NCBI GenBank assembly: GCA_027314645.1
Contig: DAHVAL010000010.1
Coordinates: forward strand, 1 to 64,000
Direction of reading: 5' to 3'
Source: Nitrospirota bacterium
Lineage (GTDB): Bacteria > Nitrospirota > Leptospirillia > Leptospirillales > Leptospirillaceae
DNA: 64,000 nt
This document shows, in pieces, positions 1 through 64,000 of this stretch (its first letter is position 1; each line of letters opens with the position of its first letter). The translations under genes and the position numbers were made by a program. The notes under the pieces were generated by a model. That model did not search any database. It was not told the DNA's origin and worked only from the letters and a program-made list of their open reading frames with translations.

Positions 1-370
1 TTTTCCTGATTTCTATGGCGGAAAGTTCGCTCCTTTTTTTCCCAAGGTCTTTAAGGACCTTGTGTTCGATCGGGAGACCGTGGCAGTCCCACCCCGGGAC
101 GTATCGGATGCGCATTCCGCTTTTTAACGCGATCCGGTTGATAATATCCTTCAATATTTTGTTCATTGCGTGGCCCATATGAAGGTGGCCATTTGCGTAA
201 GGAGGACCATCGTGAAGGAGGAAAAGGGGTCGATTCTCTGATTCTTCGACCATCCGGGAGTAAAGATCCGCCAGGCCCCATTCCGAGAGGTACTCCTGTT
301 CTTTTCTCGGAAGATCGGCCTTCATGGGGAAGTCGGTTTTCGGAAGGTTCAGGGTGTCCTTGAAGTCCAC
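1..370 (-). CDS. ileS: Isoleucyl-tRNA synthetase, N-terminal part (runs off the window)
   Basis: This is a class I aminoacyl-tRNA synthetase that charges tRNA-Ile in the cytoplasm. Only about 123 N-terminal residues are present; the gene continues past base 1. Residues 55-67 hold the class I HIGH signature (GPPYANGHLHMGH), and GWDCHGLPIE lies near residue 92, as in IleRS. The start is GTG at 370 with AGGAG five bases upstream. It lies downstream of the exonuclease gene on the same strand, but the tRNA-Val unit on the opposite strand sits between them. A short inverted repeat (391-407) lies in its leader. Family assignment is firm; everything beyond the N-terminus is unseen. Confidence 0.95.
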   Translation of the reverse strand, partial: MDFKDTLNLPKTDFPMKADLPRKEQEYLSEWGLADLYSRMVEESENRPLFLLHDGPPYANGHLHMGHAMNKILKDIINRIALKSGMRIRYVPGWDCHGLPIEHKVLKDLGKKRSELSAIEIRK

Positions 371-407
371 GATGGCTCCTTAGTTCTCTCGGGATCATGG
401 TGATCCC

Positions 408-436
408 TTGAATTGTGTCTTTAAATTATTTAGAAT
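408..436 (+). promoter_or_regulatory. Sigma-70-type promoter of the tRNA-Val gene
   Basis: TTGAAT (408-413) and TAGAAT (431-436) are separated by 17 bases, close to the housekeeping consensus. Transcription would begin near 443, nine bases before the mature tRNA. Confidence 0.7.
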
Positions 437-451
437 CATGGCTTCTCTGGA

Positions 452-526
452 GGGCGATTAGCTCAGCGGTAGAGCACTGCCTTCACACGGCAGGGGTCAC
501 AGGTTCGAAACCTGTATCGCCCACCA
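452..526 (+). tRNA. tRNA-Val (CAC anticodon)
   Basis: A complete cloverleaf reads on the plus strand. The acceptor stem is GGGCGAT/ATCGCCC, the D arm contains GCTCAGCGGTAGAGC, the anticodon stem CTGCC/GGCAG encloses loop TTCACAC (anticodon CAC, reading GUG), and the T arm is CAGGTTCGAAACCTG. The 3' CCA is encoded. It stands alone between two leftward genes. A weak hairpin (543-553) follows and could end the transcript. Confidence 0.97.
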
Positions 527-578
527 TTGTCATTTTAATCCACCCCTCAGGGGATTTCTTTCCGGTCGCTTCCCTTCC

Positions 579-1385
579 CTATCCATTCGAGACCCGATAC
601 ACGTTGGTCCAGGACATGGGATACCGCCCCTTTTCCTTGAATTCTCCCAATCTCTTGGCCGTACAGGCGGGGCGTTCAAGGCGGAATTCCTCGATGGTCC
701 GTTCTTCTGCTTCCTCGTCCCCCATTTTTGCCAGGAAGACATGCAAGGGCGATTCCGTCCTCTGAGCCCACCAAAGGCAATCCTGGAAATATCGGTGGGA
801 GGCGAAGCCTCCCCACAACGCAAGATCGATCCCCAACGGGCCTAAGAGGCGTTCTAAAGGGAGTTGAAGGGCGATGGAAAGAACCTGTTCCAGGGCCTTG
901 ACGTCTTCTTCGGCCCGATGGATCCGTTGTTGGACCACTCCGAGCGAGACGGCGAGATTCCTCAGCTTGTGGCTCTTCTCCATAGGAAGAAGTTTTCTGA
1001 GAACCGGGACGGTGTCGATTCCGGGGTTTCCCAACGGAATTTGTTCCTGGCGAAGGATTTCCCGATTGAGCATTCCCATGTCGAAAGAGAGATTGTGGGC
1101 GACGATGGTTTTATTCTGAAATAACGTCCCCCGTTCTTTCCAAAATTCCGAAAAGGTCGGCGCGTTGCGCACCATCTCGTCGTCGATTCCATGAATTTCG
1201 GTGTAATGGACCGGAATTGGTTCCTGGGGGTCGATCAACGAGGTGAACCGCGTCCTGTGGCCTTCCTTGGTCCAGATGGAAAGGCTAATTTCCACAATCC
1301 TTGCGTTCGGGTGGAAAAGCAGACCTGTGGTTTCGACATCCAGGAAAAGGAGATCCTGGAATGGGTTATCCATGGGGTTCACCAT
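579..1385 (-). CDS. DnaQ-like 3'-5' exonuclease (DEDDh family)
   Basis: This 268-residue protein carries a DEDDh exonuclease domain of the DNA polymerase III epsilon/RNase T type. Metal-binding residues are D16 and E18 (LDVETTG), D102 (AHNLSFD) and H156/D161 (HRAEEDV). The last roughly 90 residues are not a recognisable polymerase-binding tail. It is therefore better called a DnaQ-like nuclease than the replicative proofreading subunit itself. It follows mnmA by 12 bases on the same strand. The start may be ATG 1385 or ATG 1373, since neither has a clear ribosome binding site. Function in proofreading, repair or RNA processing cannot be told from sequence. Confidence 0.88.
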   Translation of the reverse strand: MVNPMDNPFQDLLFLDVETTGLLFHPNARIVEISLSIWTKEGHRTRFTSLIDPQEPIPVHYTEIHGIDDEMVRNAPTFSEFWKERGTLFQNKTIVAHNLSFDMGMLNREILRQEQIPLGNPGIDTVPVLRKLLPMEKSHKLRNLAVSLGVVQQRIHRAEEDVKALEQVLSIALQLPLERLLGPLGIDLALWGGFASHRYFQDCLWWAQRTESPLHVFLAKMGDEEAEERTIEEFRLERPACTAKRLGEFKEKGRYPMSWTNVYRVSNG

Positions 1386-1397
1386 TTGATTGTGGGC

Positions 1398-2471
1398 TCA
1401 GGCGATGATTCCAGAACCGATGAGAATTTCATCACGGTCGTAGAACGCGGCCACCTGGCCAGAAACAATTCCATCGTGAGGGGTGTCCAGGTGAAAACGT
1501 GTTCGCACCGAACGATCCATTCGGCATTGAACGGGGGCCATGGTCGATCTCAGGCGGACGCTGAGCGGCCTCTCCTCCGGGAGAGGATCTCGAATTTTGC
1601 CCAGGGGGTCCTGGATTTCGAAATGGGACGCGAAGAGATCCTCCCGTTGGCCTAAAATGACTTCCCGCAGGCCTGGATTGACGGAAAGAACATACAACCT
1701 TTCCCCTCCTGCAATTCCATGCCCTCTGCGTTGGCCACGAGTCAACCCCAGACCTGTCCTCATGGTTCCCAGGAGGTTCCCCTCTGGCGACAGGGCCTTC
1801 CAAGGAAGAGGGTCCGAGCTGTCGGTCAATGGAACGAGGAATGGCCCGATCCGTTTCTCGGAGATAAAACACGCCTCCTGATTTTCAAGCATTCCCGACA
1901 CGGGGAATCCGGCGGATGCCGCCATAGACCGGACCTCCTCCTTGGTGAGGTCCCCCAAGGGAAGAAGGAGATTCCGGGAGGTGATCCCTTCGGTGCGGGC
2001 CAAAAAATAAGATTGGTCCTTGCCCCTGTCCCGGCCAATTCTCAGGCCTTCTGTTCCATAGTCGGACGATTTTGCCCAAGAGGCATAATGGCCAGTGGCG
2101 ATTGCGGGAATGTTTCGCTCCTTCGCCAAATTGAGAAGGGTCCGGATCTTAATCTCGGCGTTGCAGGTTGTGCAGGGATTGGGGGTCCTGGCGGACTTGT
2201 ATCCTTCCTTAAAGGGGGCGATCACCTTTTCTTGGAAAGATTGCGCGGATTCATGGATTTCATGGGGGATTCTGAGAATATTCGTGCAAAGATAGTCCAC
2301 CATGGGGACATGGCAACAGGTCCGCTCGGTCCAGGGGCGTTCTGTTTCCCCTTCCGACTCCCATAGGCGAAGAATCATCCCATGAACTTCGTATCCGGCT
2401 TTTTTGAGGAGCCAGGCTGTCATCGCGGAGTCGACTCCCCCGCTCAACCCGACTAGGACTTTTTTATTCAC
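1398..2471 (-). CDS. mnmA: tRNA-specific 2-thiouridylase MnmA
   Basis: MnmA installs sulfur at position 2 of the wobble uridine of Lys, Glu and Gln tRNAs. The 357-residue protein has the PP-loop SGGVDS at residues 10-15, the nucleophilic Cys100 in TPNPC and the persulfide Cys201 in NQEAC, so the catalytic set is complete. I take GTG 2471 as the start: it places the usual short stretch before the PP-loop and overlaps the bactofilin stop by 8 bases. The frame is open to 2519, but that extension would lie inside the bactofilin gene. It shares the run with mnmE and mnmG, which modify position 5 of the same base. Confidence 0.95.
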   Translation of the reverse strand: MNKKVLVGLSGGVDSAMTAWLLKKAGYEVHGMILRLWESEGETERPWTERTCCHVPMVDYLCTNILRIPHEIHESAQSFQEKVIAPFKEGYKSARTPNPCTTCNAEIKIRTLLNLAKERNIPAIATGHYASWAKSSDYGTEGLRIGRDRGKDQSYFLARTEGITSRNLLLPLGDLTKEEVRSMAASAGFPVSGMLENQEACFISEKRIGPFLVPLTDSSDPLPWKALSPEGNLLGTMRTGLGLTRGQRRGHGIAGGERLYVLSVNPGLREVILGQREDLFASHFEIQDPLGKIRDPLPEERPLSVRLRSTMAPVQCRMDRSVRTRFHLDTPHDGIVSGQVAAFYDRDEILIGSGIIA

Positions 2472-2850
2472 GGCCCTTCGTTTCGGCCACCGGTTTTTGG
2501 ATTCCGGTATCCATTTCACATAGACCGTTGAAAATGACGCCCTCTTCGATGACGAGAGCAGGGGTCTTGATTTCGCCCTTGACGTTCGAAGGCTTTAAAA
2601 ACTGAATGGAATCGGCCGCGTTGATCTTTCCTGTGACCGTTCCACCGCATACGACCTTTCCGACATTGATCGTTCCTGAAATTGTGGCCCCGTCCCCAAT
2701 GATCAAAGTGTTTTTTGAATGGATTTCCCCTTCGAGGATTCCATCGATTCGAACTGTCCCCTCAAATTGAAGGTACCCCTTGAAATGGGTTTCCTTCCCC
2801 AAAAAAGCAATAATGTTTCCTTTGGACGCGTCGGGATTGTTACTCCTCAT
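2464..2850 (-). CDS. Bactofilin (polymer-forming cytoskeletal protein)
   Basis: This 128-residue protein matches the bactofilin family: a short disordered N-terminus, then a right-handed beta-helix made of repeating hydrophobic strands rich in Gly and Val (for example GTVRIDGILEG, then DGATISGTINVGKVVCGG). Bactofilins self-assemble into nucleotide-free filaments under the inner membrane and act in cell shape, wall synthesis or chromosome positioning. ATG 2850 overlaps the parB stop by 11 bases, so the two are probably translationally coupled. In Myxococcus, bactofilins work with the ParABS system; a similar link here is inference from position only. Confidence 0.9.
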   Translation of the reverse strand: MRSNNPDASKGNIIAFLGKETHFKGYLQFEGTVRIDGILEGEIHSKNTLIIGDGATISGTINVGKVVCGGTVTGKINAADSIQFLKPSNVKGEIKTPALVIEEGVIFNGLCEMDTGIQKPVAETKGRE

Positions 2851-3703
2851 GCAGAAATCCTTCCTTTTTCGGTTCCAGATTTTCAGAAAGGCGGGTTATC
2901 ATGTTTTCAAGCTCATCCATTTTATTAAAATTTAGCTCAACCTTCCACCCTTTTTTCTTTTTAACGATTTTTGCTCGGCAGGAAAGGGTCCGTTCAAGGG
3001 ACTGGCTGTTTTCCTTGGCCCATTCCTGTGTGGATTCATCAGGGAGAATCTTTGCCCGCCGTTTCCTGGCCAGGCGTTCTTCGAGGGCTCGGACCGACCA
3101 TTCCTTCGCGATGATTTCTTTCGTCCATCCGGCTTGGTCACTTGTGTCGAGAGCGGAAAGGACCTTCGCATGGCCGAAGGTTATGGTGCCCGTGACCAAC
3201 GCGTCGCAAGTTTCTGGATGGAGGTCGAGGAGGCGGAGATAGTTTGCCACCGTGGAACGTTTGAATCCGATGTAATCCGAGAGATTTTCCTGGGTCCAGT
3301 GGAATTCGTCTGAAAGGCGCTTCATGCCGGTCGCTATTTCCACCGGGTTCAGGTCACTTCGTTTCAGATTTTCTACCAGAGCGATTTCAAGGAGATCCTG
3401 ATCGGTCAGATCCTTGATGATGGCGGGGATCTCGGTCCATCCCAACGCCTCTGCCGCCCGGAACCTTCGTTCCCCCGAGACAATCGTATAATCTGGCCCT
3501 TTTTGAACCACAATGATGGGATGAAGCAGACCATGACGCTTGATGGAGGCGGTGAGTTCCTCCAGGGCCTCCAGGACGAAGGCCTTCCGGGGCTGATAAG
3601 GGTTCGGGCGGATCGCCCGGATGGGAATGTTGTTCGCCGGTTCGTCCTTCTTTTCGTCCCCATACAATGAATCGATTCCTCGTCCCAGACTGATCTTAGC
3701 CAT
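2840..3703 (-). CDS. parB: Chromosome partition protein ParB (Spo0J)
   Basis: ParB is a CTP-dependent clamp that loads at parS and spreads along DNA. The 287-residue protein shows the N-terminal ParB/Srx domain with NPYQPR, the CTP-binding GERRFRA motif, the ENLKRSDLNPVE segment, a central helix-turn-helix (about 150-210) and a short C-terminal dimerisation segment. ATG 3703 is preferred over TTG 3709: GGAG lies ten bases upstream, and ATG overlaps the parA stop by 8 bases. Its cognate site is seen at 4481-4496. Confidence 0.95.
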   Translation of the reverse strand: MAKISLGRGIDSLYGDEKKDEPANNIPIRAIRPNPYQPRKAFVLEALEELTASIKRHGLLHPIIVVQKGPDYTIVSGERRFRAAEALGWTEIPAIIKDLTDQDLLEIALVENLKRSDLNPVEIATGMKRLSDEFHWTQENLSDYIGFKRSTVANYLRLLDLHPETCDALVTGTITFGHAKVLSALDTSDQAGWTKEIIAKEWSVRALEERLARKRRAKILPDESTQEWAKENSQSLERTLSCRAKIVKKKKGWKVELNFNKMDELENMITRLSENLEPKKEGFLHEE

Positions 3704-4466
3704 ATGCAAGGATCTCCTTGGCGAGATTGATGTAGGATTGGGCCCCCTTGGACATCACATCGTACAGGATCGCAGGCATTCCGTGGCTTGGAGCCTCCCC
3801 AAGGATCACGTTCCGGGGAATAATGCTGGAGAAAACATCCGCGGGAAAGTGTTTCTTGAGTTCTTCAAGAACTGACATGCTCAAACGGTTTCTCGTGTCA
3901 AACATGGTGGGAAGGATTCCCTCGATGGACAGGGTTGGGTTCCATCGCTGCTTGACCCGTTCCATGGTGCGCATCAATTGCCCCAGCCCTTCAAGGGCAA
4001 AATATTCGCACTGGACAGGGATTAAAACGGAAGTCGCCGCCACAAGGGCATTGAGGGTGATAAACCCGAGGGACGGTGGACAGTCGAGGATGATGTAGGT
4101 GAATTCCTTTATGGCTTCGGGGTCCATCGAATCCTTGAGTATCCGATGGCGTCCAGCGGGGTCGATCGAGGCCGCCTCTGGTTCAAATCCAGCCATTGAG
4201 ACCGAACACGGGATTGCGCTCAAGTAAGGCAAGGCGGTTTTTTGGAGTAATTCCGCGAACGGGTATTTTCCCGTGAGCAGTTCGTAGGAAGAGTGGGAGG
4301 GAGTTCCTGCTGTGATGCTCAACCCGCTGGACGTATTTGATTGCGGATCCAAGTCGATCACCAGAACTTTTTTTTCTTCGACAGCAAGCGATGCTGCAAG
4401 ATTAATTGTTGTCGTCGTCTTTCCTACGCCACCTTTTTGATTTGCTATTGCCACAATGTGTGTCAT
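3696..4466 (-). CDS. parA: Chromosome partition ATPase ParA (Soj)
   Basis: ParA is the deviant Walker ATPase that binds DNA nonspecifically and moves ParB-parS complexes. The 256-residue protein begins at the family-typical point: residues 9-16 are KGGVGKTT (deviant Walker A), the Walker B/switch region is in the VLVIDLDPQSN segment, and LDCPPS follows. ATG 4466 has GGAGG five bases upstream. The reading frame is open 135 bases further, but that extension would contain the parS palindrome and lacks family similarity. It lies between rsmG and parB, the common origin-proximal order. Confidence 0.95.
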   Translation of the reverse strand: MTHIVAIANQKGGVGKTTTTINLAASLAVEEKKVLVIDLDPQSNTSSGLSITAGTPSHSSYELLTGKYPFAELLQKTALPYLSAIPCSVSMAGFEPEAASIDPAGRHRILKDSMDPEAIKEFTYIILDCPPSLGFITLNALVAATSVLIPVQCEYFALEGLGQLMRTMERVKQRWNPTLSIEGILPTMFDTRNRLSMSVLEELKKHFPADVFSSIIPRNVILGEAPSHGMPAILYDVMSKGAQSYINLAKEILAYG

Positions 4467-4480
4467 CGGTCCTCCAAAAA

Positions 4481-4496
4481 TGTTCCACGTGGAACA
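4481..4496. promoter_or_regulatory. parS centromere site
   Basis: TGTTCCACGTGGAACA is a perfect 16-base palindrome. It differs from the Bacillus parS consensus TGTTTCACGTGAAACA only by one symmetric base pair. It sits between rsmG and parA, 15 bases upstream of the parA start, so ParB loading could also affect parA expression. It is the only exact copy I noticed in the window. Confidence 0.9.
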
Positions 4497-4504
4497 ATAG
4501 GGAA

Positions 4505-5101
4505 TTAGCCAATGTGGATGGACTCCGTAAAGATCACTGACCGAGTAATTCCCCACGCCTTGACCCCCCCATTTATGACATAGGAGGAAATCGGATTGCA
4601 AGAAGGATGACGATCCGTTCCGAATCGAAGAAGGGTCCAGGGAGGAGCGGCGAAAACTTTGATGGTAGGTTCTGCGAAAAGATCTGAAAGTGTGATCGCC
4701 TTCATGAGAATGATAGGAGGGCCGACGGGAGCAGAAAGCGCTGGGAAAATGCGAAGATTGGACACGCCAAGACGCATCGCCGCATATTCGAGAAAAACGC
4801 GTTTCTTTTCAATCCGTTCGAGGAGGGTGACCTGACGCCCAGGGTTGGTAAGTGCGATAAGAAGACCCGGAGCCCCGTTTCCTGATCCGAAATCAATGAT
4901 TTCGGAGGATCCGTGGTGGGAGAGAAGGGGAAGGGACAAAAATGATTCCAGAATAAGATGGGCCCGGATTTCTTCGGAGGTCGAAAAGCCGGTCAATCGG
5001 ATTTTTTTGTTCCATTCGAGGAGAATGGAGGCATAGAGGTCGGCTTTGTCGAGAACAGACTCGGGAAGGTCGATCCAGCCCAAGTCCACGGAGGAGGTCA
5101 T
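4505..5101 (-). CDS. rsmG: 16S rRNA (guanine-527 N7) methyltransferase RsmG
   Basis: RsmG methylates G527 of 16S rRNA using S-adenosylmethionine. The 198-residue protein has the SAM-binding motif IIDFGSGNGAPGL near residue 68-80, followed by VTLLERIEKKRVFL, where the family places its acidic ribose contact. Size is close to the usual 200-215. ATG 5101 overlaps the mnmG stop as ATGA, indicating translational coupling. The gidA-gidB pairing next to parAB is classical. Confidence 0.92.
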   Translation of the reverse strand: MTSSVDLGWIDLPESVLDKADLYASILLEWNKKIRLTGFSTSEEIRAHLILESFLSLPLLSHHGSSEIIDFGSGNGAPGLLIALTNPGRQVTLLERIEKKRVFLEYAAMRLGVSNLRIFPALSAPVGPPIILMKAITLSDLFAEPTIKVFAAPPWTLLRFGTDRHPSCNPISSYVINGGVKAWGITRSVIFTESIHIG

Positions 5102-6936
5102 GCCCCGGTATTCTGTCGGTATTTCAAAATGGAGATGCGGAGCAAATCAATTGCTCCGGGGGTAATCCCGCGAAGTTCCTGGGCGGCTGAAAGGCTCGAG
5201 GGTTTTTCTTTCCGAAGGCGTTGGCGGACTTCCCTTGAGATTCCGGGAAGGTCTGACTCCAGAAGATCCGGAGGAATCGGAAGATCTTCTATGCGGGACC
5301 AACGATCCTTAGAAATGCGAACATACCCCTCGTACTTGATCTCTTGTTCGAGGGAGGAGACCCATGCTCGGGGGATGTCGTGAAAGCGTCCTGGAAAATG
5401 CTCCTCAAGGACAGTGTCAAGGACGCAGTCCGGGGAACGGAGCCGATCGAGCAAGGAACGGCCGTCTTTTCTTGTTTCCGAAAGAATGGAACGCAAAGAA
5501 GAGTGAACGGTTCTTCGACGCTCGAAGGTCAGGGCCTTATCAGGGGGGAGAAGGCCGAGTTGAATCCCAAGGGGGGTCAGCCGGTCTTCGGCATTGGCGT
5601 TCCGAATGTAAAGACGATTTTCCGCCCGGCTTGTGAACATCCGGTAGGGTTCGTCCACCCCGTGGGTCACAAGATCATCGACCATGACTCCCAGGTAGGA
5701 GGAGGCTCGGTCAGGGAACCATGGGGGTCGTTCCAGTGTCAGAAGGGCGGCATTGACGCCAGCGACCAGCCCCTGACCCGCAGCTTCTTCGTAGCCGGTG
5801 GTTCCGTTAATCTGGCCGGCGAGAAAAAGATTGGGAATGGTTTTAGACCGGAGGGAATGGTCGAGCTGATCGGGAAAAACGAAGTCGTACTCGACGGCAT
5901 ATCCGGGGCGTTGAATCACCGCGTGTTCAAGGCCCGGGATAGACCAAACGATCCGTTCCTGGACGTCGAGGGGAAGGCTGGTGGAAATCCCGTTTGGATA
6001 ATATTCGTCAACATCGAGCCCTTCGGGTTCGATAAAGACATGGTGGGTCAATCTGTGGGGGAACTTGACGATCTTGTCCTCAATTGAAGGACAGTAGCGG
6101 GGTCCAACTCCGTGAATTTTTCCACTGTAAAGGGGGGAGCGATCGAGGTTTTCCTCGATAATGTCCCTGGTGCGCTCTGTGGTGGATGTCAGAAAACACG
6201 GGAGTTGGGGGCCCTGATAAAAAAGAGAGGCCGAGGAAGAAAAAAGGGAAAAGAAGGGGATCGGCTCGTCTCCAGGTTGGATGTGCATTGCCTCAAAATT
6301 GATCGACCGTCCGAGAAGACGAGGGGGGGTTCCGGTCTTCATTCTCCCAAGCGTCAGTCCACATTGATCGGACAACACAAAAGAGAGACGGGAGGATGCG
6401 CGTTCCCCTCCTCGGCCTCCCGAGGAGGAGTCGAGTCCCACATGAAGCGTCCCGTTAAGGAATGTCCCCGTGGTCAAAACCAGGGCACGGCATGAAAGGG
6501 AGGAGCCATCATGGAGAAGGATGCCTTTGATCTGGCCGTTGGAGAGTTCAAAATCAACGATTTCTCCCTGGCGAAGAAAAAGGCTGGGTTGTCGATCAAG
6601 AATTTTTCGGGCCTCGATCCGGTATCGCGACCGGTCGCATTGGGCTCGGATCGCTTGAACGGCGGCGCCTTTTCGCGTGTTCAGCATCTTGAATTGTAGC
6701 CCGGAATGGTCCGCCAATTCGGCCATTGCGCCGCCCATGGCATCGATCTCACGAACAAGATGGCCTTTTCCGATCCCGCCGATGGAAGGATTGCATGACA
6801 TTTGGCCGATCAGGTCAAGGTGCATTGTGACGAGCAAGGTCCGCTGTCCGAGTCTTGCCGAGGCGTAAGCCGCTTCGATTCCGGAATGACCCCCTCCGAC
6901 AACGATGACATCCCACGAATTTGTTGATATTCCCAT
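5098..6936 (-). CDS. mnmG: tRNA uridine-5-carboxymethylaminomethyl modification enzyme MnmG (GidA)
   Basis: MnmG is the FAD-dependent partner of MnmE; together they build the cmnm5 group on wobble U34. The 612-residue protein has the N-terminal dinucleotide motif VGGGHSGIEAA, the family signature GPRYCPSIEDKI and a second conserved block AGQINGTTGYEEAAGQG. Length is normal for the family. ATG 6936 has GGGAAG upstream and starts five bases after the mnmE stop; TTG 6951 is an alternative. Its partner mnmE is the immediately preceding gene. Confidence 0.95.
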   Translation of the reverse strand: MGISTNSWDVIVVGGGHSGIEAAYASARLGQRTLLVTMHLDLIGQMSCNPSIGGIGKGHLVREIDAMGGAMAELADHSGLQFKMLNTRKGAAVQAIRAQCDRSRYRIEARKILDRQPSLFLRQGEIVDFELSNGQIKGILLHDGSSLSCRALVLTTGTFLNGTLHVGLDSSSGGRGGERASSRLSFVLSDQCGLTLGRMKTGTPPRLLGRSINFEAMHIQPGDEPIPFFSLFSSSASLFYQGPQLPCFLTSTTERTRDIIEENLDRSPLYSGKIHGVGPRYCPSIEDKIVKFPHRLTHHVFIEPEGLDVDEYYPNGISTSLPLDVQERIVWSIPGLEHAVIQRPGYAVEYDFVFPDQLDHSLRSKTIPNLFLAGQINGTTGYEEAAGQGLVAGVNAALLTLERPPWFPDRASSYLGVMVDDLVTHGVDEPYRMFTSRAENRLYIRNANAEDRLTPLGIQLGLLPPDKALTFERRRTVHSSLRSILSETRKDGRSLLDRLRSPDCVLDTVLEEHFPGRFHDIPRAWVSSLEQEIKYEGYVRISKDRWSRIEDLPIPPDLLESDLPGISREVRQRLRKEKPSSLSAAQELRGITPGAIDLLRISILKYRQNTGA

Positions 6937-6940
6937 CGGG

Positions 6941-8275
6941 TTACTTCCCAAGACAAAACCGTTTAAACACTCTCTCGTATACTTCGGAAGAGGGAATGAG
7001 ACCTATTCCATCATCCAACACTTTTTTCCCTTCTTCAAGAGAAGAAAGAGCAAGGTCGACCTGTTGGGCGTCGATTCGAGCAATGGCCTCCCTTATCAGC
7101 TTCTGAAGGGCTTTGAGGCTGTCTCGCTGGCGTTCGGATTCAATGGAGGAGCGGTGGGGGTCGGAGGCCAGATAGAATCCGTGCGCGAGGGAGCGGAGAC
7201 GATCAAGAAGAGAGGAAATCCCTTTGCGCGTTCGTGCGGACACTACATGTTCGAAGGAAGTCCCGGACCCCGGAGAATCGATATCCGCTTTGTTCCAGAC
7301 GAAAAGAACGGGACCTCGTGATCGATGAAAAAATGTGGGAGATGGAAGGGAAGGGTGCTCGGGAGAGGAGACCCAAAGGATGCAGTCGACGCGGGAAAGG
7401 CTTTGGCGAGTCCTTTGGATCCCCGCTGATTCAAGGGAGTCCGAAGAAGAGCGAAGGCCGGCCGAGTCGAGGAAGATGATATCCCCGAAAGGAAAAGAAA
7501 GGTGGCCTTCGATGAGGTCCCGTGTGGTTCCGGGAAGGGGAGAGACGAGAGCCCGGTTGTCTTTTAGAAATCTGTTAAACAGGGAAGATTTCCCGGAGTT
7601 CGGGTGCCCGGCCAAAAGGACGCTGAATCCATGATAGGAGCGATGGCGCTTCCGGTAATCGAGGAGAAGCGACGACAGGGTTCGATCGAAAGCCCGAAGG
7701 TCATGGGAAAGGGAGCTGGTGGAAATGGTGGAAATGTCTTCTTCGCTGTCCGGGTGATCAAGGAGCGTGAAAAGGGAGGCAAGCAGATCAAGGAATTGAT
7801 CTTGTACATGGGCGAGGGGATGGGTGGCGGGATCGAAAAAATGGTGATGGGCAGCCTGGAAGTGGGCGTAGGAGGGGGCGGAGATCATCCGGTGAAGGGA
7901 TTCGGCTTTGAGAAGGGAAATCTTATGATTTTGATAGGCGCGAAGGGTAAATTCCCCCGGTTTGGCGAGGCGGATGCCGTGATCGTGAAAGAGTGCCAGA
8001 AGTTTCCGGATATTGTAGGGATTCCCATGGGCGTGGATTTCGATGACATCCTCGCCTGTGAAAGAGTGAGGGGACTGAAAATAGAGAAGAAGACATTCGT
8101 CGAGAGGGTGGCCGTGCTGGACAGGCATGGCACGATAAATTTTCCGGTGTTCAAGTGGGTGCGGAAGGTCGGGAAAAAGGAAGCGGATCCGGTCAGGGAG
8201 ATTTGCTCCAGAAAGCCGAAGGATTCCTACAGGCTGGGGAATTAAAGCGGTGACCGGGGCAATGATTGGATCCAT
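6941..8275 (-). CDS. mnmE: tRNA modification GTPase MnmE (TrmE)
   Basis: MnmE is the GTPase partner of MnmG. The 444-residue protein has the N-terminal folate-binding region (GEFTLRAYQN), a GTPase domain inserted in the helical domain with G1 AGHPNSGKSS, G2 GTTRD, G3 DSAG and G4 NKAD, and ends in FCLGK, the variant of the invariant FCIGK tail whose Cys is needed for tRNA modification. No strong ribosome binding site is seen before ATG 8275. It sits 22 bases after yidC, and no Jag gene intervenes, unlike in many Gram-positive clusters. Confidence 0.94.
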   Translation of the reverse strand: MDPIIAPVTALIPQPVGILRLSGANLPDRIRFLFPDLPHPLEHRKIYRAMPVQHGHPLDECLLLYFQSPHSFTGEDVIEIHAHGNPYNIRKLLALFHDHGIRLAKPGEFTLRAYQNHKISLLKAESLHRMISAPSYAHFQAAHHHFFDPATHPLAHVQDQFLDLLASLFTLLDHPDSEEDISTISTSSLSHDLRAFDRTLSSLLLDYRKRHRSYHGFSVLLAGHPNSGKSSLFNRFLKDNRALVSPLPGTTRDLIEGHLSFPFGDIIFLDSAGLRSSSDSLESAGIQRTRQSLSRVDCILWVSSPEHPSLPSPTFFHRSRGPVLFVWNKADIDSPGSGTSFEHVVSARTRKGISSLLDRLRSLAHGFYLASDPHRSSIESERQRDSLKALQKLIREAIARIDAQQVDLALSSLEEGKKVLDDGIGLIPSSEVYERVFKRFCLGK

Positions 8276-8297
8276 GGGGATTCACCAGGTTTCCCCG

Positions 8298-9863
8298 TCA
8301 GGCAGGACGGGTTTTAAATAGATATCTCATGGTGAAATACTGTTGCCCGATGGTCAGGACATTATTGACGATCCAGTACAGGACGAGGCCAGAGGGAAAG
8401 TTGAGGAAGAAGAAGGTCATGACGACCGGCATGAACATCATAATGCGCTTTTGCATCGGGTCGGGGGATGAAGGAGTGAGCCGTGTCTGGATGATCATGG
8501 TTACGCCCATGATGATTGGAAAAATATAGTGGGGGTCCTTCAGGGAAAGATCGTGAATCCAAAAAAGGAACGGGGCCTGCCTCAATTCCACAGTGTTGTT
8601 GAGAATATTGTAGAGCGCCACAAATACGGGAATTTGGACGAGAACAGGAAGACAGCCTCCGAGGGGATTGATGCGCCGTTCCTTGTACAATTCCATCATA
8701 GCGGCATTCAATTGATTTCTGTCATCCTTAAACTTTGCCTGTAACTTCTTGATCTCCGGCTGAAGTTGTTGCATTTGAAACATGGATCTATAGGACAGAT
8801 AGGTGAGCGGGGAAAACAAGAGTTTGATAAAAAGGGTCAAGATAATGATCGCAAAGCCATAATTGGCCATATGCGCATAAAGGTTCGATAGAATAAGGAA
8901 AAGAAACTTGGCCAGAAAGCTGACAAGGTAGATTCGTCCAAAAAGGAACCATCCGAAGTCGACCGTATCCACAAGGCCGGGCTCTGCCGACTTGAGAAGG
9001 CTGTACCGTTTTGGACTTCCAGTGATGGCAAATCGGGAGTCGCCGGGGGGAAGAGTGAGTCGAATAAAGGATGACACCTTGTCTTTGATGATGTCTGTGG
9101 AAGCCGAAAGCCCCGAAAGGGAGAGATATCCGATAAAATATTTCGTTTCGTTTCCTGCCCAGGAGAGTGATCCGGGTGGGAAGGTTTCGGCCTGGTCCTT
9201 TTTGAATTCATTCATTTTCCCTGCAGAGGTCCCGTAAATGGGTCCTTGAAATTCGGTCCCATAAGATTGCACTTCATCGGTCATCCCGAAATCGAGGCCA
9301 GGGAGAAAGGTCAGTGGAAGCTTGTCGGGATTCGATACCTGAATGTCCACCCGGTATCCGGAAGCAGGAACGGTATAGGACAGAGAGGCAGAATGGCCGT
9401 TGTATGAAAAGTTTTCGGTCAAGGTAATTCCCGCGGAAGGGACGGAAATTAAATGGGATGTCGGAGCGGTTCCGTTGACGGTGATGGACGTGAGTGACAA
9501 CGGGAGAAGGCTGTTTTTGTCCCGGACGACGAGTCCGCCCCCCATGAACCCGGGTTTTGAACGAAGGAGATTTATCGGGGCCTTGTGGTCGCCCGCGAGA
9601 AATTTAGGAAGGGACCATTGCGTCAAGGTCCCGGATTTTTTGGAAAAGGAAAGTCTGAGATCTGAAGAGGCGAGAGTCAATAAGTCGTCTTCGGTATCAT
9701 TGACCATCGGGACGGAAATGAGTTTCGAAGAGATAATTCCCTTGCCTGAAGGAGGGCTCTGGTTTTGTGTTTTGTGCGTTGAAAAATAGTAGTAGAGAAG
9801 AAAATTGAACCCCAAAACGATAGCAATCAACGGAAGCATTCTTTTGAGCATCGAAAAGTCCAT
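8298..9863 (-). CDS. yidC: Membrane protein insertase YidC
   Basis: YidC inserts and folds inner-membrane proteins, alone or with SecYEG. The 521-residue protein is of the Gram-negative type: an N-terminal membrane helix (about 10-27), a periplasmic beta-domain (about 60-300), then the conserved five-helix core (about 310-510). The core includes the conserved arginine region near FSPLTYLSYRSMFQMQ, the cytoplasmic hairpin rich in Lys/Gln, and NPLGGCLPVLVQIPVFVALY. ATG 9863 has no obvious ribosome binding site; ATG 9851 is an alternative. It is flanked by yidD and mnmE, as in many genomes. Confidence 0.94.
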   Translation of the reverse strand: MDFSMLKRMLPLIAIVLGFNFLLYYYFSTHKTQNQSPPSGKGIISSKLISVPMVNDTEDDLLTLASSDLRLSFSKKSGTLTQWSLPKFLAGDHKAPINLLRSKPGFMGGGLVVRDKNSLLPLSLTSITVNGTAPTSHLISVPSAGITLTENFSYNGHSASLSYTVPASGYRVDIQVSNPDKLPLTFLPGLDFGMTDEVQSYGTEFQGPIYGTSAGKMNEFKKDQAETFPPGSLSWAGNETKYFIGYLSLSGLSASTDIIKDKVSSFIRLTLPPGDSRFAITGSPKRYSLLKSAEPGLVDTVDFGWFLFGRIYLVSFLAKFLFLILSNLYAHMANYGFAIIILTLFIKLLFSPLTYLSYRSMFQMQQLQPEIKKLQAKFKDDRNQLNAAMMELYKERRINPLGGCLPVLVQIPVFVALYNILNNTVELRQAPFLFWIHDLSLKDPHYIFPIIMGVTMIIQTRLTPSSPDPMQKRIMMFMPVVMTFFFLNFPSGLVLYWIVNNVLTIGQQYFTMRYLFKTRPA

Positions 9864-9902
9864 TTCGCGTTAGAGGGAACCAGGGGCCAGTGCGAACATC
9901 CC

Positions 9903-10097
9903 TCAGGGGTGATCGATCCCTCCAGGATGAAAGGGATGGCAACGAAGGATCCTGAAAATCGATTTCACCAAGGCTTTCGGAAAAGGGTATTTTTCAAAGG
10001 CCAACCGGGAATATTCGGAGCAAGAAGGATAAAACCGGCAGGAGGGGGGGAGAAAAGGGGAAATGAACCGTTGGTAAAAACGGATCCCGTATTGCAT
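9903..10097 (-). CDS. yidD: Membrane protein insertion efficiency factor YidD
   Basis: This 64-residue protein is a short but typical YidD: an amphipathic N-terminus ([26 protein letters not shown]) with the conserved CRFxPSCSxY motif, and a C-terminal [13 protein letters not shown]. It helps YidC-dependent insertion at the inner membrane face. ATG 10097 is chosen over TTG 10100 and lies three bases after the rnpA stop, with AAGGA in front. Confidence 0.93.
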
Positions 10098-10100
10098 CAA

Positions 10101-10442
10101 TCAATCCTTCATCCTGTTCAGCATCCTGCAGGCCTCAGCCATCTGATCTAAAAGAATCCGGAACGGAATCTTAAGAGACGGTGTCCGTCCCAGTAAGGCG
10201 AAATGCCCCGTGGAAAATCCCGGGGTCAGCCGAAAGGCTTCTCGAAGCCGTCTCCGGATGCGATTACGGGAGACGGCATTACCGAGTTTTCTGCCGACGA
10301 GAATGCTAAGCCGGTTATCAGAGGACAAACGGCAATAAAGGACAAAAGAAGGGCACACAAATTTGATCCCCGGAGATGCGATGATCGACTGGATCTGGGT
10401 GCGTGTAAGAGGTGTCGCCTTCAATTGTCGGAGCCGGTTCAA
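10101..10442 (-). CDS. rnpA: Ribonuclease P protein component RnpA
   Basis: RnpA binds the catalytic RNase P RNA and its pre-tRNA substrates. The 113-residue basic protein carries the family's conserved RNR block ([22 protein letters not shown], about residues 51-72). The start is TTG 10442, which overlaps the rpmH stop as TTGA, so translation is probably coupled to ribosomal protein L34. Position between rpmH and yidD is the standard bacterial arrangement. Confidence 0.93.
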
Positions 10443-10573
10443 ACCGTAAGGCGGTAGCGGCCTTTCGCCCGTCGCTTCTTAAGCACTTTTTTTCCCGCGG
10501 TGGAGGCCATTCTTTTCCTGAATCCGTGGGTACGGACACGCCGAAGATTGCTCGGATTAAACGTCAAAGACAT
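10439..10573 (-). CDS. rpmH: 50S ribosomal protein L34
   Basis: This 44-residue, strongly basic protein begins [19 protein letters not shown] and continues through the conserved [19 protein letters not shown] block of bL34. ATG 10573 has GAGGAG five bases upstream. It forms the head of the rpmH-rnpA-yidD-yidC cluster. Normally dnaA lies just upstream of rpmH in the other orientation; here rplI lies there instead, transcribed in the same direction. Confidence 0.96.
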
Positions 10574-10638
10574 AGAGAGACTCCTCAATTAATAAAGGGG
10601 AAATCGTGCCCCCATCCGCTCCCGAAAGGGGAAGGGAA

Positions 10639-11091
10639 TTATTCGGAAACAACCTCGAGCGTTAGCGTCGCATGAAGGGAGTGACCCAAATTGACCGGAA
10701 CGGAATAAGAGCCAAGATCGCGAATAGGAGGTTCGATATGGACCTGCTTCTTATCGAGAACAATCCCTTGGGCGGATAGAAGATCGACAAGATGCATCGC
10801 CGTGACCGAGCCAAAAAGTTTGCCATTGTCGCCGACCTTGACGGGGACCTTTAGGGTAAGCTCGGCGAGTTTCTGTGCAACTCCGGAAAGGTGTTCCATT
10901 TCCTTGAGGGCTTTTTTCCGGATTTGTTCTTTCCGGACCTTTAACGCGTTCAACTCCTCCTTACCGGCGAGAACGCAGAGATTCTTGGGAAGGAGGAAGT
11001 TTCGTGCGTATCCAGAGGACACGGAGACGAGATCCCCAGCGTTCCCGAGACTCTCAACCTGTTGCTTCAAAATTACATCAATCTTTCCCAT
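10639..11091 (-). CDS. rplI: 50S ribosomal protein L9
   Basis: bL9 has two domains joined by a long helix, and the 150-residue product fits. The N-terminal domain has the signature GDLVSVSSGYARNFLLPKNL, followed by the charged connecting helix (about 40-75) and a C-terminal domain (PVKVGDNGKLFGSVT). It usually lies with rpsF and rpsR; here it heads the rpmH cluster. A promoter is seen at 11125-11154. The ribosome binding site is a weak GGGG. Confidence 0.95.
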   Translation of the reverse strand: MGKIDVILKQQVESLGNAGDLVSVSSGYARNFLLPKNLCVLAGKEELNALKVRKEQIRKKALKEMEHLSGVAQKLAELTLKVPVKVGDNGKLFGSVTAMHLVDLLSAQGIVLDKKQVHIEPPIRDLGSYSVPVNLGHSLHATLTLEVVSE

Positions 11092-11124
11092 GCGAACCCC
11101 GCTTTTTAAGAGTTAAACCGTGTT

Positions 11125-11154
11125 ATTCTACCAAAAGAAGTGCTTGGGAATCAA
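11125..11154 (-). promoter_or_regulatory. Promoter for rplI and the downstream rpmH cluster
   Basis: On the minus strand TTGATT (11154-11149) and TAGAAT (11130-11125) are separated by 18 bases. This gives a leader of about 25 bases to the rplI start. No other promoter of comparable quality was noticed in the leftward run, so it may drive several kilobases. Confidence 0.6.
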
Positions 11155-11257
11155 TGGTCCCCCCAGCGTAGGGGAAGCGGACGATTGAAGATCCCGGGGA
11201 ACACAGGGTAGACTTAAACACGGAACGAACAAGAAGCGGAGTCTCAGGGAGAACGAC

Positions 11258-12364
11258 GTGAGAACGGGATACACAACCGGCGCTTGCGCCCAGGCGGGAG
11301 TCAGGGCAGGTCTTGACGCTCTCCTGACCGGCCAGCGGCCTGAACAAGTGAAAATCCGTCTTCCGAACGGACGAAATGTGGAGTTCCCGATCGCCCGAAG
11401 CGACTCCGGGGTTTTGGATGGAAGGCCATGGGCGTTGATCTCTGTCATCAAGGATGGAGGAGACGACCCCGATTGCACGCACGGGGCGGAGATCGTGACC
11501 GAAATCCGGATCGACGGGAGTGGATCGGTGAAATTTTCGGCAGGGAAGGGGATTGGAACAATCACGAAGCCAGGGCTTGCAATTCCCGTGGGGGAACCGG
11601 CGATTAATCCGGTCCCCAGGAAATTCATGACCCAGGAATTTCTCTCTTCGTCACACCTGATCTCAACAAAACTTGGATTCAAAACGCCGGGAATCGAAAT
11701 TACCATTTCGGTCCCGGATGGGATTGAACGCGCAGAAAAGACATTGAATGCCCGCCTCGGAATTATGGGAGGCCTTTCAATCCTGGGAACAAAAGGAATC
11801 GTCGTCCCCTTTAGCACGGCGGCCTATCGGGCAAGCATCACCCAGGCTATCGATGTTGCCAGGGCAAGGGGGCATGACACCCTCGTCATGACGACGGGAG
11901 GTCAGAGCGAAGCCTTTGCAATGCGTATTCACCCGGAAATTCCTCAGGAGGCATTCATTCAGATAGGGGATTTTACGGGACATTCGGTTCGCCATGCGGC
12001 GAGGTCTGGCATCAAAAGGATCATCATGGCGGGATTTTTGGGGAAATTCTCCAAGCTGGCGAAGGGGGTGACCCAGACCCATGCGGCGGGGTCCCAGGTG
12101 GATCTGGACTTTCTTGTTGATCTCGCGAGGGAAACAGGGTCCGGGGAAGAGGTGTGTGCCCGTATACGGGAGGCCAACACGGCCCGCCACGTTGGGGAAA
12201 TTCTGGAGAGTTCGGGAAACAAGGATTTTTTTTATCTCCTTTGCAGGCATATCCTGCATCATCTCAAGAAAATCTCTCCCCATCCACCCGAAATCCTGAT
12301 CTTGCTGTCGAACTTTAAAGGAGAATTGATCGGACGTGCCGGGACGGTCCCTGAGGATGAGTGA
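11258..12364 (+). CDS. cbiD: Cobalt-precorrin-5B C1-methyltransferase CbiD
   Basis: CbiD methylates C1 of the corrin ring after ring contraction in the anaerobic (early-cobalt) route to cobalamin. The 368-residue protein begins with the CbiD hallmark RTGYTTGACAQAG and has the conserved Gly-rich block MGGLSILGTKGIVVPFS. GTG 11258 follows AGGGAGA. It starts the cobalamin run; the upstream 140 bases hold no recognisable B12 riboswitch. Presence of CbiD and CbiG marks the anaerobic rather than the oxygen-dependent pathway. Confidence 0.94.
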   Translation: MRTGYTTGACAQAGVRAGLDALLTGQRPEQVKIRLPNGRNVEFPIARSDSGVLDGRPWALISVIKDGGDDPDCTHGAEIVTEIRIDGSGSVKFSAGKGIGTITKPGLAIPVGEPAINPVPRKFMTQEFLSSSHLISTKLGFKTPGIEITISVPDGIERAEKTLNARLGIMGGLSILGTKGIVVPFSTAAYRASITQAIDVARARGHDTLVMTTGGQSEAFAMRIHPEIPQEAFIQIGDFTGHSVRHAARSGIKRIIMAGFLGKFSKLAKGVTQTHAAGSQVDLDFLVDLARETGSGEEVCARIREANTARHVGEILESSGNKDFFYLLCRHILHHLKKISPHPPEILILLSNFKGELIGRAGTVPEDE

Positions 12365-13007
12365 ACTTCCCCGCATTCACGTGGTGGGGATCGAGCCGGA
12401 AGGTCCCGACCCGGACAGGCCGCCGCTTTCAACCCTTTTGGGTGCCTGCCGCCTCCTTTGCGGAGGACGACGTCATCTCGAGGGCCTTTCCGGAAGGATC
12501 TCTCCCGGATCGCGCATTCTGCCTGTCACGACAAATGTCCCGGAAGTCGTGGAGGCCCTGAAGGAATTCCTCCGGAGGGGGGAGGAAGGGGTGGCGGTGG
12601 TGCTTGCCACAGGGGACCCCCTTTATCATGGGATTGGAGGGCCGATTGCCCGAGAGATTCCGCGTGGGCACCTTGCCTTTTATCCGGCGACAACCCTTGT
12701 GCAGCGCGCATTTTCGCTTCTCGGGGAAGCATGGGAGGGGGCGCAAGTGGCGAGTATCCATGGGAAGAAGGAAGAACCTGCTCTTGGCCCGGGCCGATGG
12801 ATCTTTTACACCAACGGTCCGAAAGGACCGGAAATGTTGGTGGATATGGCGTTTCGTCAGAGGCTCCGGATCATGGAAATGATCGTGCTTGAAGAAATCG
12901 GCCTCCCGGAACAGCGGGTTACGACATTCGATAAGGTGGTTGTCGAGGAGATCCGGTCGCGAGAATTCCGGACCCTGAATATGGTTGTCATGACGCTCGA
13001 CCAATAG
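12357..13007 (+). CDS. cbiE: Cobalt-precorrin-7 (C5)-methyltransferase CbiE
   Basis: CbiE transfers a methyl group to C5 of the corrin ring. The 216-residue protein is a tetrapyrrole methylase: HVVGIEPEGPDP near the N-terminus, and VVLATGDPLYHGIGG as the SAM-loop motif. ATG 12357 overlaps the cbiD stop by 8 bases; the frame is open to 12336. In many bacteria CbiE and CbiT are fused as CobL; here they are separate adjacent genes. Confidence 0.9.
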   Translation: MSELPRIHVVGIEPEGPDPDRPPLSTLLGACRLLCGGRRHLEGLSGRISPGSRILPVTTNVPEVVEALKEFLRRGEEGVAVVLATGDPLYHGIGGPIAREIPRGHLAFYPATTLVQRAFSLLGEAWEGAQVASIHGKKEEPALGPGRWIFYTNGPKGPEMLVDMAFRQRLRIMEMIVLEEIGLPEQRVTTFDKVVVEEIRSREFRTLNMVVMTLDQ

Positions 13008-13021
13008 TATGGATAGGGAAA

Positions 13022-13639
13022 ATGAAAAATACTGACCGTCTTTTTGGATTGCCCGAAGAGGCATTCCGGTTTACTGTCCCAAGAAAAGGTCTGATCACGA
13101 AAATGGAAATACGGGTGCTCTCCCTTTCGAAGCTCGATCTTCGGCCGAATCAGGTCCTGTGGGACATCGGAGCGGGCTCCGGCTCGGTTGGGATCGAGGC
13201 GGCGCGCCTGGTGCCGGATCTGTCAGTATGTGCGATCGAAAAGGATGCAGAGGACTTTCAGTGCCTCCTCGAAAACGTTGCGACCTTTGGTCTCGGATCC
13301 CGATTCCGAACGATCCATGGAAAGGCCCCGGAGGCATTGAAGGGGGTTCCTCGTCCAGATCGGGTCTTTATCGGCGGGTCGGGGGGACGGATGGGGGATC
13401 TCCTCGACGCTTGCGTAGAGGGGGTCCCTGTTCCCGGGATTGTATGCAACCTCGCCACCGTCGAAAACCTTTCTGAAGTGCTTCAATGGGCCAAATCCAA
13501 AAAGATCGATCCCGATATTCTTCATGTTCAGGTGGGACGGGGGCAACCCATTGTCGGCCTCCACAGGATTGAGGCCTTAAACCCTGTGTGGATTGTGTCA
13601 TTGTCCCCCGACCAGGGAATGAGCAAGGAGAAAGAATGA
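13022..13639 (+). CDS. cbiT: Cobalt-precorrin-6B (C15)-methyltransferase, decarboxylating, CbiT
   Basis: CbiT methylates C15 and removes the acetate carboxyl at C12. This 205-residue class I SAM methyltransferase has motif I WDIGAGSGSVGIEAA, preceded by the CbiT-typical PRKGLITKMEIR. FIGGSGG is the conserved motif following strand 4. It starts 14 bases after cbiE, with which it acts in sequence, and its stop overlaps the cbiG start as ATGA. Confidence 0.92.
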   Translation: MKNTDRLFGLPEEAFRFTVPRKGLITKMEIRVLSLSKLDLRPNQVLWDIGAGSGSVGIEAARLVPDLSVCAIEKDAEDFQCLLENVATFGLGSRFRTIHGKAPEALKGVPRPDRVFIGGSGGRMGDLLDACVEGVPVPGIVCNLATVENLSEVLQWAKSKKIDPDILHVQVGRGQPIVGLHRIEALNPVWIVSLSPDQGMSKEKE

Positions 13640-14778
13640 CCGCCGTTGGGAACGAAGGAAATGCAAGGAAGACCGCTGTTGTCACAATCACGCGGCCCGG
13701 CCTCGTTGTGGCAGGGAATATTGCGCGGGAGTGCCAAGCCGACCTTTATGTGTCCGAGCGATATGTTCCGAATATTCCGGAGGACTTGCGGTCGGAGGCC
13801 CATCCATTCGACGGCGTTCTCAAAAATCTCCTGCCGGACCTGTTTTCCAAATATGAAGGCCTTATCTTTGTCATGGCGCTAGGGATCGTGGTCCGGTCGA
13901 TCGGACCCCTCATCGCGGACAAAACAAAGGATCCGGCCGTCCTCGTGAGTGATGTGCAGGGCAAGTTTGTCATCAGCGTGCTCTCCGGACATCTTGGAGG
14001 GGCCAATAAGCTTGCCGAAGAGGTGGCCCGGCTCATCGGGGCTGTGCCGGTGATCACGACGGGGACGGATGTCTCCCAGAATGTGGCACCGGATCTAATT
14101 TCCCAGGAAATCGGCGCAGAACTCGACCCGTTGGAGCAGTTGAAGCGCGTCAGCTCAGCCATTGTCGATGGGGATCCCGTTCTTTTCATAAATCTTGAAC
14201 ACATTCCCATTCCCTCTCTTTCGGGGACATTAAAGCCAAACATCCTGAAGGCGTCGTCTCTCCCAGAGACGTTTCCCACTGTTCGCGCGGCGGTGGTGAT
14301 CTCGAGAAAGAAGTATCCGGCGCTTCCCCAGGGAATCGAAGTGATCTCCCTTGTTCCGAAGGTTTACGGTGTCGGGATCGGATGCAACCGCGGAACCTCC
14401 TCCGAGGAGATCACGGAGGCCTTGAAGACTCTGTTCCAGACCCATGGAATTCATCCCAAGAGCATCCGGGCCTTCGGGTCGATCGATCTCAAGTCGGATG
14501 AGCAAGGATTGTTAGATACGGCGTCCGGTTTTTCAAGGCCGGTGTTCTTTTTCTCCAGGGACCAACTGGGGACGGTCAGCGTACCCAACCCTTCGGGAGT
14601 CGTTCAAAAATTTGTCGGAACGCCGGCCGTGGCCGAACCTGCGTCGCTTCTCGCTCTCGTCCAATCCTCCCCTCCTTGGAAGGGCCAACCCCTTCTGGAG
14701 ATTGAAAAACAAAAGTCCGGGAATGTCACATTGGCTCTTGCCCGATGGATTCCTGACCAAACATCGTCCACGACCTGA
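13636..14778 (+). CDS. cbiG: Cobalt-precorrin-5A hydrolase CbiG
   Basis: CbiG opens the lactone and releases acetaldehyde during ring contraction in the anaerobic pathway. The 380-residue protein has the N-terminal CbiG domain (VMALGIVVRSIGPLIADKTKDPAV and VSVLSGHLGGAN-like block) and a C-terminal CobE-like domain (VGIGCNRGTSSEEI, then FGSIDLKSDEQGL). ATG 13636 has AGGAGAAAG before it and overlaps the cbiT stop; the upstream open frame lies inside cbiT. Confidence 0.93.
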   Translation: MTAVGNEGNARKTAVVTITRPGLVVAGNIARECQADLYVSERYVPNIPEDLRSEAHPFDGVLKNLLPDLFSKYEGLIFVMALGIVVRSIGPLIADKTKDPAVLVSDVQGKFVISVLSGHLGGANKLAEEVARLIGAVPVITTGTDVSQNVAPDLISQEIGAELDPLEQLKRVSSAIVDGDPVLFINLEHIPIPSLSGTLKPNILKASSLPETFPTVRAAVVISRKKYPALPQGIEVISLVPKVYGVGIGCNRGTSSEEITEALKTLFQTHGIHPKSIRAFGSIDLKSDEQGLLDTASGFSRPVFFFSRDQLGTVSVPNPSGVVQKFVGTPAVAEPASLLALVQSSPPWKGQPLLEIEKQKSGNVTLALARWIPDQTSSTT

Positions 14779-14789
14779 AAGAGGACCCT

Positions 14790-15614
14790 ATGACAAAAAG
14801 CTATATCACTTCATCCACCACCGGGAACGGAGGCACCTTGACGCTCGTCGGATTCGGTCCCGGCTCGGAAGATCATCTGACTCCCATTGCGCGAAGAGCC
14901 ATCGAAGGGGCGGACATCATTATCGGATATCGGACCTATATTGATCTCGTGCGGCCACTCATCCAAAAGAAAACCGTCATCGAAACCGGCATGACGGAAG
15001 AGATCGACCGTGCCACCCAGGCAGTGGAGCTTGCGTATTCGGGACAGAATGTGGCCCTGGTCAGTAGCGGAGATGTCGGGATTTATGGGATGGCGGGTTT
15101 GACATACGAAGTGCTGGAAGAAAAAGGTTGGACTGGCCGGGAGGTAGAGGTCGCCGTCATTCCGGGCATCACGGCCCTTTCCGCCTGCGCGTCGCTCCTT
15201 GGGGCTCCTCTCATGCACGATTTTGCCTCCATCAGCCTGTCGGATCTTCTGACGCCCTGGGATGTCATTCGCCGGAGGCTCAAGGCTGCCGCCGAGGCGG
15301 ATTTTGTGGTGGCTCTCTACAATCCCCGATCTTCAAAAAGAGTCCGGCAGGTGGAGGAGGCCCGGGAGATTCTGCTGGCCCACCGTGCTCATGACACCCC
15401 GGTCGGCATCGTCAAGAGCGCCATGCGGGAAGGGGAGGTGGTTGTGATCTCCACGCTCGATGCCATGCTGACCCATCCAATTGGAATGCTGACCACCATT
15501 CTCATCGGAAATTCCCAAACCCGCCTGGTGTCAGGCAGGATGGTGACCCCACGTGGATACAGGAACAAATACAATTTGGACACAGGGGTTCGTATCAAGA
15601 AGGAAAACGCATGA
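14790..15614 (+). CDS. cobJ: Precorrin-3B / cobalt-factor III C17-methyltransferase (CobJ/CbiH)
   Basis: This enzyme methylates C17 and drives ring contraction. The 274-residue tetrapyrrole methylase has the opening LVGFGPGSEDHLTP, the glycine loop SSGDVGIYGMAGLTYEVL, the VIPGITALSACASLLGAPL segment and FVVALYNPRSSKR. Some homologues carry a C-terminal ferredoxin-like domain; this one does not. It starts 11 bases after cbiG and overlaps cobO as ATGA. Confidence 0.92.
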   Translation: MTKSYITSSTTGNGGTLTLVGFGPGSEDHLTPIARRAIEGADIIIGYRTYIDLVRPLIQKKTVIETGMTEEIDRATQAVELAYSGQNVALVSSGDVGIYGMAGLTYEVLEEKGWTGREVEVAVIPGITALSACASLLGAPLMHDFASISLSDLLTPWDVIRRRLKAAAEADFVVALYNPRSSKRVRQVEEAREILLAHRAHDTPVGIVKSAMREGEVVVISTLDAMLTHPIGMLTTILIGNSQTRLVSGRMVTPRGYRNKYNLDTGVRIKKENA

Positions 15615-16153
15615 GCCAAGACCATAGCGTCTCTCCCTCTGGTCTTGTCATCGTCTATACGGGGGATGGGAAGGGAAAAACCACCGCAGCGCTCGGCATG
15701 CTCTTTCGTGCCGCAGGATACCGGATGTCGGGGTTGATGGTTCAGTTTATGAAAGGCCGGATGCATTCAGGGGAGAGGGACGCGGCCCAGAGTTTTGAAG
15801 GACGTATCACCATCGTCCCAATGGGGGAGGGATTCACCTGGGAGACAAAGGATGCGGCCCGGGACCGGCTGGTGGCCCAGCAAGCCTTTTCCTATGCTCG
15901 GAAGGAAGCGCTTTCCGGAGGGTATGACATTGTGGTGTTTGATGAAATCAACATCGCCCTTCGATACAATTATATTGATGTGTCCCAGGTTTTGGGGTTT
16001 CTTGATGAAAGGCCCAAGGGGCAACACGTGGTTCTTACCGGTCGGAATGCACCGGAATTATTGATTGAACGCGCCGATCTCGTGACGGAAATGAAAATGA
16101 TCAAGCATCCATTTGACAAAGGGATAATGGCACAGAAAGGGGTCGATTTTTAA
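15611..16153 (+). CDS. cobO: Cob(I)yrinic acid a,c-diamide adenosyltransferase (CobO/BtuR/CobA)
   Basis: This ATP:corrinoid adenosyltransferase attaches the 5'-deoxyadenosyl ligand to cobalt. The 180-residue protein has the P-loop TGDGKGKTTAALG at about residues 17-29 and the Walker B-like VVFDEINIALRY, both characteristic of the CobA-type family. It is the last cobalamin gene of the run. Genes for cbiL, cbiF, cbiC, cbiA and later steps are not in this window and would have to lie elsewhere for a complete pathway. Confidence 0.93.
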   Translation: MSQDHSVSPSGLVIVYTGDGKGKTTAALGMLFRAAGYRMSGLMVQFMKGRMHSGERDAAQSFEGRITIVPMGEGFTWETKDAARDRLVAQQAFSYARKEALSGGYDIVVFDEINIALRYNYIDVSQVLGFLDERPKGQHVVLTGRNAPELLIERADLVTEMKMIKHPFDKGIMAQKGVDF

Positions 16154-16707
16154 TGGCAATTTTGAAAATTGCGAAAATGGGAAATCCGATCCTCCGGAAA
16201 ATTTCGGAGCCGGTGTCCCAGAAAGAAATCCAAACGCCCGAATTTCAGCGGTTCCTTGACGATTTGATCGAGACCATGCGAGACGAAGACGGTCTCGGAC
16301 TGGCCGCTCCTCAGGTTCACGTATCCAAGCAGGTCGTGGTGATCGAGTCTCTCGACGATGACAGGACCCCCGACGCTCCTCCCTTTCCCCTTTTGGTCCT
16401 GATCAATCCGGTGTTCAAGTACCTGTCCAAGGAACTACGGACAGGGTGGGAAGGGTGCCTCTCCCTGGACAACCTTCGAGGAAAGGTTCCACGGTCCAGA
16501 GCGGTGAAACTGGAGGCCCTGGACCGCAATGGAGAGACGATCATCCTTGATTGGGAAGAATTTCCTGCCGTGGTGCTTCAACATGAGATCGATCATCTTC
16601 GGGGGCATCTCTTCGTCGATCGGATGAAGGACATGACCACACTGACCCACCTCGGAGAGTTCCACCGGTATTGGGTCAAAGGTCAGAAAGACGTCGAAGA
16701 GGTCTGA
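16153..16707 (+). CDS. def: Peptide deformylase
   Basis: Peptide deformylase removes the formyl group from nascent N-terminal methionine. The 184-residue metalloenzyme has all three family motifs: GLAAPQ (about 52-57), EGCLS with the metal-binding Cys, and HEIDH with the two metal-binding His and the catalytic Glu. ATG 16153 shares one base with the cobO stop (TAATG), so it is probably cotranslated with the cobalamin genes. Def is often paired with fmt, which is not seen here. It ends 15 bases before convergent pyrF, with no clear terminator. Confidence 0.95.
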   Translation: MAILKIAKMGNPILRKISEPVSQKEIQTPEFQRFLDDLIETMRDEDGLGLAAPQVHVSKQVVVIESLDDDRTPDAPPFPLLVLINPVFKYLSKELRTGWEGCLSLDNLRGKVPRSRAVKLEALDRNGETIILDWEEFPAVVLQHEIDHLRGHLFVDRMKDMTTLTHLGEFHRYWVKGQKDVEEV

Positions 16708-16722
16708 ACGGGCCAGGAAGAC

Positions 16723-17457
16723 CTATCGACCAATCGTCCCGAGAATCTTACGCAAGGCCAAAAGAGGGTCCGGGGCCCTCAGGATCGGCCGCCCGACCAC
16801 AAGGAGGTCCGATCCCAGGGAAAGGGCTGTCTCCGGAGTCGCGGTATGGGTTTGATCGTCGGCGTCCACGTGCACGTCCATCGGACGGATTCCAGGGGTC
16901 ACCAAAAAGGGATCCGGCCCCCAAACCGTCCGTGCCATGGAAAGCTCTTGGGGAGACAACACCAACCCATCGGCGCCCGATTCAAGGGCCATTGAGCCCA
17001 ACCTCCTGACTGTCTGATTCCGGTCTGGGAGCCCGACCGCTTCCAATTCCTCTTCTGTCAGATGGGTCAGAGCGGTGACCGCAACAAGAAGAGGGCGTTC
17101 CTTTCCGATCTTCTCGCAGGCCTGTCGTGCGGCTTTGACCATCGAAGGTCCCCCCAACGCATGAACGGTGACCATGCGAACCGCAGGAGATGGAAGAGCA
17201 AGAATAGTCGCGTAAACGGTGTTGGGAATGTCGTGCCATTTTAGGTCGAGAAAGATTGGAATGCCCAGATTTTCAGCTTCCCGGAGAAGTTCTTCCCCAT
17301 AAGAAAGAAAGGGAACGGGCCCGGACTTCACCATTCCGGCTTCCCTTCCAATCTTCCGAAGGAGTCCCAAAGCATTGTCTTTCTCTGGCAGATCGAGGGA
17401 AAGGCAGAGGGGGTTCTTGATTCGAAGATTCGTTCGAAAGGGGGGATGGTCATTCAT
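16723..17457 (-). CDS. pyrF: Orotidine 5'-phosphate decarboxylase
   Basis: PyrF makes UMP from OMP. The 244-residue protein has the catalytic DLKWHDIPNTV motif (Asp-x-Lys-x-x-Asp) near residue 70, the phosphate-binding TPGIRP and the C-terminal VVGRPIL block. The frame is open far upstream, but that part lies antiparallel to nothing conserved and within prmA; ATG 17457 overlaps the prmA stop by 8 bases and begins where the family begins. It is the last gene of a redoxin-prmA-pyrF unit. Confidence 0.94.
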   Translation of the reverse strand: MNDHPPFRTNLRIKNPLCLSLDLPEKDNALGLLRKIGREAGMVKSGPVPFLSYGEELLREAENLGIPIFLDLKWHDIPNTVYATILALPSPAVRMVTVHALGGPSMVKAARQACEKIGKERPLLVAVTALTHLTEEELEAVGLPDRNQTVRRLGSMALESGADGLVLSPQELSMARTVWGPDPFLVTPGIRPMDVHVDADDQTHTATPETALSLGSDLLVVGRPILRAPDPLLALRKILGTIGR

Positions 17458-18346
17458 TTCCGGCATCCTTTCGAAGTCGGTAGGTGTGGTATCCATGCCC
17501 GGGATACGACTCAAAGCCTTCGCGAAGCGTTCGAAGCTTCTTCTCCACAACCTCCCCTTGATTTTTTGCGACTCCCGACAAGATGAACCATCCTCCCGGG
17601 GAGACACGTTCCCAGAGGCTCTCCGCCATTGTGATGACGACTCCCTCCGTGACATTGGCCAAAACGAGTTGAAAGGGCGAACCCCCCCTATCGGAAGAAT
17701 ATTCGTCCCATTTCCCGTATACCTCGCCGCGCTCTTCCAAGCCGTTTTGTGCGAGATTTGCCGTTGTCGCCTCCACGGCGTACGGATCATTGTCAATTGC
17801 CACGAGCGTCGCGGCGGGATCGAGTCTTAGGGCGGCAATTCCCAATATTCCCGTTCCGGACCCGAAGTCCAGGACCTTTCCGAGAAATTGCTGGGTTTGC
17901 GAGATCTCCCACACCAATTCCAGGCACTGGCGTGTTGTTTCATGCCATCCCGTTCCGAAGGCCACGTGGGGGTCGATCGTGATCTTAGGAGTCGGAGCCG
18001 GGTCATAATCCCATGCAGGGAGGATCGTGAGAAGGTGTCCGCGTCCGACAGAAAATCGCTTGAATCCCTGCTCCTTCCATAACTCCTGCCAGTCCTTCCG
18101 TTCGAAGGAGTCCAGGCGGAAATCCTGGGCACCAAGGGAGCGGAGGGCCTCATCAAGGAGAAGAATTTCAAGGGAGGTGAAGGCGGGACATCCGAAAGAC
18201 AGCCGAGAGGGAGGGCCATCTTCCACCAGAACGGGGGTTTGTAAGGTGTCAGCAATCCATCGCTCCAAGACGAAAGAATCGTCGGTGGCGCAGGTGACCG
18301 TGAGGATTTCATACCTGTCAGAACCAGAGGAGGAAAGGTGGGGCAT
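17450..18346 (-). CDS. prmA: Ribosomal protein L11 methyltransferase PrmA
   Basis: PrmA trimethylates ribosomal protein L11. The 298-residue protein has the N-terminal substrate-recognition domain and a C-terminal SAM domain with the family's FGTGWHETTRQCL loop, motif I VLDFGSGTGILGIAALRL, VAIDNDP, and LVLANVTEGV in place of the usual LANI segment. Its 5' end is 12 bases from the end of the redoxin gene, and its 3' end overlaps pyrF. Confidence 0.92.
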   Translation of the reverse strand: MPHLSSSGSDRYEILTVTCATDDSFVLERWIADTLQTPVLVEDGPPSRLSFGCPAFTSLEILLLDEALRSLGAQDFRLDSFERKDWQELWKEQGFKRFSVGRGHLLTILPAWDYDPAPTPKITIDPHVAFGTGWHETTRQCLELVWEISQTQQFLGKVLDFGSGTGILGIAALRLDPAATLVAIDNDPYAVEATTANLAQNGLEERGEVYGKWDEYSSDRGGSPFQLVLANVTEGVVITMAESLWERVSPGGWFILSGVAKNQGEVVEKKLRTLREGFESYPGHGYHTYRLRKDAGNE

Positions 18347-18358
18347 GGGAGCCTTGGG

Positions 18359-19402
18359 TTAAGGGTTGAAGGTCAGGGTATACACTTCGCTTCCAGGAGA
18401 GGGAAAGAGGAGATCGATCCGGTGGAGCCCGTATTGCTGGCCGGAAATGAGCGAATACATTCGGGCCGTTTTAATGTTGAGACCGGTGGCCCGGTGGGAG
18501 AACGGTCCGAGGTCCCGACCGAAATATTTCCGGGGAACAGGCGTGCCATCCAAAAGGACCATGACCGGAGGACTCAGGGTCCTATCCGTGCGCTTAAGGA
18601 CGGCGTTGACGCCTTTTCCATAATAAAGAACGGTCAAGGAGGATGGGGTCGAAGTCCCGATAGGAAGCGGGGTAATGTGGTCCGCCTCGGTCTTCCATTT
18701 TCCATGGAGGGTGATTTGCGACAGATGCGAAGGGTGCCCGGTGTAGAGGGCTTCTCCGCCGGGATGGTAGCCAGAAGGATTTCCCAGTTGGCCTCGGTCA
18801 AAGCCGGCATAGAGCTCAGGAGTCAAGTCAGTCCGAAAATCCGTCTGATCAGCAGAAAGTGCTGAAGTGGGGAGATGAAGGGCCACCCGGACCTGGTTTT
18901 CCAAAAGATCATAGCTCCCCTCGCCGATGGCGTGGTACACCAGATGGCCAGATGGGTCGTAAAGGTAGTCGGACGGCCAGTAGTGGTTGTGAAACCGCTT
19001 CCATAGAATGAGATTGTTATCCATCACAACCGGGAAGCGAAGGTGATATTGACGGATCGCGTCTTCGATCCGAGCCGGATCACCTGCAAAGGAAAACTCT
19101 GGGGAATGGATGGCCACGATAACCAGTCCCTTGGGGGAATATTTCTTATAAAGAGTGTTGAGATGGGGAAAGGTCCGGATGCAATTGATGCAGGTATAAT
19201 CCCAAAAGTCGAATAACACCACTTTTCCGGAGAGGTCTGGGGGCTTATTTGGTCCATTCGGGCCGAGCCACCCTGCATTTCCCTCAAGGGACGGGATAAC
19301 TGAGTCGGCTAAGCAGGAAAGCGACGGAAAAAGTAAAAAAAGGAAAAGGATCGGCCCTAACCAGAGAGAGTATCGGGGGAAGGACACGGGCTCATCACAC
19401 AT
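18359..19402 (-). CDS. Exported thioredoxin-like protein of the DipZ C-terminal type
   Basis: This 347-residue protein has a hydrophobic export segment (about 13-32), a thioredoxin fold with active site YTCINCIRTFPHL (CxxC, about residues 71-83), and a C-terminal domain of about 150 residues resembling the beta-rich part of DipZ proteins. DipZ proteins normally join this to a membrane electron-transfer domain of the CcdA type; that domain is absent, so electrons must come from another protein. It probably acts in periplasmic disulfide or cytochrome c maturation chemistry; this is inferred from the fold. The start may be ATG 19402 or GTG 19387. Confidence 0.8.
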   Translation of the reverse strand: MCDEPVSFPRYSLWLGPILFLFLLFPSLSCLADSVIPSLEGNAGWLGPNGPNKPPDLSGKVVLFDFWDYTCINCIRTFPHLNTLYKKYSPKGLVIVAIHSPEFSFAGDPARIEDAIRQYHLRFPVVMDNNLILWKRFHNHYWPSDYLYDPSGHLVYHAIGEGSYDLLENQVRVALHLPTSALSADQTDFRTDLTPELYAGFDRGQLGNPSGYHPGGEALYTGHPSHLSQITLHGKWKTEADHITPLPIGTSTPSSLTVLYYGKGVNAVLKRTDRTLSPPVMVLLDGTPVPRKYFGRDLGPFSHRATGLNIKTARMYSLISGQQYGLHRIDLLFPSPGSEVYTLTFNP

Positions 19403-19460
19403 GAATTGGCCGGACCTCGCGCTTGGGGGAGTCGGAGATCGTCATTGGTGTAAAGAGACA

Positions 19461-19496
19461 AAAAAGGAAAGGAAGACCGATTCGGTCTTCCTTTCC
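19461..19496 (-). terminator. Rho-independent terminator of the first oxidoreductase operon
   Basis: A 15-base perfect inverted repeat (19466-19480 with 19482-19496) has a one-base loop centre. On the minus strand it is followed by a run of six T residues. It lies 40 bases after the ferredoxin stop. No T run follows on the plus strand. Confidence 0.85.
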
Positions 19497-19535
19497 CGAC
19501 CTGAAGAAGGTCCAATAAGCAAATTCTCTTGCGGG

Positions 19536-19820
19536 TCAGGGATGTTTTCCATCCCATTTCTCGGGATGAAATCCTTCCTTCGAAAGTTCGAAGGGAGATT
19601 CCAGATCGTTGATCATGATCATCTTGATGGCGTGATGCTTCGCCAAATCATCGCAGATACCCACGCAGATTTCGCATCCCTTGCAGCGGTCGACGGCCAC
19701 GAATGCGGTCTTGGCAGCATTGTCGTAGAGAATGGTGTTCGCTTCCGGGCAATACTGCGTGCAGAGCCGGCAAGCGGTTTCACTGCAGATGGCTTGATCA
19801 ATATGAGCAACAAGATACAA
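19536..19820 (-). CDS. 4Fe-4S ferredoxin-type subunit of 2-oxoacid:ferredoxin oxidoreductase (operon 1)
   Basis: This 94-residue protein carries two cluster motifs. The second is a canonical CKGCEICVGIC; the first is spaced C-x4-C-x2-C-x3-CP rather than C-x2-C-x2-C-x3-CP. About 25 residues follow the second cluster. As last gene of the operon it probably carries electrons to or from the oxidoreductase, as the delta subunit does in other four- and five-subunit enzymes. TTG 19820 is preceded by GGAG at seven bases. A paralogue of 70 residues ends the second operon (62568-62780). Confidence 0.85.
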   Translation of the reverse strand: MYLVAHIDQAICSETACRLCTQYCPEANTILYDNAAKTAFVAVDRCKGCEICVGICDDLAKHHAIKMIMINDLESPFELSKEGFHPEKWDGKHP

Positions 19821-19843
19821 GGGACTACTCCTTTGAGGTTAAA

Positions 19844-20536
19844 TCAGACCGACGCTTTTTGAGGGGTCGCCGCCCATCCGTGGTCATTGGCGTATTGGTA
19901 AGCGGCCGCAATCACCGACATATTGCTTTTGAGAAGTTGTTCTTTTTTCGCGAACTTCTTCTCGATGACGTTGTCCAGAGCGGCCGTTCCTCCCGACACG
20001 ACGAATCCTTTTCCGAGAAATCGCTCCCGAACCGATTGTTCGAGCGACGGCATGTCCGGAATTCCAAGAATGGAGGCAATCGCGCCTACCATGGCCATGT
20101 TGGTGGCTAAATCAGTGCCGCCAATTTCCCGCGCCATGGTCGTTGCGGGAAGATAGTAAATCCGGGCCTCCCGCTCCTTAAGCTCCCGAACTTCATCCGG
20201 CTGAAGATTGATCGGGGTATCGGCGTTGATCAGGACCACTCCATTTTGTTTCAGCCCCGAATAAAACGGCATCGTGTAGGATTTCCCGTGGGTGATGACC
20301 TGCGGGTGAAAAATCATGATGACATTGGGATAGATGATCTCCCCGATTTCATAAATCCGGTCGATGGCAATGCGGACATAGGATTCCACAGGGGCCATTC
20401 TTTTCTCGGACCCGAAAAAGGGAACCAGGGTGCTCTCTCCGCCGCTGATGACCATTCCGTTGCTGAGGATGTGGGAGGCTGTCACGACGCCCTGTCCACC
20501 AATTCCCGCCATACGAATGTTGTACCTTTTGAGCAT
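19844..20536 (-). CDS. 2-oxoacid:ferredoxin oxidoreductase gamma subunit (operon 1)
   Basis: The gamma subunit helps bind coenzyme A. The 230-residue protein begins with the family motif MAGIGGQGVVTASHIL and continues through FFGSEKRMAPVESYVRI. ATG 20536 has AAGGAG seven bases upstream; the open frame upstream is not gamma-like. It is clearly homologous to the product at 61841-62533, sharing for example HPQVIT.GKSYTMPFYSG. Whether the whole enzyme uses pyruvate or 2-oxoglutarate is not decided by this subunit. Confidence 0.9.
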   Translation of the reverse strand: MLKRYNIRMAGIGGQGVVTASHILSNGMVISGGESTLVPFFGSEKRMAPVESYVRIAIDRIYEIGEIIYPNVIMIFHPQVITHGKSYTMPFYSGLKQNGVVLINADTPINLQPDEVRELKEREARIYYLPATTMAREIGGTDLATNMAMVGAIASILGIPDMPSLEQSVRERFLGKGFVVSGGTAALDNVIEKKFAKKEQLLKSNMSVIAAAYQYANDHGWAATPQKASV

Positions 20537-20591
20537 GAGACTTCTCCTTGAAGAGGGGACCGTTCCCGGCCCCTTCCGATTGAGGTATTCC

Positions 20592-21455
20592 CTACTTCTT
20601 GACCTTTTTTGCGGGTTCGATCGACTCGAGATAGGCCTTGGCCTCGTCGGAGATGATCTCCATGAACCCATACCGCTTGGATTCGATGTCCCGGGCGTCA
20701 TCCATGACCTTCGGAGTCGGAATCGCATATTCGATGTTGCAAGAAGTGTACGCCTGGATGAAGGTTGGGCCGACTTCCCGGGCGATCAAGACGGCCTTGC
20801 GCACAACTGAGGCAACTCGGGTCGGGTTCGTCGGGGTGAGCCGAGCGATATAGGCCACTCCCGAAGTCTGGGCCAAGCCGATCATGTCCATCTTGTCGAA
20901 CATTTTTCCTTTGGGGGCCATCTTCAAAAGGGCTCCCCGTTCGGTCATGCCACTTTCCTGGCCACCGGTATTTCCATAGACCTCGTTGTCGAGCATGATG
21001 GTGGTAAAGCGTTCCTTTCTGAACCAGGAATGCATCACGCCGCTGAATCCGATATCGGCAAGCCCGCCATCCCCGGCCATGACCACCACATCCTTGGCTT
21101 GATCCTTGAACCTGATTTCAAGTCCCCGCTTGAGGCCGGAGGCGACCGCATTGGTATCTCCATAGTTCCCGTAAATGAATGGAATGGAGGTCTGGGTCAA
21201 CGCCAGACGACCGCAACCCGCCGTCCCGATCAAAATGGTATGTTCTGGATTTGGGAGGCCCACCATGGTAAGCCGGATAAACAGCGTCATGGCACAACCG
21301 GCACACATTGGGTGTTCTTCGAGTACCTCCTTGAAGGATCCCATCTCGGAGACCTTCTTCTGTTTCCCGTAAGGTCCACGCTCCACAAGATCCTGATATT
21401 CCTTGGTCATGTATTTTTCCCAGCCGGGAGTGATCGAAATATTTTTAAAACTCAT
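20592..21455 (-). CDS. 2-oxoacid:ferredoxin oxidoreductase beta subunit (operon 1)
   Basis: The beta subunit binds thiamine diphosphate. In the 287-residue protein the TPP motif runs from AGDGGLADIGFSGVMHS to DNEVYGNTGGQESG, and the CAGC pair near residue 55 matches the family's cluster/TPP region. ATG 21455 with GGAG six bases upstream is preferred to ATG 21467. The YGNTGGQ motif is intermediate between pyruvate (Y-x-NTGGQ) and oxoglutarate (YG-x-T-x-GQ) forms; I lean weakly to 2-oxoglutarate. The enzyme would fix CO2 in the reductive TCA cycle using reduced ferredoxin. Confidence 0.9.
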   Translation of the reverse strand: MSFKNISITPGWEKYMTKEYQDLVERGPYGKQKKVSEMGSFKEVLEEHPMCAGCAMTLFIRLTMVGLPNPEHTILIGTAGCGRLALTQTSIPFIYGNYGDTNAVASGLKRGLEIRFKDQAKDVVVMAGDGGLADIGFSGVMHSWFRKERFTTIMLDNEVYGNTGGQESGMTERGALLKMAPKGKMFDKMDMIGLAQTSGVAYIARLTPTNPTRVASVVRKAVLIAREVGPTFIQAYTSCNIEYAIPTPKVMDDARDIESKRYGFMEIISDEAKAYLESIEPAKKVKK

Positions 21456-21532
21456 CGTAGGCTCCATGTTTATCCAGGTTATTGGGGATCATATCTACCC
21501 ACCAGGCCCCGGCCTGGAAGGTGTTTTCTCAT

Positions 21533-22774
21533 CTAAAATGAAAATTTCTTTTCGGGGAAGATCGTCTGGAGAATCATTTCGGTCGGCATGGACATCCCGC
21601 CGAATACTCTTGGCCCTGGAACGATTTCCGCCGTTGAGTGCCGATAAAGTGCTGTGACAACTTCCCGGTGGAGCCACCCCATGTGATTGAACTCGGGGAT
21701 GATGATTCGCTTGACATTCTTGCAGGCTTCACGAAGTTCCAGGGTGGGGAAAGGCCGAAGGGAACGGACCTTGATGAGTCCGATCTTGGTGTTATGCTCT
21801 TCCTCAGCCTGGCGGACGGCCTCGCGGGACTGGGAGACGGCGCTTCCGGAGGCGATCAGCATGATTTCTGCTTCGGGATTCACGACCTCGATCAACCCGC
21901 CCATGTACTTGTTGATGTATCGGCGGGCCCGATCGTTCGCCGCCCAGACTTCTTGCTGCCAGGAGGCATGAACGTGATAGCTGATGAAGTTGCTCTTCTG
22001 GATCGGAGCATCCCGGGAAAGACGGGCCGGCGGATTTTCGTTGTCCATGGCCGGAACCGCTTCGGCGTACGGATTTCTCGGAGGAAGCTTAATGTCCTTG
22101 GAGGGAATGTTGACATATCCGCGGGCGTGGGTGACGAAGAATCCATCCACGGCCACCGCCACGGGAAGGGTGATTTCCGGACGTTCTGAAATTATGAAGG
22201 CTTTCATCGTGTAGTCGAAGAAGTCCTGCTGGTTCTCTCCATGGAAAAGGATGATCCCGGAATTCAGGAGATAGGCCAGTTCAACATTGTCCGGCTGAAT
22301 CGCCAGAGGGCAATTGACAACCCTGCACATGATCAAAAGGACGGCAGGAATGCGCCCTCCCGGCCAGGAAGCGATGACTTCCATTCCGCGCATGAGACCG
22401 GGTCCTGCAGTCGCCGTCATCGATCGTGCCCCGGCCCTGGAAGAGCCTGCGATAGCCGACATCACACCGATTTCTTCTTCCCCGCGGTAATATTCTTTGA
22501 CATACCCTTCGGCCCAAAGGGATCCCACCTGCTGCATGGTTTCGCTTTGAGGGGTGATGGGGTAGGAGATGGCTACATCGACATTGGAACGCCGTATCGC
22601 CTCCTTCGCGGCTTCGGAACCGGTAATGAAGGCACGTTCGCGAGGGGCTTCGAAGAACATGTATTCGGGGGTCACGATCTTCTGGCGGTCCCCTGCGGAC
22701 AATTCTTCTGCCGCTTCCTTGATCTCCGCCAGCTTTTCTGCCGTGACGTCCTTAACTCCTGCCGAATCAGACAT
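21533..22774 (-). CDS. 2-oxoacid:ferredoxin oxidoreductase alpha subunit (operon 1)
   Basis: The 413-residue alpha subunit has the pyrimidine-binding TPP domain: SYPITPQSETMQQVG (about 70-84), the acid YRGEEEIGVMSAIAGSS with the family's catalytic Glu, TATAGPGL and the C-terminal transketolase-like domain with ASGSAVSQSREAV and IIPEFNHMGWL. A charged 45-residue N-terminal extension precedes the domain. ATG 22774 has GGAG eight bases upstream. It heads the alpha-beta-gamma-ferredoxin operon, driven by the promoter at 22938-22966 and ended at 19461-19496. Confidence 0.9.
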   Translation of the reverse strand: MSDSAGVKDVTAEKLAEIKEAAEELSAGDRQKIVTPEYMFFEAPRERAFITGSEAAKEAIRRSNVDVAISYPITPQSETMQQVGSLWAEGYVKEYYRGEEEIGVMSAIAGSSRAGARSMTATAGPGLMRGMEVIASWPGGRIPAVLLIMCRVVNCPLAIQPDNVELAYLLNSGIILFHGENQQDFFDYTMKAFIISERPEITLPVAVAVDGFFVTHARGYVNIPSKDIKLPPRNPYAEAVPAMDNENPPARLSRDAPIQKSNFISYHVHASWQQEVWAANDRARRYINKYMGGLIEVVNPEAEIMLIASGSAVSQSREAVRQAEEEHNTKIGLIKVRSLRPFPTLELREACKNVKRIIIPEFNHMGWLHREVVTALYRHSTAEIVPGPRVFGGMSMPTEMILQTIFPEKKFSF

Positions 22775-22937
22775 TGAAAGACTCCTTAAATGAGGAAAGA
22801 TTTATAAAAATACCGGACAAAGTTTTCCTCCAGGCAAAACCAGGAACACCTTGTCGGGGCGGAAACATCACTCTCATTTTTAACGGCCGATCGAGACAAA
22901 AAGGGAGCCCGCCATTCTAACAATTCCAATTTTAACT

Positions 22938-22966
22938 ACACTACCATTGGGTTGTTGGCAAGTCAA
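22938..22966 (-). promoter_or_regulatory. Promoter of oxidoreductase operon 1
   Basis: On the minus strand TTGACT (22966-22961) and TAGTGT (22943-22938) are 17 bases apart. The leader would be about 155 bases. Operon 2 is also preceded by TTGACT with a 17-base spacer. Confidence 0.55.
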
Positions 22967-22985
22967 ACGGAGCGATTCTTCCGTT

Positions 22986-23597
22986 TCACTCCGCATTTTC
23001 GTCGAGACCTGCGGCAAGTTCATGCCGGAATTCCTCCGGAACATTGAGAGACCGGGTTTCATCCCATTTCCAGTCTGGGCGCTGTTGATTGTTGACCTTT
23101 TCAAGGTGTTCCTGATGGGCACGGCCTTCAGCGGAATGACCCCAGGGAGAAACATGTTTTTCCGAAATCGTCTTTTCAATTTGTAAAATTAGTGCCTCGA
23201 GCCGCTCATGGTTCCGGACATCCACCCGATGATGGGCTTTAAGGGGCCTGTCCTGCTCGTCGAGAACCACGACAAGGCCTTCCTGGCTGCGTTCTGCATC
23301 CAGATGCTCGAGAACCAATTCGAGACGTGATTGGGGAATCCCCGCCAAAATGGAGATTCCCGGGGAAAAAGACATCGAGTCGAGGGCCTTCCAATCCGGA
23401 ATGTGAGCCTGGTCCATTCCTGGGACGCTCTTCCGAAGCCGGGAAAGAAGCCTATTCCGGACGGGATCCTGGTCGTTCCATCCCCATCGTTGACTTGAAC
23501 CAAGGTAGAGGGTGGGCTTCTCCCGCGTGAGTATGTCTCGGGCCAATGCCTCTAATCCGGCCTGATCGCCCGATTTGTCAGAGTGTGCATGTGTCAT
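22986..23597 (-). CDS. Hypothetical protein, about 203 residues
   Basis: I do not recognise this protein. It is soluble, with no signal or membrane segment. Alternating helix/strand segments include TLYLGSSQRWGWNDQDPV, a VVVLDEQDRPLKAHHRVDV segment and a His/Glu-rich C-terminus. ATG 23597 has GGAGG about ten bases upstream; the frame is open to ATG 23663, which lacks a ribosome binding site. It lies between the hyf-like operon and oxidoreductase operon 1 on the same strand, about 90 to 150 bases after the NuoB-like gene, so it may be cotranscribed with the membrane complex. Confidence 0.6.
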   Translation of the reverse strand: MTHAHSDKSGDQAGLEALARDILTREKPTLYLGSSQRWGWNDQDPVRNRLLSRLRKSVPGMDQAHIPDWKALDSMSFSPGISILAGIPQSRLELVLEHLDAERSQEGLVVVLDEQDRPLKAHHRVDVRNHERLEALILQIEKTISEKHVSPWGHSAEGRAHQEHLEKVNNQQRPDWKWDETRSLNVPEEFRHELAAGLDENAE

Positions 23598-23751
23598 GGA
23601 CGGTTGGCCTCCTCCCTGCCAATTGTGGTGGACTACTCTTAAAATATGTGCTGGTGCTGCCATGGTCGGGTCAAAAAAGTGTGTCCTTTGATCCTACGAC
23701 GGGTTTGGATTGAACGCAAGCCGGGGGAAAGAGCTGACCAGGATCGAGGGT

Positions 23752-24234
23752 TCAAGTCCGGGCGAAGGCCTTTCGGAGGATATTGAGTATGTCCTGCGGG
23801 GTTGGTGGGCATCCTGGGACTTTTGCATCGGGAGTCAAAACGACCTCGAGACCCCCCAAGACCGCATAACTTCCCGCAAAGACTCCTCCGTCACAGGCGC
23901 AATCACCGATGGCGATCACCCGGCGTGGGTTGGGAACGGCTTCCTGGGTCTTAAGGAGAGCCTCATGCATCGCGTGGGTGATCGGACCCGTCACTAAAAG
24001 GGCGTCTGCATGTCGGGGGGAGGCGACAAACTTGATTCCTTGGGAAGAGGCGGAGTAATAGGGATTTTCCAGTGCCCAGAGTTCAAGCTCGCACCCATTG
24101 CAGGAGCCAGCGTCGACATGCCGGACCGCAAGGCTTTTCGAAAATGCCGTCCGTTGAAATTCTTTCTCGTCTCTGTGGGAGGGCTTTTCCGTCAAGATTC
24201 CGGTTTTAATTATTTTTTTTAGCAGTTTCCACAT
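23752..24234 (-). CDS. hyfI: Hyf/NuoB-like small subunit of an energy-converting hydrogenase-related complex
   Basis: This 160-residue protein belongs to the NuoB/HycG/HyfI family, which carries the proximal 4Fe-4S cluster next to the large subunit. Cysteine motifs are DAGSCNGCELE (about 42-52), IAIGDCACDGG (about 107-117) and VPGCPP (about 138-143), giving the four expected cluster ligands. It is the last gene of the hyfB-C-E-F-G-I run, 14 bases after the large subunit. With a large subunit lacking NiFe ligands, it would pass electrons in a non-hydrogenase complex. Confidence 0.85.
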   Translation of the reverse strand: MWKLLKKIIKTGILTEKPSHRDEKEFQRTAFSKSLAVRHVDAGSCNGCELELWALENPYYSASSQGIKFVASPRHADALLVTGPITHAMHEALLKTQEAVPNPRRVIAIGDCACDGGVFAGSYAVLGGLEVVLTPDAKVPGCPPTPQDILNILRKAFART

Positions 24235-24248
24235 GATTAAGGGGCTCC

Positions 24249-25814
24249 TTAAAGATCGTTGCCACTATAACTTAAATTGAAGGATTTATTGATCAACGGG
24301 AAGTCGGCGACCAGATTTCCGGGAACCGCCATTTCCAACGCCGGCCAAAGGATGGCGGACGGGTCCAGGTGGTGGGCAGCCTGGATTATTCCTCCTGGAG
24401 ACAGCCGGACCCAGGACACCGTTTCGCCCCGAAACCCCTCGATGATCCCGATTCCTTCAGTGATGTCCGGATTGATGGGAAATTCTTCCTTGATCACGTT
24501 CTCAGGAAAATGTTCGAGAAGGGCTCTCGAGAGAAAAAGGGATTCTTGGATTTCGAGAAATCTGACTCGGACGCGCGCTGCGACGTCCCCAGTGTGCGCC
24601 AGGGCCAGGGCAGGGGGGAAGCGGTGATAGGGGTCGCATCGGTGGCCGGATCTGAGATCCCATGCCTGGGCGCTCGCTCTTCCGACAACCCCTCCAATTC
24701 CCATCCGCGTGGCGATTTCAGGGGAAAGGATCCCTGTATTCTGAAATCGGTCCTGAAGCCCTCCATGGTCGTCATAGATCCGTTGAAGTTCGAGCACTTC
24801 CTCCAGCAGCCGTGCGATTTCCGTCAGGAGATCCCGAATGGCCGGATCGCCCAGAAAAATCGCGATTCCTCCCGGTCTCACAAGGTCGAAAAGGTAGCGA
24901 CTTCCGAAGTGGAGGTGGTTTTTTCTGAGAAGTTCTTCCTTGAGCCTCCCGAACTGGGAAAGGGCGAACGCCAAGCCCGCGTCGTTTCCAATGGCGCCCA
25001 GGTCTCCCAAATGATTCATAAGGCGTTCCCGTTCGAGAAGAAAGGCCCGCATGAAGCGAACACCGGCTGCGGGAATGAAGTCCAGCGCCTGTTCGACGGC
25101 CTGTGCAAACGCCAAGGAGTGAGCCACTGTTGAATCTCCGGAGATCCGGGCAGCCAGTTTCGCTCCTTCCATTATTGTCCGGCCTCTAAAAAGGCCGTCC
25201 ACTCCTTTGTGAGCGTATCCTAGTCGTTCTTCGACCCGCAGGATCTTTTCACCAAGGACCTGAAACCGGAAATGTCCAGGTTCGATGATTCCAGCATGGA
25301 CAGGGCCGACCGGAATCTCATGAATCCCCGGTCCTTTGACCCGGACAAAGGGGTAATCGGGTCTTCCCATGGAGGACGTCTGTGAGGAAATCCTGGTGCC
25401 GGGAGGGACGGAGAGCGGAGGAATCGACCAGTGGGCATGGTCGACCCAGGGCCTCTGGTCTTCTAAGCCGGCCGGAATGAACCCGAAAAGGTCCCGCACG
25501 GTCCTTTCGAAGCGGCTTGCGGAAGGGAAAATCCGGGAAAGACTCGGGTAGACGAAATCCCCGGCCGCATCCTTCCCGAGGGAAAGGACCATCAAAATAA
25601 GTCCTTCCTTGAGAAGAACGGACGAATAAATACGCGGAAAAGGGGAGGCGCTTGCCCACAGACCGAGGAACCGCCCTCCGGTGCTTTTGAGATCGGCGGC
25701 GTGCTCCAGATAAGTCGCGGAGTTTTCGTGAGGAAAGAAGCAGCGTGGAATTCCTTCTTCAAGCGGAATCAGGCAGAGTCCCCCGGGGGAAACGGGAGGG
25801 AGGGAGCTATCCAT
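24249..25814 (-). CDS. hyfG: HyfG/HycE-like large subunit lacking NiFe ligands (NuoC-NuoD fusion)
   Basis: The 521-residue protein has the HycE architecture: a NuoC-like N-terminal domain (about 40-150, with TVRDLFGFIPAGLEDQRPW) fused to a NuoD/hydrogenase-like domain (from HEIPVGPVHAGIIEPGHF onwards). In NiFe hydrogenases four cysteines bind the metal: two in an N-terminal RxCxxC and two in a C-terminal DPCxxC. Here the corresponding stretches read VEERLGYAHKGVDGLFRG and DFPLINKSFNLSYSGNDL, without cysteine. It therefore cannot be a NiFe hydrogenase; it fits the energy-converting hydrogenase-related (Ehr) group. It overlaps hyfF by 8 bases. Confidence 0.85.
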   Translation of the reverse strand: MDSSLPPVSPGGLCLIPLEEGIPRCFFPHENSATYLEHAADLKSTGGRFLGLWASASPFPRIYSSVLLKEGLILMVLSLGKDAAGDFVYPSLSRIFPSASRFERTVRDLFGFIPAGLEDQRPWVDHAHWSIPPLSVPPGTRISSQTSSMGRPDYPFVRVKGPGIHEIPVGPVHAGIIEPGHFRFQVLGEKILRVEERLGYAHKGVDGLFRGRTIMEGAKLAARISGDSTVAHSLAFAQAVEQALDFIPAAGVRFMRAFLLERERLMNHLGDLGAIGNDAGLAFALSQFGRLKEELLRKNHLHFGSRYLFDLVRPGGIAIFLGDPAIRDLLTEIARLLEEVLELQRIYDDHGGLQDRFQNTGILSPEIATRMGIGGVVGRASAQAWDLRSGHRCDPYHRFPPALALAHTGDVAARVRVRFLEIQESLFLSRALLEHFPENVIKEEFPINPDITEGIGIIEGFRGETVSWVRLSPGGIIQAAHHLDPSAILWPALEMAVPGNLVADFPLINKSFNLSYSGNDL

Positions 25815-27276
25815 TGGTCAATCCAATCGAATGAAGGGCCAGACCGTAAAGGCGCCCTAATTCGTGGGTAAAGAACAGCCCGATTAGGAACGCGAGGCCA
25901 AAGTGAATCCAAATCGGGTAAAAGGTGATCTTCGGTTTCTCATTCGGGAAGGAGAGGCTCCTTCCCGATTCGCCATTCATTTCCTGGATGCGGAAATAGA
26001 GGACTCCAAAGGTCACGATAATGGCCAGGAGGAGGAGTGGAAGGCTCCACGGTGCGCGCCTGACGGCAACGGACAGAATCAGGAATTCGCTCGCGAAAAT
26101 CGCGAATGGGGGGATGCCGGTGACGGCCAATCCTCCAATCAGAAGGGCGCGGGCCAGTGAAGGAGTCCGTAGAGCGACATCGCGGATTTCGGGGATTTTT
26201 TGAGACCCCGAGGTTTGAACGATATGTCCAACGACGAAGAAGATCGACGATTTGATCAGACTGTGAGCGGTCATGTGCAAAAGTCCTGCGAAGGAGCCCA
26301 TGGGTCCTCCGAGTCCGAATGCAAAGGTTGCCAGGCCCATGTGTTCGATCGAAGAATATGCGAATAGACGCTTGATGTCCTGGCGTTTCCACATCGACAG
26401 GGACCCAAGAAGCACCGAGAGGAGTCCGAACCCCATAAGAAGATGGGCGGTCAGGGGGTTATGTAATGATCCGTCCGCCAGGACCTTGATCCTTAAAATT
26501 GCATAGAGCGCGACATTTAAGAGCAACCCCGACAGGACTGCCGAGATGGGAGCCGGACCTTCGGCATGGGCATCAGGGAGCCAGTTGTGAAGCGGAACCA
26601 ATCCCACCTTTGTCCCGTATCCCACGATGAAAAAAACGAAGGCGAGCCCGATGACGGTGGGCTCGAGCGTATGTTTGACCGCGGCCAGGTGAGTCCAAAG
26701 GAGAGCGGTTCCACCTGGTCCCAGGGTCTTTTCGGAGGCGAAATAGAGAAGAATGGTTCCGAAGAGGGCTTGGGCGATTCCGACCCCGCAGAGGATGAAA
26801 TATTTCCAGGCCGCCTTGACGCTTTCTGGGGTCCGGGACCAGGCGACCAGGAGAACTGTCGTGAGGGTTGCTCCCTCCAGTGAGACCCAAAGGAGTCCGA
26901 GGTTGTTGCTCACGAGGACGACAAGCATGGTCAAGAGAAACACCTGATAGAGAGAAAGGTAGAGCCTTTGCTTTTCGCCCGTGAGATGTCCCCGGGACTT
27001 TTCAATGGCCATGTAGCGATGGGAGAAGAGTGAAGTCGTCGCCCCGATGCCTCCGGTAAGAACGATGAAGATTGCCGAAAACCCGTCAGCAAAAAGCTGT
27101 TCATCCAAACCGACAAGGGGGCCGTTGGCAAAGACATTCCAAGCGAGTAAGAAGGTTGCTCCGAAGGTGAGAAAGGAAAAGAGGATATTAAGTCTCGATG
27201 CGGCCTTGGTATGTCCAACGAATCCCATGACAAAGGCCCCTATCAGGGGGCTTAAGAGGATCGAGAGCAAAAACAC
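25807..27276 (-). CDS. hyfF: HyfF-like proton/ion antiporter subunit (NuoN/NuoM/MrpD type)
   Basis: This 489-residue polytopic protein is of the complex I antiporter family, with about 13-14 membrane helices. Features include LWVSLEGATLTTVLLV (with the helix-5 acid), FFIVGYGTKVGLVPLHNWLPDAHAEGPAPISAVLSG (the conserved helix-7 Lys region) and FAYSSIEHMG. It would form part of the ion-translocating membrane arm. GTG 27276 follows hyfE by three bases. It matches HyfF in size and gene order. Confidence 0.88.
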   Translation of the reverse strand: MFLLSILLSPLIGAFVMGFVGHTKAASRLNILFSFLTFGATFLLAWNVFANGPLVGLDEQLFADGFSAIFIVLTGGIGATTSLFSHRYMAIEKSRGHLTGEKQRLYLSLYQVFLLTMLVVLVSNNLGLLWVSLEGATLTTVLLVAWSRTPESVKAAWKYFILCGVGIAQALFGTILLYFASEKTLGPGGTALLWTHLAAVKHTLEPTVIGLAFVFFIVGYGTKVGLVPLHNWLPDAHAEGPAPISAVLSGLLLNVALYAILRIKVLADGSLHNPLTAHLLMGFGLLSVLLGSLSMWKRQDIKRLFAYSSIEHMGLATFAFGLGGPMGSFAGLLHMTAHSLIKSSIFFVVGHIVQTSGSQKIPEIRDVALRTPSLARALLIGGLAVTGIPPFAIFASEFLILSVAVRRAPWSLPLLLLAIIVTFGVLYFRIQEMNGESGRSLSFPNEKPKITFYPIWIHFGLAFLIGLFFTHELGRLYGLALHSIGLTNG

Positions 27277-27279
27277 GGG

Positions 27280-27951
27280 CTACTCCAGGGAAGAACTGTC
27301 CATATGCTTGAGGTCGAGGCTTTCAAAGGTTTCCCGAATCTGAAAAAAGAAGATTCCGAACACGAAGGTCCCGACAAGAACATCAAACGCAACTCCGAGT
27401 TCCACAACCATCGGCATCCCGTAAGTTGCATTGATCGCCGAAAAGAAAAGAGCGTTTTCCATCCCGAGGAATCCCAATAGCTGAGTCAAGGCTTTCCGGC
27501 GCGTGATCATCATGAGAAAGGAGAGAAGAAGGGATGCCAGGCCCACCCCGATCAAACCTTTGGAGACCGTGCTTGCGAGCTCGGAGATGGGGGCGGCGAG
27601 AGTGAATGAAAAAACGACAATTCCCAACCCGATAACCATCGTGGAGGGAACGTTGACCAATGATTCGACCTCGCCTTGAATATGGAGCCTGTTCATCAAC
27701 CTGAACAGAATCGTCGGCAGGAGGACGACCTTGAAGATGAAGGTGAAAAGGGCGGAAAAGAGAAGGTGGGTTTCGCTGGAGAGAATCGCTACCGCGAGTG
27801 TACTGGCGGTGAGGAGGAGTCCCTGAAGAGCGAAGATCCGGACAAGGGAAGTCAGGCGGCGCATTGCGAGGTTTGCGAAAGCGGAAAGGAGAAGGGCGCT
27901 TCCGAGCATTCCAACGAGGTGATTTGCGAGAAGGTGCGGATGAGGGGCCAT
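27280..27951 (-). CDS. hyfE: HyfE-like membrane subunit
   Basis: This 223-residue protein has about six membrane helices. It aligns in character and gene order with HyfE, whose N-terminal part resembles NuoK (LQGLLLTASTLAVAI region) and whose second half carries LGFLGMENALFF, which contains the membrane-embedded Glu typical of NuoK-like proteins. It would connect antiporter modules in the membrane arm. It starts three bases after the hyfC stop. Confidence 0.83.
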   Translation of the reverse strand: MAPHPHLLANHLVGMLGSALLLSAFANLAMRRLTSLVRIFALQGLLLTASTLAVAILSSETHLLFSALFTFIFKVVLLPTILFRLMNRLHIQGEVESLVNVPSTMVIGLGIVVFSFTLAAPISELASTVSKGLIGVGLASLLLSFLMMITRRKALTQLLGFLGMENALFFSAINATYGMPMVVELGVAFDVLVGTFVFGIFFFQIRETFESLDLKHMDSSSLE

Positions 27952-27954
27952 GGA

Positions 27955-28920
27955 TCAAACCTCAAGGACGAAGTGAATGAGGAAGCCTATGGAAGCAAGA
28001 AGATAGGCCAGGGCGGTAAATTCGGGAACCCGGAAGATCCTGAGCTTGGCGAAAAGTATCTCGACAATTGCCAGGGCGGTGCCGGCGGCCATCAATTTCC
28101 CGATAAGGAGAAAGATCCCTAAGATGACCGCGGGGGGACTCAACTCAGCGGGAAGTCCGGCAGGAAAGAAAAAATCAATACCGATCAGAAGGTAAAGAAA
28201 AAGCTTGAGGTGGGCCGACCATTCCATCATCCCTAGGAGAGGTCCGGAATATTCGAGAATCATCGCTTCGTGGATCATGGTCAGTTCGAGATGAGTGGCG
28301 GGATTGTCGATCGGCAAACGTCCATTCTCCGCCAGAAAAACCAGAATGTAGGCCATCAAGGCAAACATGAGGCTCGGATGAACCGGGTCGGAGGACGACA
28401 AAAGAGATTGGATGATTCTGGAGAGAGAGGTCGATCCAGACCAAAGGGAAACAGTGAAAAGAATCATGAGCGTTGCCGGCTCCGCAAGAAATCCAACCAT
28501 CATTTCCCGGCGAGCCCCAAGATCCCCGAATGGAGTTCCGGCATCCATCGCTCCGAAGGCCATCAGCATTCGAACAAGGGAAAAAAGTCCGATCAGAACA
28601 ACCACGTCGGCTACTGGTCCCAGGAGCGGGCGGATATTCAGAAGAGGGATGAAAAGGGCGCTCACCGAAAGGATTCCGAAAACACCAAAAGGAACCGCGC
28701 GAAAGAGGAAAGACGTGTGTTCCGGAAGGATGACCTCCTTTCTAAAGAGTCTCAGGAGGTCCCAAAAGGGTTGAAATACGCCCGCCGGAGTTCTGTTCGA
28801 GAGAACGGCCCGACATGTCCCGATCCATCCCGAAAGAAGCGGCGCCGTGAGGATCGCAAGAAAAAGATCCACCACGTCGACGGCGAACTCTGTCCGGAAA
28901 AGAGGATCGCCTACATCCAT
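27955..28920 (-). CDS. hyfC: HyfC/HycD/NuoH-like membrane anchor subunit
   Basis: This 321-residue protein belongs to the NuoH family, which anchors the soluble arm to the membrane. About eight helices are visible, with FWDLLRLFRKEVI near residue 52-64, AFGAMDAGTPFGDLGARREMM and LAENGRLPIDNPATHLELTMIHE, the conserved acidic loop facing the large subunit. It overlaps hyfB by 10 bases and precedes hyfE. Confidence 0.88.
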   Translation of the reverse strand: MDVGDPLFRTEFAVDVVDLFLAILTAPLLSGWIGTCRAVLSNRTPAGVFQPFWDLLRLFRKEVILPEHTSFLFRAVPFGVFGILSVSALFIPLLNIRPLLGPVADVVVLIGLFSLVRMLMAFGAMDAGTPFGDLGARREMMVGFLAEPATLMILFTVSLWSGSTSLSRIIQSLLSSSDPVHPSLMFALMAYILVFLAENGRLPIDNPATHLELTMIHEAMILEYSGPLLGMMEWSAHLKLFLYLLIGIDFFFPAGLPAELSPPAVILGIFLLIGKLMAAGTALAIVEILFAKLRIFRVPEFTALAYLLASIGFLIHFVLEV

Positions 28921-30959
28921 CGAAGCACCGAAAGGAGGAAAAGGAGTGTGACGAAACTGTACACAAGGTAGACCGAAATTCGGCCGGTCCTGACGCGATC
29001 AGCAAGTTCGGAAAATCTGACAAATAGTCGTAAAAGGGGCCGGAAGAGATAGGGCCAATGAGGGTCTTCGACAGAAAGCTCTAAAAGAGGATCCTTTTCG
29101 TCCGGTGCTGGAATGCGCCGTTTCATGGCAAAGAAGAAAGGGAAAAAATGTCGGATCGGTTGGCCGAAGGCATCCGCCGTATCCTGCATTCGAGGAGTTC
29201 GCACCGAATATCCGCATCCCCAAGCAGGAGACGTTCGAGTGGACGGTTTTCTTAAGAGGCGCAGAAGAACCCATGGAAGGGGGAGAGCGGCCAGGAGAAG
29301 GGCGAGGAGGAGGGGGGGACTATAGCTGGCCCCATGAGCCGAGATGGGACGGATCCATATCCATCCTCCAGACAGGAGAGTGTCCGGAAACACATGTCCC
29401 GTCAGTGACCTGATGACATGATTGATTCCTTTCAGAAGGGTGAGGGGAAGGGCCGCCAGAAGGAGGCATCCCCCTGCAAGCCACCCCATTCCGGTTAATT
29501 CGAGAAAGGACACTTCATGAGCCTTGCCGGCCTCTTCAGACCTCGGAATCCCGAGATAGCCGATCCCGAAGAATTTAACGAATCCCATTGCGGAAAGCGC
29601 GGAAGCAAGGACCAGGAGGGCTGCCCCCAAAAGGACTGCGCTTCTGAAGAGAGTGTTCGAAAGTATCCAGGCCTGGAGAGTAGATTGCAGGAGCAACCAC
29701 TCCGAAACGAACCCATTGCCAGGAGGAAGGCCTGAAGCAAAAAGGATTCCAGCCAGAACGAGCCCCCCCGATACAGGCATGCGTCGGAGGAGTCCCCCCA
29801 TCGCGTTGAGATCATTTGTGCGCGATGCATGGATTATGGTTCCAGCCCCGAGAAAAAGGAGGGTTTTGAAAAAAGCGTGGTTGATGGCGTGGTATAAAAC
29901 CGCTCCCAAGGCAATTTCGCCTGCCACGGGATGTCCCGATTTGAAGTAGAGTATTGCTAGGCCCACGCCCAGAAAGAGGATTCCAATGTTTTCGATGGAG
30001 GAATAAGCCAGTAGTTTCTTCGGGTTCGACTGCAGGAGCGCGTGGAGTATTCCAAATAAGGCCATTAAACCACCCGTCAAAAGAAGAGGGATTCCCCACG
30101 TGGCAGAGAGGTGATCCAACCCAAGAAGTCCGAAAAGGAGGCGGATAATGCCATAGAGGGCCGTTTTTAGCATAATCCCGCTTAAAAGTGCCGAGGCGGG
30201 GGTCGGGGCGGCGGGATGCGCTCTGGGAAGCCAGACGTGAAGAGGGATCAATCCGGCTTTGGCCCCGAATCCCAAAAGGACCAACAAAAAGATGAGGAAA
30301 GACAGCCCTGTCGAAGGAGTGCTTGTCGCCATGGCGTTGAATGTCAGAGATTCGAGAAATTGAACTTGGCCTGAGGGTTCCCGGGAAGCTAGGAAAAAGA
30401 AGCCCATCATGATTAGGAGGCTCCCAAAGTGGGCCATGAGAAGGTAGAGATAGCCTGCGTCCCGCACCTCTGACCGGTCTCTATCGGTCAGGACGAGAAA
30501 TGTTGAGAACAGGGCCATCGCCTCCCAGAAAATCATGAAAAGGTAGGCATCGTCAGCGAGGAAGACTCCCTCCATGGAGGCCATGAAAAAGGAAAGATTC
30601 AAAAAAAATCCGGGTTTTTTCCTTGGGGACATAGCATGAAGGGATCCTCCTGAGAACAAAAGGACTCCGGTCCCGGCACCGCCCAGAATCAGAAGGAAAA
30701 AACTTGAAAGCGGATCTAGGTGGAGATGGAACAGGAGGCCGGGCAATCCCCCCTCCACGGTAAAACGGTAGTCGGTTCCTGACAGAAGGGACAGGAAAGC
30801 GGAATAGGCGAGAAGAATGCTGCCAATGGAGAGCAGGAGGGCCAAGGGCTTAAGAAGAGTCTCCCGTTTCTGGAGAAGTGGATACCCCAATGCTCCGACG
30901 AAGATCCAGATAAAAAACACAAAGAGATTAATCGAGACAGGTTGGGGAAGGGGATTCAT
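28911..30959 (-). CDS. hyfB: HyfB-like antiporter subunit (NuoL type)
   Basis: This 682-residue polytopic protein heads the operon. It has the antiporter core with FWEAMALFSTFLVL, GAKAGLIPLHVWLPRAHPAAPTPASALLSG and LLAYSSIENIGI. The C-terminal third is longer than in simple NuoN proteins, as in HyfB/HycC, with a cytoplasmic stretch and a last helix. ATG 30959 lacks a ribosome binding site; a short open frame ends three bases upstream (see 30963-31103). The run contains no HyfH (NuoI-like) and no HyfA ferredoxin gene. Confidence 0.88.
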   Translation of the reverse strand: MNPLPQPVSINLFVFFIWIFVGALGYPLLQKRETLLKPLALLLSIGSILLAYSAFLSLLSGTDYRFTVEGGLPGLLFHLHLDPLSSFFLLILGGAGTGVLLFSGGSLHAMSPRKKPGFFLNLSFFMASMEGVFLADDAYLFMIFWEAMALFSTFLVLTDRDRSEVRDAGYLYLLMAHFGSLLIMMGFFFLASREPSGQVQFLESLTFNAMATSTPSTGLSFLIFLLVLLGFGAKAGLIPLHVWLPRAHPAAPTPASALLSGIMLKTALYGIIRLLFGLLGLDHLSATWGIPLLLTGGLMALFGILHALLQSNPKKLLAYSSIENIGILFLGVGLAILYFKSGHPVAGEIALGAVLYHAINHAFFKTLLFLGAGTIIHASRTNDLNAMGGLLRRMPVSGGLVLAGILFASGLPPGNGFVSEWLLLQSTLQAWILSNTLFRSAVLLGAALLVLASALSAMGFVKFFGIGYLGIPRSEEAGKAHEVSFLELTGMGWLAGGCLLLAALPLTLLKGINHVIRSLTGHVFPDTLLSGGWIWIRPISAHGASYSPPLLLALLLAALPLPWVLLRLLRKPSTRTSPAWGCGYSVRTPRMQDTADAFGQPIRHFFPFFFAMKRRIPAPDEKDPLLELSVEDPHWPYLFRPLLRLFVRFSELADRVRTGRISVYLVYSFVTLLFLLSVLRWM

Positions 30960-30962
30960 TCT

Positions 30963-31103
30963 TCAAATAGTAAGTTGAGGGTCATGTCCCCGATCGGCGA
31001 GCGTTCGCTCTTCCATGAAATTGTGGGGTGTCCTGTTTTTGATAACGGTCACCGCCGTCCGGGGTTCCGATAATTGTTCAATATATTTATCGGCTGTGTA
31101 CAT
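30963..31103 (-). CDS. Possible 46-residue leader ORF before hyfB
   Basis: An open frame from ATG 31103 ends with TGA three bases before the hyfB ATG. The polar peptide starts MYTADKYIEQLSEPRTAVTV and is not recognised. Translational coupling would explain how hyfB is initiated without a ribosome binding site. Against it, the ATG overlaps a TATAAT (31107-31102) that could itself be the operon -10, in which case the start would not be transcribed. Confidence 0.3.
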   Translation of the reverse strand: MYTADKYIEQLSEPRTAVTVIKNRTPHNFMEERTLADRGHDPQLTI

Positions 31104-31166
31104 TATAACATTCATAATTGGAAAAGTTGCAAGGAGAAATCCCAAAATTTTTTTATTCGATCATTC

Positions 31167-31196
31167 TTGAATTTCCGTGGGCGACACGATTAGGAT
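31167..31196 (+). promoter_or_regulatory. Promoter upstream of the 109-residue membrane protein gene
   Basis: TTGAAT (31167-31172) and TAGGAT (31191-31196) are 18 bases apart. Transcription would start about 20 bases before ATG 31223, leaving room for AGGAGG. The rest of the 263-base gap holds a minus-strand TATAAT for the hyf operon and nothing else I recognise. Confidence 0.5.
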
Positions 31197-31222
31197 GAAA
31201 GAGAAAGACACAGGAGGACGGA

Positions 31223-31552
31223 ATGCGCGAAGATCCAAAGGAGCTCCAACAAAACGAAGTCGCACGGGAGATCGAGAGAAGTCAGGGACCGATCCCTTGG
31301 TGGATGGTCATTTTGATTGTCATCGTTTACGCCACCGCCATCATTTTGTCACTTCCCATTCTCGGCAACCGGACTGGCCAGAACGTCGATACGTTCTTTA
31401 ATGAAACCCATACCCGGGGCACATTCGACTTCGGGACAGTGGGAGGGGCCGCGTATCTCGCCGCTGGATTCTTCGTCATCTACTACGTCTTCATGATCCG
31501 TCCCCGACGCAAGAACCGAAATAAGACCTCCGGCCCCGCTTCCGGACTCTGA
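31223..31552 (+). CDS. Small two-helix membrane protein of unknown function
   Basis: This 109-residue protein has a charged N-terminus, a first membrane helix (PWWMVILIVIVYATAIILSL, about 25-45), a polar loop and a second helix (AAYLAAGFFVIYYVF, about 75-92), then a basic tail. The PWWM entry is reminiscent of oxidase accessory subunits, but there is no heme motif and I do not assign a family. AGGAGG precedes ATG 31223. It is followed after four bases by the M50 protease gene. Confidence 0.65.
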   Translation: MREDPKELQQNEVAREIERSQGPIPWWMVILIVIVYATAIILSLPILGNRTGQNVDTFFNETHTRGTFDFGTVGGAAYLAAGFFVIYYVFMIRPRRKNRNKTSGPASGL

Positions 31553-31556
31553 TTCC

Positions 31557-32399
31557 TTGGAGACGCCCCGAGGAAAAGCCCTGGCCGGCGTTCTCTTCCT
31601 GGTCACGTGTCTGACAACCACCGGTGCGGGTGCACTTCTTGCGGGTCATGATCCCCTGGCCTCGATGGGTGATTTTTTGACGGGAATTCCCTATTCCTTC
31701 GCCCTCATGCTGATTCTCACCGCTCACGAATCAGGACATTACTTCGTCTCAAGAAGGTATGGCGTCGCCTCTCCCCTCCCGTGGTTCATTCCGGCACCGA
31801 CATTGATTGGAACGTTCGGCGCGGTCATCCGTCTTCGCCGGCTTCCAGGGAGTCGGGTGGCCCTTTTCGACATTGCCCTGGCAGGTCCCTTGGCGGGTCT
31901 TATCCCTTCCGTGATCTCTCTGGCGATAGGAATAAGAATGTCTCCGACCCTTCCAGCGGGAGCTCCCCCAACATCCGGATTGGAAATCGGGGAATCCATC
32001 CTATTCCATTTCATGAGCCATCTTCTCTCGCCGGATGCGCATGGAAACGCCACCCTTCTCCTTTCCCCTGTGGGATTTGCCGGGTGGGTCGGACTCCTGG
32101 TGACCGCCCTCAACCTGATTCCTGTGGGTCAGCTTGACGGAGGCCATCTGGCGTGGGCTCTCCTGGGAGATAAATCAAGGAATATTCTTTGGGTGGTGTT
32201 TCCTCTTCTTGTCTATCTTGGGTGGAGAGGATGGAAGGGGTGGTGGATCTGGGCCGTTCTTCTGTTGATCATGGGGGTAACCCATCCCACCCTCGATAGC
32301 CGGGACGAGAGCATTCCTCCCTCAAGGGTCGCATGGGGAATTATCGCTGTTATCATTGAAGTTCTGGTTTTTGTCCCGGATCCTCTCCGGCTTGCCTGA
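31557..32399 (+). CDS. Site-2-protease-like M50 membrane metallopeptidase
   Basis: This 280-residue polytopic protein has the zinc-protease motif TAHESGHYFVSRRYG (HExxH, about residues 58-62) in an early helix and the third ligand in NLIPVGQLDGGH (about 188-199). Such proteases cut single-pass membrane proteins within the bilayer, often anti-sigma factors. The layout resembles the plant/cyanobacterial EGY type without an added domain. The start is TTG 31557, five bases after the upstream stop; an ATG at the MGDFLTG segment is an alternative. Its last 47 bases overlap the 3' end of convergent suhB. Confidence 0.85.
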   Translation: METPRGKALAGVLFLVTCLTTTGAGALLAGHDPLASMGDFLTGIPYSFALMLILTAHESGHYFVSRRYGVASPLPWFIPAPTLIGTFGAVIRLRRLPGSRVALFDIALAGPLAGLIPSVISLAIGIRMSPTLPAGAPPTSGLEIGESILFHFMSHLLSPDAHGNATLLLSPVGFAGWVGLLVTALNLIPVGQLDGGHLAWALLGDKSRNILWVVFPLLVYLGWRGWKGWWIWAVLLLIMGVTHPTLDSRDESIPPSRVAWGIIAVIIEVLVFVPDPLRLA

Positions 32400-33210
32400 T
32401 CTTTTCGATCATCCAATCATGGATGAGGCCATTGGTCGCCACGACAAGAGGGGCCTCAAGGTGGAAAGGCCCCCCCGATCCGTCCGAAATGCGCCCTCCG
32501 GCTTCTCTCACGATAAGAATTCCTGCCGCCGTATCCCAAGGGGAAAGACGTCTCTCCCAAAATCCGTCGAGCACCCCCATGGCGACATGGCAGAGATCGA
32601 TCGCCGCCGACCCCGACCGCCTGATTCCTTGGACCTCTCTGGAAAAAACTTCAAAGGTCGCCATGTTCAACAGCCGTGGGGTATCCGCATGGATGTAAGA
32701 AAAACCCGTGGCCAAAAGGCTTCGTTGGGGGAGGGATTCATCAGACACGGAAATTGGCAGGTCGTTGAGGGTTGCGCCTTTTCCGGAGGCCGCCTCAAAT
32801 TGCATGTTCCTGAGCGGGTCGTAAACCAGTCCATACATCATTTCCCCTGTGGACTCGAAGGCGATCGAAATGCAAAAACTCGGATAACGGTGGGCATAGT
32901 TTGTTGTGCCATCGAGGGGATCGATGATCCACCGGAAGGGACTTCCTTCTGAGGGACCTCTGGTTCCGCTTTCTTCGGCGAGGAACGCATGATCGTGGAA
33001 CTTTCTAGAAATCGTGTCGATGATGACCTTTTCAGAAGCGAGATCGATCTCGGTGACGAGATCGATCCGACCTTTGTATCCGACGTCGATTTTCCGGCTT
33101 AAGCCTTCGAGGAGGATTTTCGAGGCCGCTTCTGCTGCATATCTGGCGGTGGACCGGATTTGGTCGATGGGCGGGATCGAACGAGAAGGTGGTTGTGGAA
33201 AGACCGTCAT
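32353..33210 (-). CDS. suhB: Inositol monophosphatase family protein (SuhB-like)
   Basis: This 285-residue protein has the Mg-dependent phosphatase motifs: EESG (about 80), WIIDPLDGTTNYAH (about 95-108) and the C-terminal SPWDTAAGILIVREAGG. It could hydrolyse inositol, glycerol or nucleotide phosphates (IMPase or PAP phosphatase); E. coli SuhB also acts in rRNA antitermination. Specificity cannot be fixed from sequence. It lies alone between convergent and divergent neighbours. Confidence 0.88.
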   Translation of the reverse strand: MTVFPQPPSRSIPPIDQIRSTARYAAEAASKILLEGLSRKIDVGYKGRIDLVTEIDLASEKVIIDTISRKFHDHAFLAEESGTRGPSEGSPFRWIIDPLDGTTNYAHRYPSFCISIAFESTGEMMYGLVYDPLRNMQFEAASGKGATLNDLPISVSDESLPQRSLLATGFSYIHADTPRLLNMATFEVFSREVQGIRRSGSAAIDLCHVAMGVLDGFWERRLSPWDTAAGILIVREAGGRISDGSGGPFHLEAPLVVATNGLIHDWMIEKIRQAGEDPGQKPELQ

Positions 33211-33390
33211 CGGATATTCCTGGTGACTCCATTGGGGTCGCTGTCTGGGGAAACTCTGCCCCCAATCCTATCAAATTTGGCCACGATTTTCAGAAAGGTC
33301 CCCAAAAAACGGGATGGGGCTATTCAGAGGCTGCGTTGTTGTACCATAATGGTGGGAATGTAAACTGAATTTTTGGGAGGGCTAGTCGTC

Positions 33391-33933
33391 ATGTTTGTCA
33401 CCATCACATTTATTCGTTGGCTCCATCTCGTCGGGGCCGCGGCCCTGGTGGGTGGAATGGTCCTGCAGCTTTTTGTCGTGAGTCCCCTTCTCTCATGGGT
33501 TGATCCTTCCATTCGGGGAAAGATTGCCAAGAAAGCAACGGACTTCTATCTCCCGGTCTTCTGGGTCAGTCTGTCTCTTCTGATCATCACGGGGGCGTTC
33601 GTTATTTTTGATCGGCTTGTATCGCTCGAAAACATGGTTTTCCCCTATAAAAATTCCTATGAAACCTTTTGGCTTCTGAAATTGAGTTTCGTGGGCGGGA
33701 TCGCTCTTCTAGGGATCATTATCGCCCGCATGTCCGGAGAAATCCGTTCGACCACACGCGAACAGCTTGCCGCAGGGCCGGACTCCGAAAAGGCTGTCAG
33801 GCTCGAGGGGAAAAAAGGCCGACTTCGCCAGACGCTGGGCATGCTCAGAAACCTGAACGTCGTTCTTGGAATCTTTGTTCTTTTGTGGGCCGCCGTTCTT
33901 CAGAACATTTTTGGACTTCTGATTCTCCGTTAA
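33391..33933 (+). CDS. Four-helix integral membrane protein (CopD/DUF2269-like)
   Basis: This 180-residue protein has four membrane helices with the opening FIRWLHLVGAAALVGGMVL and the closing LRNLNVVLGIFVLLWAAVLQ. The arrangement, including the early His, resembles CopD-like/DUF2269 proteins, which are sometimes tied to copper or heme-protein assembly; the likeness is weak. I take ATG 33391, with GGGAGG about ten bases upstream, rather than TTG 33373. It precedes the PEP carboxylase gene by about 50 bases. Confidence 0.65.
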   Translation: MFVTITFIRWLHLVGAAALVGGMVLQLFVVSPLLSWVDPSIRGKIAKKATDFYLPVFWVSLSLLIITGAFVIFDRLVSLENMVFPYKNSYETFWLLKLSFVGGIALLGIIIARMSGEIRSTTREQLAAGPDSEKAVRLEGKKGRLRQTLGMLRNLNVVLGIFVLLWAAVLQNIFGLLILR

Positions 33934-33982
33934 GCCCATCGCGGTTTAATACCGCGTCCACCCAACATAGAGAGGAACCTTC

Positions 33983-35545
33983 TTGGCCTATTTTCTGAGA
34001 AAAAGCGACCGCCCGAAACGTCCGACTGACCGAAAGATTCCGACGACGATGGCGACCCAGCATCCTGACAATGCCGCTCCCCCGTATTGGAAGACAAACC
34101 AGGACCCCTTCATCAGTACCCTCGACGAGATCGATGAATGCTACAAAAGCTATATCGACATTGGGTGTCAGGAGTACATGTGGGATTGGGAAGGGAAGTA
34201 TGTCGACGAAGGCGTTGTAGAAAAACTATTTTCCAATCACTATGACTACTTCAAGGAGAATCAGATCGGAAAGGACGTGTTTCTGACCTTCCGGCTTCCG
34301 AATATCTGGTACGAAAAAGAATACCGCATTGCCCGCGCCTATATCGGGATCCTGACCTTCGAAGATTTGGCTCGTGATTTGGGACTGAAAACCCCTCCGG
34401 TCTTTGAGGTCATCCTTCCCATGACCGATGAAGGGCAAAAGATGATCTACCTCCAGCAAACATTTCGGAAGATCGCCCGCCTTAAAAATCAGGTCTTCGA
34501 CGAGGAAGGGGTGGTGCGGGATCCTTCCTACCTTCAGGTCATCCCTTTGGTGGAAGGGGTTTCGGAGCTTACCGTGTCTCGAAAAATCCTTCACGATTAC
34601 GTGGAGCTCCATTCCCGCGAATACGGGAACAAGCCCGCCTATCTCCGCCCGTTCATCGCACGGTCGGACCCCGCCTTGAACGCCGGCATCGTTCCTGCAA
34701 CGATCGCCGCAAAGGTTGCTCTTTCAGAGTATTTTCGGTTCGAGGAGGAGTCTGGAATCCCCGTTTTTCCCATCATGGGAGTGGGGTCCCTTCCATTCAG
34801 AGGGGGACTTTCCCCCTGGAATGTTCCCCATTTCATCGAAGAATACCCGGGCGTCCGTACCGTGACCGTGCAGTCGGCCTTTCGCTACGATTATCCCCTG
34901 GAAGACGTCCGGGAAGCGATTAACCTTTTGAATAGATCGCTGCCTGGAACCGATCCTCTTGCGTACACCCAAGAAGAGATTTCGGCAGGAGAGCGTCTCG
35001 TGGCGATTTTCTCCGATTATTATCAGAAAACGGTCGAAGAGGTGGCCGAGGTCATCAATCGTGTCTCCACCCGGATTCCTCCGCGACGTGAACGGAAACT
35101 CCATATCGGGCTGTTCGGCTATTCGCGGGGCATCGGCCAGAAGCAGCTTCCGCGGGCAATCGGATTTACCGCTTCACTCTATTCATTGGGGATTCCTCCA
35201 GAGCTTATAGGAACCGGGCGCGGGATTTCCCAGGCGATCCGGGAAGGCTTTGGAGAGCATCTCTCCCTTTTCTATCGCCGCCTCAAAGACGATATGCAGG
35301 AGGCGGGACACTTTCTCAACAAGGAAAATCTTTCCTTCCTGGCATCGGAGGATCAGGCGTGGTTGGCGGTGAAGGAGGACATCGATCTCATTGAGGATTT
35401 CTTCAGAATCGAGCTCGGTCCGGTCACAATCGAGCATTATCTTCACAGAAATTTTGTTTCCAGCATCTATTTTCTGATGCAGGAAGAGAAGGATTTTTCG
35501 GATTATCTCCTCAAAGCGGCCCTTCTCAGGAGATCGCTCGGATAA
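33983..35545 (+). CDS. ppcA: Phosphoenolpyruvate carboxylase, archaeal type (PpcA)
   Basis: This 520-residue protein matches the short, homotetrameric archaeal-type PEP carboxylase rather than the 900-residue bacterial enzyme. Signs are TMATQHPDNA near residue 22, VIPLVEGVSELT, FPIMGVGSLPFRGG, and ARSDPALNAG with the catalytic basic residues. It adds bicarbonate to PEP to give oxaloacetate, the anaplerotic entry to the reductive TCA cycle, fitting the two ferredoxin oxidoreductases in the window. Archaeal-type enzymes are known to be less sensitive to allosteric effectors. The start is TTG 33983 with AGAGGAA upstream. Confidence 0.93.
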   Translation: MAYFLRKSDRPKRPTDRKIPTTMATQHPDNAAPPYWKTNQDPFISTLDEIDECYKSYIDIGCQEYMWDWEGKYVDEGVVEKLFSNHYDYFKENQIGKDVFLTFRLPNIWYEKEYRIARAYIGILTFEDLARDLGLKTPPVFEVILPMTDEGQKMIYLQQTFRKIARLKNQVFDEEGVVRDPSYLQVIPLVEGVSELTVSRKILHDYVELHSREYGNKPAYLRPFIARSDPALNAGIVPATIAAKVALSEYFRFEEESGIPVFPIMGVGSLPFRGGLSPWNVPHFIEEYPGVRTVTVQSAFRYDYPLEDVREAINLLNRSLPGTDPLAYTQEEISAGERLVAIFSDYYQKTVEEVAEVINRVSTRIPPRRERKLHIGLFGYSRGIGQKQLPRAIGFTASLYSLGIPPELIGTGRGISQAIREGFGEHLSLFYRRLKDDMQEAGHFLNKENLSFLASEDQAWLAVKEDIDLIEDFFRIELGPVTIEHYLHRNFVSSIYFLMQEEKDFSDYLLKAALLRRSLG

Positions 35546-35584
35546 TATGAAGGGTGACCCCCCTTTTTCGTCAGGAGAACAGAC

Positions 35585-35893
35585 TTGGCAAAATCCCTCG
35601 AGAAACACCTCTTTCTGAAAATCGGCATTCCGGTCCTTGTCTTGGTCTTGATTTCCTGGATTCTTTATACGGTGGAAGATCCGTTGATGAAGGGGTCAGC
35701 GATGGTGGCCCTGCTTTTCTTCGTCGCTTTTGTCGTATTCATCCTCCGGAAGCAATGGCAGGAACGAGAGGATTTCAAGGTCCCCCTCTGGCTTTTCGTC
35801 GTCCTGATCTCGATCCTTATTCTGTTTTTGACCCTCGTGGGGGTCCTCCCTATCGTGACAATGTTCACGAAGCCTCCCTCTTCCTACCCCTAG
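35585..35893 (+). CDS. Small three-helix membrane protein of unknown function
   Basis: This 102-residue protein consists almost wholly of three hydrophobic helices (about 12-28, 38-53 and 68-92), with a short KQWQEREDFK loop in between. No family is recognised. TTG 35585 has GGAGAA upstream. It follows the PEP carboxylase gene by 39 bases and may be cotranscribed. A hairpin with 11-base arms follows at 35937-35966. Confidence 0.6.
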   Translation: MAKSLEKHLFLKIGIPVLVLVLISWILYTVEDPLMKGSAMVALLFFVAFVVFILRKQWQEREDFKVPLWLFVVLISILILFLTLVGVLPIVTMFTKPPSSYP

Positions 35894-35936
35894 ACCGGTG
35901 GGACCATCAACTCAAGGAAGAGGAACGTCTGGTGAT

Positions 35937-35966
35937 GCATTTTCTCCTCACTTATGGAGAAAATGC
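35937..35966. terminator. Stem-loop after the 102-residue protein gene
   Basis: GCATTTTCTCC and GGAGAAAATGC form an 11-base stem with an 8-base loop. No T run follows at once, though seven Ts occur about 18 bases later. It may be a weak terminator or an mRNA end stabiliser. The remaining gap to lpxC (35967-36150) has an AT-rich TATAGAAT stretch that may include the lpxC promoter. Confidence 0.45.
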
Positions 35967-36150
35967 GACACTCGGTCCCGGTTTTTTTCGTTCCCGGCTC
36001 CGAACATTATATTTTTATCTTTTATCGTTGGGGGCTTATAGAATGAGCCTCCATTGGCATGAGAATTGCGAAGTTTGCCGTTGAAAGGTAGGTATTTGTC
36101 CTGTGGGATCGGGATCCGGGGGTTTTTGGGGGATAACGAAAGGATCGGAA

Positions 36151-37065
36151 ATGAGGAAGCAACGAACCATCGAAAAGTCAGTGGTCATTCGCGGAACTGG
36201 GCTTCATTCCGGAAGAGAGGCCTCTCTTACCCTTCATCCTGCTCCAGAAAATCATGGGATCGTCTTTCATCGTTCGGATCTTGGAAGCGTTTATATCCCC
36301 GCCCATGTCCGGTTTGTGTCTGCTGATCGTTCCACACTTTCAACGGTGCTTTTCGACGGCCAGGCGGCGGTTCAAACGATCGAACACCTTCTTTCCGCCC
36401 TGAACGGCTTGTACATCGACAATCTCGTTGCCGAGATCAACGGGCCGGAATTGCCGATTCTCGATGGATCCTCGCGGAACCTCCTCGAGGTCATTTTGGT
36501 GACCGGGATTGTTGAGCAAAGGAAGGCTCAGACGTTTTACCGCGTGGCTCGGCGGGAGGAATTTGTCTCAGGAAACAAATTCCTGTCCGTGGAGCCGTCA
36601 GAGAAGTTTGAAGTGGACTATGAAATTGACTTTGGACCCGAACTTCTTCAGCGGCATAGATTTACGCTCAGTGAGGTCTCCTATTCATCGGAGATCGCGA
36701 AAGCGAAAACATTCTGTTTTGAGTCGGACATCCATAAAATGCGTGCGATGGGCCTTGCACGTGGGGGCAGTTTGACCAACGCCCTCGTGATGGGGAAAGA
36801 CTCTCTCCTCAATCCTGAGCAGCAAACCTATGCCGATGAGTTTGTTCGGCATAAGATTCTGGATTTTCTGGGGGATATCCGCTTACTCGACCGGCCTATC
36901 GTCGGGAAATTCGTCGTCCGCCGGGGTGGACATGCATTTCATACCGAATGCTTGCGCTCTCTCTGGGAAAATGGGATCCTTTATCTTTCCCGGGAGTCCT
37001 CAGCCCAGCCAGCGGAAGGGGGGTCCGGCGTCACTCTGACGGACCATTTGCCCATTTCCCGTTAG
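36151..37065 (+). CDS. lpxC: UDP-3-O-acyl-N-acetylglucosamine deacetylase LpxC
   Basis: LpxC performs the first committed step of lipid A synthesis and implies an LPS outer membrane. The 304-residue zinc enzyme has the zinc-binding QTIEHLLSAL and HKILDFLGD motifs, the opening IRGTGLHSG and the C-terminal GGHAFHTE with the catalytic His. ATG 36151 is preceded by AAAGGA; the open frame upstream is not conserved. It stands alone, away from the cell-wall cluster where lpxC often lies. Confidence 0.95.
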   Translation: MRKQRTIEKSVVIRGTGLHSGREASLTLHPAPENHGIVFHRSDLGSVYIPAHVRFVSADRSTLSTVLFDGQAAVQTIEHLLSALNGLYIDNLVAEINGPELPILDGSSRNLLEVILVTGIVEQRKAQTFYRVARREEFVSGNKFLSVEPSEKFEVDYEIDFGPELLQRHRFTLSEVSYSSEIAKAKTFCFESDIHKMRAMGLARGGSLTNALVMGKDSLLNPEQQTYADEFVRHKILDFLGDIRLLDRPIVGKFVVRRGGHAFHTECLRSLWENGILYLSRESSAQPAEGGSGVTLTDHLPISR

Positions 37066-37073
37066 GGGGGCTT

Positions 37074-37382
37074 TCAGGTTCGCTGCGTACGGCCCAAGGA
37101 AACGATTGAAATGACCAGGGGCGAATTCGAAACAACCGTCTGACACCCCAGCCGAAATTCGGGCTCGAGCATCATCGCCTTCGCAAGAAAATCCTCTTTC
37201 GGGTTTCTTTTACCGAGCGACTCAAGACCTTCCAACACCTTTACAAGACAGGTTCCACACGCGGCGTTGCCTCCGCAGACAAAGCCAAAAGTGATTCCGT
37301 GAGCCATGGCGCCCTGGAGGATCGTTTCCCCTTCGGGAACTTCAATGTCGCCTTCAAGCTCTTTGATCTTTATTGTGGGCAC
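37074..37382 (-). CDS. 2Fe-2S ferredoxin (plant/adrenodoxin fold)
   Basis: This 102-residue protein has a beta-grasp ferredoxin fold with cluster ligands CGGNAACGTC (C-x5-C-x2-C) and a fourth Cys in RLGCQT. It is an electron carrier whose partner is unknown. I prefer GTG 37382, with AAGGAG six bases upstream, to TTG 37412, which overlaps the upstream stop. It is the last gene of a bifunctional nuclease-lipoprotein-ferredoxin unit. Confidence 0.87.
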   Translation of the reverse strand: MPTIKIKELEGDIEVPEGETILQGAMAHGITFGFVCGGNAACGTCLVKVLEGLESLGKRNPKEDFLAKAMMLEPEFRLGCQTVVSNSPLVISIVSLGRTQRT

Positions 37383-37408
37383 CCCTGGCTCCTTTTCAGG
37401 TCCGGTGA

Positions 37409-38029
37409 TCAATGACCGTAGAGGCGGTCCACCAACCCATTGACCGCTGTTTCTGCAATGACCCGAAAGGTCGCGGGAGTCGAAGGGAAAACCAGGGTTT
37501 CATATCCCCGCCCTTCACCCACCCCTTCCCAGACTGTTCGATCCCTCTTCGCATCGAAAATTCGGCCATAGACCCGGACCTGTTCGGCTCCGCCGGCAAC
37601 TTCCGCCATTTGAATTTCCGTTTCCAGAAGATAGCGGACGTGAAGCTTCATTGCGAAAGAGCGAGCCGCTTCCGTTCCCCGGACACTATGGGCGGAAATG
37701 TGAGGTTCGATCTTCTCCCAGAGTGATTTGAGTTCCTTGTCCGCCTGGAGTCTGGTTGTGACTTCCGCCACCTTGATCAGCCCATGCCCTGGAATTTTTC
37801 TTTGCATGGCGTTGTCCAGGAAGGAACAGATTGTTGCGACCTCCTCACGGGTTCCGTCTCCTGGAGCCGTGGGAGTCAAAACGATCCCGTCCTTCGCAAG
37901 ATTTTCCGGAGAAAAATCCATGGCTGAATAAATTTCTACTGAGAGGTTATTGATGGCGTCCGTGCAGGATGAAAAAAGAAGCAATGAAACCACAAGAGCA
38001 ACCTTAAATGTTCGGTTTTTCAGGGTCAT
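37409..38029 (-). CDS. Hypothetical lipoprotein
   Basis: This 206-residue protein begins with a lipoprotein signal (basic start, hydrophobic core, lipobox LLFSSC about 17-22) and would be anchored in the outer or inner membrane. The mature part is mixed alpha/beta with no recognised domain, and contains an EIQMAEVAGGAEQVRVYGRI beta segment. It overlaps the bifunctional nuclease gene by 26 bases in another frame and touches the ferredoxin frame at its end. Confidence 0.7.
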   Translation of the reverse strand: MTLKNRTFKVALVVSLLLFSSCTDAINNLSVEIYSAMDFSPENLAKDGIVLTPTAPGDGTREEVATICSFLDNAMQRKIPGHGLIKVAEVTTRLQADKELKSLWEKIEPHISAHSVRGTEAARSFAMKLHVRYLLETEIQMAEVAGGAEQVRVYGRIFDAKRDRTVWEGVGEGRGYETLVFPSTPATFRVIAETAVNGLVDRLYGH

Positions 38030-38453
38030 CCGACTTATCCATCAATTGTGAGAAATCCATGTTGGGGGGTGTCTTCTTGAGAATGCCCTCCTTGACAAAG
38101 ATAGGGACTTGGCCACGAATCGCGATGGCGACAGCATCGCTGGGGCGTGAATCGATGGAAAATTCTGAATTTTCGGAAATGAGATGAAGGGAGGCGTAAT
38201 AGGTCTCTCCTTCCAAACGATTGATCACTGCCGACAACAGCCGGACATTGATCGAGGAGAGCAAGGAAACGAAAAGATCGTGGGTTTGGGGGCGGTCTGG
38301 GTGGGAACGGGCAAGGCCCATCGAAATCGCCTGCGCTTCGAAGGGGCCCACCCAGATGGGCAGAATCCATTCCTGGCTTTCATCCTGCAGGATCAGGATG
38401 TAGGACTGGTTGGTAGAGTCGAAAAAGATTTCCTTGACAAAGACCTGAATCAT
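38004..38453 (-). CDS. Bifunctional nuclease (BFN/DUF151) family protein
   Basis: This 149-residue protein belongs to the DUF151 family. Features include LPIWVGPFEAQAIS, the DLFVSLLSSINVRLLSAVINRL core and IDSRPSDAVAIAIR. Plant homologues were reported to have DNase and RNase activity; the role in bacteria is little known. A Thermotoga member has a solved structure. ATG 38453 has AAGGAG eight bases upstream and is preferred to the upstream in-frame start at 38498. Confidence 0.88.
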   Translation of the reverse strand: MIQVFVKEIFFDSTNQSYILILQDESQEWILPIWVGPFEAQAISMGLARSHPDRPQTHDLFVSLLSSINVRLLSAVINRLEGETYYASLHLISENSEFSIDSRPSDAVAIAIRGQVPIFVKEGILKKTPPNMDFSQLMDKSDDPEKPNI

Positions 38454-38572
38454 GGACGGGCTCCTTTCCGGACAAAAGGCTCCGGATTGTTGACTCACTC
38501 TTGGTTTATTCTATCATCACAAGGGAAAATTGAAAAACGATGATCCCCTTTTGTCCGGGCTCTTCCTTAGGA

Positions 38573-38592
38573 ATGTTTCAATGTTGAAACAT
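38573..38592. promoter_or_regulatory. 20-base palindrome, possible operator
   Basis: ATGTTTCAA and TTGAAACAT flank a TG centre; the two arms are perfectly complementary. Its right half contains TTGAAA, and an AT-rich TATGATAAGG follows, so a regulator bound here could cover a promoter of the 46-residue protein gene. The rest of the 38454-38706 gap has a further 7-base inverted repeat (38639-38645 with 38685-38691). Confidence 0.4.
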
Positions 38593-38706
38593 AATGGAAG
38601 GTATGATAAGGTCAACAGGCGGAGGATGGAGTTTCCTCCAGGACCGGATATATGTGTGAAATGAAGGAAATTATTCATCGTACGGGTCCTGTTACCTGTG
38701 GGGAGG

Positions 38707-38847
38707 ATGAAGATGAAGAACATTTCTGATCGTGGCGAGTCCAAGGGACTGATGACGGTGGTCATGATTACCGGATTGTATCTCGGACTTTTTGCCGTGT
38801 TTGCGCACATCTCCTATGTTCAAAACAATTGGCTCGGATCCTGGTAA
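38707..38847 (+). CDS. 46-residue single-helix membrane protein
   Basis: The peptide begins MKMKNISDRGESKG, then has one membrane helix (LMTVVMITGLYLGLFAVFAH, about 15-34) and ends YVQNNWLGSW. GGGAGG lies just before ATG 38707, and a strong terminator follows its stop by 23 bases, so it is probably an independent short transcript. Its size and layout recall small accessory subunits of terminal oxidases; that is a guess from form only. Confidence 0.6.
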   Translation: MKMKNISDRGESKGLMTVVMITGLYLGLFAVFAHISYVQNNWLGSW

Positions 38848-38870
38848 ATTAAGGACAAGAGCAAAGATAA

Positions 38871-38899
38871 GGGCAGCCCTAGGGCTGCCCTTTTTTTTT
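38871..38899 (+). terminator. Rho-independent terminator
   Basis: A perfect 20-base palindrome (arms GGGCAGCCCT and AGGGCTGCCC) is followed by nine T residues. It ends the 46-residue protein transcript on the plus strand. Confidence 0.92.
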
Positions 38900-38919
38900 C
38901 CTTTGACAAGAAAGACGGC

Positions 38920-39915
38920 TCATGATGTCGGAGGCGCCTCATCGGTGATTGTTCCTGAGACCGACGTCAAGACAGGGTCGGAAGAAGACTCCTCAAGAGA
39001 TGAGGGGGGGGCTTCTGGAGAGACGTGTTCTGGGCCCATGCCGTTTTCAGGTTCTTGTGGAGAGGGTTCTTGGAGGGGTGAGGCGGCGGTTTCATCAGAT
39101 GAAAATTTTTTCGGAAGATCCGAAGGCATGAATCCTTCCTGAATCTTTCCCCAAAGCTGCTCCAATGCCGAAAAGGTTCCACCACGCTTCGTGGAGGCAG
39201 TTCCCTGTTGCAGCACGATACCTCCAAGAGACACGCCCATGATGAACTGTTTCTGATGCGAAGGTCCGGTCTCTTCCACAAGCACGATCTCGGGGACGAG
39301 GCCAAAATTCTGCTGGGCCCATTTCTGAACGAGAGCTTTGTAGTTGGGCGGGTTTTTCCCCCGTTCCCGGGGACGGACGGAGAGGGTCTCCACGGGGGCG
39401 CCATTCTCATTGCGACGAATTTCGCGGGTGGACGCCGTCTCGAGATTCCGGAGAATCTCCTGGAGGGGTTGGGCAAACCAGGGAATCAACACCTGACGAG
39501 CTGTTTCCAGGCCATATTCGCAATAAATGGCGGCGGCAAGGGATTCGAAGGTGTCGGCGAGAAGGGACTGATTGTCCCTTTCCCCCGAGGAATGGCTCCC
39601 TTTCCCGAGGATCATATAGGACCCGAGATCCATGCGCCGGGCGATCGAGGCAAGGGTCTGGGTGCTTACGATGGTTGAAAAAACTTGACCGACTTCTCCT
39701 TCGGTGGCCTGCGGCCACATATTGAGAAGGTATTCACTGACAATGAGTCCGACAACCCGGTCTCCTAGGAACTCAAGGCGCTCATAATTGGGAATGGGCT
39801 TTTTGCGGCCTCTTTCATGAGAGGCGGATCGATGGGTCAACGCCTCTTCTATTCGAAGGCTTTCCTTGAACGGAAGTCCGAGCATCCGGATCAGAGTCTC
39901 CGATGATTTGGGCAT
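38920..39915 (-). CDS. rnc: Ribonuclease III with C-terminal extension
   Basis: RNase III cleaves double-stranded RNA in rRNA and mRNA processing. The 331-residue protein has the catalytic signature YERLEFLGDRVVG and the downstream acid pair in DTFESLAAAIY. A double-stranded RNA-binding domain (about 190-260) contains NYKALVQKWAQQN. The remaining roughly 65 residues are a low-complexity tail rich in Pro, Ser and Glu, not usual in the family (about 225-250 residues). ATG 39915, preceded by AGGGA, is preferred to TTG 39951. Confidence 0.92.
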   Translation of the reverse strand: MPKSSETLIRMLGLPFKESLRIEEALTHRSASHERGRKKPIPNYERLEFLGDRVVGLIVSEYLLNMWPQATEGEVGQVFSTIVSTQTLASIARRMDLGSYMILGKGSHSSGERDNQSLLADTFESLAAAIYCEYGLETARQVLIPWFAQPLQEILRNLETASTREIRRNENGAPVETLSVRPRERGKNPPNYKALVQKWAQQNFGLVPEIVLVEETGPSHQKQFIMGVSLGGIVLQQGTASTKRGGTFSALEQLWGKIQEGFMPSDLPKKFSSDETAASPLQEPSPQEPENGMGPEHVSPEAPPSSLEESSSDPVLTSVSGTITDEAPPTS

Positions 39916-40055
39916 GTTTCCCTGTCGGACATCTCCCAACGGAACCTCCAATCAAAAAGTAATATTCATTCGCCTCTTTTCCTCGACTGCGGGGGTTCGT
40001 GGAAAGGAGACCAAAGGATTTGCATCTCCCCCCAAACAGAAAATCCGGGAGGTCG

Positions 40056-40084
40056 TGAATAATCTTCATCTTAACATATTTCAA
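40056..40084 (-). promoter_or_regulatory. Possible rnc promoter
   Basis: On the minus strand TTGAAA (40084-40079) and TATTCA (40061-40056) are 17 bases apart. The leader to ATG 39915 would be about 135 bases. Confidence 0.4.
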
Positions 40085-40133
40085 GATGGAGGTGACGAAC
40101 CGCGGGCGGTCAAAGGACGGGAAGGAAGGAATC

Positions 40134-40161
40134 TTGAAATTTATAGTGAAATCATTAAAAT
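40134..40161 (+). promoter_or_regulatory. Promoter of the HTH protein gene
   Basis: TTGAAA (40134-40139) and TAAAAT (40156-40161) are 16 bases apart. The start would be near 40168, followed by GGGAGG and ATG 40186. Confidence 0.55.
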
Positions 40162-40185
40162 ACTGAATATTTTTACGGGAGGCCC

Positions 40186-40830
40186 ATGACGATAAAAAGA
40201 GTAATTGTCGACCGGAGATTCGAGCCCCTGCTCGACGGTACAAATTTTTCCTGGTTCAGCGTCAGTACGATGGAGGAAGTCGTCGGAATTTTGCGGTCCT
40301 GGAAGTGTGAAAGGGTTCTCCTTCACCATCGATTCGCACCGAATCTTTCGGCGATTCCCTCAAATTTTCCACTGACTCTCGTTTTTGAGAGAGAATTTCA
40401 GCCTCCTTCGCTGGACCGGATCATCCCACTCATAAGCCACCTGGACATTGTGGTTCCGCGAAAGCTCCTGACGGGCTCGTTTCAGGAAATTCTCGCTGCA
40501 GAACCCTATCTCTCCCGATGGTCCGAAGAATGGGTGAATTATTATCCGGAAGCCTCCCGGCGACTCCTTTCCTTCAACCAAAATTTGCTCAAGGCCCGGG
40601 CGCTGGTAGACAGAAGACATTGGCGGGTCTTTCAGGAATGGGCCGAGGAGGCTGGCAATATTGCCGAAGTGGCCCGAACCGTGGGACGACATCCGAAAAC
40701 GGTCAGGCATAGCTTGAGTGTCGTTTCTGATTCCCTGGGTATCGAAAGGATCGATCAGATTTCCAGAAACTCCCTGAAGGAACTTCTGCGCCTGTTGGAC
40801 CATCCCGATCCCTGGCAGGAAGAACAGTAA
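40186..40830 (+). CDS. Unrecognised protein with C-terminal helix-turn-helix
   Basis: This 214-residue soluble protein has an unrecognised N-terminal region (about 1-130) of alternating strands and helices. The C-terminal region reads like a helix-turn-helix: AGNIAEVARTVGRHPKTVRHSL (about 153-174). This resembles the PucR-type or Fis-like HTH used by transcription factors. Ligand and targets are unknown. It has its own promoter and GGGAGG ribosome binding site. Its final 76 bases overlap the 3' end of mutM on the other strand. Confidence 0.65.
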   Translation: MTIKRVIVDRRFEPLLDGTNFSWFSVSTMEEVVGILRSWKCERVLLHHRFAPNLSAIPSNFPLTLVFEREFQPPSLDRIIPLISHLDIVVPRKLLTGSFQEILAAEPYLSRWSEEWVNYYPEASRRLLSFNQNLLKARALVDRRHWRVFQEWAEEAGNIAEVARTVGRHPKTVRHSLSVVSDSLGIERIDQISRNSLKELLRLLDHPDPWQEEQ

Positions 40831-41633
40831 TACAGGGAACGGGCGTTTAAGACGAGGCGCTGGATCGGGAGCCCGCATCGGACACACGGGTGTCCCTCCC
40901 GTCCGTACACTTGATGCTTTTTTTGGTAACGCCCGATATCCCCGCTTTCCCGCGCAAAGGAATGAATCGTCGAGCCCCCCGCCAAAATCGCCTCACGAAG
41001 AATGGACTGAATGGCCAGATAGAGGGCGATCCGTTCCGCCGACCGAAGATTTTGGCCGGTCCTGAAGGGGGAGATTCCCGCCCGAAAAAGAATTTCGGCC
41101 ATGTAAATATTTCCGATCCCCGCGATGAAGTGCTGGTCCATAAGAGCTTCCCGAAGCGGGCGTGAGGAGTCCCGGAGAAGCCGGTCAAGATCGGACGCCG
41201 TTAGGCTGAAGGCGTCCGGTCCTGTTTCCGAAAGGAGTCGAGACTCCTTAATGCTTGGGGAGAATTCGAGCCGCCCGAATCGGCGGGGATCGGTCCAGAC
41301 CAGCCGCGCGCTCCGATCCGAAAATCGGATTTCAAGATGGGTGTGGGAAGGATTTTTTCGACTCTCGACACGTTTCCACCCTCCGGACATCCCAAATCGG
41401 GAAAGCAGGTAGCACACCTCCGGGCGGACGTTGTCCGTGCGGCCCAGAGCCATGATGAGGGTTTTGCCGTGCCGTTCGATTCCCTTTCCCGTCCAGCGTC
41501 CGTCGCCACAGTTGACCTTAATCTCTCCGACTCCGATGTCCGGTCGAAAGAGGCGGATGAGCGCGATGGGAGCCCCCGTGAAAAATTTCTCCAGGTCCAA
41601 TCGGCACGTCTCAACTTCTGGCAATTCCGGCAT
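40755..41633 (-). CDS. mutM: Formamidopyrimidine-DNA glycosylase MutM (Fpg)
   Basis: Fpg excises oxidised purines such as 8-oxoguanine and cleaves the abasic site. The 292-residue protein starts MPELPEVET with the catalytic Pro and Glu after Met removal. It has the helix-two-turn-helix IAGIGNIYMAEILFRAGI and a C-terminal zinc finger with CVRC and YCSSC. About 18 residues follow the finger, longer than usual, and this part overlaps the convergent HTH gene. Confidence 0.93.
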   Translation of the reverse strand: MPELPEVETCRLDLEKFFTGAPIALIRLFRPDIGVGEIKVNCGDGRWTGKGIERHGKTLIMALGRTDNVRPEVCYLLSRFGMSGGWKRVESRKNPSHTHLEIRFSDRSARLVWTDPRRFGRLEFSPSIKESRLLSETGPDAFSLTASDLDRLLRDSSRPLREALMDQHFIAGIGNIYMAEILFRAGISPFRTGQNLRSAERIALYLAIQSILREAILAGGSTIHSFARESGDIGRYQKKHQVYGREGHPCVRCGLPIQRLVLNARSLYYCSSCQGSGWSNRRRSSFREFLEI

Positions 41634-41660
41634 GGCGTCTCCGTCCTTTCGCTCCTCCCA

Positions 41661-42704
41661 TCATAATCGACCCGTACCGTCGGAGCTATAGAGAAAAATG
41701 GAAAGGATGAGCCCCATGACGCTGACGAAAATCCAAAGCAGTAAACCAAGCCCGACGGGTTTTAATCCGAATCGGACGAGCCGGGAAAGACGGGTCTCAA
41801 GTCCCATGGCAGCCATGGCGACAGTCAAGACCGCCGCATCGATTTTTTGAAGGGTCTCCAGGAGGGCAGGAGGGATTGGGACGAACACGTTCATGGCGAC
41901 CACCCCCCCGAACCCGACGACGAACCAGGGAAAGTGCCGGGCACGGTCTCCTTTTTTGGGCGTCCCGCGGGATTGTGAGAGTAAAATTCCTTCGAGGATC
42001 AAGATGACGGGAAGAAGAAAGGCGATGCGCGTCAGCTTGAGGACCGTTCCGAGCTCTAAGGATTCATGGGAATAAGGAAGGGTGGCTCCGATCACTTGGC
42101 CGACTTCATGGATCGATGAGCCGGCCCACGCTCCATACACAACGGCGGGGAGGTGCAGAAAGCGGTCCGCCAGAGGAAAAAGAAACATGGAGAGCGTTCC
42201 GAAGAGCGTGACGGTGGCAACGGAAAACGCCACCTCCTCATCCCGTCCTTTAACGACGGAATTCACCGCGACGATTGCGGAGGCTCCGCAGATTGCAGTT
42301 CCGGTTCCAAGGAGAAGAGCGAGGGTGTCGGGAAGGTTTTTTTTGCGGCCAATCCAAAAGGAAGCTCCGTACACCGCCAAGATGACGGAAAGGTCGAGCA
42401 GAAAACCTCTTGGTCCCACAGAAAGAATCTCGCGGGCCGAAAAATCGAATCCGAGCCCTATCACGCCCATGCGCAGCAAGGGTCGGAAGGAAAAACGGAT
42501 TCCGGGGTCCAGGACTTCGGGAAGCCTGAACAAATTCCGCACCAGCACTCCAAGAAGGATTGCGAGCAGAATCGGGCCGACAAGGAGAACCCCCGTGAGA
42601 GACCGTTCGAGAAGGCTGACTTCATAAGAAAGACCCGCAAGACCCAGGGAGAGAATAAGCCCAGGCAGGAAGGAGGGAAGGTTTCTCGACACCTTGGACA
42701 ACAT
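41661..42704 (-). CDS. YeiH-family (UPF0324) membrane protein
   Basis: This 347-residue polytopic protein has about ten membrane helices and matches the YeiH family: LGTGTAICGASAIVAVNSVV, VVYGAWAGSSIHEVGQVIGA, and VVAMNVFVPIPP. Family members are proposed sulfate/sulfonate exporters or anion transporters, with little direct evidence. It lies 27 bases after the mutM start region on the same strand, though the two are probably unrelated in function. Confidence 0.85.
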   Translation of the reverse strand: MLSKVSRNLPSFLPGLILSLGLAGLSYEVSLLERSLTGVLLVGPILLAILLGVLVRNLFRLPEVLDPGIRFSFRPLLRMGVIGLGFDFSAREILSVGPRGFLLDLSVILAVYGASFWIGRKKNLPDTLALLLGTGTAICGASAIVAVNSVVKGRDEEVAFSVATVTLFGTLSMFLFPLADRFLHLPAVVYGAWAGSSIHEVGQVIGATLPYSHESLELGTVLKLTRIAFLLPVILILEGILLSQSRGTPKKGDRARHFPWFVVGFGGVVAMNVFVPIPPALLETLQKIDAAVLTVAMAAMGLETRLSRLVRFGLKPVGLGLLLWIFVSVMGLILSIFLYSSDGTGRL

Positions 42705-42828
42705 GATCGATCCTTAAAAAGGGTGGAATAGTTGGAACCCGGGGCGGGGGCATGTAGGATACCTATTGTAGCAGGGGGGATTTGGCGTCCGGCATTGAGA
42801 TTTCTAATCAAATCAAAAAGGAATCTGA

Positions 42829-43893
42829 ATGAATGGAGAATGGAAGAATTTTGTCGCGGAATGGATGGAAATAAGCGGAGCAACAGGGGAGGTAGACAGA
42901 ATCCCGTTGGCGGGAGATGCCTCGAACCGTCAATATTTCCGGATTCATTTTTCTGGCTCTCTCCCAAAAACCGCCGTCCTGATGGAAAAGAACGCCGGAG
43001 AAACCTTCAAAAAGTCGGAAGAAGCGGTGTCCCAGTCGGTGGAAGGGCCGCCAGGAGATCCGTTTATCCTCATCGACAGGTTTCTTCGGGAACAGAACCT
43101 CCCCGTCCCTGCCCTCCTCCATGTCCGGGAGGACGGGTCGCTCATCCTTCAGGAGGATTTCGGTGATCACACGCTTCATCGTCACCTTTCCCTTCATCCG
43201 GAGGAGGAGGATTCCTTGACGGAAGCAGTCCTCTCCCTGTTGGTCCGGCTTCAAGGAATCGATTGGACCAAGGGACTCCCCTGGCTGTCTCACCGTAAGT
43301 TCGGTCCCGAGCTGATCCGTTGGGAGTTTGAACACTTCGTCGAATATGGGCTCGCGGGAGCCTCCCCCCACGTCCTTCAGGAAATCCGGAAAGAGTTTGA
43401 TCGGGAATCCGAGGCCTTGGGCTCTCATACGCCGATGGTTCCTGTTCACAGGGATTATCACTCCCGGAACATCATGGTGAGAGAGAACGGAGGGCTGGGA
43501 TTGATCGATTTTCAGGACCTGTTGAGAGGGTCGCCGTTTTACGACCTGGCCTCATTTCTTTTTGACCCGTATCGGCCGATGACTATGGAAAGAATTAGCC
43601 GATGGCTAATGTTTTACCGGGAACGGGCCATTGACGCGGGAATCCTTCCAGGTTCCTTGAGCAGAGATGAATGTGAAGAATGGCTTTTCCGGCATGCCTT
43701 CCAGAGAAATTTGAAAGCGTGCGGACGGTTTTTCTATATCGCCGATGTCAAGGGGAACCCGTCCTTCCTTCCGTCAGTGCATGGGACCCACAAAAATCTC
43801 ATCCGGCTCTCCGACCGTCTTCCCGTCCTCAAAAAGGTCCATGACCGGATCCTCCCCTTCCTGCGGAGGCCTTCCGAAGAAGCGGGGTCATGA
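42829..43893 (+). CDS. amgK: AmgK-like sugar kinase (aminoglycoside phosphotransferase fold)
   Basis: This 354-residue protein has the APH-type kinase fold with catalytic VHRDYHSRNIMV (about 205-216) and metal-binding LIDFQDLLRGSPFYDLAS. In Pseudomonas, AmgK phosphorylates the anomeric position of N-acetylmuramate for peptidoglycan recycling. The neighbour murU (overlap ATGA) and anmK next door support this role over drug resistance. ATG 42829 is at the point where homologues start. Confidence 0.85.
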   Translation: MNGEWKNFVAEWMEISGATGEVDRIPLAGDASNRQYFRIHFSGSLPKTAVLMEKNAGETFKKSEEAVSQSVEGPPGDPFILIDRFLREQNLPVPALLHVREDGSLILQEDFGDHTLHRHLSLHPEEEDSLTEAVLSLLVRLQGIDWTKGLPWLSHRKFGPELIRWEFEHFVEYGLAGASPHVLQEIRKEFDRESEALGSHTPMVPVHRDYHSRNIMVRENGGLGLIDFQDLLRGSPFYDLASFLFDPYRPMTMERISRWLMFYRERAIDAGILPGSLSRDECEEWLFRHAFQRNLKACGRFFYIADVKGNPSFLPSVHGTHKNLIRLSDRLPVLKKVHDRILPFLRRPSEEAGS

Positions 43894-44627
43894 ACATTTG
43901 CGGGTTTGTTCTTGCAGCCGGGCTTGGAACCCGGCTGCGCTCCCTCTTTCCAGATATTCCCAAACCTCTCGTCCCATTAGGGCATGGTCAGCCGGCCATT
44001 GCCTGGACAATGGATTTTCTAAAAAAGGCGGGCGCCTCCCGAATTATCGTCAACACGCATTATCGCCGGGAAGAGATGCGAGCCGCCCTTCCTGGAATCG
44101 CTCCTTCGGGTGTCGAACTCGTTCTTTCAGAAGAGGAGGTCATCCTTGGAACAGGGGGAGGAATTTTGAACGCCCGTCCGTTTTTCAAGGAATACGACTG
44201 GCTGGTCGTGGCCAATGCCGACATCCTGGCGGAGGTGTCTCCCGGCAGGATCCGTCGAATCGCGGAGCGTGAACAGTCTGACGTTCATCTGGTCCTTTCC
44301 CCGCAGGGGCCGTTGGAGGAAAGAGGCCGAATCGGCCTGCGCTCTTCGGGGGAGGTGTGGCTTCCGGGAGAAGACGTGGAACCGGGAATCAGGGGAGGGT
44401 TCTTTCTCGGTATCCATTTTATCCGCCCCTCGGTCTTCGAGGGAATGGTTCTGGAAGGAAGTCCGTCGATCATCGATCTGTATCGCCGGATCAAAGAGGA
44501 AGGAGCCCGAGTGCGGGCCAGCTTCACCAAAAAGTTCTGGGTCGATCTGGGAACGGAAGATGGATATCGGAGCGCTCTAAGACATCTTGAAGAAATTTCG
44601 GGGAGAGACCGCGCGGTGACGGGGTGA
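43890..44627 (+). CDS. murU: MurU-like N-acetylmuramate-1-phosphate uridylyltransferase
   Basis: This 245-residue nucleotidyltransferase has the signature LAAGLGTRLRSLFPDIPKPLVPL (about 8-30) and the LGTGGGILNARPFF and VANADILAEV segments. MurU makes UDP-MurNAc, bypassing the MurA/MurB steps. The gene overlaps amgK by four bases; the pair is the known AmgK-MurU unit. Its final 104 bases overlap the 3' end of anmK on the opposite strand. Confidence 0.87.
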   Translation: MNICGFVLAAGLGTRLRSLFPDIPKPLVPLGHGQPAIAWTMDFLKKAGASRIIVNTHYRREEMRAALPGIAPSGVELVLSEEEVILGTGGGILNARPFFKEYDWLVVANADILAEVSPGRIRRIAEREQSDVHLVLSPQGPLEERGRIGLRSSGEVWLPGEDVEPGIRGGFFLGIHFIRPSVFEGMVLEGSPSIIDLYRRIKEEGARVRASFTKKFWVDLGTEDGYRSALRHLEEISGRDRAVTG

Positions 44628-45807
44628 TTTGCCCAAGAACCGTTTCTTCCCTTGCGCCAGTGACGGTTTTGAGGACGCCAGGTCTTCCGGAAAGGGTCAG
44701 AAGGGCCAGGTAGGCAAAGGCGGTTGATTCAATGGCCTGGGTGGGAAACCCGAAGTCCCCTGACACGTCGACCGGAAGATCGGTCAACGCCTGGATTCGC
44801 TCTATCAGGAAGGTGTTTCGGCACCCTCCTCCTCCCGCAATGATGCGCGTGGGATGCGAAGGAAGATGTCCGATGCCGACACGAACACCTTCTGCGGTGA
44901 GTTCGACGAAAGTGGCGAGAAGGTCCTCCCAGCGCTCGCCGAAGGAATATCCATGGCTTCGGCACCATTCGAGAATCGCTGACAAGCGTTGGTCCCCCCA
45001 CTCCTCTCGTCCAGTTGACTTCGGGGGGTGAAGCGTGAAGTAAGGATCGCCAAGAAGGGCATTGAGGAGGGGCCGGAGAATTTTTCCAGTTCGCGCCCTG
45101 GCTCCCTTGGGATCGAAATATTCTTCCCCTTGGGTAAAGAATTGGACGGTGAGGTCGAGGAGCATGTTTCCCGGACCGGTGTCGAAGGCCAGGACCTGAT
45201 TTGAGCGTCCTTTCCCCGGAAGATAGGTGAGGTTGGCGATTCCTCCAATATTCAAAAAGATCCGGTCTTCAGGAGCGCTGAAGATGGCGCGGTGGAGAAT
45301 CGGGGTAAGCGGCGCCCCGCATCCTCCGGCGGCAAGGTCACCGGCCCGGAATTGCGAGACCACCGGGACGCCGAGATCGTGCGCCAGGAGGAAGGGATTC
45401 GAAAATTGGAAGGACACTCCTTCCGATTCGGGATGGCCTGAAAGAAAGGTCACAGGATGGGCGGACGGATGGTGCCGGAGGGTGACCCCGTGCGTTCCGG
45501 CAACCGACAATTGCTCCGGGAGGATCTTGGCACGAGAGAGGAGTGTTCGGGCCAAATTCACCTCTGTCCGGGAAAGAAGGTTGGCAAGGTCCGGCATGTA
45601 ACGTGAGGGGTCTGCCAAGGGCTCCCTCCCCGTTATCCATTGGCGGATCTCTCTGCGGAAATTATTTGAAAACGGGGATTCTTCGAAGGCGAGGAGCCGG
45701 ATTTCACCGTTTTCCACCGATATCAGGGACCCGTCGATCCCATCAAGGGAGGTTCCACACATGAATCCAAGGGCCAAAAGGGGCGACTTTCCAGATTTAT
45801 CGTCCAT
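44524..45807 (-). CDS. anmK: Anhydro-N-acetylmuramic acid kinase AnmK
   Basis: AnmK cleaves and phosphorylates 1,6-anhydro-MurNAc, the muropeptide breakdown product, to MurNAc-6-phosphate. The 427-residue protein has GFMCGTSLDGIDGSL near the N-terminus, NIGGIANLTYLP, FDTGPGNMLLD and GGGGCRNTFLIERI, all family signatures. ATG 45807 has AGGAG six bases upstream. The last 30 residues lie beyond the usual fold and inside the antisense of murU. A MupP phosphatase needed between AnmK and AmgK is not in the window. Confidence 0.93.
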   Translation of the reverse strand: MDDKSGKSPLLALGFMCGTSLDGIDGSLISVENGEIRLLAFEESPFSNNFRREIRQWITGREPLADPSRYMPDLANLLSRTEVNLARTLLSRAKILPEQLSVAGTHGVTLRHHPSAHPVTFLSGHPESEGVSFQFSNPFLLAHDLGVPVVSQFRAGDLAAGGCGAPLTPILHRAIFSAPEDRIFLNIGGIANLTYLPGKGRSNQVLAFDTGPGNMLLDLTVQFFTQGEEYFDPKGARARTGKILRPLLNALLGDPYFTLHPPKSTGREEWGDQRLSAILEWCRSHGYSFGERWEDLLATFVELTAEGVRVGIGHLPSHPTRIIAGGGGCRNTFLIERIQALTDLPVDVSGDFGFPTQAIESTAFAYLALLTLSGRPGVLKTVTGAREETVLGQITPSPRGLSPKFLQDVLERSDIHLPFPDRPRTFW

Positions 45808-46438
45808 ATTTCTCCTCTCCGTAGCCCAGCCATCTCAAATGCCATGGCCTGGTCCGTGGGGAATCATCGGACTCGCCGGCCGATCAAATGTGGGCAAGTC
45901 GTCTCTCATCAACCAGCTTGCGGGAGAGCGACGACTTGCCAGGACAGGCAAACGCCCGGGTGCGACGACCCTCCCCAATCTCTATCAAATCAGGTCGGGG
46001 GGATATTTCCTTGATTTTCCAGGATATGGATATATGAACAGAAGCCACGGGACCCGTCACACCTCCAGGGATGTGTCAACGGCCCTTGTGGAATCGCGGC
46101 CGGACCTCGCTGCAGTGCTTCTCTGCATCGACATTCGTCGGGATCTTCTTCCCGCAGACCAGGATGCGGCCCACTGGTTCCGCTCCAAGGGATTTCCGGT
46201 CGCCCTCGTGTTGACAAAAACCGATACTCTTTCAGGAAATAGCCGGATCGCCCACATTCTCCGTTGGAGGACGTGGAAGGATAATGAAAACGACAAGGGC
46301 CTTTTGGGGGTTTTTCCCGTCAGTGCCAGGACCGGTGAAGGAATTCCCGAACTCGCGGACCTTATTGCAAAGATTCTGAAGGAAGGGTATGGCGGTCCTC
46401 GGAATTCCGCTATTGAGGAAGAGCGGGCTCCTGAGTGA
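45761..46438 (+). CDS. engB: Ribosome biogenesis GTPase EngB (YsxC/YihA)
   Basis: EngB is a GTPase needed for large-subunit assembly. The 225-residue protein has G1 GRSNVGKSS (about 41-49), G2 in KRPGATTLPN, G3 DFPGYGY and G4 TKTD (commonly TKxD). ATG 45761 is preceded by GGGAGG at eight bases, and the residues between it and the next Met (FLLSVAQPSQMPW) align with the conserved F-x-x-SA start of the family. This start lies 47 bases inside anmK on the other strand. Its 3' end overlaps convergent surA by 29 bases. Confidence 0.92.
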   Translation: MNPRAKRGDFPDLSSIFLLSVAQPSQMPWPGPWGIIGLAGRSNVGKSSLINQLAGERRLARTGKRPGATTLPNLYQIRSGGYFLDFPGYGYMNRSHGTRHTSRDVSTALVESRPDLAAVLLCIDIRRDLLPADQDAAHWFRSKGFPVALVLTKTDTLSGNSRIAHILRWRTWKDNENDKGLLGVFPVSARTGEGIPELADLIAKILKEGYGGPRNSAIEEERAPE

Positions 46439-47471
46439 GCGGCTTCCCGCTGCCCCGCTTGGCGTAAATAGCGACATAGGAATGGGCCCGGAGTTTTTCA
46501 AGCCAGAGTTGAATCCGTTTTTCTGTCGTTTCCTTGGTCAGCTTATCGAGAATGGCCTGCTTGATGGAATCGAACTGCTGGTAGGGGGTGTCTTCCCGTT
46601 TCAGGACCTTGATGATATAAAACCCCCGTGAGGTTTGAATAAGGCCGCTGGTATGCCCGACAGGAAGGGTAAAGGAGGGGCCGATCAATTCAGGAAGCAA
46701 CTGGTCCTTTGTCAGATCTCCTAGAAGTCCTCCCGATTCGGCGTTCGGTCCTTGAGATTCCGATCCGGCAAGCATTTCGAAATCGTCTCCCCGTGCGATT
46801 TGGCGAAGGATGTGTTCTCCGCGCTTTTCGATGACGGAGATTTGGTCCTTTGTCGCTCCTTCCGGAATGGAAAGGAAGATATCTGCAAGGGTGACGTGGG
46901 CCGGAAGGCTATAACTGTCCCTATGCTTGAGGAAATAATCCCTCACTTCCTCGGGGCTGATAACCACCGTTGAGCGAACTTCCTGATTGACAAGCTTTAT
47001 GAGTGTCAACTGGGTTCTGAGTTTTCGACGGTATTGCCGGAGGGTGAGTCCCTGGGTGGCCAAGGCGTTATCGAGTTGCCATTTTTCGGTGAGGTTGTTC
47101 TTTTGCATGATGGAATTGACCGCCCGGTCGATATCATCATCCGTGATCGAAAGGCCGATCCTATCTGCCTCTTCAAGCTCCAGCCGTTCGTTTATTTTTT
47201 TCATCATCACCCGATATTCGAGGGAAGAGACAAGTTGGAGATACGCCTTTCCCTGGTAGGCGGCATGGAGTTTTTCGAATGTGGGTTTGAGTTCCCTGTC
47301 GATCTCGCTCTTTGTGATGGAATGATGATTGACGACGGCCATCACACTGTCGATAAGGACCCCCTCGGCCGCATAAGAGGAAGGTGGAACGGTTCTGAGA
47401 GGTCCACCGGACAGAAGAAGGGCGAGCAAAAAGGCTGGAATGAGGAAAGGTTTTTTCAGGACGCGGATCAA
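46410..47471 (-). CDS. surA: SurA-like periplasmic chaperone/peptidyl-prolyl isomerase
   Basis: This 353-residue exported protein has a signal peptide (about 1-35, ending SYAAEG), a SurA N-terminal chaperone domain (VMAVVNHHSITKSEIDREL to about 175) and one parvulin domain (about 190-295, with GSESQGPNAESGGLLGDL and SRGFYIIKV). E. coli SurA has two parvulin domains. It would help outer-membrane proteins fold. It is the last of three chaperone genes after mfd. Confidence 0.87.
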   Translation of the reverse strand: MIRVLKKPFLIPAFLLALLLSGGPLRTVPPSSYAAEGVLIDSVMAVVNHHSITKSEIDRELKPTFEKLHAAYQGKAYLQLVSSLEYRVMMKKINERLELEEADRIGLSITDDDIDRAVNSIMQKNNLTEKWQLDNALATQGLTLRQYRRKLRTQLTLIKLVNQEVRSTVVISPEEVRDYFLKHRDSYSLPAHVTLADIFLSIPEGATKDQISVIEKRGEHILRQIARGDDFEMLAGSESQGPNAESGGLLGDLTKDQLLPELIGPSFTLPVGHTSGLIQTSRGFYIIKVLKREDTPYQQFDSIKQAILDKLTKETTEKRIQLWLEKLRAHSYVAIYAKRGSGKPLTQEPALPQ

Positions 47472-47555
47472 TGGAAACCTCGGAATGAGACGTTAAAAAA
47501 ATGACTATGTGTGATTATACATGAAAGATGACCGGGTTCAATGCGGAAGGTTTGA

Positions 47556-48488
47556 TCACTCCTCCTGAAAGGAGAGAAGGTGGCGATAGTGGGGAAGAAC
47601 AATGACAGGATGAAGATGAAGTTCTTTTTCTAGCCATTGGTCCAGGATTTTTCTCCGGGCCGTTGCAATGAGGCGTCGCCGGATTTCTTCCTTGACCGAT
47701 GAAAATGCCCTCTGTTGGGAAGGGATGATCGCCATGAGCTTGAGGATGTGGTATCCGTATGGGGAGGAGATTAATGGGCTCACCTCCCCGGGTTTCATCG
47801 AAAACACCCTGTTGAAAGGGTCCGGCATTTCTCCCATGGCATAGGGGGGAAGGAGTCCCCCCACCTTTCCTTCCGGAGAAAGGGACTTGGCCTTTGCAAG
47901 GGCCGAGAAAGAGCTTCCTGCCGCAAGGGCGGCGATAATGGCCGTTCCTTCCTCTTCTGACCTCACGACGATATCCTTGACAAGGGCCTTTTCCGGGGCG
48001 GTGAACCGGTCAAGTTCCAATTTATAATCGGCCGTGACCTGTCGAAGGGGGATAGAAGGCAGTGGGGCGATTTCCAAGGCGACTTTTTCGAGGAGAAGTT
48101 TTCGTCGAATGAGATTGTCCGGGGGGGAGAACGGGGTGTTTGAATGGGACGGTGCACCCGACTTGGAAAGGCAGGTGCGAAGGGCGGCAACCTCTTCGTC
48201 GGTGACGGAGATACCGTCCCTTTTTGCCTTGTCTTCAAGGAGACGGTCAAAGACCGTCTCACGAAAGACAAGAGATCCCAGGACAGGAGACCATGTATCG
48301 AGGGGACGGGAGGCAAGGGGTTCAAGCCCGACGAACCGGGCTGTCTCCCGGAGTTCTTCCGAAGAAATCGGGGTTCCGGAAAGGGTGGCCACGACCCCTT
48401 CTGGAAAATGGCGTTCCCGATTGCAGGCACTTAAAAAAAACGAAATCAGACCGGCAAGGAAAAAAGTTCGGAAGAGTCCACGACTCAT
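47556..48488 (-). CDS. PpiC-type peptidyl-prolyl isomerase lipoprotein
   Basis: This 310-residue protein has a lipoprotein signal with lipobox FLSAC (Cys at about 22), a SurA_N-like helical region and one parvulin domain (about 165-265) with LSPEGKVGGLLPPYAMGEMP and SSPYGYHILKLM. It is a periplasmic, membrane-anchored folding factor of the PrsA/SurA type. Its start overlaps the end of the upstream chaperone gene by four bases. Confidence 0.83.
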   Translation of the reverse strand: MSRGLFRTFFLAGLISFFLSACNRERHFPEGVVATLSGTPISSEELRETARFVGLEPLASRPLDTWSPVLGSLVFRETVFDRLLEDKAKRDGISVTDEEVAALRTCLSKSGAPSHSNTPFSPPDNLIRRKLLLEKVALEIAPLPSIPLRQVTADYKLELDRFTAPEKALVKDIVVRSEEEGTAIIAALAAGSSFSALAKAKSLSPEGKVGGLLPPYAMGEMPDPFNRVFSMKPGEVSPLISSPYGYHILKLMAIIPSQQRAFSSVKEEIRRRLIATARRKILDQWLEKELHLHPVIVLPHYRHLLSFQEE

Positions 48489-49444
48489 TTTTTACCTGGG
48501 GTTGCTCCGGCCGGTGTCGTGGCGGTGGTTCCCACAACATCAGTTAACATCTTCTGGTTAATTGAAATTTTTGATTTTGCCCTGAGCGAGTTCAGGAATG
48601 CCTGGTAACGGTCCTGTTTCTGCTGGGAGGAAAGGAACTGAGCGATTCCGCTTTTTGCCTCATCGAAGGTGAGAAGCTTCCCCGGGTTGGATTTATCGAT
48701 CTTGAAAAAGTGGACACCATCCTTTAGGGTCAGAGGGCCGGTGACTTTACCCTTGGGGAGGCCGAAGAAATATTTCACAAACTGAGGGGGAACCGTCCCT
48801 TCGAAGATTTTCCCAACGGGACCTCCCTTGTAGTGCTGGATGGCTTTGCCGAATCCATGGGGCTGGCGAAAGGATTTTTCGACGGATTGAGCTGTTTTCA
48901 TGTCCGGAAGGATTGCTTGGCGCACGACCACGAATCCCGGCTGCTTTATTTCATTTTTGTGCTTGTCATAATAATCCTTCACGTCCGCATCGGTGACATG
49001 GATCTGAGAATCCACATTTTTATGAATGAGGGCCTCTCGGAGAATCCGCTCCCTGCTTTTACGGATTTTCCTGCTGATGGTCGGGTCGCTGGGAAGTCCT
49101 TCCCTTTCGGCCTCCTGAATGATGAGGGAATGCTCGATCATGCGGTTGAGCACATCACTGGGAACGGAAGCGGGAGACTTATCCGGAAGATTCATTCGGG
49201 AAATGGCTTGCATGAGGTCTTCCTTGGAAATCGTTTGGTCCCCGACCGTTGCTATGACTCCTGGGCCGGAGGTCTTATGGCATGCGGAGAGGAGTGTCAG
49301 GAGGATGACCAGAACTCCAGCCGTGCGGATTCTGATTTTCGCACCAGGGGGAGAAGGGGTTGAAAGAGGAGAAAGCAGGCCATTGAGTGTCTGTTTCAAG
49401 AAACGACTCCTTCGTTTTTGTAGAGGCCCTGGGCCTCCAATCAT
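48485..49444 (-). CDS. SurA/PrsA-like lipoprotein with parvulin domain
   Basis: This protein of up to 319 residues has a long basic N-region, a hydrophobic stretch (TAGVLVILLTLLSAC) with a lipobox, a SurA-like helical domain (ISKEDLMQAISRMNLP onwards) and a degenerate parvulin segment (GGPVGKIFEGTVPP and LKDGVHFFKIDKS). The exact start is uncertain: ATG 49444 or TTG 49399, the latter with GGAG upstream. It begins 11 bases after mfd. Confidence 0.78.
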   Translation of the reverse strand: MIGGPGPLQKRRSRFLKQTLNGLLSPLSTPSPPGAKIRIRTAGVLVILLTLLSACHKTSGPGVIATVGDQTISKEDLMQAISRMNLPDKSPASVPSDVLNRMIEHSLIIQEAEREGLPSDPTISRKIRKSRERILREALIHKNVDSQIHVTDADVKDYYDKHKNEIKQPGFVVVRQAILPDMKTAQSVEKSFRQPHGFGKAIQHYKGGPVGKIFEGTVPPQFVKYFFGLPKGKVTGPLTLKDGVHFFKIDKSNPGKLLTFDEAKSGIAQFLSSQQKQDRYQAFLNSLRAKSKISINQKMLTDVVGTTATTPAGATPGKK

Positions 49445-49455
49445 GAGACCTTGGG

Positions 49456-52400
49456 TCAGGGCGTATGAGGTTCCTGCCCAAGAGCGGTAATGAATCGCTT
49501 CAGGTCTTCAAGCAATAAACCGGGAAGCGTACGGGCGATTTTCCACGAGCCGTCGGATTGGAAAGAGATTCGGTCTCCAAAGACATCGATGGATGAGGAA
49601 AGACGGTCCTGGGAAAACAGTCCGGGTCTTTCTTTGAGGACAACCTCCCGCTCCCGCAAGGACACTTCCGAAAATCCCCCTTGAGTTGCAAGGACGCGGA
49701 TTCTTGCGCCGGAAAGCAGGTTCCGGGTTGATCGCGGTGCAGGGCCGAACCTGTCGAGGAGTTCCTCTTCGAGCTGGTCGATAGCCTCAAGTTTGTCAGC
49801 ATGCGCGAGGCGCCTGTAAAAGTCAATTCTTTCAGATGGATGGTCGATATACTCTTCAGGAATCCTGGCCTCGATTTTCCATTCGACCCGTGCCGGTTCA
49901 ACCTTGCTTTCCGATTCCGGAAGATTGGTCAGATGCCCGATGGCTTCCTCGACCATTTCCAAGTAAAGATCCAAGCCCACCATTGCCACCTGTCCGGTCT
50001 GCTGGTGGCCCAGAAGGCTTCCGGCTCCGCGAATTTCGAGATCTTTCATGGCAATTTGGTACCCCGAACCAAGGCCCGAATGTTCCTGCAGTGTATGGAG
50101 GCGTTTACGTGCCAAGTCGTTTAAGCTGTCTTCGGCGGCTGTAATGAAGTAGGCGTAGGCCTGTTGGCCGCTGCGTCCCACCCGTCCCCGGAGCTGATAG
50201 AGCTCGGCGATTCCGAAGAGGTCGGCGCGATTGACGAGGATCGTGTTGGCCCAAGGGATATCGAGCCCAGATTCCACGATCGTGGTTGAAACCAGGATCC
50301 GGCTTTCCCGGTGGATGAAGCGGGACATGACCGATTCGATTTCCCTCTCCTCCATCTGACCGTGAGCGTAGGTAACATTGGCCTCAGGAAAAAGATTCGC
50401 AAGGTAGCGGGCCCATCGTCCGATCGAGGCCACCCGGTTGTGAATGAAAAAGATCTGCCCCTCACGCGCCAATTCCCGGTCAATGGCTTCCCGGATGCGG
50501 TCCCGATCAAAGCGGATGATGGCCGTCCGAATGGCTTTTCTTCCTGGAGGAGGGGTCATGATGAAGCTGATCCCCTTCAGTCCGGACATGGCCATCTGAA
50601 GAGTCCGGGGAATGGGAGTCGCCGAGAGCGTCAGACGATCGACAGAGGGAAAACGTTCTGTGAGATTCTCTTTTTGGCGGACCCCAAACCTCTGCTCTTC
50701 GTCGATGACGAGGAGCCCCAGATTGCGGTAGGTGGCGGAGGCGGACAGAAGGGCGGTCGTTCCCACCACAATGTCCGTTTCCCCTCGAGAGAGCCGTTCC
50801 CGGACATTTCGTTGCTCAGAGGCCGATTGCATGCGGGAGAGGCTATCGATTCGAACGGGAAATCCCGCAAAACGATCCCGGAAGGTTTCATGGTGCTGCA
50901 ATGCCAGAAGTGTTGTCGGAACAAGGACTGCCACCTGCTTCCCATCGGCGACGGCCCGAAACGCCGCGCGCATCGCAACCTCCGTTTTCCCGAATCCGAC
51001 GTCCCCAAGAATGAGACGGTCCATGGGGGTGTCCGATTCCATATCTTGCGAAACCGCCCTGATGGACTCTTCCTGGTCGGGGGTGAGATCGTAGGGAAAC
51101 GCCTGGTCAAATTCCCTCGTCATGTGGGATTCCGGAGAATACGCAAATCCCTTCACTGTTTTTCGTCTCGCGTAAAGCTCCACGAGTTCGGCCGACACCT
51201 TCTCGATCTGCTTCCGGACCCGGGTTCGCGTGGAGTTCCAGGACTTCCCGCCCAGACGGTCAAGTCGTGGTTCGACCCCCTCCGGACCCTGATACGGAAG
51301 AACTTGGTCCATCTGGTCGACCGCTACATAGAATCGGTCCCCCCCCTGGTATTCGATGACGCAAAATTCTCCACTTGTCGATCCGACCGTAACTTCCTTG
51401 AGGCCGCGGTAGCGTCCGATTCCCTGGTGGAGATGAACAACGAAGTCCCCTTCGGAAAACACCGGGCGTTCCCTCCGGTAAGCCTGGGAACGCGTTGAAA
51501 AGGAGCGGAAAGGGGGGCGGGACACGGTTTTCCGGAAGAGCCAGGTATCCGAAAGAATGAGAAGGCGGTCCCGAACCAACTCAAACCCTTCTTCCAGGTC
51601 TCCAAGAAGAAGGGAGATCGGAGGCCTGCCTGTTCCTTCGACGTCTTCCGCAAGACCAGTGAGAAAGGGGATTCCCCCTGCCTCGAGGACGTCCTTCATC
51701 CGGTCGCGTTGTCCCCGTGTCCGGCAGAAAATCACAATTTTCATGGAGGAAGTAAGGGATTCGAAATTCCCGAGAAAGGATTGGTTCCGGTCAATTCGGG
51801 ACGAGGCCGACCCTATGATTCTGTCCTCAGGATTTTCAATCAGTGTTTCCAGGGAGAGGCATGGGCGAATCGACTCCAAGTCATCCCGCGTCGAAAGAAG
51901 GAGAAAGGCCTTATCCGGTGGGGGAAGCCATGTTCTGCTTTTCTCTTCGATCCCTTTCCATCCCTCCTCGATCCGGGAATTCCAATCCTGAATCCGGGAG
52001 AGGATCGGAGCCCATTCATCCACGAGAAGAAGAATGTCCGGCCGTGACAGAATGGGAGAGCAGGCTTCGGGGAAAAAGCTTGGAAGAAAGCGTTCAATTC
52101 CAGGAGAAAAGGGTGGAAGGGCATGGCGATCCAGCCAGTCCAGCTGCTCCTGGAGCAACTGGTCCCTGGCCGGCCTGAGCCACTCATGGCTGGGCAGAAG
52201 ATCCACCGTCGAGACCGGTCCGATCGACCGCTGGGTCGCCGGGTCGAACAACCGGATCGAGCGGAGCTCGAGGTCGTCCCATTCCAGCCTGACAGGCCTT
52301 CTGCGGTCCGTTGAATAGAGGTCGATCAGGGCGCCTCGCACCGAAAACTCTCCCGGAGCAGTGACTTGGGGAACGCGAACGTAGCCATAGGAAAGCAGGG

Positions 52401-52905
52401 AGTCAATGACGGTCTGGGGATCAGTGATTTGACCGACAGAGAGGGAATGCTTGTGTTGAAAAATAAGGGCGGGGGAGAGGGTTTTCCGGAGAATGGCCGT
52501 GATGGGCGAGACCACGAAGTCCGGAGGATGAGGGCTTACGATCCTGTCAAGCGCATGGAGGCGTTCGGCCCGGATAAAATCTGCCGGGCTATCGGTTTCA
52601 TACGGAAGTGTCTCCTCTTCCGGAAACAGAAGTCCTTCAAAAGGGTGGTCCATGAGGGCAGCCGCGGTCTGGATTTCTTCGTACAACCTCAGGGCGCGGT
52701 CCGGAGTGGCGGTCAGAATCCAGAAGATTTCGGACCGCCCGGCTTCTCTGAGAAGGGAAGGAAGAAGGGGGAAGGATTCCCGGACCATGCCCCTCAGAAC
52801 GCTCGAGCGGAGGGGGAGCCCAGGGCGAGAGATCTGGGCCTGGACTGCATCGATCGTGTCTTGAATCAGATGTCGTGGGTGGTCCTTAGTCACTGTGTCG
52901 TGCAT
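49456..52905 (-). CDS. mfd: Transcription-repair coupling factor Mfd
   Basis: Mfd removes RNA polymerase stalled at lesions and recruits UvrA. The 1149-residue protein has the UvrB-like N-terminus ([12 protein letters not shown]), the RNA polymerase interaction region ([16 protein letters not shown]), RecG-like helicase motifs (Walker [17 protein letters not shown], the DEEQRFG box and [13 protein letters not shown]) and the translocation/C-terminal domain. Length equals that of E. coli Mfd. It overlaps rfaE2 by 20 bases. The three chaperone genes follow in the same direction. Confidence 0.95.
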
Positions 52906-53404
52906 ACCGATCGATAATCCGGTCGATCAAACCGGTGGTGGATGAGTCAGGAATAAGGGGGATGGAGCGGACTGAACCCCCGTTGTCCAGCACCAACCGG
53001 CTCCCGACGATCCTGTCGATGGTCCAGTCGCCCCCCTTGACAAGAACATCCGGAAGAATATCCCTTATGAGGCCGAAGGGGGTGTCCGAGTCGAAGAAGG
53101 TCACATAGGATACGCAGGCGAGGGCGGCAACGACACGCGCACGCTTTTCCTGCGGAACGATTGGGCGCAAAGGTCCTTTGAGGGCAGAGACAGACAGGTC
53201 GGTGTTGAGGGCGACGACCAAAATGTCCCCCAGAGATCTTGCCTTTTCAAGAACCTCGATGTGTCCTGCATGAAGCAAATCGAAGCACCCGTTGGTAAAA
53301 ACGATGGTCTCTCGGGACAGCCGGCGTCTCTCCAATACAGGCAGGAGGGCAGTCCGGTCCAGGATTTTCGAGGCGGAGGAAGTTTCGGATGTATTATGGG
53401 CCAT
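52886..53404 (-). CDS. rfaE2: D-glycero-beta-D-manno-heptose 1-phosphate adenylyltransferase (RfaE2/HldE C-domain)
   Basis: This 172-residue protein is the nucleotidyltransferase half of HldE, as a separate gene. It has [20 protein letters not shown] (HxGH nucleotide-binding site) and LVKGGDW. It makes ADP-heptose for the LPS inner core. The adjoining gmhA supplies the first step; the HldE kinase domain and GmhB are not in this window. Confidence 0.9.
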
Positions 53405-53422
53405 GAATTGTCCTGACCGATA

Positions 53423-54016
53423 TCAGGAGGGTTTTGGAAAAAGGATTTCTTCGACCATCTCGCAAAGAGCGTGACCGAGGGTGATATGGGTCTCCTGGAT
53501 GCGCGGTGTGAGGGGAGAGGGAACAATGAAGGCCAGGTCGACGAGGTCCTTCATCCGTCCTCCGGTGCCGCCTCCGAATCCGATGGTCTTCATCCCCTTT
53601 TCTCGAGCTTTTTCCAACGCCAGCAACACGTTTTTGGAGTTTCCGCTCGTACTGAGCCCGATGGCCAAATCCCCGGATTGCCCATAGGCTTCGACCTCCC
53701 GGGCAAAAACATGCTCATACCCGTAATCGTTTCCAATGCTGGTCAGGGTTGCAAGTCCCGTTCCAAGGGGAATGGCGGGGAGCCCGGGACGATTGAAGTA
53801 AAATCGGCTCACAAGCTCTCCGGCAATATGGGAGGCGTCGGTGGAGGAACCGCCATTCCCGAATATCAGGACCTTCCCCCCCTTTTTGAACGTGTCCACC
53901 ATCATAAGGGTGGCGGTTTCCATCTGGGGAAGAGCGGTTTTCAGGAACTCTTCCTTAGTGCGGATGCTGTCCCGAAAAACCGATTCGATTCTGGCTACAA
54001 GAGTCGCATGATCCAT
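53423..54016 (-). CDS. gmhA: Sedoheptulose-7-phosphate isomerase GmhA
   Basis: GmhA converts sedoheptulose-7-phosphate to manno-heptose-7-phosphate. The 197-residue SIS-domain protein has LIFGNGGSSTDASHIAGELV, the STSGNSKNVLLAL phosphate-binding motif and the C-terminal ITLGHALCEMVE with its catalytic His. ATG 54016 is preferred to GTG 54025 because GGAG sits eight bases before it. Together with rfaE2 it supports LPS heptose. Confidence 0.93.
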   Translation of the reverse strand: MDHATLVARIESVFRDSIRTKEEFLKTALPQMETATLMMVDTFKKGGKVLIFGNGGSSTDASHIAGELVSRFYFNRPGLPAIPLGTGLATLTSIGNDYGYEHVFAREVEAYGQSGDLAIGLSTSGNSKNVLLALEKAREKGMKTIGFGGGTGGRMKDLVDLAFIVPSPLTPRIQETHITLGHALCEMVEEILFPKPS

Positions 54017-54039
54017 AAGAATCACTCCGATATTTGTGA

Positions 54040-55326
54040 TTATGCTTGAGACCTGGTGGATTCAAAGGCCTTCTTGAAGCGCTCCAAGGCAAGATTGACG
54101 ATCTTATCGTCATGACAGGTCGAAAGGAACAGGGCTTCGAACTGGGATGGGGGAAGAAGAAGTCCCTCCTTCCGCGCTTCCTGGTGGAAGATTGAAAAGA
54201 GGCGCGTATCCGAATGTTCAGCGCTTTCAAGGTCCCTGACCGGCTTGTTGGAGAAAAAGAAGGTCATCATGGACCCCATCCGGTTGACCTTGAGCGGCAA
54301 TCCCAAGGATCGCGCGATCGACACAATTCCGTCTCCCAGGATCCGGCTTTTTTCTTCAAGAAGCGAATAGAGGCCAGGAGTCCGGAGCTTGTTTAATGTT
54401 GCGAGTCCCGCCGCCATGGCAACGGGGTTCCCTGACAGGGTTCCCGCCTGGTAAACAGGACCTTCCGGGGCGACCATTTTCATGATATCGGCCCTTCCCC
54501 CGTAAGCACCCACGGGCATGCCTCCCCCGATGATTTTTCCAAGGAGGGTCAGGTCCGGTTCAAGACCAAAAAGGACTTGTGCGCCTCCGTAAGTTAACCG
54601 GAATCCTGTAATGACTTCATCCGCGATGAGAAGGGCGCCGTTTTCATCGGTGACATTTCGGGCTGCGATAAGAAACTCTTCATCTGGAAGAACCACCCCC
54701 ATGTTTCCGGCAACCGGCTCCAGGATGAGCGCTGCGACAGTTTTCCCTTCCCGGCTGAAGAAGTCCTTTAACGCTTCGGTATCGTTGTAAGGAAGGGAAA
54801 TCGTGTCCTTGACCACACTCTCCGGAACTCCGGCGCTCGTGGGAATCCCGAAGGTGGCTCCTCCAGATCCCGCCTTGACAAGGAGCGAATCGGAATGCCC
54901 ATGATAGCCTCCTGAAAATTTGACAATCCGTGTTCGACCGGTAAAGGCCCGGGCGAGCCTTAAGGCGGACATGGCTGCTTCCGTTCCAGAGTTGACGAAC
55001 CGAATGCGCTCCAGGCCGGGAACGGCCCTTGTCAGAAGTTCTCCCAATTGAATTTCCACTTCGGAAAGAGCTCCGAAAGAAAGTCCTTTGGTGGCCGTTT
55101 CCGTTAGATGTGCGAGGACATCCGGATCGGCATGTCCCAGAATGAGGGGGCCAAAAGAAAGAACAAAATCGATATACTCCCGCCCCTCGATATCTGTAAT
55201 GAAAGGTCCCTTCCCTTGGCGTATGACGGGGGGATGCCCGCCTACCGCCTTGTATGCACGGACTGGACTGCTGACCCCTCCGGGAAACATCCCGCAGGCT
55301 TTTCGATAGATTTCTTCAGAGTTCAA
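54040..55326 (-). CDS. hemL: Glutamate-1-semialdehyde 2,1-aminomutase HemL
   Basis: HemL makes 5-aminolevulinate in the C5 route to heme and cobalamin. The 428-residue PLP enzyme has PGGVSSPVRAYKAVGG at the start, NSGTEAAMSALRLAR, the DEVITGFR motif and the PLP-binding Lys in LLGKIIGGGMPVGAYGG. The start is TTG 55326, with GGAG seven bases upstream; it overlaps the stop of a small upstream frame (55323-55586) as TTGA. The tetrapyrrole made here feeds the cobalamin genes. Confidence 0.95.
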   Translation of the reverse strand: MNSEEIYRKACGMFPGGVSSPVRAYKAVGGHPPVIRQGKGPFITDIEGREYIDFVLSFGPLILGHADPDVLAHLTETATKGLSFGALSEVEIQLGELLTRAVPGLERIRFVNSGTEAAMSALRLARAFTGRTRIVKFSGGYHGHSDSLLVKAGSGGATFGIPTSAGVPESVVKDTISLPYNDTEALKDFFSREGKTVAALILEPVAGNMGVVLPDEEFLIAARNVTDENGALLIADEVITGFRLTYGGAQVLFGLEPDLTLLGKIIGGGMPVGAYGGRADIMKMVAPEGPVYQAGTLSGNPVAMAAGLATLNKLRTPGLYSLLEEKSRILGDGIVSIARSLGLPLKVNRMGSMMTFFFSNKPVRDLESAEHSDTRLFSIFHQEARKEGLLLPPSQFEALFLSTCHDDKIVNLALERFKKAFESTRSQA

Positions 55327-55586
55327 TCTGGCGCTCCAAAATATTTAAGGATGAGTGGGAGTCTTGCCTGTTGCTCCTTCAAGGCCAAGATCATACACAC
55401 TACCATATTTTCATCGCCCGTGAAAATCGGGCCATGGTTTCTGGGTGTTCCAAATCTGAATCCTGTGAAACGAAAATCTTGCTCCATCCACCCCGAAGCT
55501 CCCGGTGTTATGACGGGGAGCGGGTGAATTGCAAAGCGAACAGGAAGTGGTATTTTGATTGCATAAAGATTGAAGATGCCGGACAT
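55323..55586 (-). CDS. Possible small protein coupled to hemL
   Basis: An 87-codon frame ends in the TTGA that contains the hemL start. Its C-terminal part (MVVCMILALKEQQARLPLILKYFGAPD region) looks like a helix with sensible codon use, but the first half is Pro-rich and unlike a known family. No good ribosome binding site precedes ATG 55586. It may be a real leader or chance. Confidence 0.3.
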   Translation of the reverse strand: MSGIFNLYAIKIPLPVRFAIHPLPVITPGASGWMEQDFRFTGFRFGTPRNHGPIFTGDENMVVCMILALKEQQARLPLILKYFGAPD

Positions 55587-55617
55587 TCTGTTTCTCTAAC
55601 CGTGAAGGAGGCTTACG

Positions 55618-55851
55618 ATGAATGCTAAAGGGATCGTGGGCTACTGGCTGAACGCAGCCTTTTCGGCGGTTGGATCAGGTTCGGTGGTTGGGTTTTGTCT
55701 CCAGGAATGGTTTGGAGCGCACAGGTTCGAAACTTGGAGAGAATCCTATGTTTGGATTTATTGGATCATGGTTCTTTCCACAATCACCGGGGCTTTGATC
55801 GGCCTCTATTCGTATTATTTCCACAAGAAAAGAGAACACTGGACCTGGTAA
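55618..55851 (+). CDS. Small two-helix membrane protein, 77 residues
   Basis: The peptide has two membrane segments (YWLNAAFSAVGSGSVVGFCL, about 9-28, and VWIYWIMVLSTITGALIGLY, about 45-64) and a basic C-terminus KKREHWTW. GGAGG precedes ATG 55618 by seven bases. No family is recognised. The two tight helices with aromatic belts resemble small subunits of respiratory complexes. It opens a short divergent stretch of small genes after hemL. Confidence 0.6.
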   Translation: MNAKGIVGYWLNAAFSAVGSGSVVGFCLQEWFGAHRFETWRESYVWIYWIMVLSTITGALIGLYSYYFHKKREHWTW

Positions 55852-56011
55852 AGTCCACCTCACCCCTTTGGGGGCGAATTTAAGGGTTCAAGTCAGGGAG
55901 GGCAATGAGGGGAGTTGTTTGTCCGGCATCGGGCTCCCCCTGCGGATTGCCTCCCTGACCTTCTTAAAAGAAGAATTCTGGCCTTTTGTGCTTTCTGTGG
56001 AGATATGCGCA

Positions 56012-56110
56012 ATGCCTGGAAACTGGAAGGTGTTCTGGCTCCTCGCCGCAACAGCGTCGGCCATCGGAGCGGCGATCGGATTTTTTTTCGGAATGAGGGG
56101 AGGAGGGTAA
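56012..56110 (+). CDS. Possible 32-residue single-helix peptide
   Basis: A 32-codon frame starts at ATG 56012 with GGAG nine bases upstream. It encodes MPGNWKVFWLL, then an Ala/Gly-rich helix (ATASAIGAAIGFFFG) and an MRGGG tail. Such a peptide could insert in the membrane. The frame is also open further upstream. Supported only by ribosome binding site and composition. Confidence 0.35.
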   Translation: MPGNWKVFWLLAATASAIGAAIGFFFGMRGGG

Positions 56111-56176
56111 AAAGAGCCCTGATTCTTCATCGTTCTTTGCAATGATCCTCACAGCATGTGGGCTTTTCTTTTTCCT

Positions 56177-57043
56177 TCAGTACCCCCCCTGTTGGGAGCT
56201 GAGGGATTTCACGACCTCGAGGATGCCAAAGGCAAGAGAGATCATGGAAAGGCCAGTTGCAAGAATTCCTCCGGTCCAGGAGGGCCATCTCAGTTTATTC
56301 CCGAGTCTTGCCCCCAACCCTCCCAGAACAATGGAACCCACAAGGCTTCCGATCACAACGGGTGAAATTTCCGCATATTGCCGGCCGATCACGAGGAGCG
56401 CCCCGAGGACCCAGCCGGGTTCGATGGCTGTCAATCTGACCCTCCCGTTCCAGGTCGCAAGAATCATGGCCCCGAACACGGCGGCTATCCCGCCAGAAAG
56501 TTGACCAAGAAGGAGGCTGCCTGAAAGGGGTGAAAAGGCGGCAAGGGCAGAGGAACTCAAAAAGAGCGGAAGGAGGTAGACCGTTCCAATCCCGGTTTCG
56601 TATCCACTGGGATAGATAAGGCGGGTCAGGCCCCAAATCATAAAGATCAGGCCCACTGTCTGGCCTTCCTGGAAAAAGCCCGATTGATGGAGAAGGGGAA
56701 ACATGAGAAGGGTAAGACTTACGAGAAGGAATCCCGATTCTCGGAGGAGGTGGGAGACCCGCTTAAATGGCATCGTTCTCAGGATGAAGAAGAAAGAGGA
56801 AAGAAGAGGAATCCAGTCCATGGGGCGGCTTGGATTAAAGAAATGGCGGAGTGAGGAAGGATCGAATAATCCGAAGGATAGGAGAATTCCTGCAAGAACG
56901 CAGAGGTCGGAGAGTGAAACAGCTACACCAGGGCGTCGGGAGACAAAAAAGTTTGAGACCAGGAGAAGACCCAAAACGAGAAAAAAAGGACCGACAACCG
57001 GACGCATAAGGGCTTCAGCCGGCGCGAATGAAAAGGATTCCAT
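56177..57043 (-). CDS. Hypothetical polytopic membrane protein
   Basis: This 288-residue protein has about nine membrane helices and no recognised family. Helices are separated by short basic loops (for example FFNPSRPMDW). I take ATG 57043 as start; TTG 57088 would begin inside a hairpin (57080-57115) and adds a non-hydrophobic stretch. It follows yceI by about 80 bases on the same strand and converges with the small genes at 55.6-56.1 kb. Confidence 0.6.
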   Translation of the reverse strand: MESFSFAPAEALMRPVVGPFFLVLGLLLVSNFFVSRRPGVAVSLSDLCVLAGILLSFGLFDPSSLRHFFNPSRPMDWIPLLSSFFFILRTMPFKRVSHLLRESGFLLVSLTLLMFPLLHQSGFFQEGQTVGLIFMIWGLTRLIYPSGYETGIGTVYLLPLFLSSSALAAFSPLSGSLLLGQLSGGIAAVFGAMILATWNGRVRLTAIEPGWVLGALLVIGRQYAEISPVVIGSLVGSIVLGGLGARLGNKLRWPSWTGGILATGLSMISLAFGILEVVKSLSSQQGGY

Positions 57044-57079
57044 GGACTTTGCCTCGTCATCGGATGGAACTTGACGGAA

Positions 57080-57115
57080 GGGAAACAAGGGGGGATGGTT
57101 CCCTCCTTGTTTCCC
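57080..57115. terminator. Inverted repeat after yceI
   Basis: GGGAAACAAGG (57080-57090) and CCTTGTTTCCC (57105-57115) form an 11-base stem with a 14-base loop, 11 bases after the yceI stop. On the minus strand a short TTCC follows, so it is a weak terminator or an attenuator between yceI and the membrane protein gene. Confidence 0.5.
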
Positions 57116-57126
57116 GGGTTGCCGGC

Positions 57127-57780
57127 TTACTTCTTAATCCGGATCCCCTCAACACTGATATAGAGATTCACCTTGTCCCCGATCATCGACGGGTAGGTCG
57201 TTATTCCAAAGTCGCTGCGGCGAAGGGATCCCTCTGCGTTGTACCCGGTCAGGTATCCTCCCCAGGGCTTTGGAAGGGCCGAAACATCTGCAGCCCCCAC
57301 TTCATGAATCTTGAGGACAATCGGCCGGGTTTTTCCATGAATCGTGATTTTTCCGGTCAGGAGGCCCGCCATTTTCCCTGTCTTTTTGTAGCTGGTGGCG
57401 ACAAAACGGATGGTGGGAAATGTCTTGGCATCGAGAAAGTCCGGTCCCCTTAAATCCTTGTCCCGCTGGGCTTGGTTGGTGTCGATGCTTTTTGTGGCAA
57501 TCTCGATGAGAACGTCCGTTCCCCTGGAGTCGAGACGATAGTGACCTTTGATGGCGTCGAAGCGGCCGACAGCCGTTGCAACCCCGGCATGCCCGATGGT
57601 AAAAACCACCGAGGTGTGGTCCGGATCGATCTTGAAGAGACCCGTCGGGTCGCTGTGTCCTGTCGTATAGGCGGCTGCGGAGGCCGTTTGGGGAGAATAA
57701 AGGGAAAGAAGCGAAATGATCAATACGGCGGCGGCAGTTCCGAGAGGAAAAAAACGCAATCCAAGAGATTCGGTGGGCAC
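57127..57780 (-). CDS. YceI-family periplasmic protein
   Basis: This 217-residue protein has a signal peptide (hydrophobic core about 14-30, cut after TASA) and a YceI/lipocalin-like beta-barrel: FKIDPDHTSVVFTIGHAGVATAVGRF, then ATKSIDTNQAQRDKDLRGPDFLDAKTFP. Family members bind isoprenoids such as polyprenyl lipids in the periplasm; some are acid- or base-induced. The start is GTG 57780, with GGAG six bases upstream. Confidence 0.88.
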   Translation of the reverse strand: MPTESLGLRFFPLGTAAAVLIISLLSLYSPQTASAAAYTTGHSDPTGLFKIDPDHTSVVFTIGHAGVATAVGRFDAIKGHYRLDSRGTDVLIEIATKSIDTNQAQRDKDLRGPDFLDAKTFPTIRFVATSYKKTGKMAGLLTGKITIHGKTRPIVLKIHEVGAADVSALPKPWGGYLTGYNAEGSLRRSDFGITTYPSMIGDKVNLYISVEGIRIKK

Positions 57781-57907
57781 GTGCGACTCCTTTCTTAATT
57801 GGATCGTTGACGATATTTTGAAAAATCATCCCTTCAGTAATCCGTGGTGAGGAGGGAGATTGAAAAAGTTTGGCATAGGTTTGGTTTTGATGCAAACATT
57901 TTTTGGT

Positions 57908-57936
57908 TTGAACATCCTTTCCGTTCGCTCTAAAAT
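57908..57936 (+). promoter_or_regulatory. Promoter of the J-domain-like gene
   Basis: TTGAAC (57908-57913) and TAAAAT (57931-57936) are 17 bases apart. It would start transcription near 57943 and serve the three-gene run to 59334. Confidence 0.65.
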
Positions 57937-57991
57937 TTAAATTTCCAAAGTATTCTGACCCGTGACCTTGAATCGGAGTAGCGCATCGGGG

Positions 57992-58588
57992 ATGGAAAAG
58001 AGTCCTGAAGAAATTCGTCGAGAATTGGCCAACCATATCGAGCGCATGGTATGTCGTTGTCAGGAATCATCCTGGTTCTCTCTGGAAAGATCTCTTGACC
58101 TTGATTGGTCGGTGGGTGGATTTGGGGATATGGAGGAGCGATTTGTCGAGCTTGACCGCCTTTTTACAGGACTTCTTGAAGAGGTGTTCAGGGAGACATC
58201 CCGGTCCGGTCTCGCAAAGATCGCCCGGAAATCGGAATTCCTTGAGGACCGGTACGAAGAAATCGATAGCCTCCTTCGGAATCGTCCACGCCGGAAAAGG
58301 TCCGCCTTTCCGTGGGAAAAGTTTTTCAGAATGGGAGCCGGAACCGGAGGGAAGGGACATGGTGCCCAGGGAGTGGATCGCCTTCGGGCCGCATGCAGGA
58401 TTTTGGGAGTTTCCGAATCTTCGGGGTGGGAAGAGATCCGGAAAAAAGTCAGGTCTCTCTTAAAGGAACTGCACCCGGACATGCGGTCGGGGGATAGAAG
58501 CCAGGAAGGAAGGATGAGGGAAATCCTCGACGCCTACAAAGTGCTCAAAGAACATTACGGGGTGGATCGGGAAACGGGGTCCCAGTAA
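57992..58588 (+). CDS. Protein with C-terminal J-domain-like region
   Basis: This 198-residue protein has an unrecognised helical N-terminal part (about 1-110) with a YEEIDSLLRNRPRRKR basic stretch. The C-terminal 70 residues are J-domain-like: ACRILGVSESSGWEEIRKKV, then LLKELHPD with the HPD tripeptide, and ILDAYKVLKEHYG. J-domains stimulate DnaK. ATG 57992 is preferred to GTG 57962, and GGGG precedes it. Two unknown genes follow closely. The client is unknown. Confidence 0.7.
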   Translation: MEKSPEEIRRELANHIERMVCRCQESSWFSLERSLDLDWSVGGFGDMEERFVELDRLFTGLLEEVFRETSRSGLAKIARKSEFLEDRYEEIDSLLRNRPRRKRSAFPWEKFFRMGAGTGGKGHGAQGVDRLRAACRILGVSESSGWEEIRKKVRSLLKELHPDMRSGDRSQEGRMREILDAYKVLKEHYGVDRETGSQ

Positions 58589-58621
58589 CGCTCACACGCA
58601 AGAGAAGGATGGAAGAGGGCG

Positions 58622-58906
58622 ATGGAACCGGTAGAGATTAATGATCCAGAAAAAATCCAAGAAATTCTCAAGGGGATTGCGCTCGGGGGGGAGGGTTTCG
58701 TCACGGGCTGTCTTCTGGAGGATGTTTGGGACGCAGGGTTGACTTATCCGGATTATTTCAAGGCTGGGGGTGAGGACCCGACAGCCTCCCTAAACGGTGT
58801 TTCCCCTGCATGGGAAACCTACCATCTTCGTCAAGGGAAGAAAGTCGTCAATGTATACGGCATGGGATCAAGAGGGCGAAGGATTCATGTTGCCGAAACC
58901 CCTTGA
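58622..58906 (+). CDS. Hypothetical protein, 94 residues
   Basis: This small soluble protein is not recognised. It starts MEPVEINDPEKIQEILKGIA and has a single Cys (GCLLEDVW) and a final basic beta segment (KKVVNVYGMGSRGRRIHV). It lies 33 bases after the J-domain-like gene and 23 bases before the DUF1841 gene, so it is probably part of one transcript. Confidence 0.6.
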   Translation: MEPVEINDPEKIQEILKGIALGGEGFVTGCLLEDVWDAGLTYPDYFKAGGEDPTASLNGVSPAWETYHLRQGKKVVNVYGMGSRGRRIHVAETP

Positions 58907-58929
58907 ATCCATTCTGTGGGAGGATGGAA

Positions 58930-59334
58930 ATGCTTTTTGATCCGGATCTTTTAGAACATATCAGGCATGTTGCCCGTGAAGGGGACCCCTCCGGTGAGGA
59001 CCATGAAATCTTGGAGATTCTCCAGATGCATCCCGAATTCGACCGGATTTGGAATGACCCCGGAATCGATCCGTCTCGTCCGATCGAAGTCGAAGGAAAT
59101 ATCGTGAACCCCTTTGTTCATGTGGCGCTGCATCTCATCGTCGGACGACAGGTCCGGCAGGGCGTTCCCTCGCAAGTGAAAAAGGCCTACCTCCATCTTG
59201 TTGAGCGTGGGGAGTCTGAGCATGATGCCTTGCATTTGATGATGGGCTGGTATGGAAAACTGTATTTCGAGTCGGTCAGGAAAAGCGATGCCTTTGATGA
59301 ATCTCGATATGTGCAGGGGCTCGCATTTCTCTAA
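58930..59334 (+). CDS. DUF1841 family protein
   Basis: This 134-residue helical protein fits DUF1841: MLFDPDLLEHIRHVA at the start, a NPFVHVALHLIVGRQV core with conserved His, and a C-terminal EHDALHLMMGWYGKLYFESVR. The family is widespread in proteobacteria and its function is not known to me. ATG 58930 has GGAGG six bases upstream; ATG 58924 would leave no spacing. Confidence 0.75.
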   Translation: MLFDPDLLEHIRHVAREGDPSGEDHEILEILQMHPEFDRIWNDPGIDPSRPIEVEGNIVNPFVHVALHLIVGRQVRQGVPSQVKKAYLHLVERGESEHDALHLMMGWYGKLYFESVRKSDAFDESRYVQGLAFL

Positions 59335-59394
59335 CGCGACTTATCGGGACGACCTTTCGAGGGCGGAGCCCCCTAGGATTTTTCCGCGGAATCC

Positions 59395-59423
59395 TTGACT
59401 TTAGTGAGCATGGAAGTTAAAAT
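59395..59423 (+). promoter_or_regulatory. Strong sigma-70 promoter
   Basis: TTGACT (59395-59400) and TAAAAT (59418-59423) are exactly 17 bases apart. The predicted start is near 59430. It drives the structured region below and possibly oxidoreductase operon 2. Confidence 0.75.
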
Positions 59424-59429
59424 CAACAG

Positions 59430-59665
59430 ACCGTTTCTCTAAGGAGTGATTGGGCTGGCCTATGCTCTGCCGGGTCACATGAAGGGGGCTCTCCCCGTTG
59501 TTGTCGCTTCCCGATTATTGGAGAGTGGGAGACGGGTCCGGACTCGAATGCTAAAGGTGCCTTTGCGAAACTGGTGATTGTGGAAGGACTCCACGCCAGA
59601 ATACCCCCTGCGGACTGGGCTCGTTGAGCCGATAAGGCCGCTTGAAGATCAGAATATCCTGTTAT
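59430..59665 (+). ncRNA. ssrS: Candidate 6S-like structured RNA
   Basis: This stretch lies in a 384-base gap, has no convincing reading frame, and can fold into one long irregular rod. The ends pair in steps: AGGA (59442) with TCCT (59657), GAT with ATC, GGGC with GCTT, GGCC with GGCC, GCTC with GAGC. An unpaired middle region follows, and inside it AGGGGG pairs with CCCCCT. A small hairpin (GGCTC-GTT-GAGCC) sits in the 3' strand of the middle bubble. This is the layout of 6S RNA, which binds sigma-70 polymerase. The identity is inferred from hand-folding only, and the length (about 235) is above the common 160-200. Confidence 0.4.
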
Positions 59666-59700
59666 CCGACAGAGCTAGAGTTGTCTTCGGATTTCTATCT
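59664..59700 (+). terminator. Hairpin with T-rich tail before oxidoreductase operon 2
   Basis: ATCCGACA pairs with TGTC and GGAT around a 10-base loop (59664-59692), followed by TTCTATCT. It would end the upstream structured RNA, perhaps partially, ahead of the operon. The AAGGAG ribosome binding site of the next gene follows at once. Confidence 0.45.
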
Positions 59701-59718
59701 ACTTAAGGAGTGTCAGCC

Positions 59719-60939
59719 ATGGCGACAGTGACGAATTCGAAGGTTCCTCAAATCGGCCAGCGAAACAAGAAGGGCCAATTGATTGTGGACCCCAATGAAC
59801 TCTTTTTTCTCTCCCCCCGTACTTCCTCGTTTCTGACAGGCTCAGAAGTGATCCGTGAAGCCATTCGAAGGTCAAGCGTGGACTTTTCGGTTGCTTATCC
59901 CATTACCCCTCAATCCGAGGCTTCCTCTCTGGTCGGGGAATTGTATGCCGAAGGATATGTTGGTGACTACATGCGGGGCGAATCCGAGTTTGCCGTGATG
60001 GGTCAGTGCGCGGGAGCAGCATTCGGTGGAGCGAGGGTATTCACGACGACAGCAGGGCCGGGCACCCTCCGTGCGTTCGAAAACTTTCCAATGTGGGCCG
60101 GCAGCAGGCTCCCGATCGAGGTGGTCTTCACAGTCCGCGGGGTCAATTCTCCTCTGTCAATTCAGCCCGACACCTTGGAGATTTCTTTCATGCTCGAGAC
60201 GGGAATGTTGTTGTGGCATGCGGAGACCGCCCAGGATCTTTTCGATTTCATGCTCAAGGGCTATTACGTGGCCGAGCAGCCGGAAGTCCATCTTCCAATT
60301 GGGGTTATCTGTGACGGGTTTTTCGTGACCCATACCAAAGATACCGTCATGATGACACCTGAGGATTTGGCTCTCCCCCATTACGATCCTTATAGGAGCC
60401 CGGTGGTGTGTATGGATATGGAGGTTCCTCCGGTCCGGATGATGCGGGATCCTTTCGTGATGAAATCAAACTATATCAGTTATATGACGCATGCGAGCTG
60501 GCAGCTTGAAATCCGAGCCGCCATCGAACGTTCCAGGAAGCATACCATTCCACTTTTGGACGGATTGATCGAAGTGGAAAATCCGGATGCGGAAATCATG
60601 TTCGTTGCTTCTGGAACAGCTGTCTCCCAGTCACGTGAAGCCATTCGGCTCTTCCGCGACAAGGGTGTCAAGGTTGGTCTTGTCAAAATCAAAACCCTTC
60701 GGCCTTTCCCCACGGAAGAACTCCGGAAGGCGACAGAGCATGCGAAGCACATCTTTGTCCCAGAGTTCAATGTGGCGGGGTGGCTTGCCCGGGAAGTCAA
60801 ATCCACGATTGACCGGAATAGCCGCGTTATTGCAGGTCCTCATGTCGCTGGCGGTATGACCATGCCTCCGGAAATTATCATCGAAGAAATCGAAAAATAT
60901 CTGGCTCACAGCCGCAATAAGGAGCTCGTCCATGGGTAA
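59719..60939 (+). CDS. 2-oxoacid:ferredoxin oxidoreductase alpha subunit (operon 2)
   Basis: This 406-residue protein is a clear paralogue of the alpha subunit at 21533-22774. It has AYPITPQSEASSLVG, YMRGESEFAVMGQCAGAA with the catalytic Glu, TTTAGPGT and the C-terminal ASGTAVSQSREAI and VPEFNVAGWLAREV. ATG 59719 has AAGGAG eight bases upstream; GTG 59710 is an alternative. It heads an alpha-beta-gamma-ferredoxin operon in the same gene order as operon 1. Confidence 0.9.
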   Translation: MATVTNSKVPQIGQRNKKGQLIVDPNELFFLSPRTSSFLTGSEVIREAIRRSSVDFSVAYPITPQSEASSLVGELYAEGYVGDYMRGESEFAVMGQCAGAAFGGARVFTTTAGPGTLRAFENFPMWAGSRLPIEVVFTVRGVNSPLSIQPDTLEISFMLETGMLLWHAETAQDLFDFMLKGYYVAEQPEVHLPIGVICDGFFVTHTKDTVMMTPEDLALPHYDPYRSPVVCMDMEVPPVRMMRDPFVMKSNYISYMTHASWQLEIRAAIERSRKHTIPLLDGLIEVENPDAEIMFVASGTAVSQSREAIRLFRDKGVKVGLVKIKTLRPFPTEELRKATEHAKHIFVPEFNVAGWLAREVKSTIDRNSRVIAGPHVAGGMTMPPEIIIEEIEKYLAHSRNKELVHG

Positions 60940-61825
60940 GAAAATTCAGATCAATAAGGAATTTGTCGATATCATGCCGCAGGATTATCTTGATCTTGTG
61001 GAGACAGGAACGTATGAATCTCCAAACCGTGGATGGAAGGACTTCGGAACGGCGACGGAATTGATTGCCGAGCATTCCCTTTGCGCGGGATGCCCCGAAT
61101 CGATCGCGTTTCGGCACATTATGGCTTCCATTCCCAACCCGGAAGACACCGTGATGGTGGGATCGACAGGGTGTACGAGCCTGGTCTTCCCGATGATCGC
61201 CGTTCATAACATCCACTCCCTTTTCGGAAACCAAAACGCGATTGCGACGGGATTGAAACGGGCTCTTGCCTTACGCTTCCCAGACAGGGTCAAGGACGTT
61301 ATCGTGCTGGCCGGTGATGGCGCAACCGTGGATATCGGGCTGGACATGACACTCCAATCCTGGTTCCGGAAGGAAAGGTTTACAACGATCTGCTTCGACA
61401 ACGAGCTTTACGCAAATACGGGGGGGCAGGAGTCCGGGCTCATGCAGAAGGGCTTCCTGGCCAAGATGGCCCCTGTTGGGAAAAAGTTCGAAAAAGTTCG
61501 GCTTCCGGAAATCGCCCGGGAATCAGGATGCGATTATGTGGCCGTCATGACGGCCAGCAAGCCAAGTTTGGTGGAGAAAGTCATCAAACAGGCCGTTCTT
61601 ATTGCTCGCGAAATCGGTCCGACCTATATCCAGATCTACACTCCCTGCATTCTGGAAATCGGGAAACAGAGCATGGAAGGTCTTCAAGAAATGCGAACCT
61701 CGGAAGCTCCGGGCGAACGATTTAAGTTCCGGGAGTTTATCTCTCCGGAAGCCCAGTCCTTCCTCGATGGACTCGCTGAAAAGAAAAAGGCCGAGAAGCT
61801 GGCGGCGAGCGAAGCCACGTCCTAA
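60932..61825 (+). CDS. 2-oxoacid:ferredoxin oxidoreductase beta subunit (operon 2)
   Basis: This 297-residue thiamine-diphosphate-binding subunit has SLCAGCPESIAFR, AGDGATVDIGLDMTLQS and DNELYANTGGQESGL. The YANTGGQ form is closer to pyruvate enzymes, so I lean weakly to pyruvate:ferredoxin oxidoreductase for operon 2, with operon 1 then the 2-oxoglutarate enzyme. It overlaps the alpha gene by 8 bases. The C-terminus is Lys/Ala-rich. Confidence 0.9.
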   Translation: MGKKIQINKEFVDIMPQDYLDLVETGTYESPNRGWKDFGTATELIAEHSLCAGCPESIAFRHIMASIPNPEDTVMVGSTGCTSLVFPMIAVHNIHSLFGNQNAIATGLKRALALRFPDRVKDVIVLAGDGATVDIGLDMTLQSWFRKERFTTICFDNELYANTGGQESGLMQKGFLAKMAPVGKKFEKVRLPEIARESGCDYVAVMTASKPSLVEKVIKQAVLIAREIGPTYIQIYTPCILEIGKQSMEGLQEMRTSEAPGERFKFREFISPEAQSFLDGLAEKKKAEKLAASEATS

Positions 61826-61840
61826 ACGAGGGAGTCATTG

Positions 61841-62533
61841 ATGAAAAGTCGGATAAATATTCGGATGTCGGGATTGGGCGGCCAGGGAGTTGTCACATCG
61901 GCCCATCTTATGGCCATGGCCGCTTCCCATGAAGGGAAGTTTTCAATTTCCAATCCATTCTTCGGGGCGGAAAAGCGCATGGCTCCTGCAGAATCCTATG
62001 TTAGGATCGGGCCGGAGAAAATCTATGATCGAGGAGAGCTGGTCTTTCCGCATGTGGTGATGGTTTTCCATCCCCAGGTGATTACGATGGGGAAATCCTA
62101 CACCATGCCGTTTTATTCAGGAATTAAAAGCGGGGGCCTCATCATCATCAACGATGACATCGAATTGTTGACCGATGAGGAGAAATTGGATCTGGAAAAG
62201 AAAAAAATCACCGTCTACTATGTTCCCGCGACGAAAATTGCCCTCGAAATTGCAGGCACAGAGCTTTCGACGAATATGGGGATGATAGGAGCATTGGCGG
62301 GGTTGACCCAAGTCGTCACGATGGATGGTCTGGACAAGGCTCTTCAGGATCGTTTTGGGAAAAAATATGTCGCTTCGGGCGGTACTGCGACACTGGATGA
62401 GGCCATCAAGAAGAAATTTGCCAAGAAGGAAATGCTTCTCCAGAAAAATCTTGATACCATCCGTAGGACCTTTGACGAAGCCAGTGCCTTTAGAGAGAAA
62501 CACTCCGCTTTACTCACTAGTGTGAACATGTAG
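61841..62533 (+). CDS. 2-oxoacid:ferredoxin oxidoreductase gamma subunit (operon 2)
   Basis: This 230-residue protein has MSGLGGQGVVTSAHLMAMA, FFGAEKRMAPAESYVRIG and SGGTATLDEAIKKKFAKKE. It is a close paralogue of the operon 1 gamma subunit. ATG 61841 follows GAGGGAG; TTG 61838 is one codon upstream. It begins 15 bases after the beta gene. Confidence 0.9.
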   Translation: MKSRINIRMSGLGGQGVVTSAHLMAMAASHEGKFSISNPFFGAEKRMAPAESYVRIGPEKIYDRGELVFPHVVMVFHPQVITMGKSYTMPFYSGIKSGGLIIINDDIELLTDEEKLDLEKKKITVYYVPATKIALEIAGTELSTNMGMIGALAGLTQVVTMDGLDKALQDRFGKKYVASGGTATLDEAIKKKFAKKEMLLQKNLDTIRRTFDEASAFREKHSALLTSVNM

Positions 62534-62567
62534 ATAACCATTCAAAGAACCAGGAAGGGTATCAAGA

Positions 62568-62780
62568 ATGTATAATGTGGCAGAGGTCAATGCGGAGGAA
62601 TGCGTGGCCCAGAAAGGGTGTCGGCTTTGTATCATGTATTGTCCGGAAGCCAACTGCATTCAGTTAGACACCTCGAAGATGAAGGCCGTCATTGTTGAAT
62701 CCCGCTGCAAGGGATGTGAACTGTGCGTCGTCGTTTGTGATGCGGCGAAACACCAGGCAATTAAAATGGTGGCCCGGTAG
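62568..62780 (+). CDS. 4Fe-4S ferredoxin-type subunit (operon 2)
   Basis: This 70-residue protein has two cluster motifs: the first spaced C-x5-C-x2-C-x3-CP and the second canonical CKGCELCVVVC. It is the counterpart of the operon 1 ferredoxin, with one more residue in the unusual first spacing and no C-terminal tail. It would connect the enzyme with the ferredoxin pool. A stable hairpin follows (62794-62820). Confidence 0.85.
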   Translation: MYNVAEVNAEECVAQKGCRLCIMYCPEANCIQLDTSKMKAVIVESRCKGCELCVVVCDAAKHQAIKMVAR

Positions 62781-62793
62781 TCGACGAAAGGGT

Positions 62794-62820
62794 GGGGCGG
62801 AGGATCTCCTTCGCCCCTTT
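62794..62820 (+). terminator. GC-rich hairpin after the operon 2 ferredoxin gene
   Basis: GGGGCGGAGGA (62794-62804) pairs with TCCTTCGCCCC (62807-62817), with one G-T pair, followed by TTTG. It may attenuate or end transcription between the ferredoxin and the 100-residue protein gene. Confidence 0.5.
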
Positions 62821-62829
62821 GTATCGGTG

Positions 62830-63132
62830 ATGGATAATAAAATTCTAAAAGACATTCCGGAGTCCGGTGAGGAACTTCTCTCCGAGGCATTCCTCAAGGT
62901 TGAAGAAACCATAAAGTCTTTTCACGAGCTTCTCGATTCCCTCAACCGGGAATCCCTCTCTTCCTCCCTCTCTGAAGATGATAAAAAATCCCGCTTGGTT
63001 GCCGCTGTCGCGTTGCGTGACAGCGCGACAATCTATCTCGATTGGGGATGGCATTATCTCAGTCGGCTCTACGACGTTCCAAATCCCCACAACCCGGAAG
63101 AAAACGTCGCCGAAGAAGATTTTTTCCCCTGA
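62830..63132 (+). CDS. Hypothetical acidic protein, 100 residues
   Basis: This unrecognised protein starts MDNKILKDIPESGEELLSEA and is helical and acidic, ending NVAEEDFFP. ATG 62830 has no ribosome binding site, and the frame is open back into the ferredoxin gene, so the start is uncertain. It follows the hairpin after operon 2. No partner or domain is visible. Confidence 0.55.
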   Translation: MDNKILKDIPESGEELLSEAFLKVEETIKSFHELLDSLNRESLSSSLSEDDKKSRLVAAVALRDSATIYLDWGWHYLSRLYDVPNPHNPEENVAEEDFFP

Positions 63133-63197
63133 TCAAAAAAGATCGGGTATATGCCACATGAACAACGTCTTGGGTCGCTAAAATTCATATCATTGGA

Positions 63198-63599
63198 TCA
63201 ATCCAGTATTTTGAGTTCAATCAGTCTATCAGGTTCCCCTGTATAGACCACCAGGGCGACTGTTTCGATCGATATAATGGGGCCGTGCTTCAGTCCTCTC
63301 GGATTTAAGATGTAGTCGCCTGGGAACCTTATCTGTCGTCCGTTCCTGTCGATGTAGCCTCCCTCCAGAACAAAAACGTGTTCGTCCGACAAGGCCTCCG
63401 CAAGGACCTGTAACTTTTTTCCGGGTGGAGGGACAAATCGGACGATCATGGCAATTCCCTCTCCATCAGATCTTCGATCACTCAAGTTCTTACGGAATAT
63501 AACGTCTTTCCCACCGAATAGAAGCTCTGGCCCTCCTTTTGCACTAGCGGGAATCCATGGCAGATCCGATGTCTTTTGAATAATGGGTGAACCCGACAT
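63198..63599 (-). CDS. Cupin-domain protein (ChrR-like)
   Basis: This 133-residue protein is a single-domain cupin: an AEALSDEHVFVLEGGYID strand pair and RFPGDYILNPRGLKHGP, the second cupin motif with its His. Some such proteins are anti-sigma-factor-like (ChrR) or bind small ligands or metals. ATG 63599 has AAGGA upstream and is preferred to the long open frame from 63713. It is transcribed away from an ArsR-type gene 86 bases upstream, suggesting shared control. Confidence 0.75.
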   Translation of the reverse strand: MSGSPIIQKTSDLPWIPASAKGGPELLFGGKDVIFRKNLSDRRSDGEGIAMIVRFVPPPGKKLQVLAEALSDEHVFVLEGGYIDRNGRQIRFPGDYILNPRGLKHGPIISIETVALVVYTGEPDRLIELKILD

Positions 63600-63685
63600 T
63601 GAATTTTCCTTCTGTTTAAGAGTTGAGATCGTTCCAGCCAAAGTATCATGATTAGAGATGTTGATATTTAGGAGGAGACCGAAAT

Positions 63686-64000
63686 ATGGATGAAGCTCTT
63701 GCTCTGTCGACAATGGCTCGGATAATCGCTTCTCCGGCCCGATCTTCGATTGCTCCTAGCCCTTTCGGACGGCCGGGCTTTGCCTGCCACAGAACTCGCA
63801 TACCGTGCCGGTGTGTCTTCTGCGACGGCGAGTGAACATCTGTCCCACATGGTAAAGGCAGGAATCCTGGCATCAGAAAAGTGCGGTCGCCACCGTTATT
63901 ATCGTGTCATTTCACCGAAAATCATGGAAGCTTTGGAAGACCTTCTGGCTTCGCATCCCGGGCCAAACGAAAGGATCCGCCCAGATTTGGTTCGAATCAC
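63686..64000 (+). pseudogene. ArsR-family transcriptional regulator, apparently frameshifted and cut by the window end
   Basis: ATG 63686 is preceded by GGAGGAG. The first 22 codons read MDEALALSTMARIIASPARS and so on, then the frame runs into TGA at 63833. If the G at 63752 is skipped, the reading continues as SILLALSDGRALPATELAYR, SATASEHLSHMVKAGILA and GRHRYYRV, an ArsR winged-helix domain with high family likeness. So one extra base seems to break the gene; a sequencing error is equally possible. No stop is reached in the restored frame by base 64000. Confidence 0.6.

Follow-up and report, generated by a model that had tools for sequence, protein, structure and literature searches.

The locus studied here lies in a 64,000-nucleotide window of a Nitrospirota contig (the whole stretch of DNA that was analysed), in which six co-directional open reading frames of the minus strand occupy positions 23,752 to 30,959, joined by overlaps of 8–10 nt or separated by gaps of only 3–14 nt (Table 1). 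An earlier note on this DNA had read these frames as homologues of HyfB, HyfC, HyfE, HyfF, HyfG and HyfI, and the family searches agree with it, given that HyfB and HyfF match the NCBIfam families “hydrogenase 4 subunit B” and “hydrogenase 4 subunit F” above their curated cut-offs, and that HyfE hits the family of the hydrogenase 4 membrane subunit, below its cut-off. No gene for HyfA, HyfD or HyfH is present in the operon, and a search with E. coli HyfH against the whole genome (69 contigs, 95% complete) returned only NuoI of an ordinary complex I, which is encoded separately in the same genome (NuoBCDE at least); the absence of HyfA from the operon and of HyfH, both claimed beforehand, is thus borne out, and no hyfH gene turned up elsewhere to complete a hydrogenase. 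By its predicted gene content, this is a complex of the known energy-converting hydrogenase-related (Ehr) kind, the same six-gene set having been published under the name ehrABCDLS (PMC6688271) and as the non-hydrogenase hyfBCEFGI cluster (PMC7735108). The Ehr assignment already proposed in the earlier note holds on gene content, on the loss of the NiFe ligands and on the retained cluster of the small subunit.

Table 1. Position and reading of the features at the Ehr locus and in its neighbourhood (positions are those of the window).
Feature	Position	Strand	Remarks
HyfB-like antiporter subunit	28911..30959	-	682 aa; NF005086 above curated cut-off
HyfC/NuoH-like subunit	27955..28920	-	321 aa; NADHdh family match
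HyfE-like membrane subunit	27280..27951	-	223 aa; NF008556 match, below cut-off
HyfF-like antiporter subunit	25807..27276	-	489 aa; NF005045 above curated cut-off
HyfG/EhrL large subunit	24249..25814	-	NuoC+NuoD fusion, 521 aa; NuoC/D family matches
Former N-terminal NiFe motif	25131..25148	-	RISGDS, vs RVCGIC in HycE
Former C-terminal NiFe motif	24255..24290	-	NKSFNLSYSGND, vs HycE IGSLDPCYSCTD; one residue before stop
HyfI/EhrS small subunit	23752..24234	-	160 aa; NuoB family match
225 aa protein between Ehr and OFOR	22986..23663	-	candidate OFOR delta subunit
OFOR alpha (forA-type)	21533..22774	-	2-oxoglutarate:ferredoxin oxidoreductase by synteny with Leptospirillum cluster 2; a neighbour, not part of Ehr
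OFOR beta (forB-type)	20592..21467	-	
OFOR gamma (forG-type)	19844..20539	-	start set from 231 aa relatives
OFOR epsilon (forE-type)	19536..19820	-	94 aa, ferredoxin-like; 4 kb downstream of Ehr
Intrinsic terminator	19465..19497	-	strong, 15 bp stem and T run; after ferredoxin gene
Second OFOR set (porABGE-type)	59710-62741	+	37 kb from the for set

The large subunit HyfG, or EhrL, aligns most closely with E. coli HycE (PDB 7z0s_E; E 4e-44 over 430 residues), and in this alignment none of the four NiFe ligands is present, as the earlier reading of the bare sequence had it: the HycE motif DPCYSC becomes NLSYSG, and the only cysteines of the protein (C14, C25 and C393) lie at no ligand position. 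Both CxxC pairs are gone in 104/104 aligned EhrL relatives, five of which carry a single cysteine at EhrL position 225, and the same alignment, applied as a positive control to true hydrogenase-type proteins from another family of the phylum (L174 and L175), recovers both CxxC pairs together with a 22 aa extension. In the place of the ligands there is a strict signature, RxSGD[ST] and a C-terminal NKSFNxSY[SA]GxDL, with D227, N509-K510-S511-F512-N513, Y516 and D520 invariant among the 104. Further Nitrospirota subgroups, seen beside the positive control, vary the first NiFe motif. Residue N513 occupies, in all 104 proteins, the position of the canopy aspartate of HycE (D529), which has been described as strictly conserved (PMC9474812). 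The chain ends at L521 in all 104, where HycE and HyfG of E. coli run on for 32 residues more, so EhrL terminates where mature hydrogenases do and has no C-terminal maturation extension. As judged from this conservation, the NiFe site of EhrL is replaced by a conserved set of residues and is not decayed.

The substrate-proton path of HycE, formed by E193, H284, R395, E437 and R478 (PMC9474812), is found complete in EhrL as E178, H268, R379, E421 and R462, again in 104/104, and the AlphaFold model of EhrL (pLDDT 82) has HycE of the formate hydrogenlyase (FHL) as its best PDB match (TM 0.87). Alignment with the genome's own NuoD places Ile177 at the quinone-headgroup histidine of complex I and Gly226 at its tyrosine, both in all 104 relatives. 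The kept proton path and the strict EhrL signature speak in favour of a third type of active site within the complex I superfamily, and they single out residues for mutation.

The small subunit HyfI, or EhrS, was said beforehand to keep its cluster cysteines, and it does: the four [4Fe-4S] cysteines C45, C48, C112 and C142 are present here and in 100/101 aligned proteins, the exception being a gap, and the CxxC spacing is identical to that of HycG. In the membrane arm, residues E146, K234, K314, H361, K365 and E420 of HyfB and E134, K223, K302, H338, K342 and E397 of HyfF are kept and nearly invariant among relatives, the antiporter Glu/Lys pairs being E146/K234 and E134/K223, respectively. 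The channel residues E139, E147, E198, E212 and E218 of the HyfC-like subunit are also conserved, and most members of the HyfC-like family have Ala/His where HycD has E199/E201. The predicted pump is retained, to judge from its antiporter Glu/Lys pairs and most of its coupling channel.

HyfG has relatives (E < 1e-90) throughout much of the phylum, and in a sample of them we read the six-gene module together with the same altered site; many Beta-, Gamma- and Alphaproteobacteria and some Acidobacteria carry the module too. Ehr has been reported in comammox Nitrospira and Sulfobacillus, with function unknown (PMC10284858; PMC4378227), a related set lies within Rv0081-Rv0087 of Mycobacterium tuberculosis (PMC6728331), and in Geobacter, where Ehr comprises seven locus tags (GSU0739-45), the proteins were found at higher levels under formate than under hydrogen (PMC7894505). 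A seven-gene version with two tandem HyfF-like genes (L063, 5559-8614) was observed by us as well. When the neighbourhoods of 103 Ehr loci were clustered, the commonest neighbour was a spermidine-synthase-like gene, adjoining or near Ehr at 15 loci in all (for example, L074 4026-4853 and L065 6020-6853). Parts of the EhrL signature may already be contained in the definition papers (Coppi 2005, Marreiros 2013); what is added here is the statistics of the signature, a natural absence of the six genes and a link to OFOR at the level of the genus.

Beyond the conservation, gene content and natural absence observed in these genomes, we infer the donor, substrate and direction of the complex as follows. 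Ehr would be an intact redox-driven proton pump with a soluble donor feeding EhrS directly, a reading that we favour over its rivals and consider evenly poised between right and wrong. A soluble low-potential donor, probably ferredoxin, would dock on EhrS at the place that HyfH takes in hydrogenases, and its electrons would be relayed by the single EhrS cluster into the EhrL pocket, onto a substrate that would be a small organic or quinone-like molecule and would receive its protons via E178 and the R462/H268/E421/R379 path; this reaction in EhrL would then drive protons through HyfC, HyfF and HyfB. The complex might work in either direction, by pumping or by a pmf-driven uphill reduction. Some points count against such a redox pump: the channel glutamates E199 and E201 of HycD are not conserved in the HyfC-like subunit; no recurrent redox partner gene lies beside the 103 Ehr loci clustered; and the literature examined shows an electron donor or substrate for no Ehr complex.

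A non-redox role for Ehr is possible as well, because the complex has one cluster and no input module. In that case, Ehr would be an ion translocator, non-redox or redox-gated, serving pH homeostasis, with the antiporter subunits acting as channels for H+ or cations and the cluster playing a sensory or structural part. The antiporter charges, all of them conserved, and the lack of an electron-input subunit are in keeping with this, as is the pH-homeostasis role suggested for the Ehr of Methylacidiphilum (PMC6688271); however, the invariant EhrL pocket and the hydrogenase proton path are hard to explain if no chemistry takes place there, and we regard the ion translocator as unlikely.

Downstream of Ehr, on the same strand, come the gene of a 225 aa protein and a four-gene operon for a 2-oxoacid:ferredoxin oxidoreductase (OFOR), which, by synteny with the order forABGE-orf2-orf3-porABGED of Leptospirillum cluster 2 (PMC2607301), is predicted to be the for set. 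Sister genera have the for and por sets in tandem, far from Ehr, so the two sets, lying apart here, have been separated in this genus. The 225 aa gene is present in 13/14 genomes of the genus and in 0/7 other genomes of the family. Its protein shows a weak CO_dh match in four of five members (best E 0.001) and a weak ACDS-epsilon/DHS-like fold (Foldseek E 0.004, from a low-confidence model), and since both are in line with PF02552, noted for OFOR delta subunits in the literature, we take it as a candidate OFOR delta subunit, as a lead only. An Ehr-specific role for this gene was considered and rejected, given that it remains with OFOR where Ehr is absent. A thioredoxin-like protein is encoded at 18359-19402, and similar-looking proteins occur near Ehr in sister genera (L047 6267-7337 and L048 2336-3376); further away, at 11258-16153 of the plus strand, lies a run of apparent cobalamin biosynthesis genes, named by sequence reading only.

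A natural absence of Ehr is provided by genome G086 (78% complete), in which all six Ehr genes are missing between conserved flanks on one contig free of Ns (L179 11533-11820): the alignment with a relative runs upstream of HyfB and resumes just after the HyfI stop, and the OFOR operon and the 225 aa gene are retained at the Ehr-less site. HyfB and HyfG were not found elsewhere in this 78% complete genome. This gap indicates that Ehr behaves as a six-gene unit and that the 225 aa gene is tied to OFOR, and it shows that the genes of a CO2-fixation enzyme can persist without Ehr. Because Ehr occurs across the family, it is likelier that G086 lost the complex than that it never had it.

The earlier note had suggested that the complex could reduce ferredoxin for the oxidoreductases nearby, which in its full form means an Ehr working in reverse, in which electrons of quinol or of another donor would be pushed by the pmf via EhrL and EhrS onto ferredoxin; the latter would feed the downstream 2-oxoglutarate:ferredoxin oxidoreductase, so that CO2 could be fixed in the reductive TCA cycle. 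Such an arrangement would suit the genus, where Ehr stands directly upstream of the for operon and co-directional with it in 11/12 genomes that have both (in the twelfth, the contig stops behind the 225 aa gene, which breaks the locus), and it would suit the transcription signals, with no same-strand terminator-like site listed between HyfI and OFOR alpha and a strong one after the ferredoxin gene; also, Rnf was not found in the host genome, and an organism that runs the reductive TCA cycle on a high-potential electron donor would have need of a device of this kind. In contrast, the linkage is seen in 0/6 sister-genus genomes that have both, the two being either distant from each other or on different contigs; many organisms have an Ehr that no OFOR adjoins; G086 keeps OFOR only; EhrL is just 60–71% identical within the genus vs. 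92–96% for OFOR alpha; and the residues that hold the quinone in complex I are missing. Ferredoxin reduction for the neighbours is therefore still a possible role, weakened by an adjacency confined to one genus, and the reverse Ehr appears to us rather improbable. The closest form of this coupling, in which the genus would have recruited Ehr as a pmf-driven ferredoxin reductase handing electrons directly to the OFOR of the same transcription unit, possibly via the 225 aa ACDS-epsilon-like protein, is a long shot; if true, the recruited Ehr would be a short electron line from the membrane to CO2 fixation without NADH.

That Ehr would be a sulfane-sulfur reductase catalysing at its cluster, as the MBS of Pyrococcus does, is very improbable: MBS is likewise a member of the superfamily with neither NiFe nor quinone ligands, but its under-ligated cluster results from a three-residue deletion in the small subunit and its loop glutamate is lost (PMC7684303), whereas EhrS lacks the shortened motif with three cysteine ligands and retains the HycG CxxC spacing, and the loop glutamate of EhrL is kept in 104/104. 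Finally, a real [NiFe] hydrogenase with its missing parts elsewhere in the genome can be dismissed almost entirely, for even though HypD and other NiFe hydrogenases are encoded there, all four ligands are absent, the HyfH search gave NuoI alone, and the sister genome G010 (99% complete), in which HypD was not found, keeps Ehr, so that NiFe maturation seems unneeded for this complex. The hydrogenases of the host genome are a full-length [NiFe] large subunit (G000:C11:110469-112076, with HypD on C11) and a second protein of the NiFe hydrogenase family that is more divergent (G000:C4:48124-49263).

Ehr complexes, for which no substrate is known, occur widely among environmental bacteria, and the absence of the six genes in one close relative defines their functional unit. 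Compared with the known systems, the complex is nearest to Ehr elsewhere, such as the hyfBCEFGI cluster of Acidithiobacillus ferrooxidans, sharing the same six genes without NiFe ligands or ferredoxin-type subunits and differing, in this genus, by its place directly upstream of a forABGE-type OFOR operon, and from the Geobacter Ehr by the latter's seven locus tags. With E. coli Hyf (hydrogenase 4) and Hyc (FHL), it has in common the HyfB, C, E, F, G and I homologues, the HycE fold of EhrL and the proton-path residues; unlike them, it has no NiFe cysteines, an Asn for the canopy Asp, no C-terminal extension and no HyfA, HyfD or HyfH. It resembles the MBS of Pyrococcus furiosus in superfamily membership, in its lack of NiFe and quinone ligands and in its proposed nature as a redox pump, and differs from it in its hydrogenase CxxC spacing, its loop glutamate and the lack of an MbsN-like ferredoxin subunit. 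Lastly, it shares with complex I (Nuo) and with the Nitrospira 2M complex I the membrane arm and the NuoB/C/D-type subunits, whereas its operon is devoid of NuoE, F, G and I and the quinone His/Tyr pair is replaced by Ile177/Gly226.
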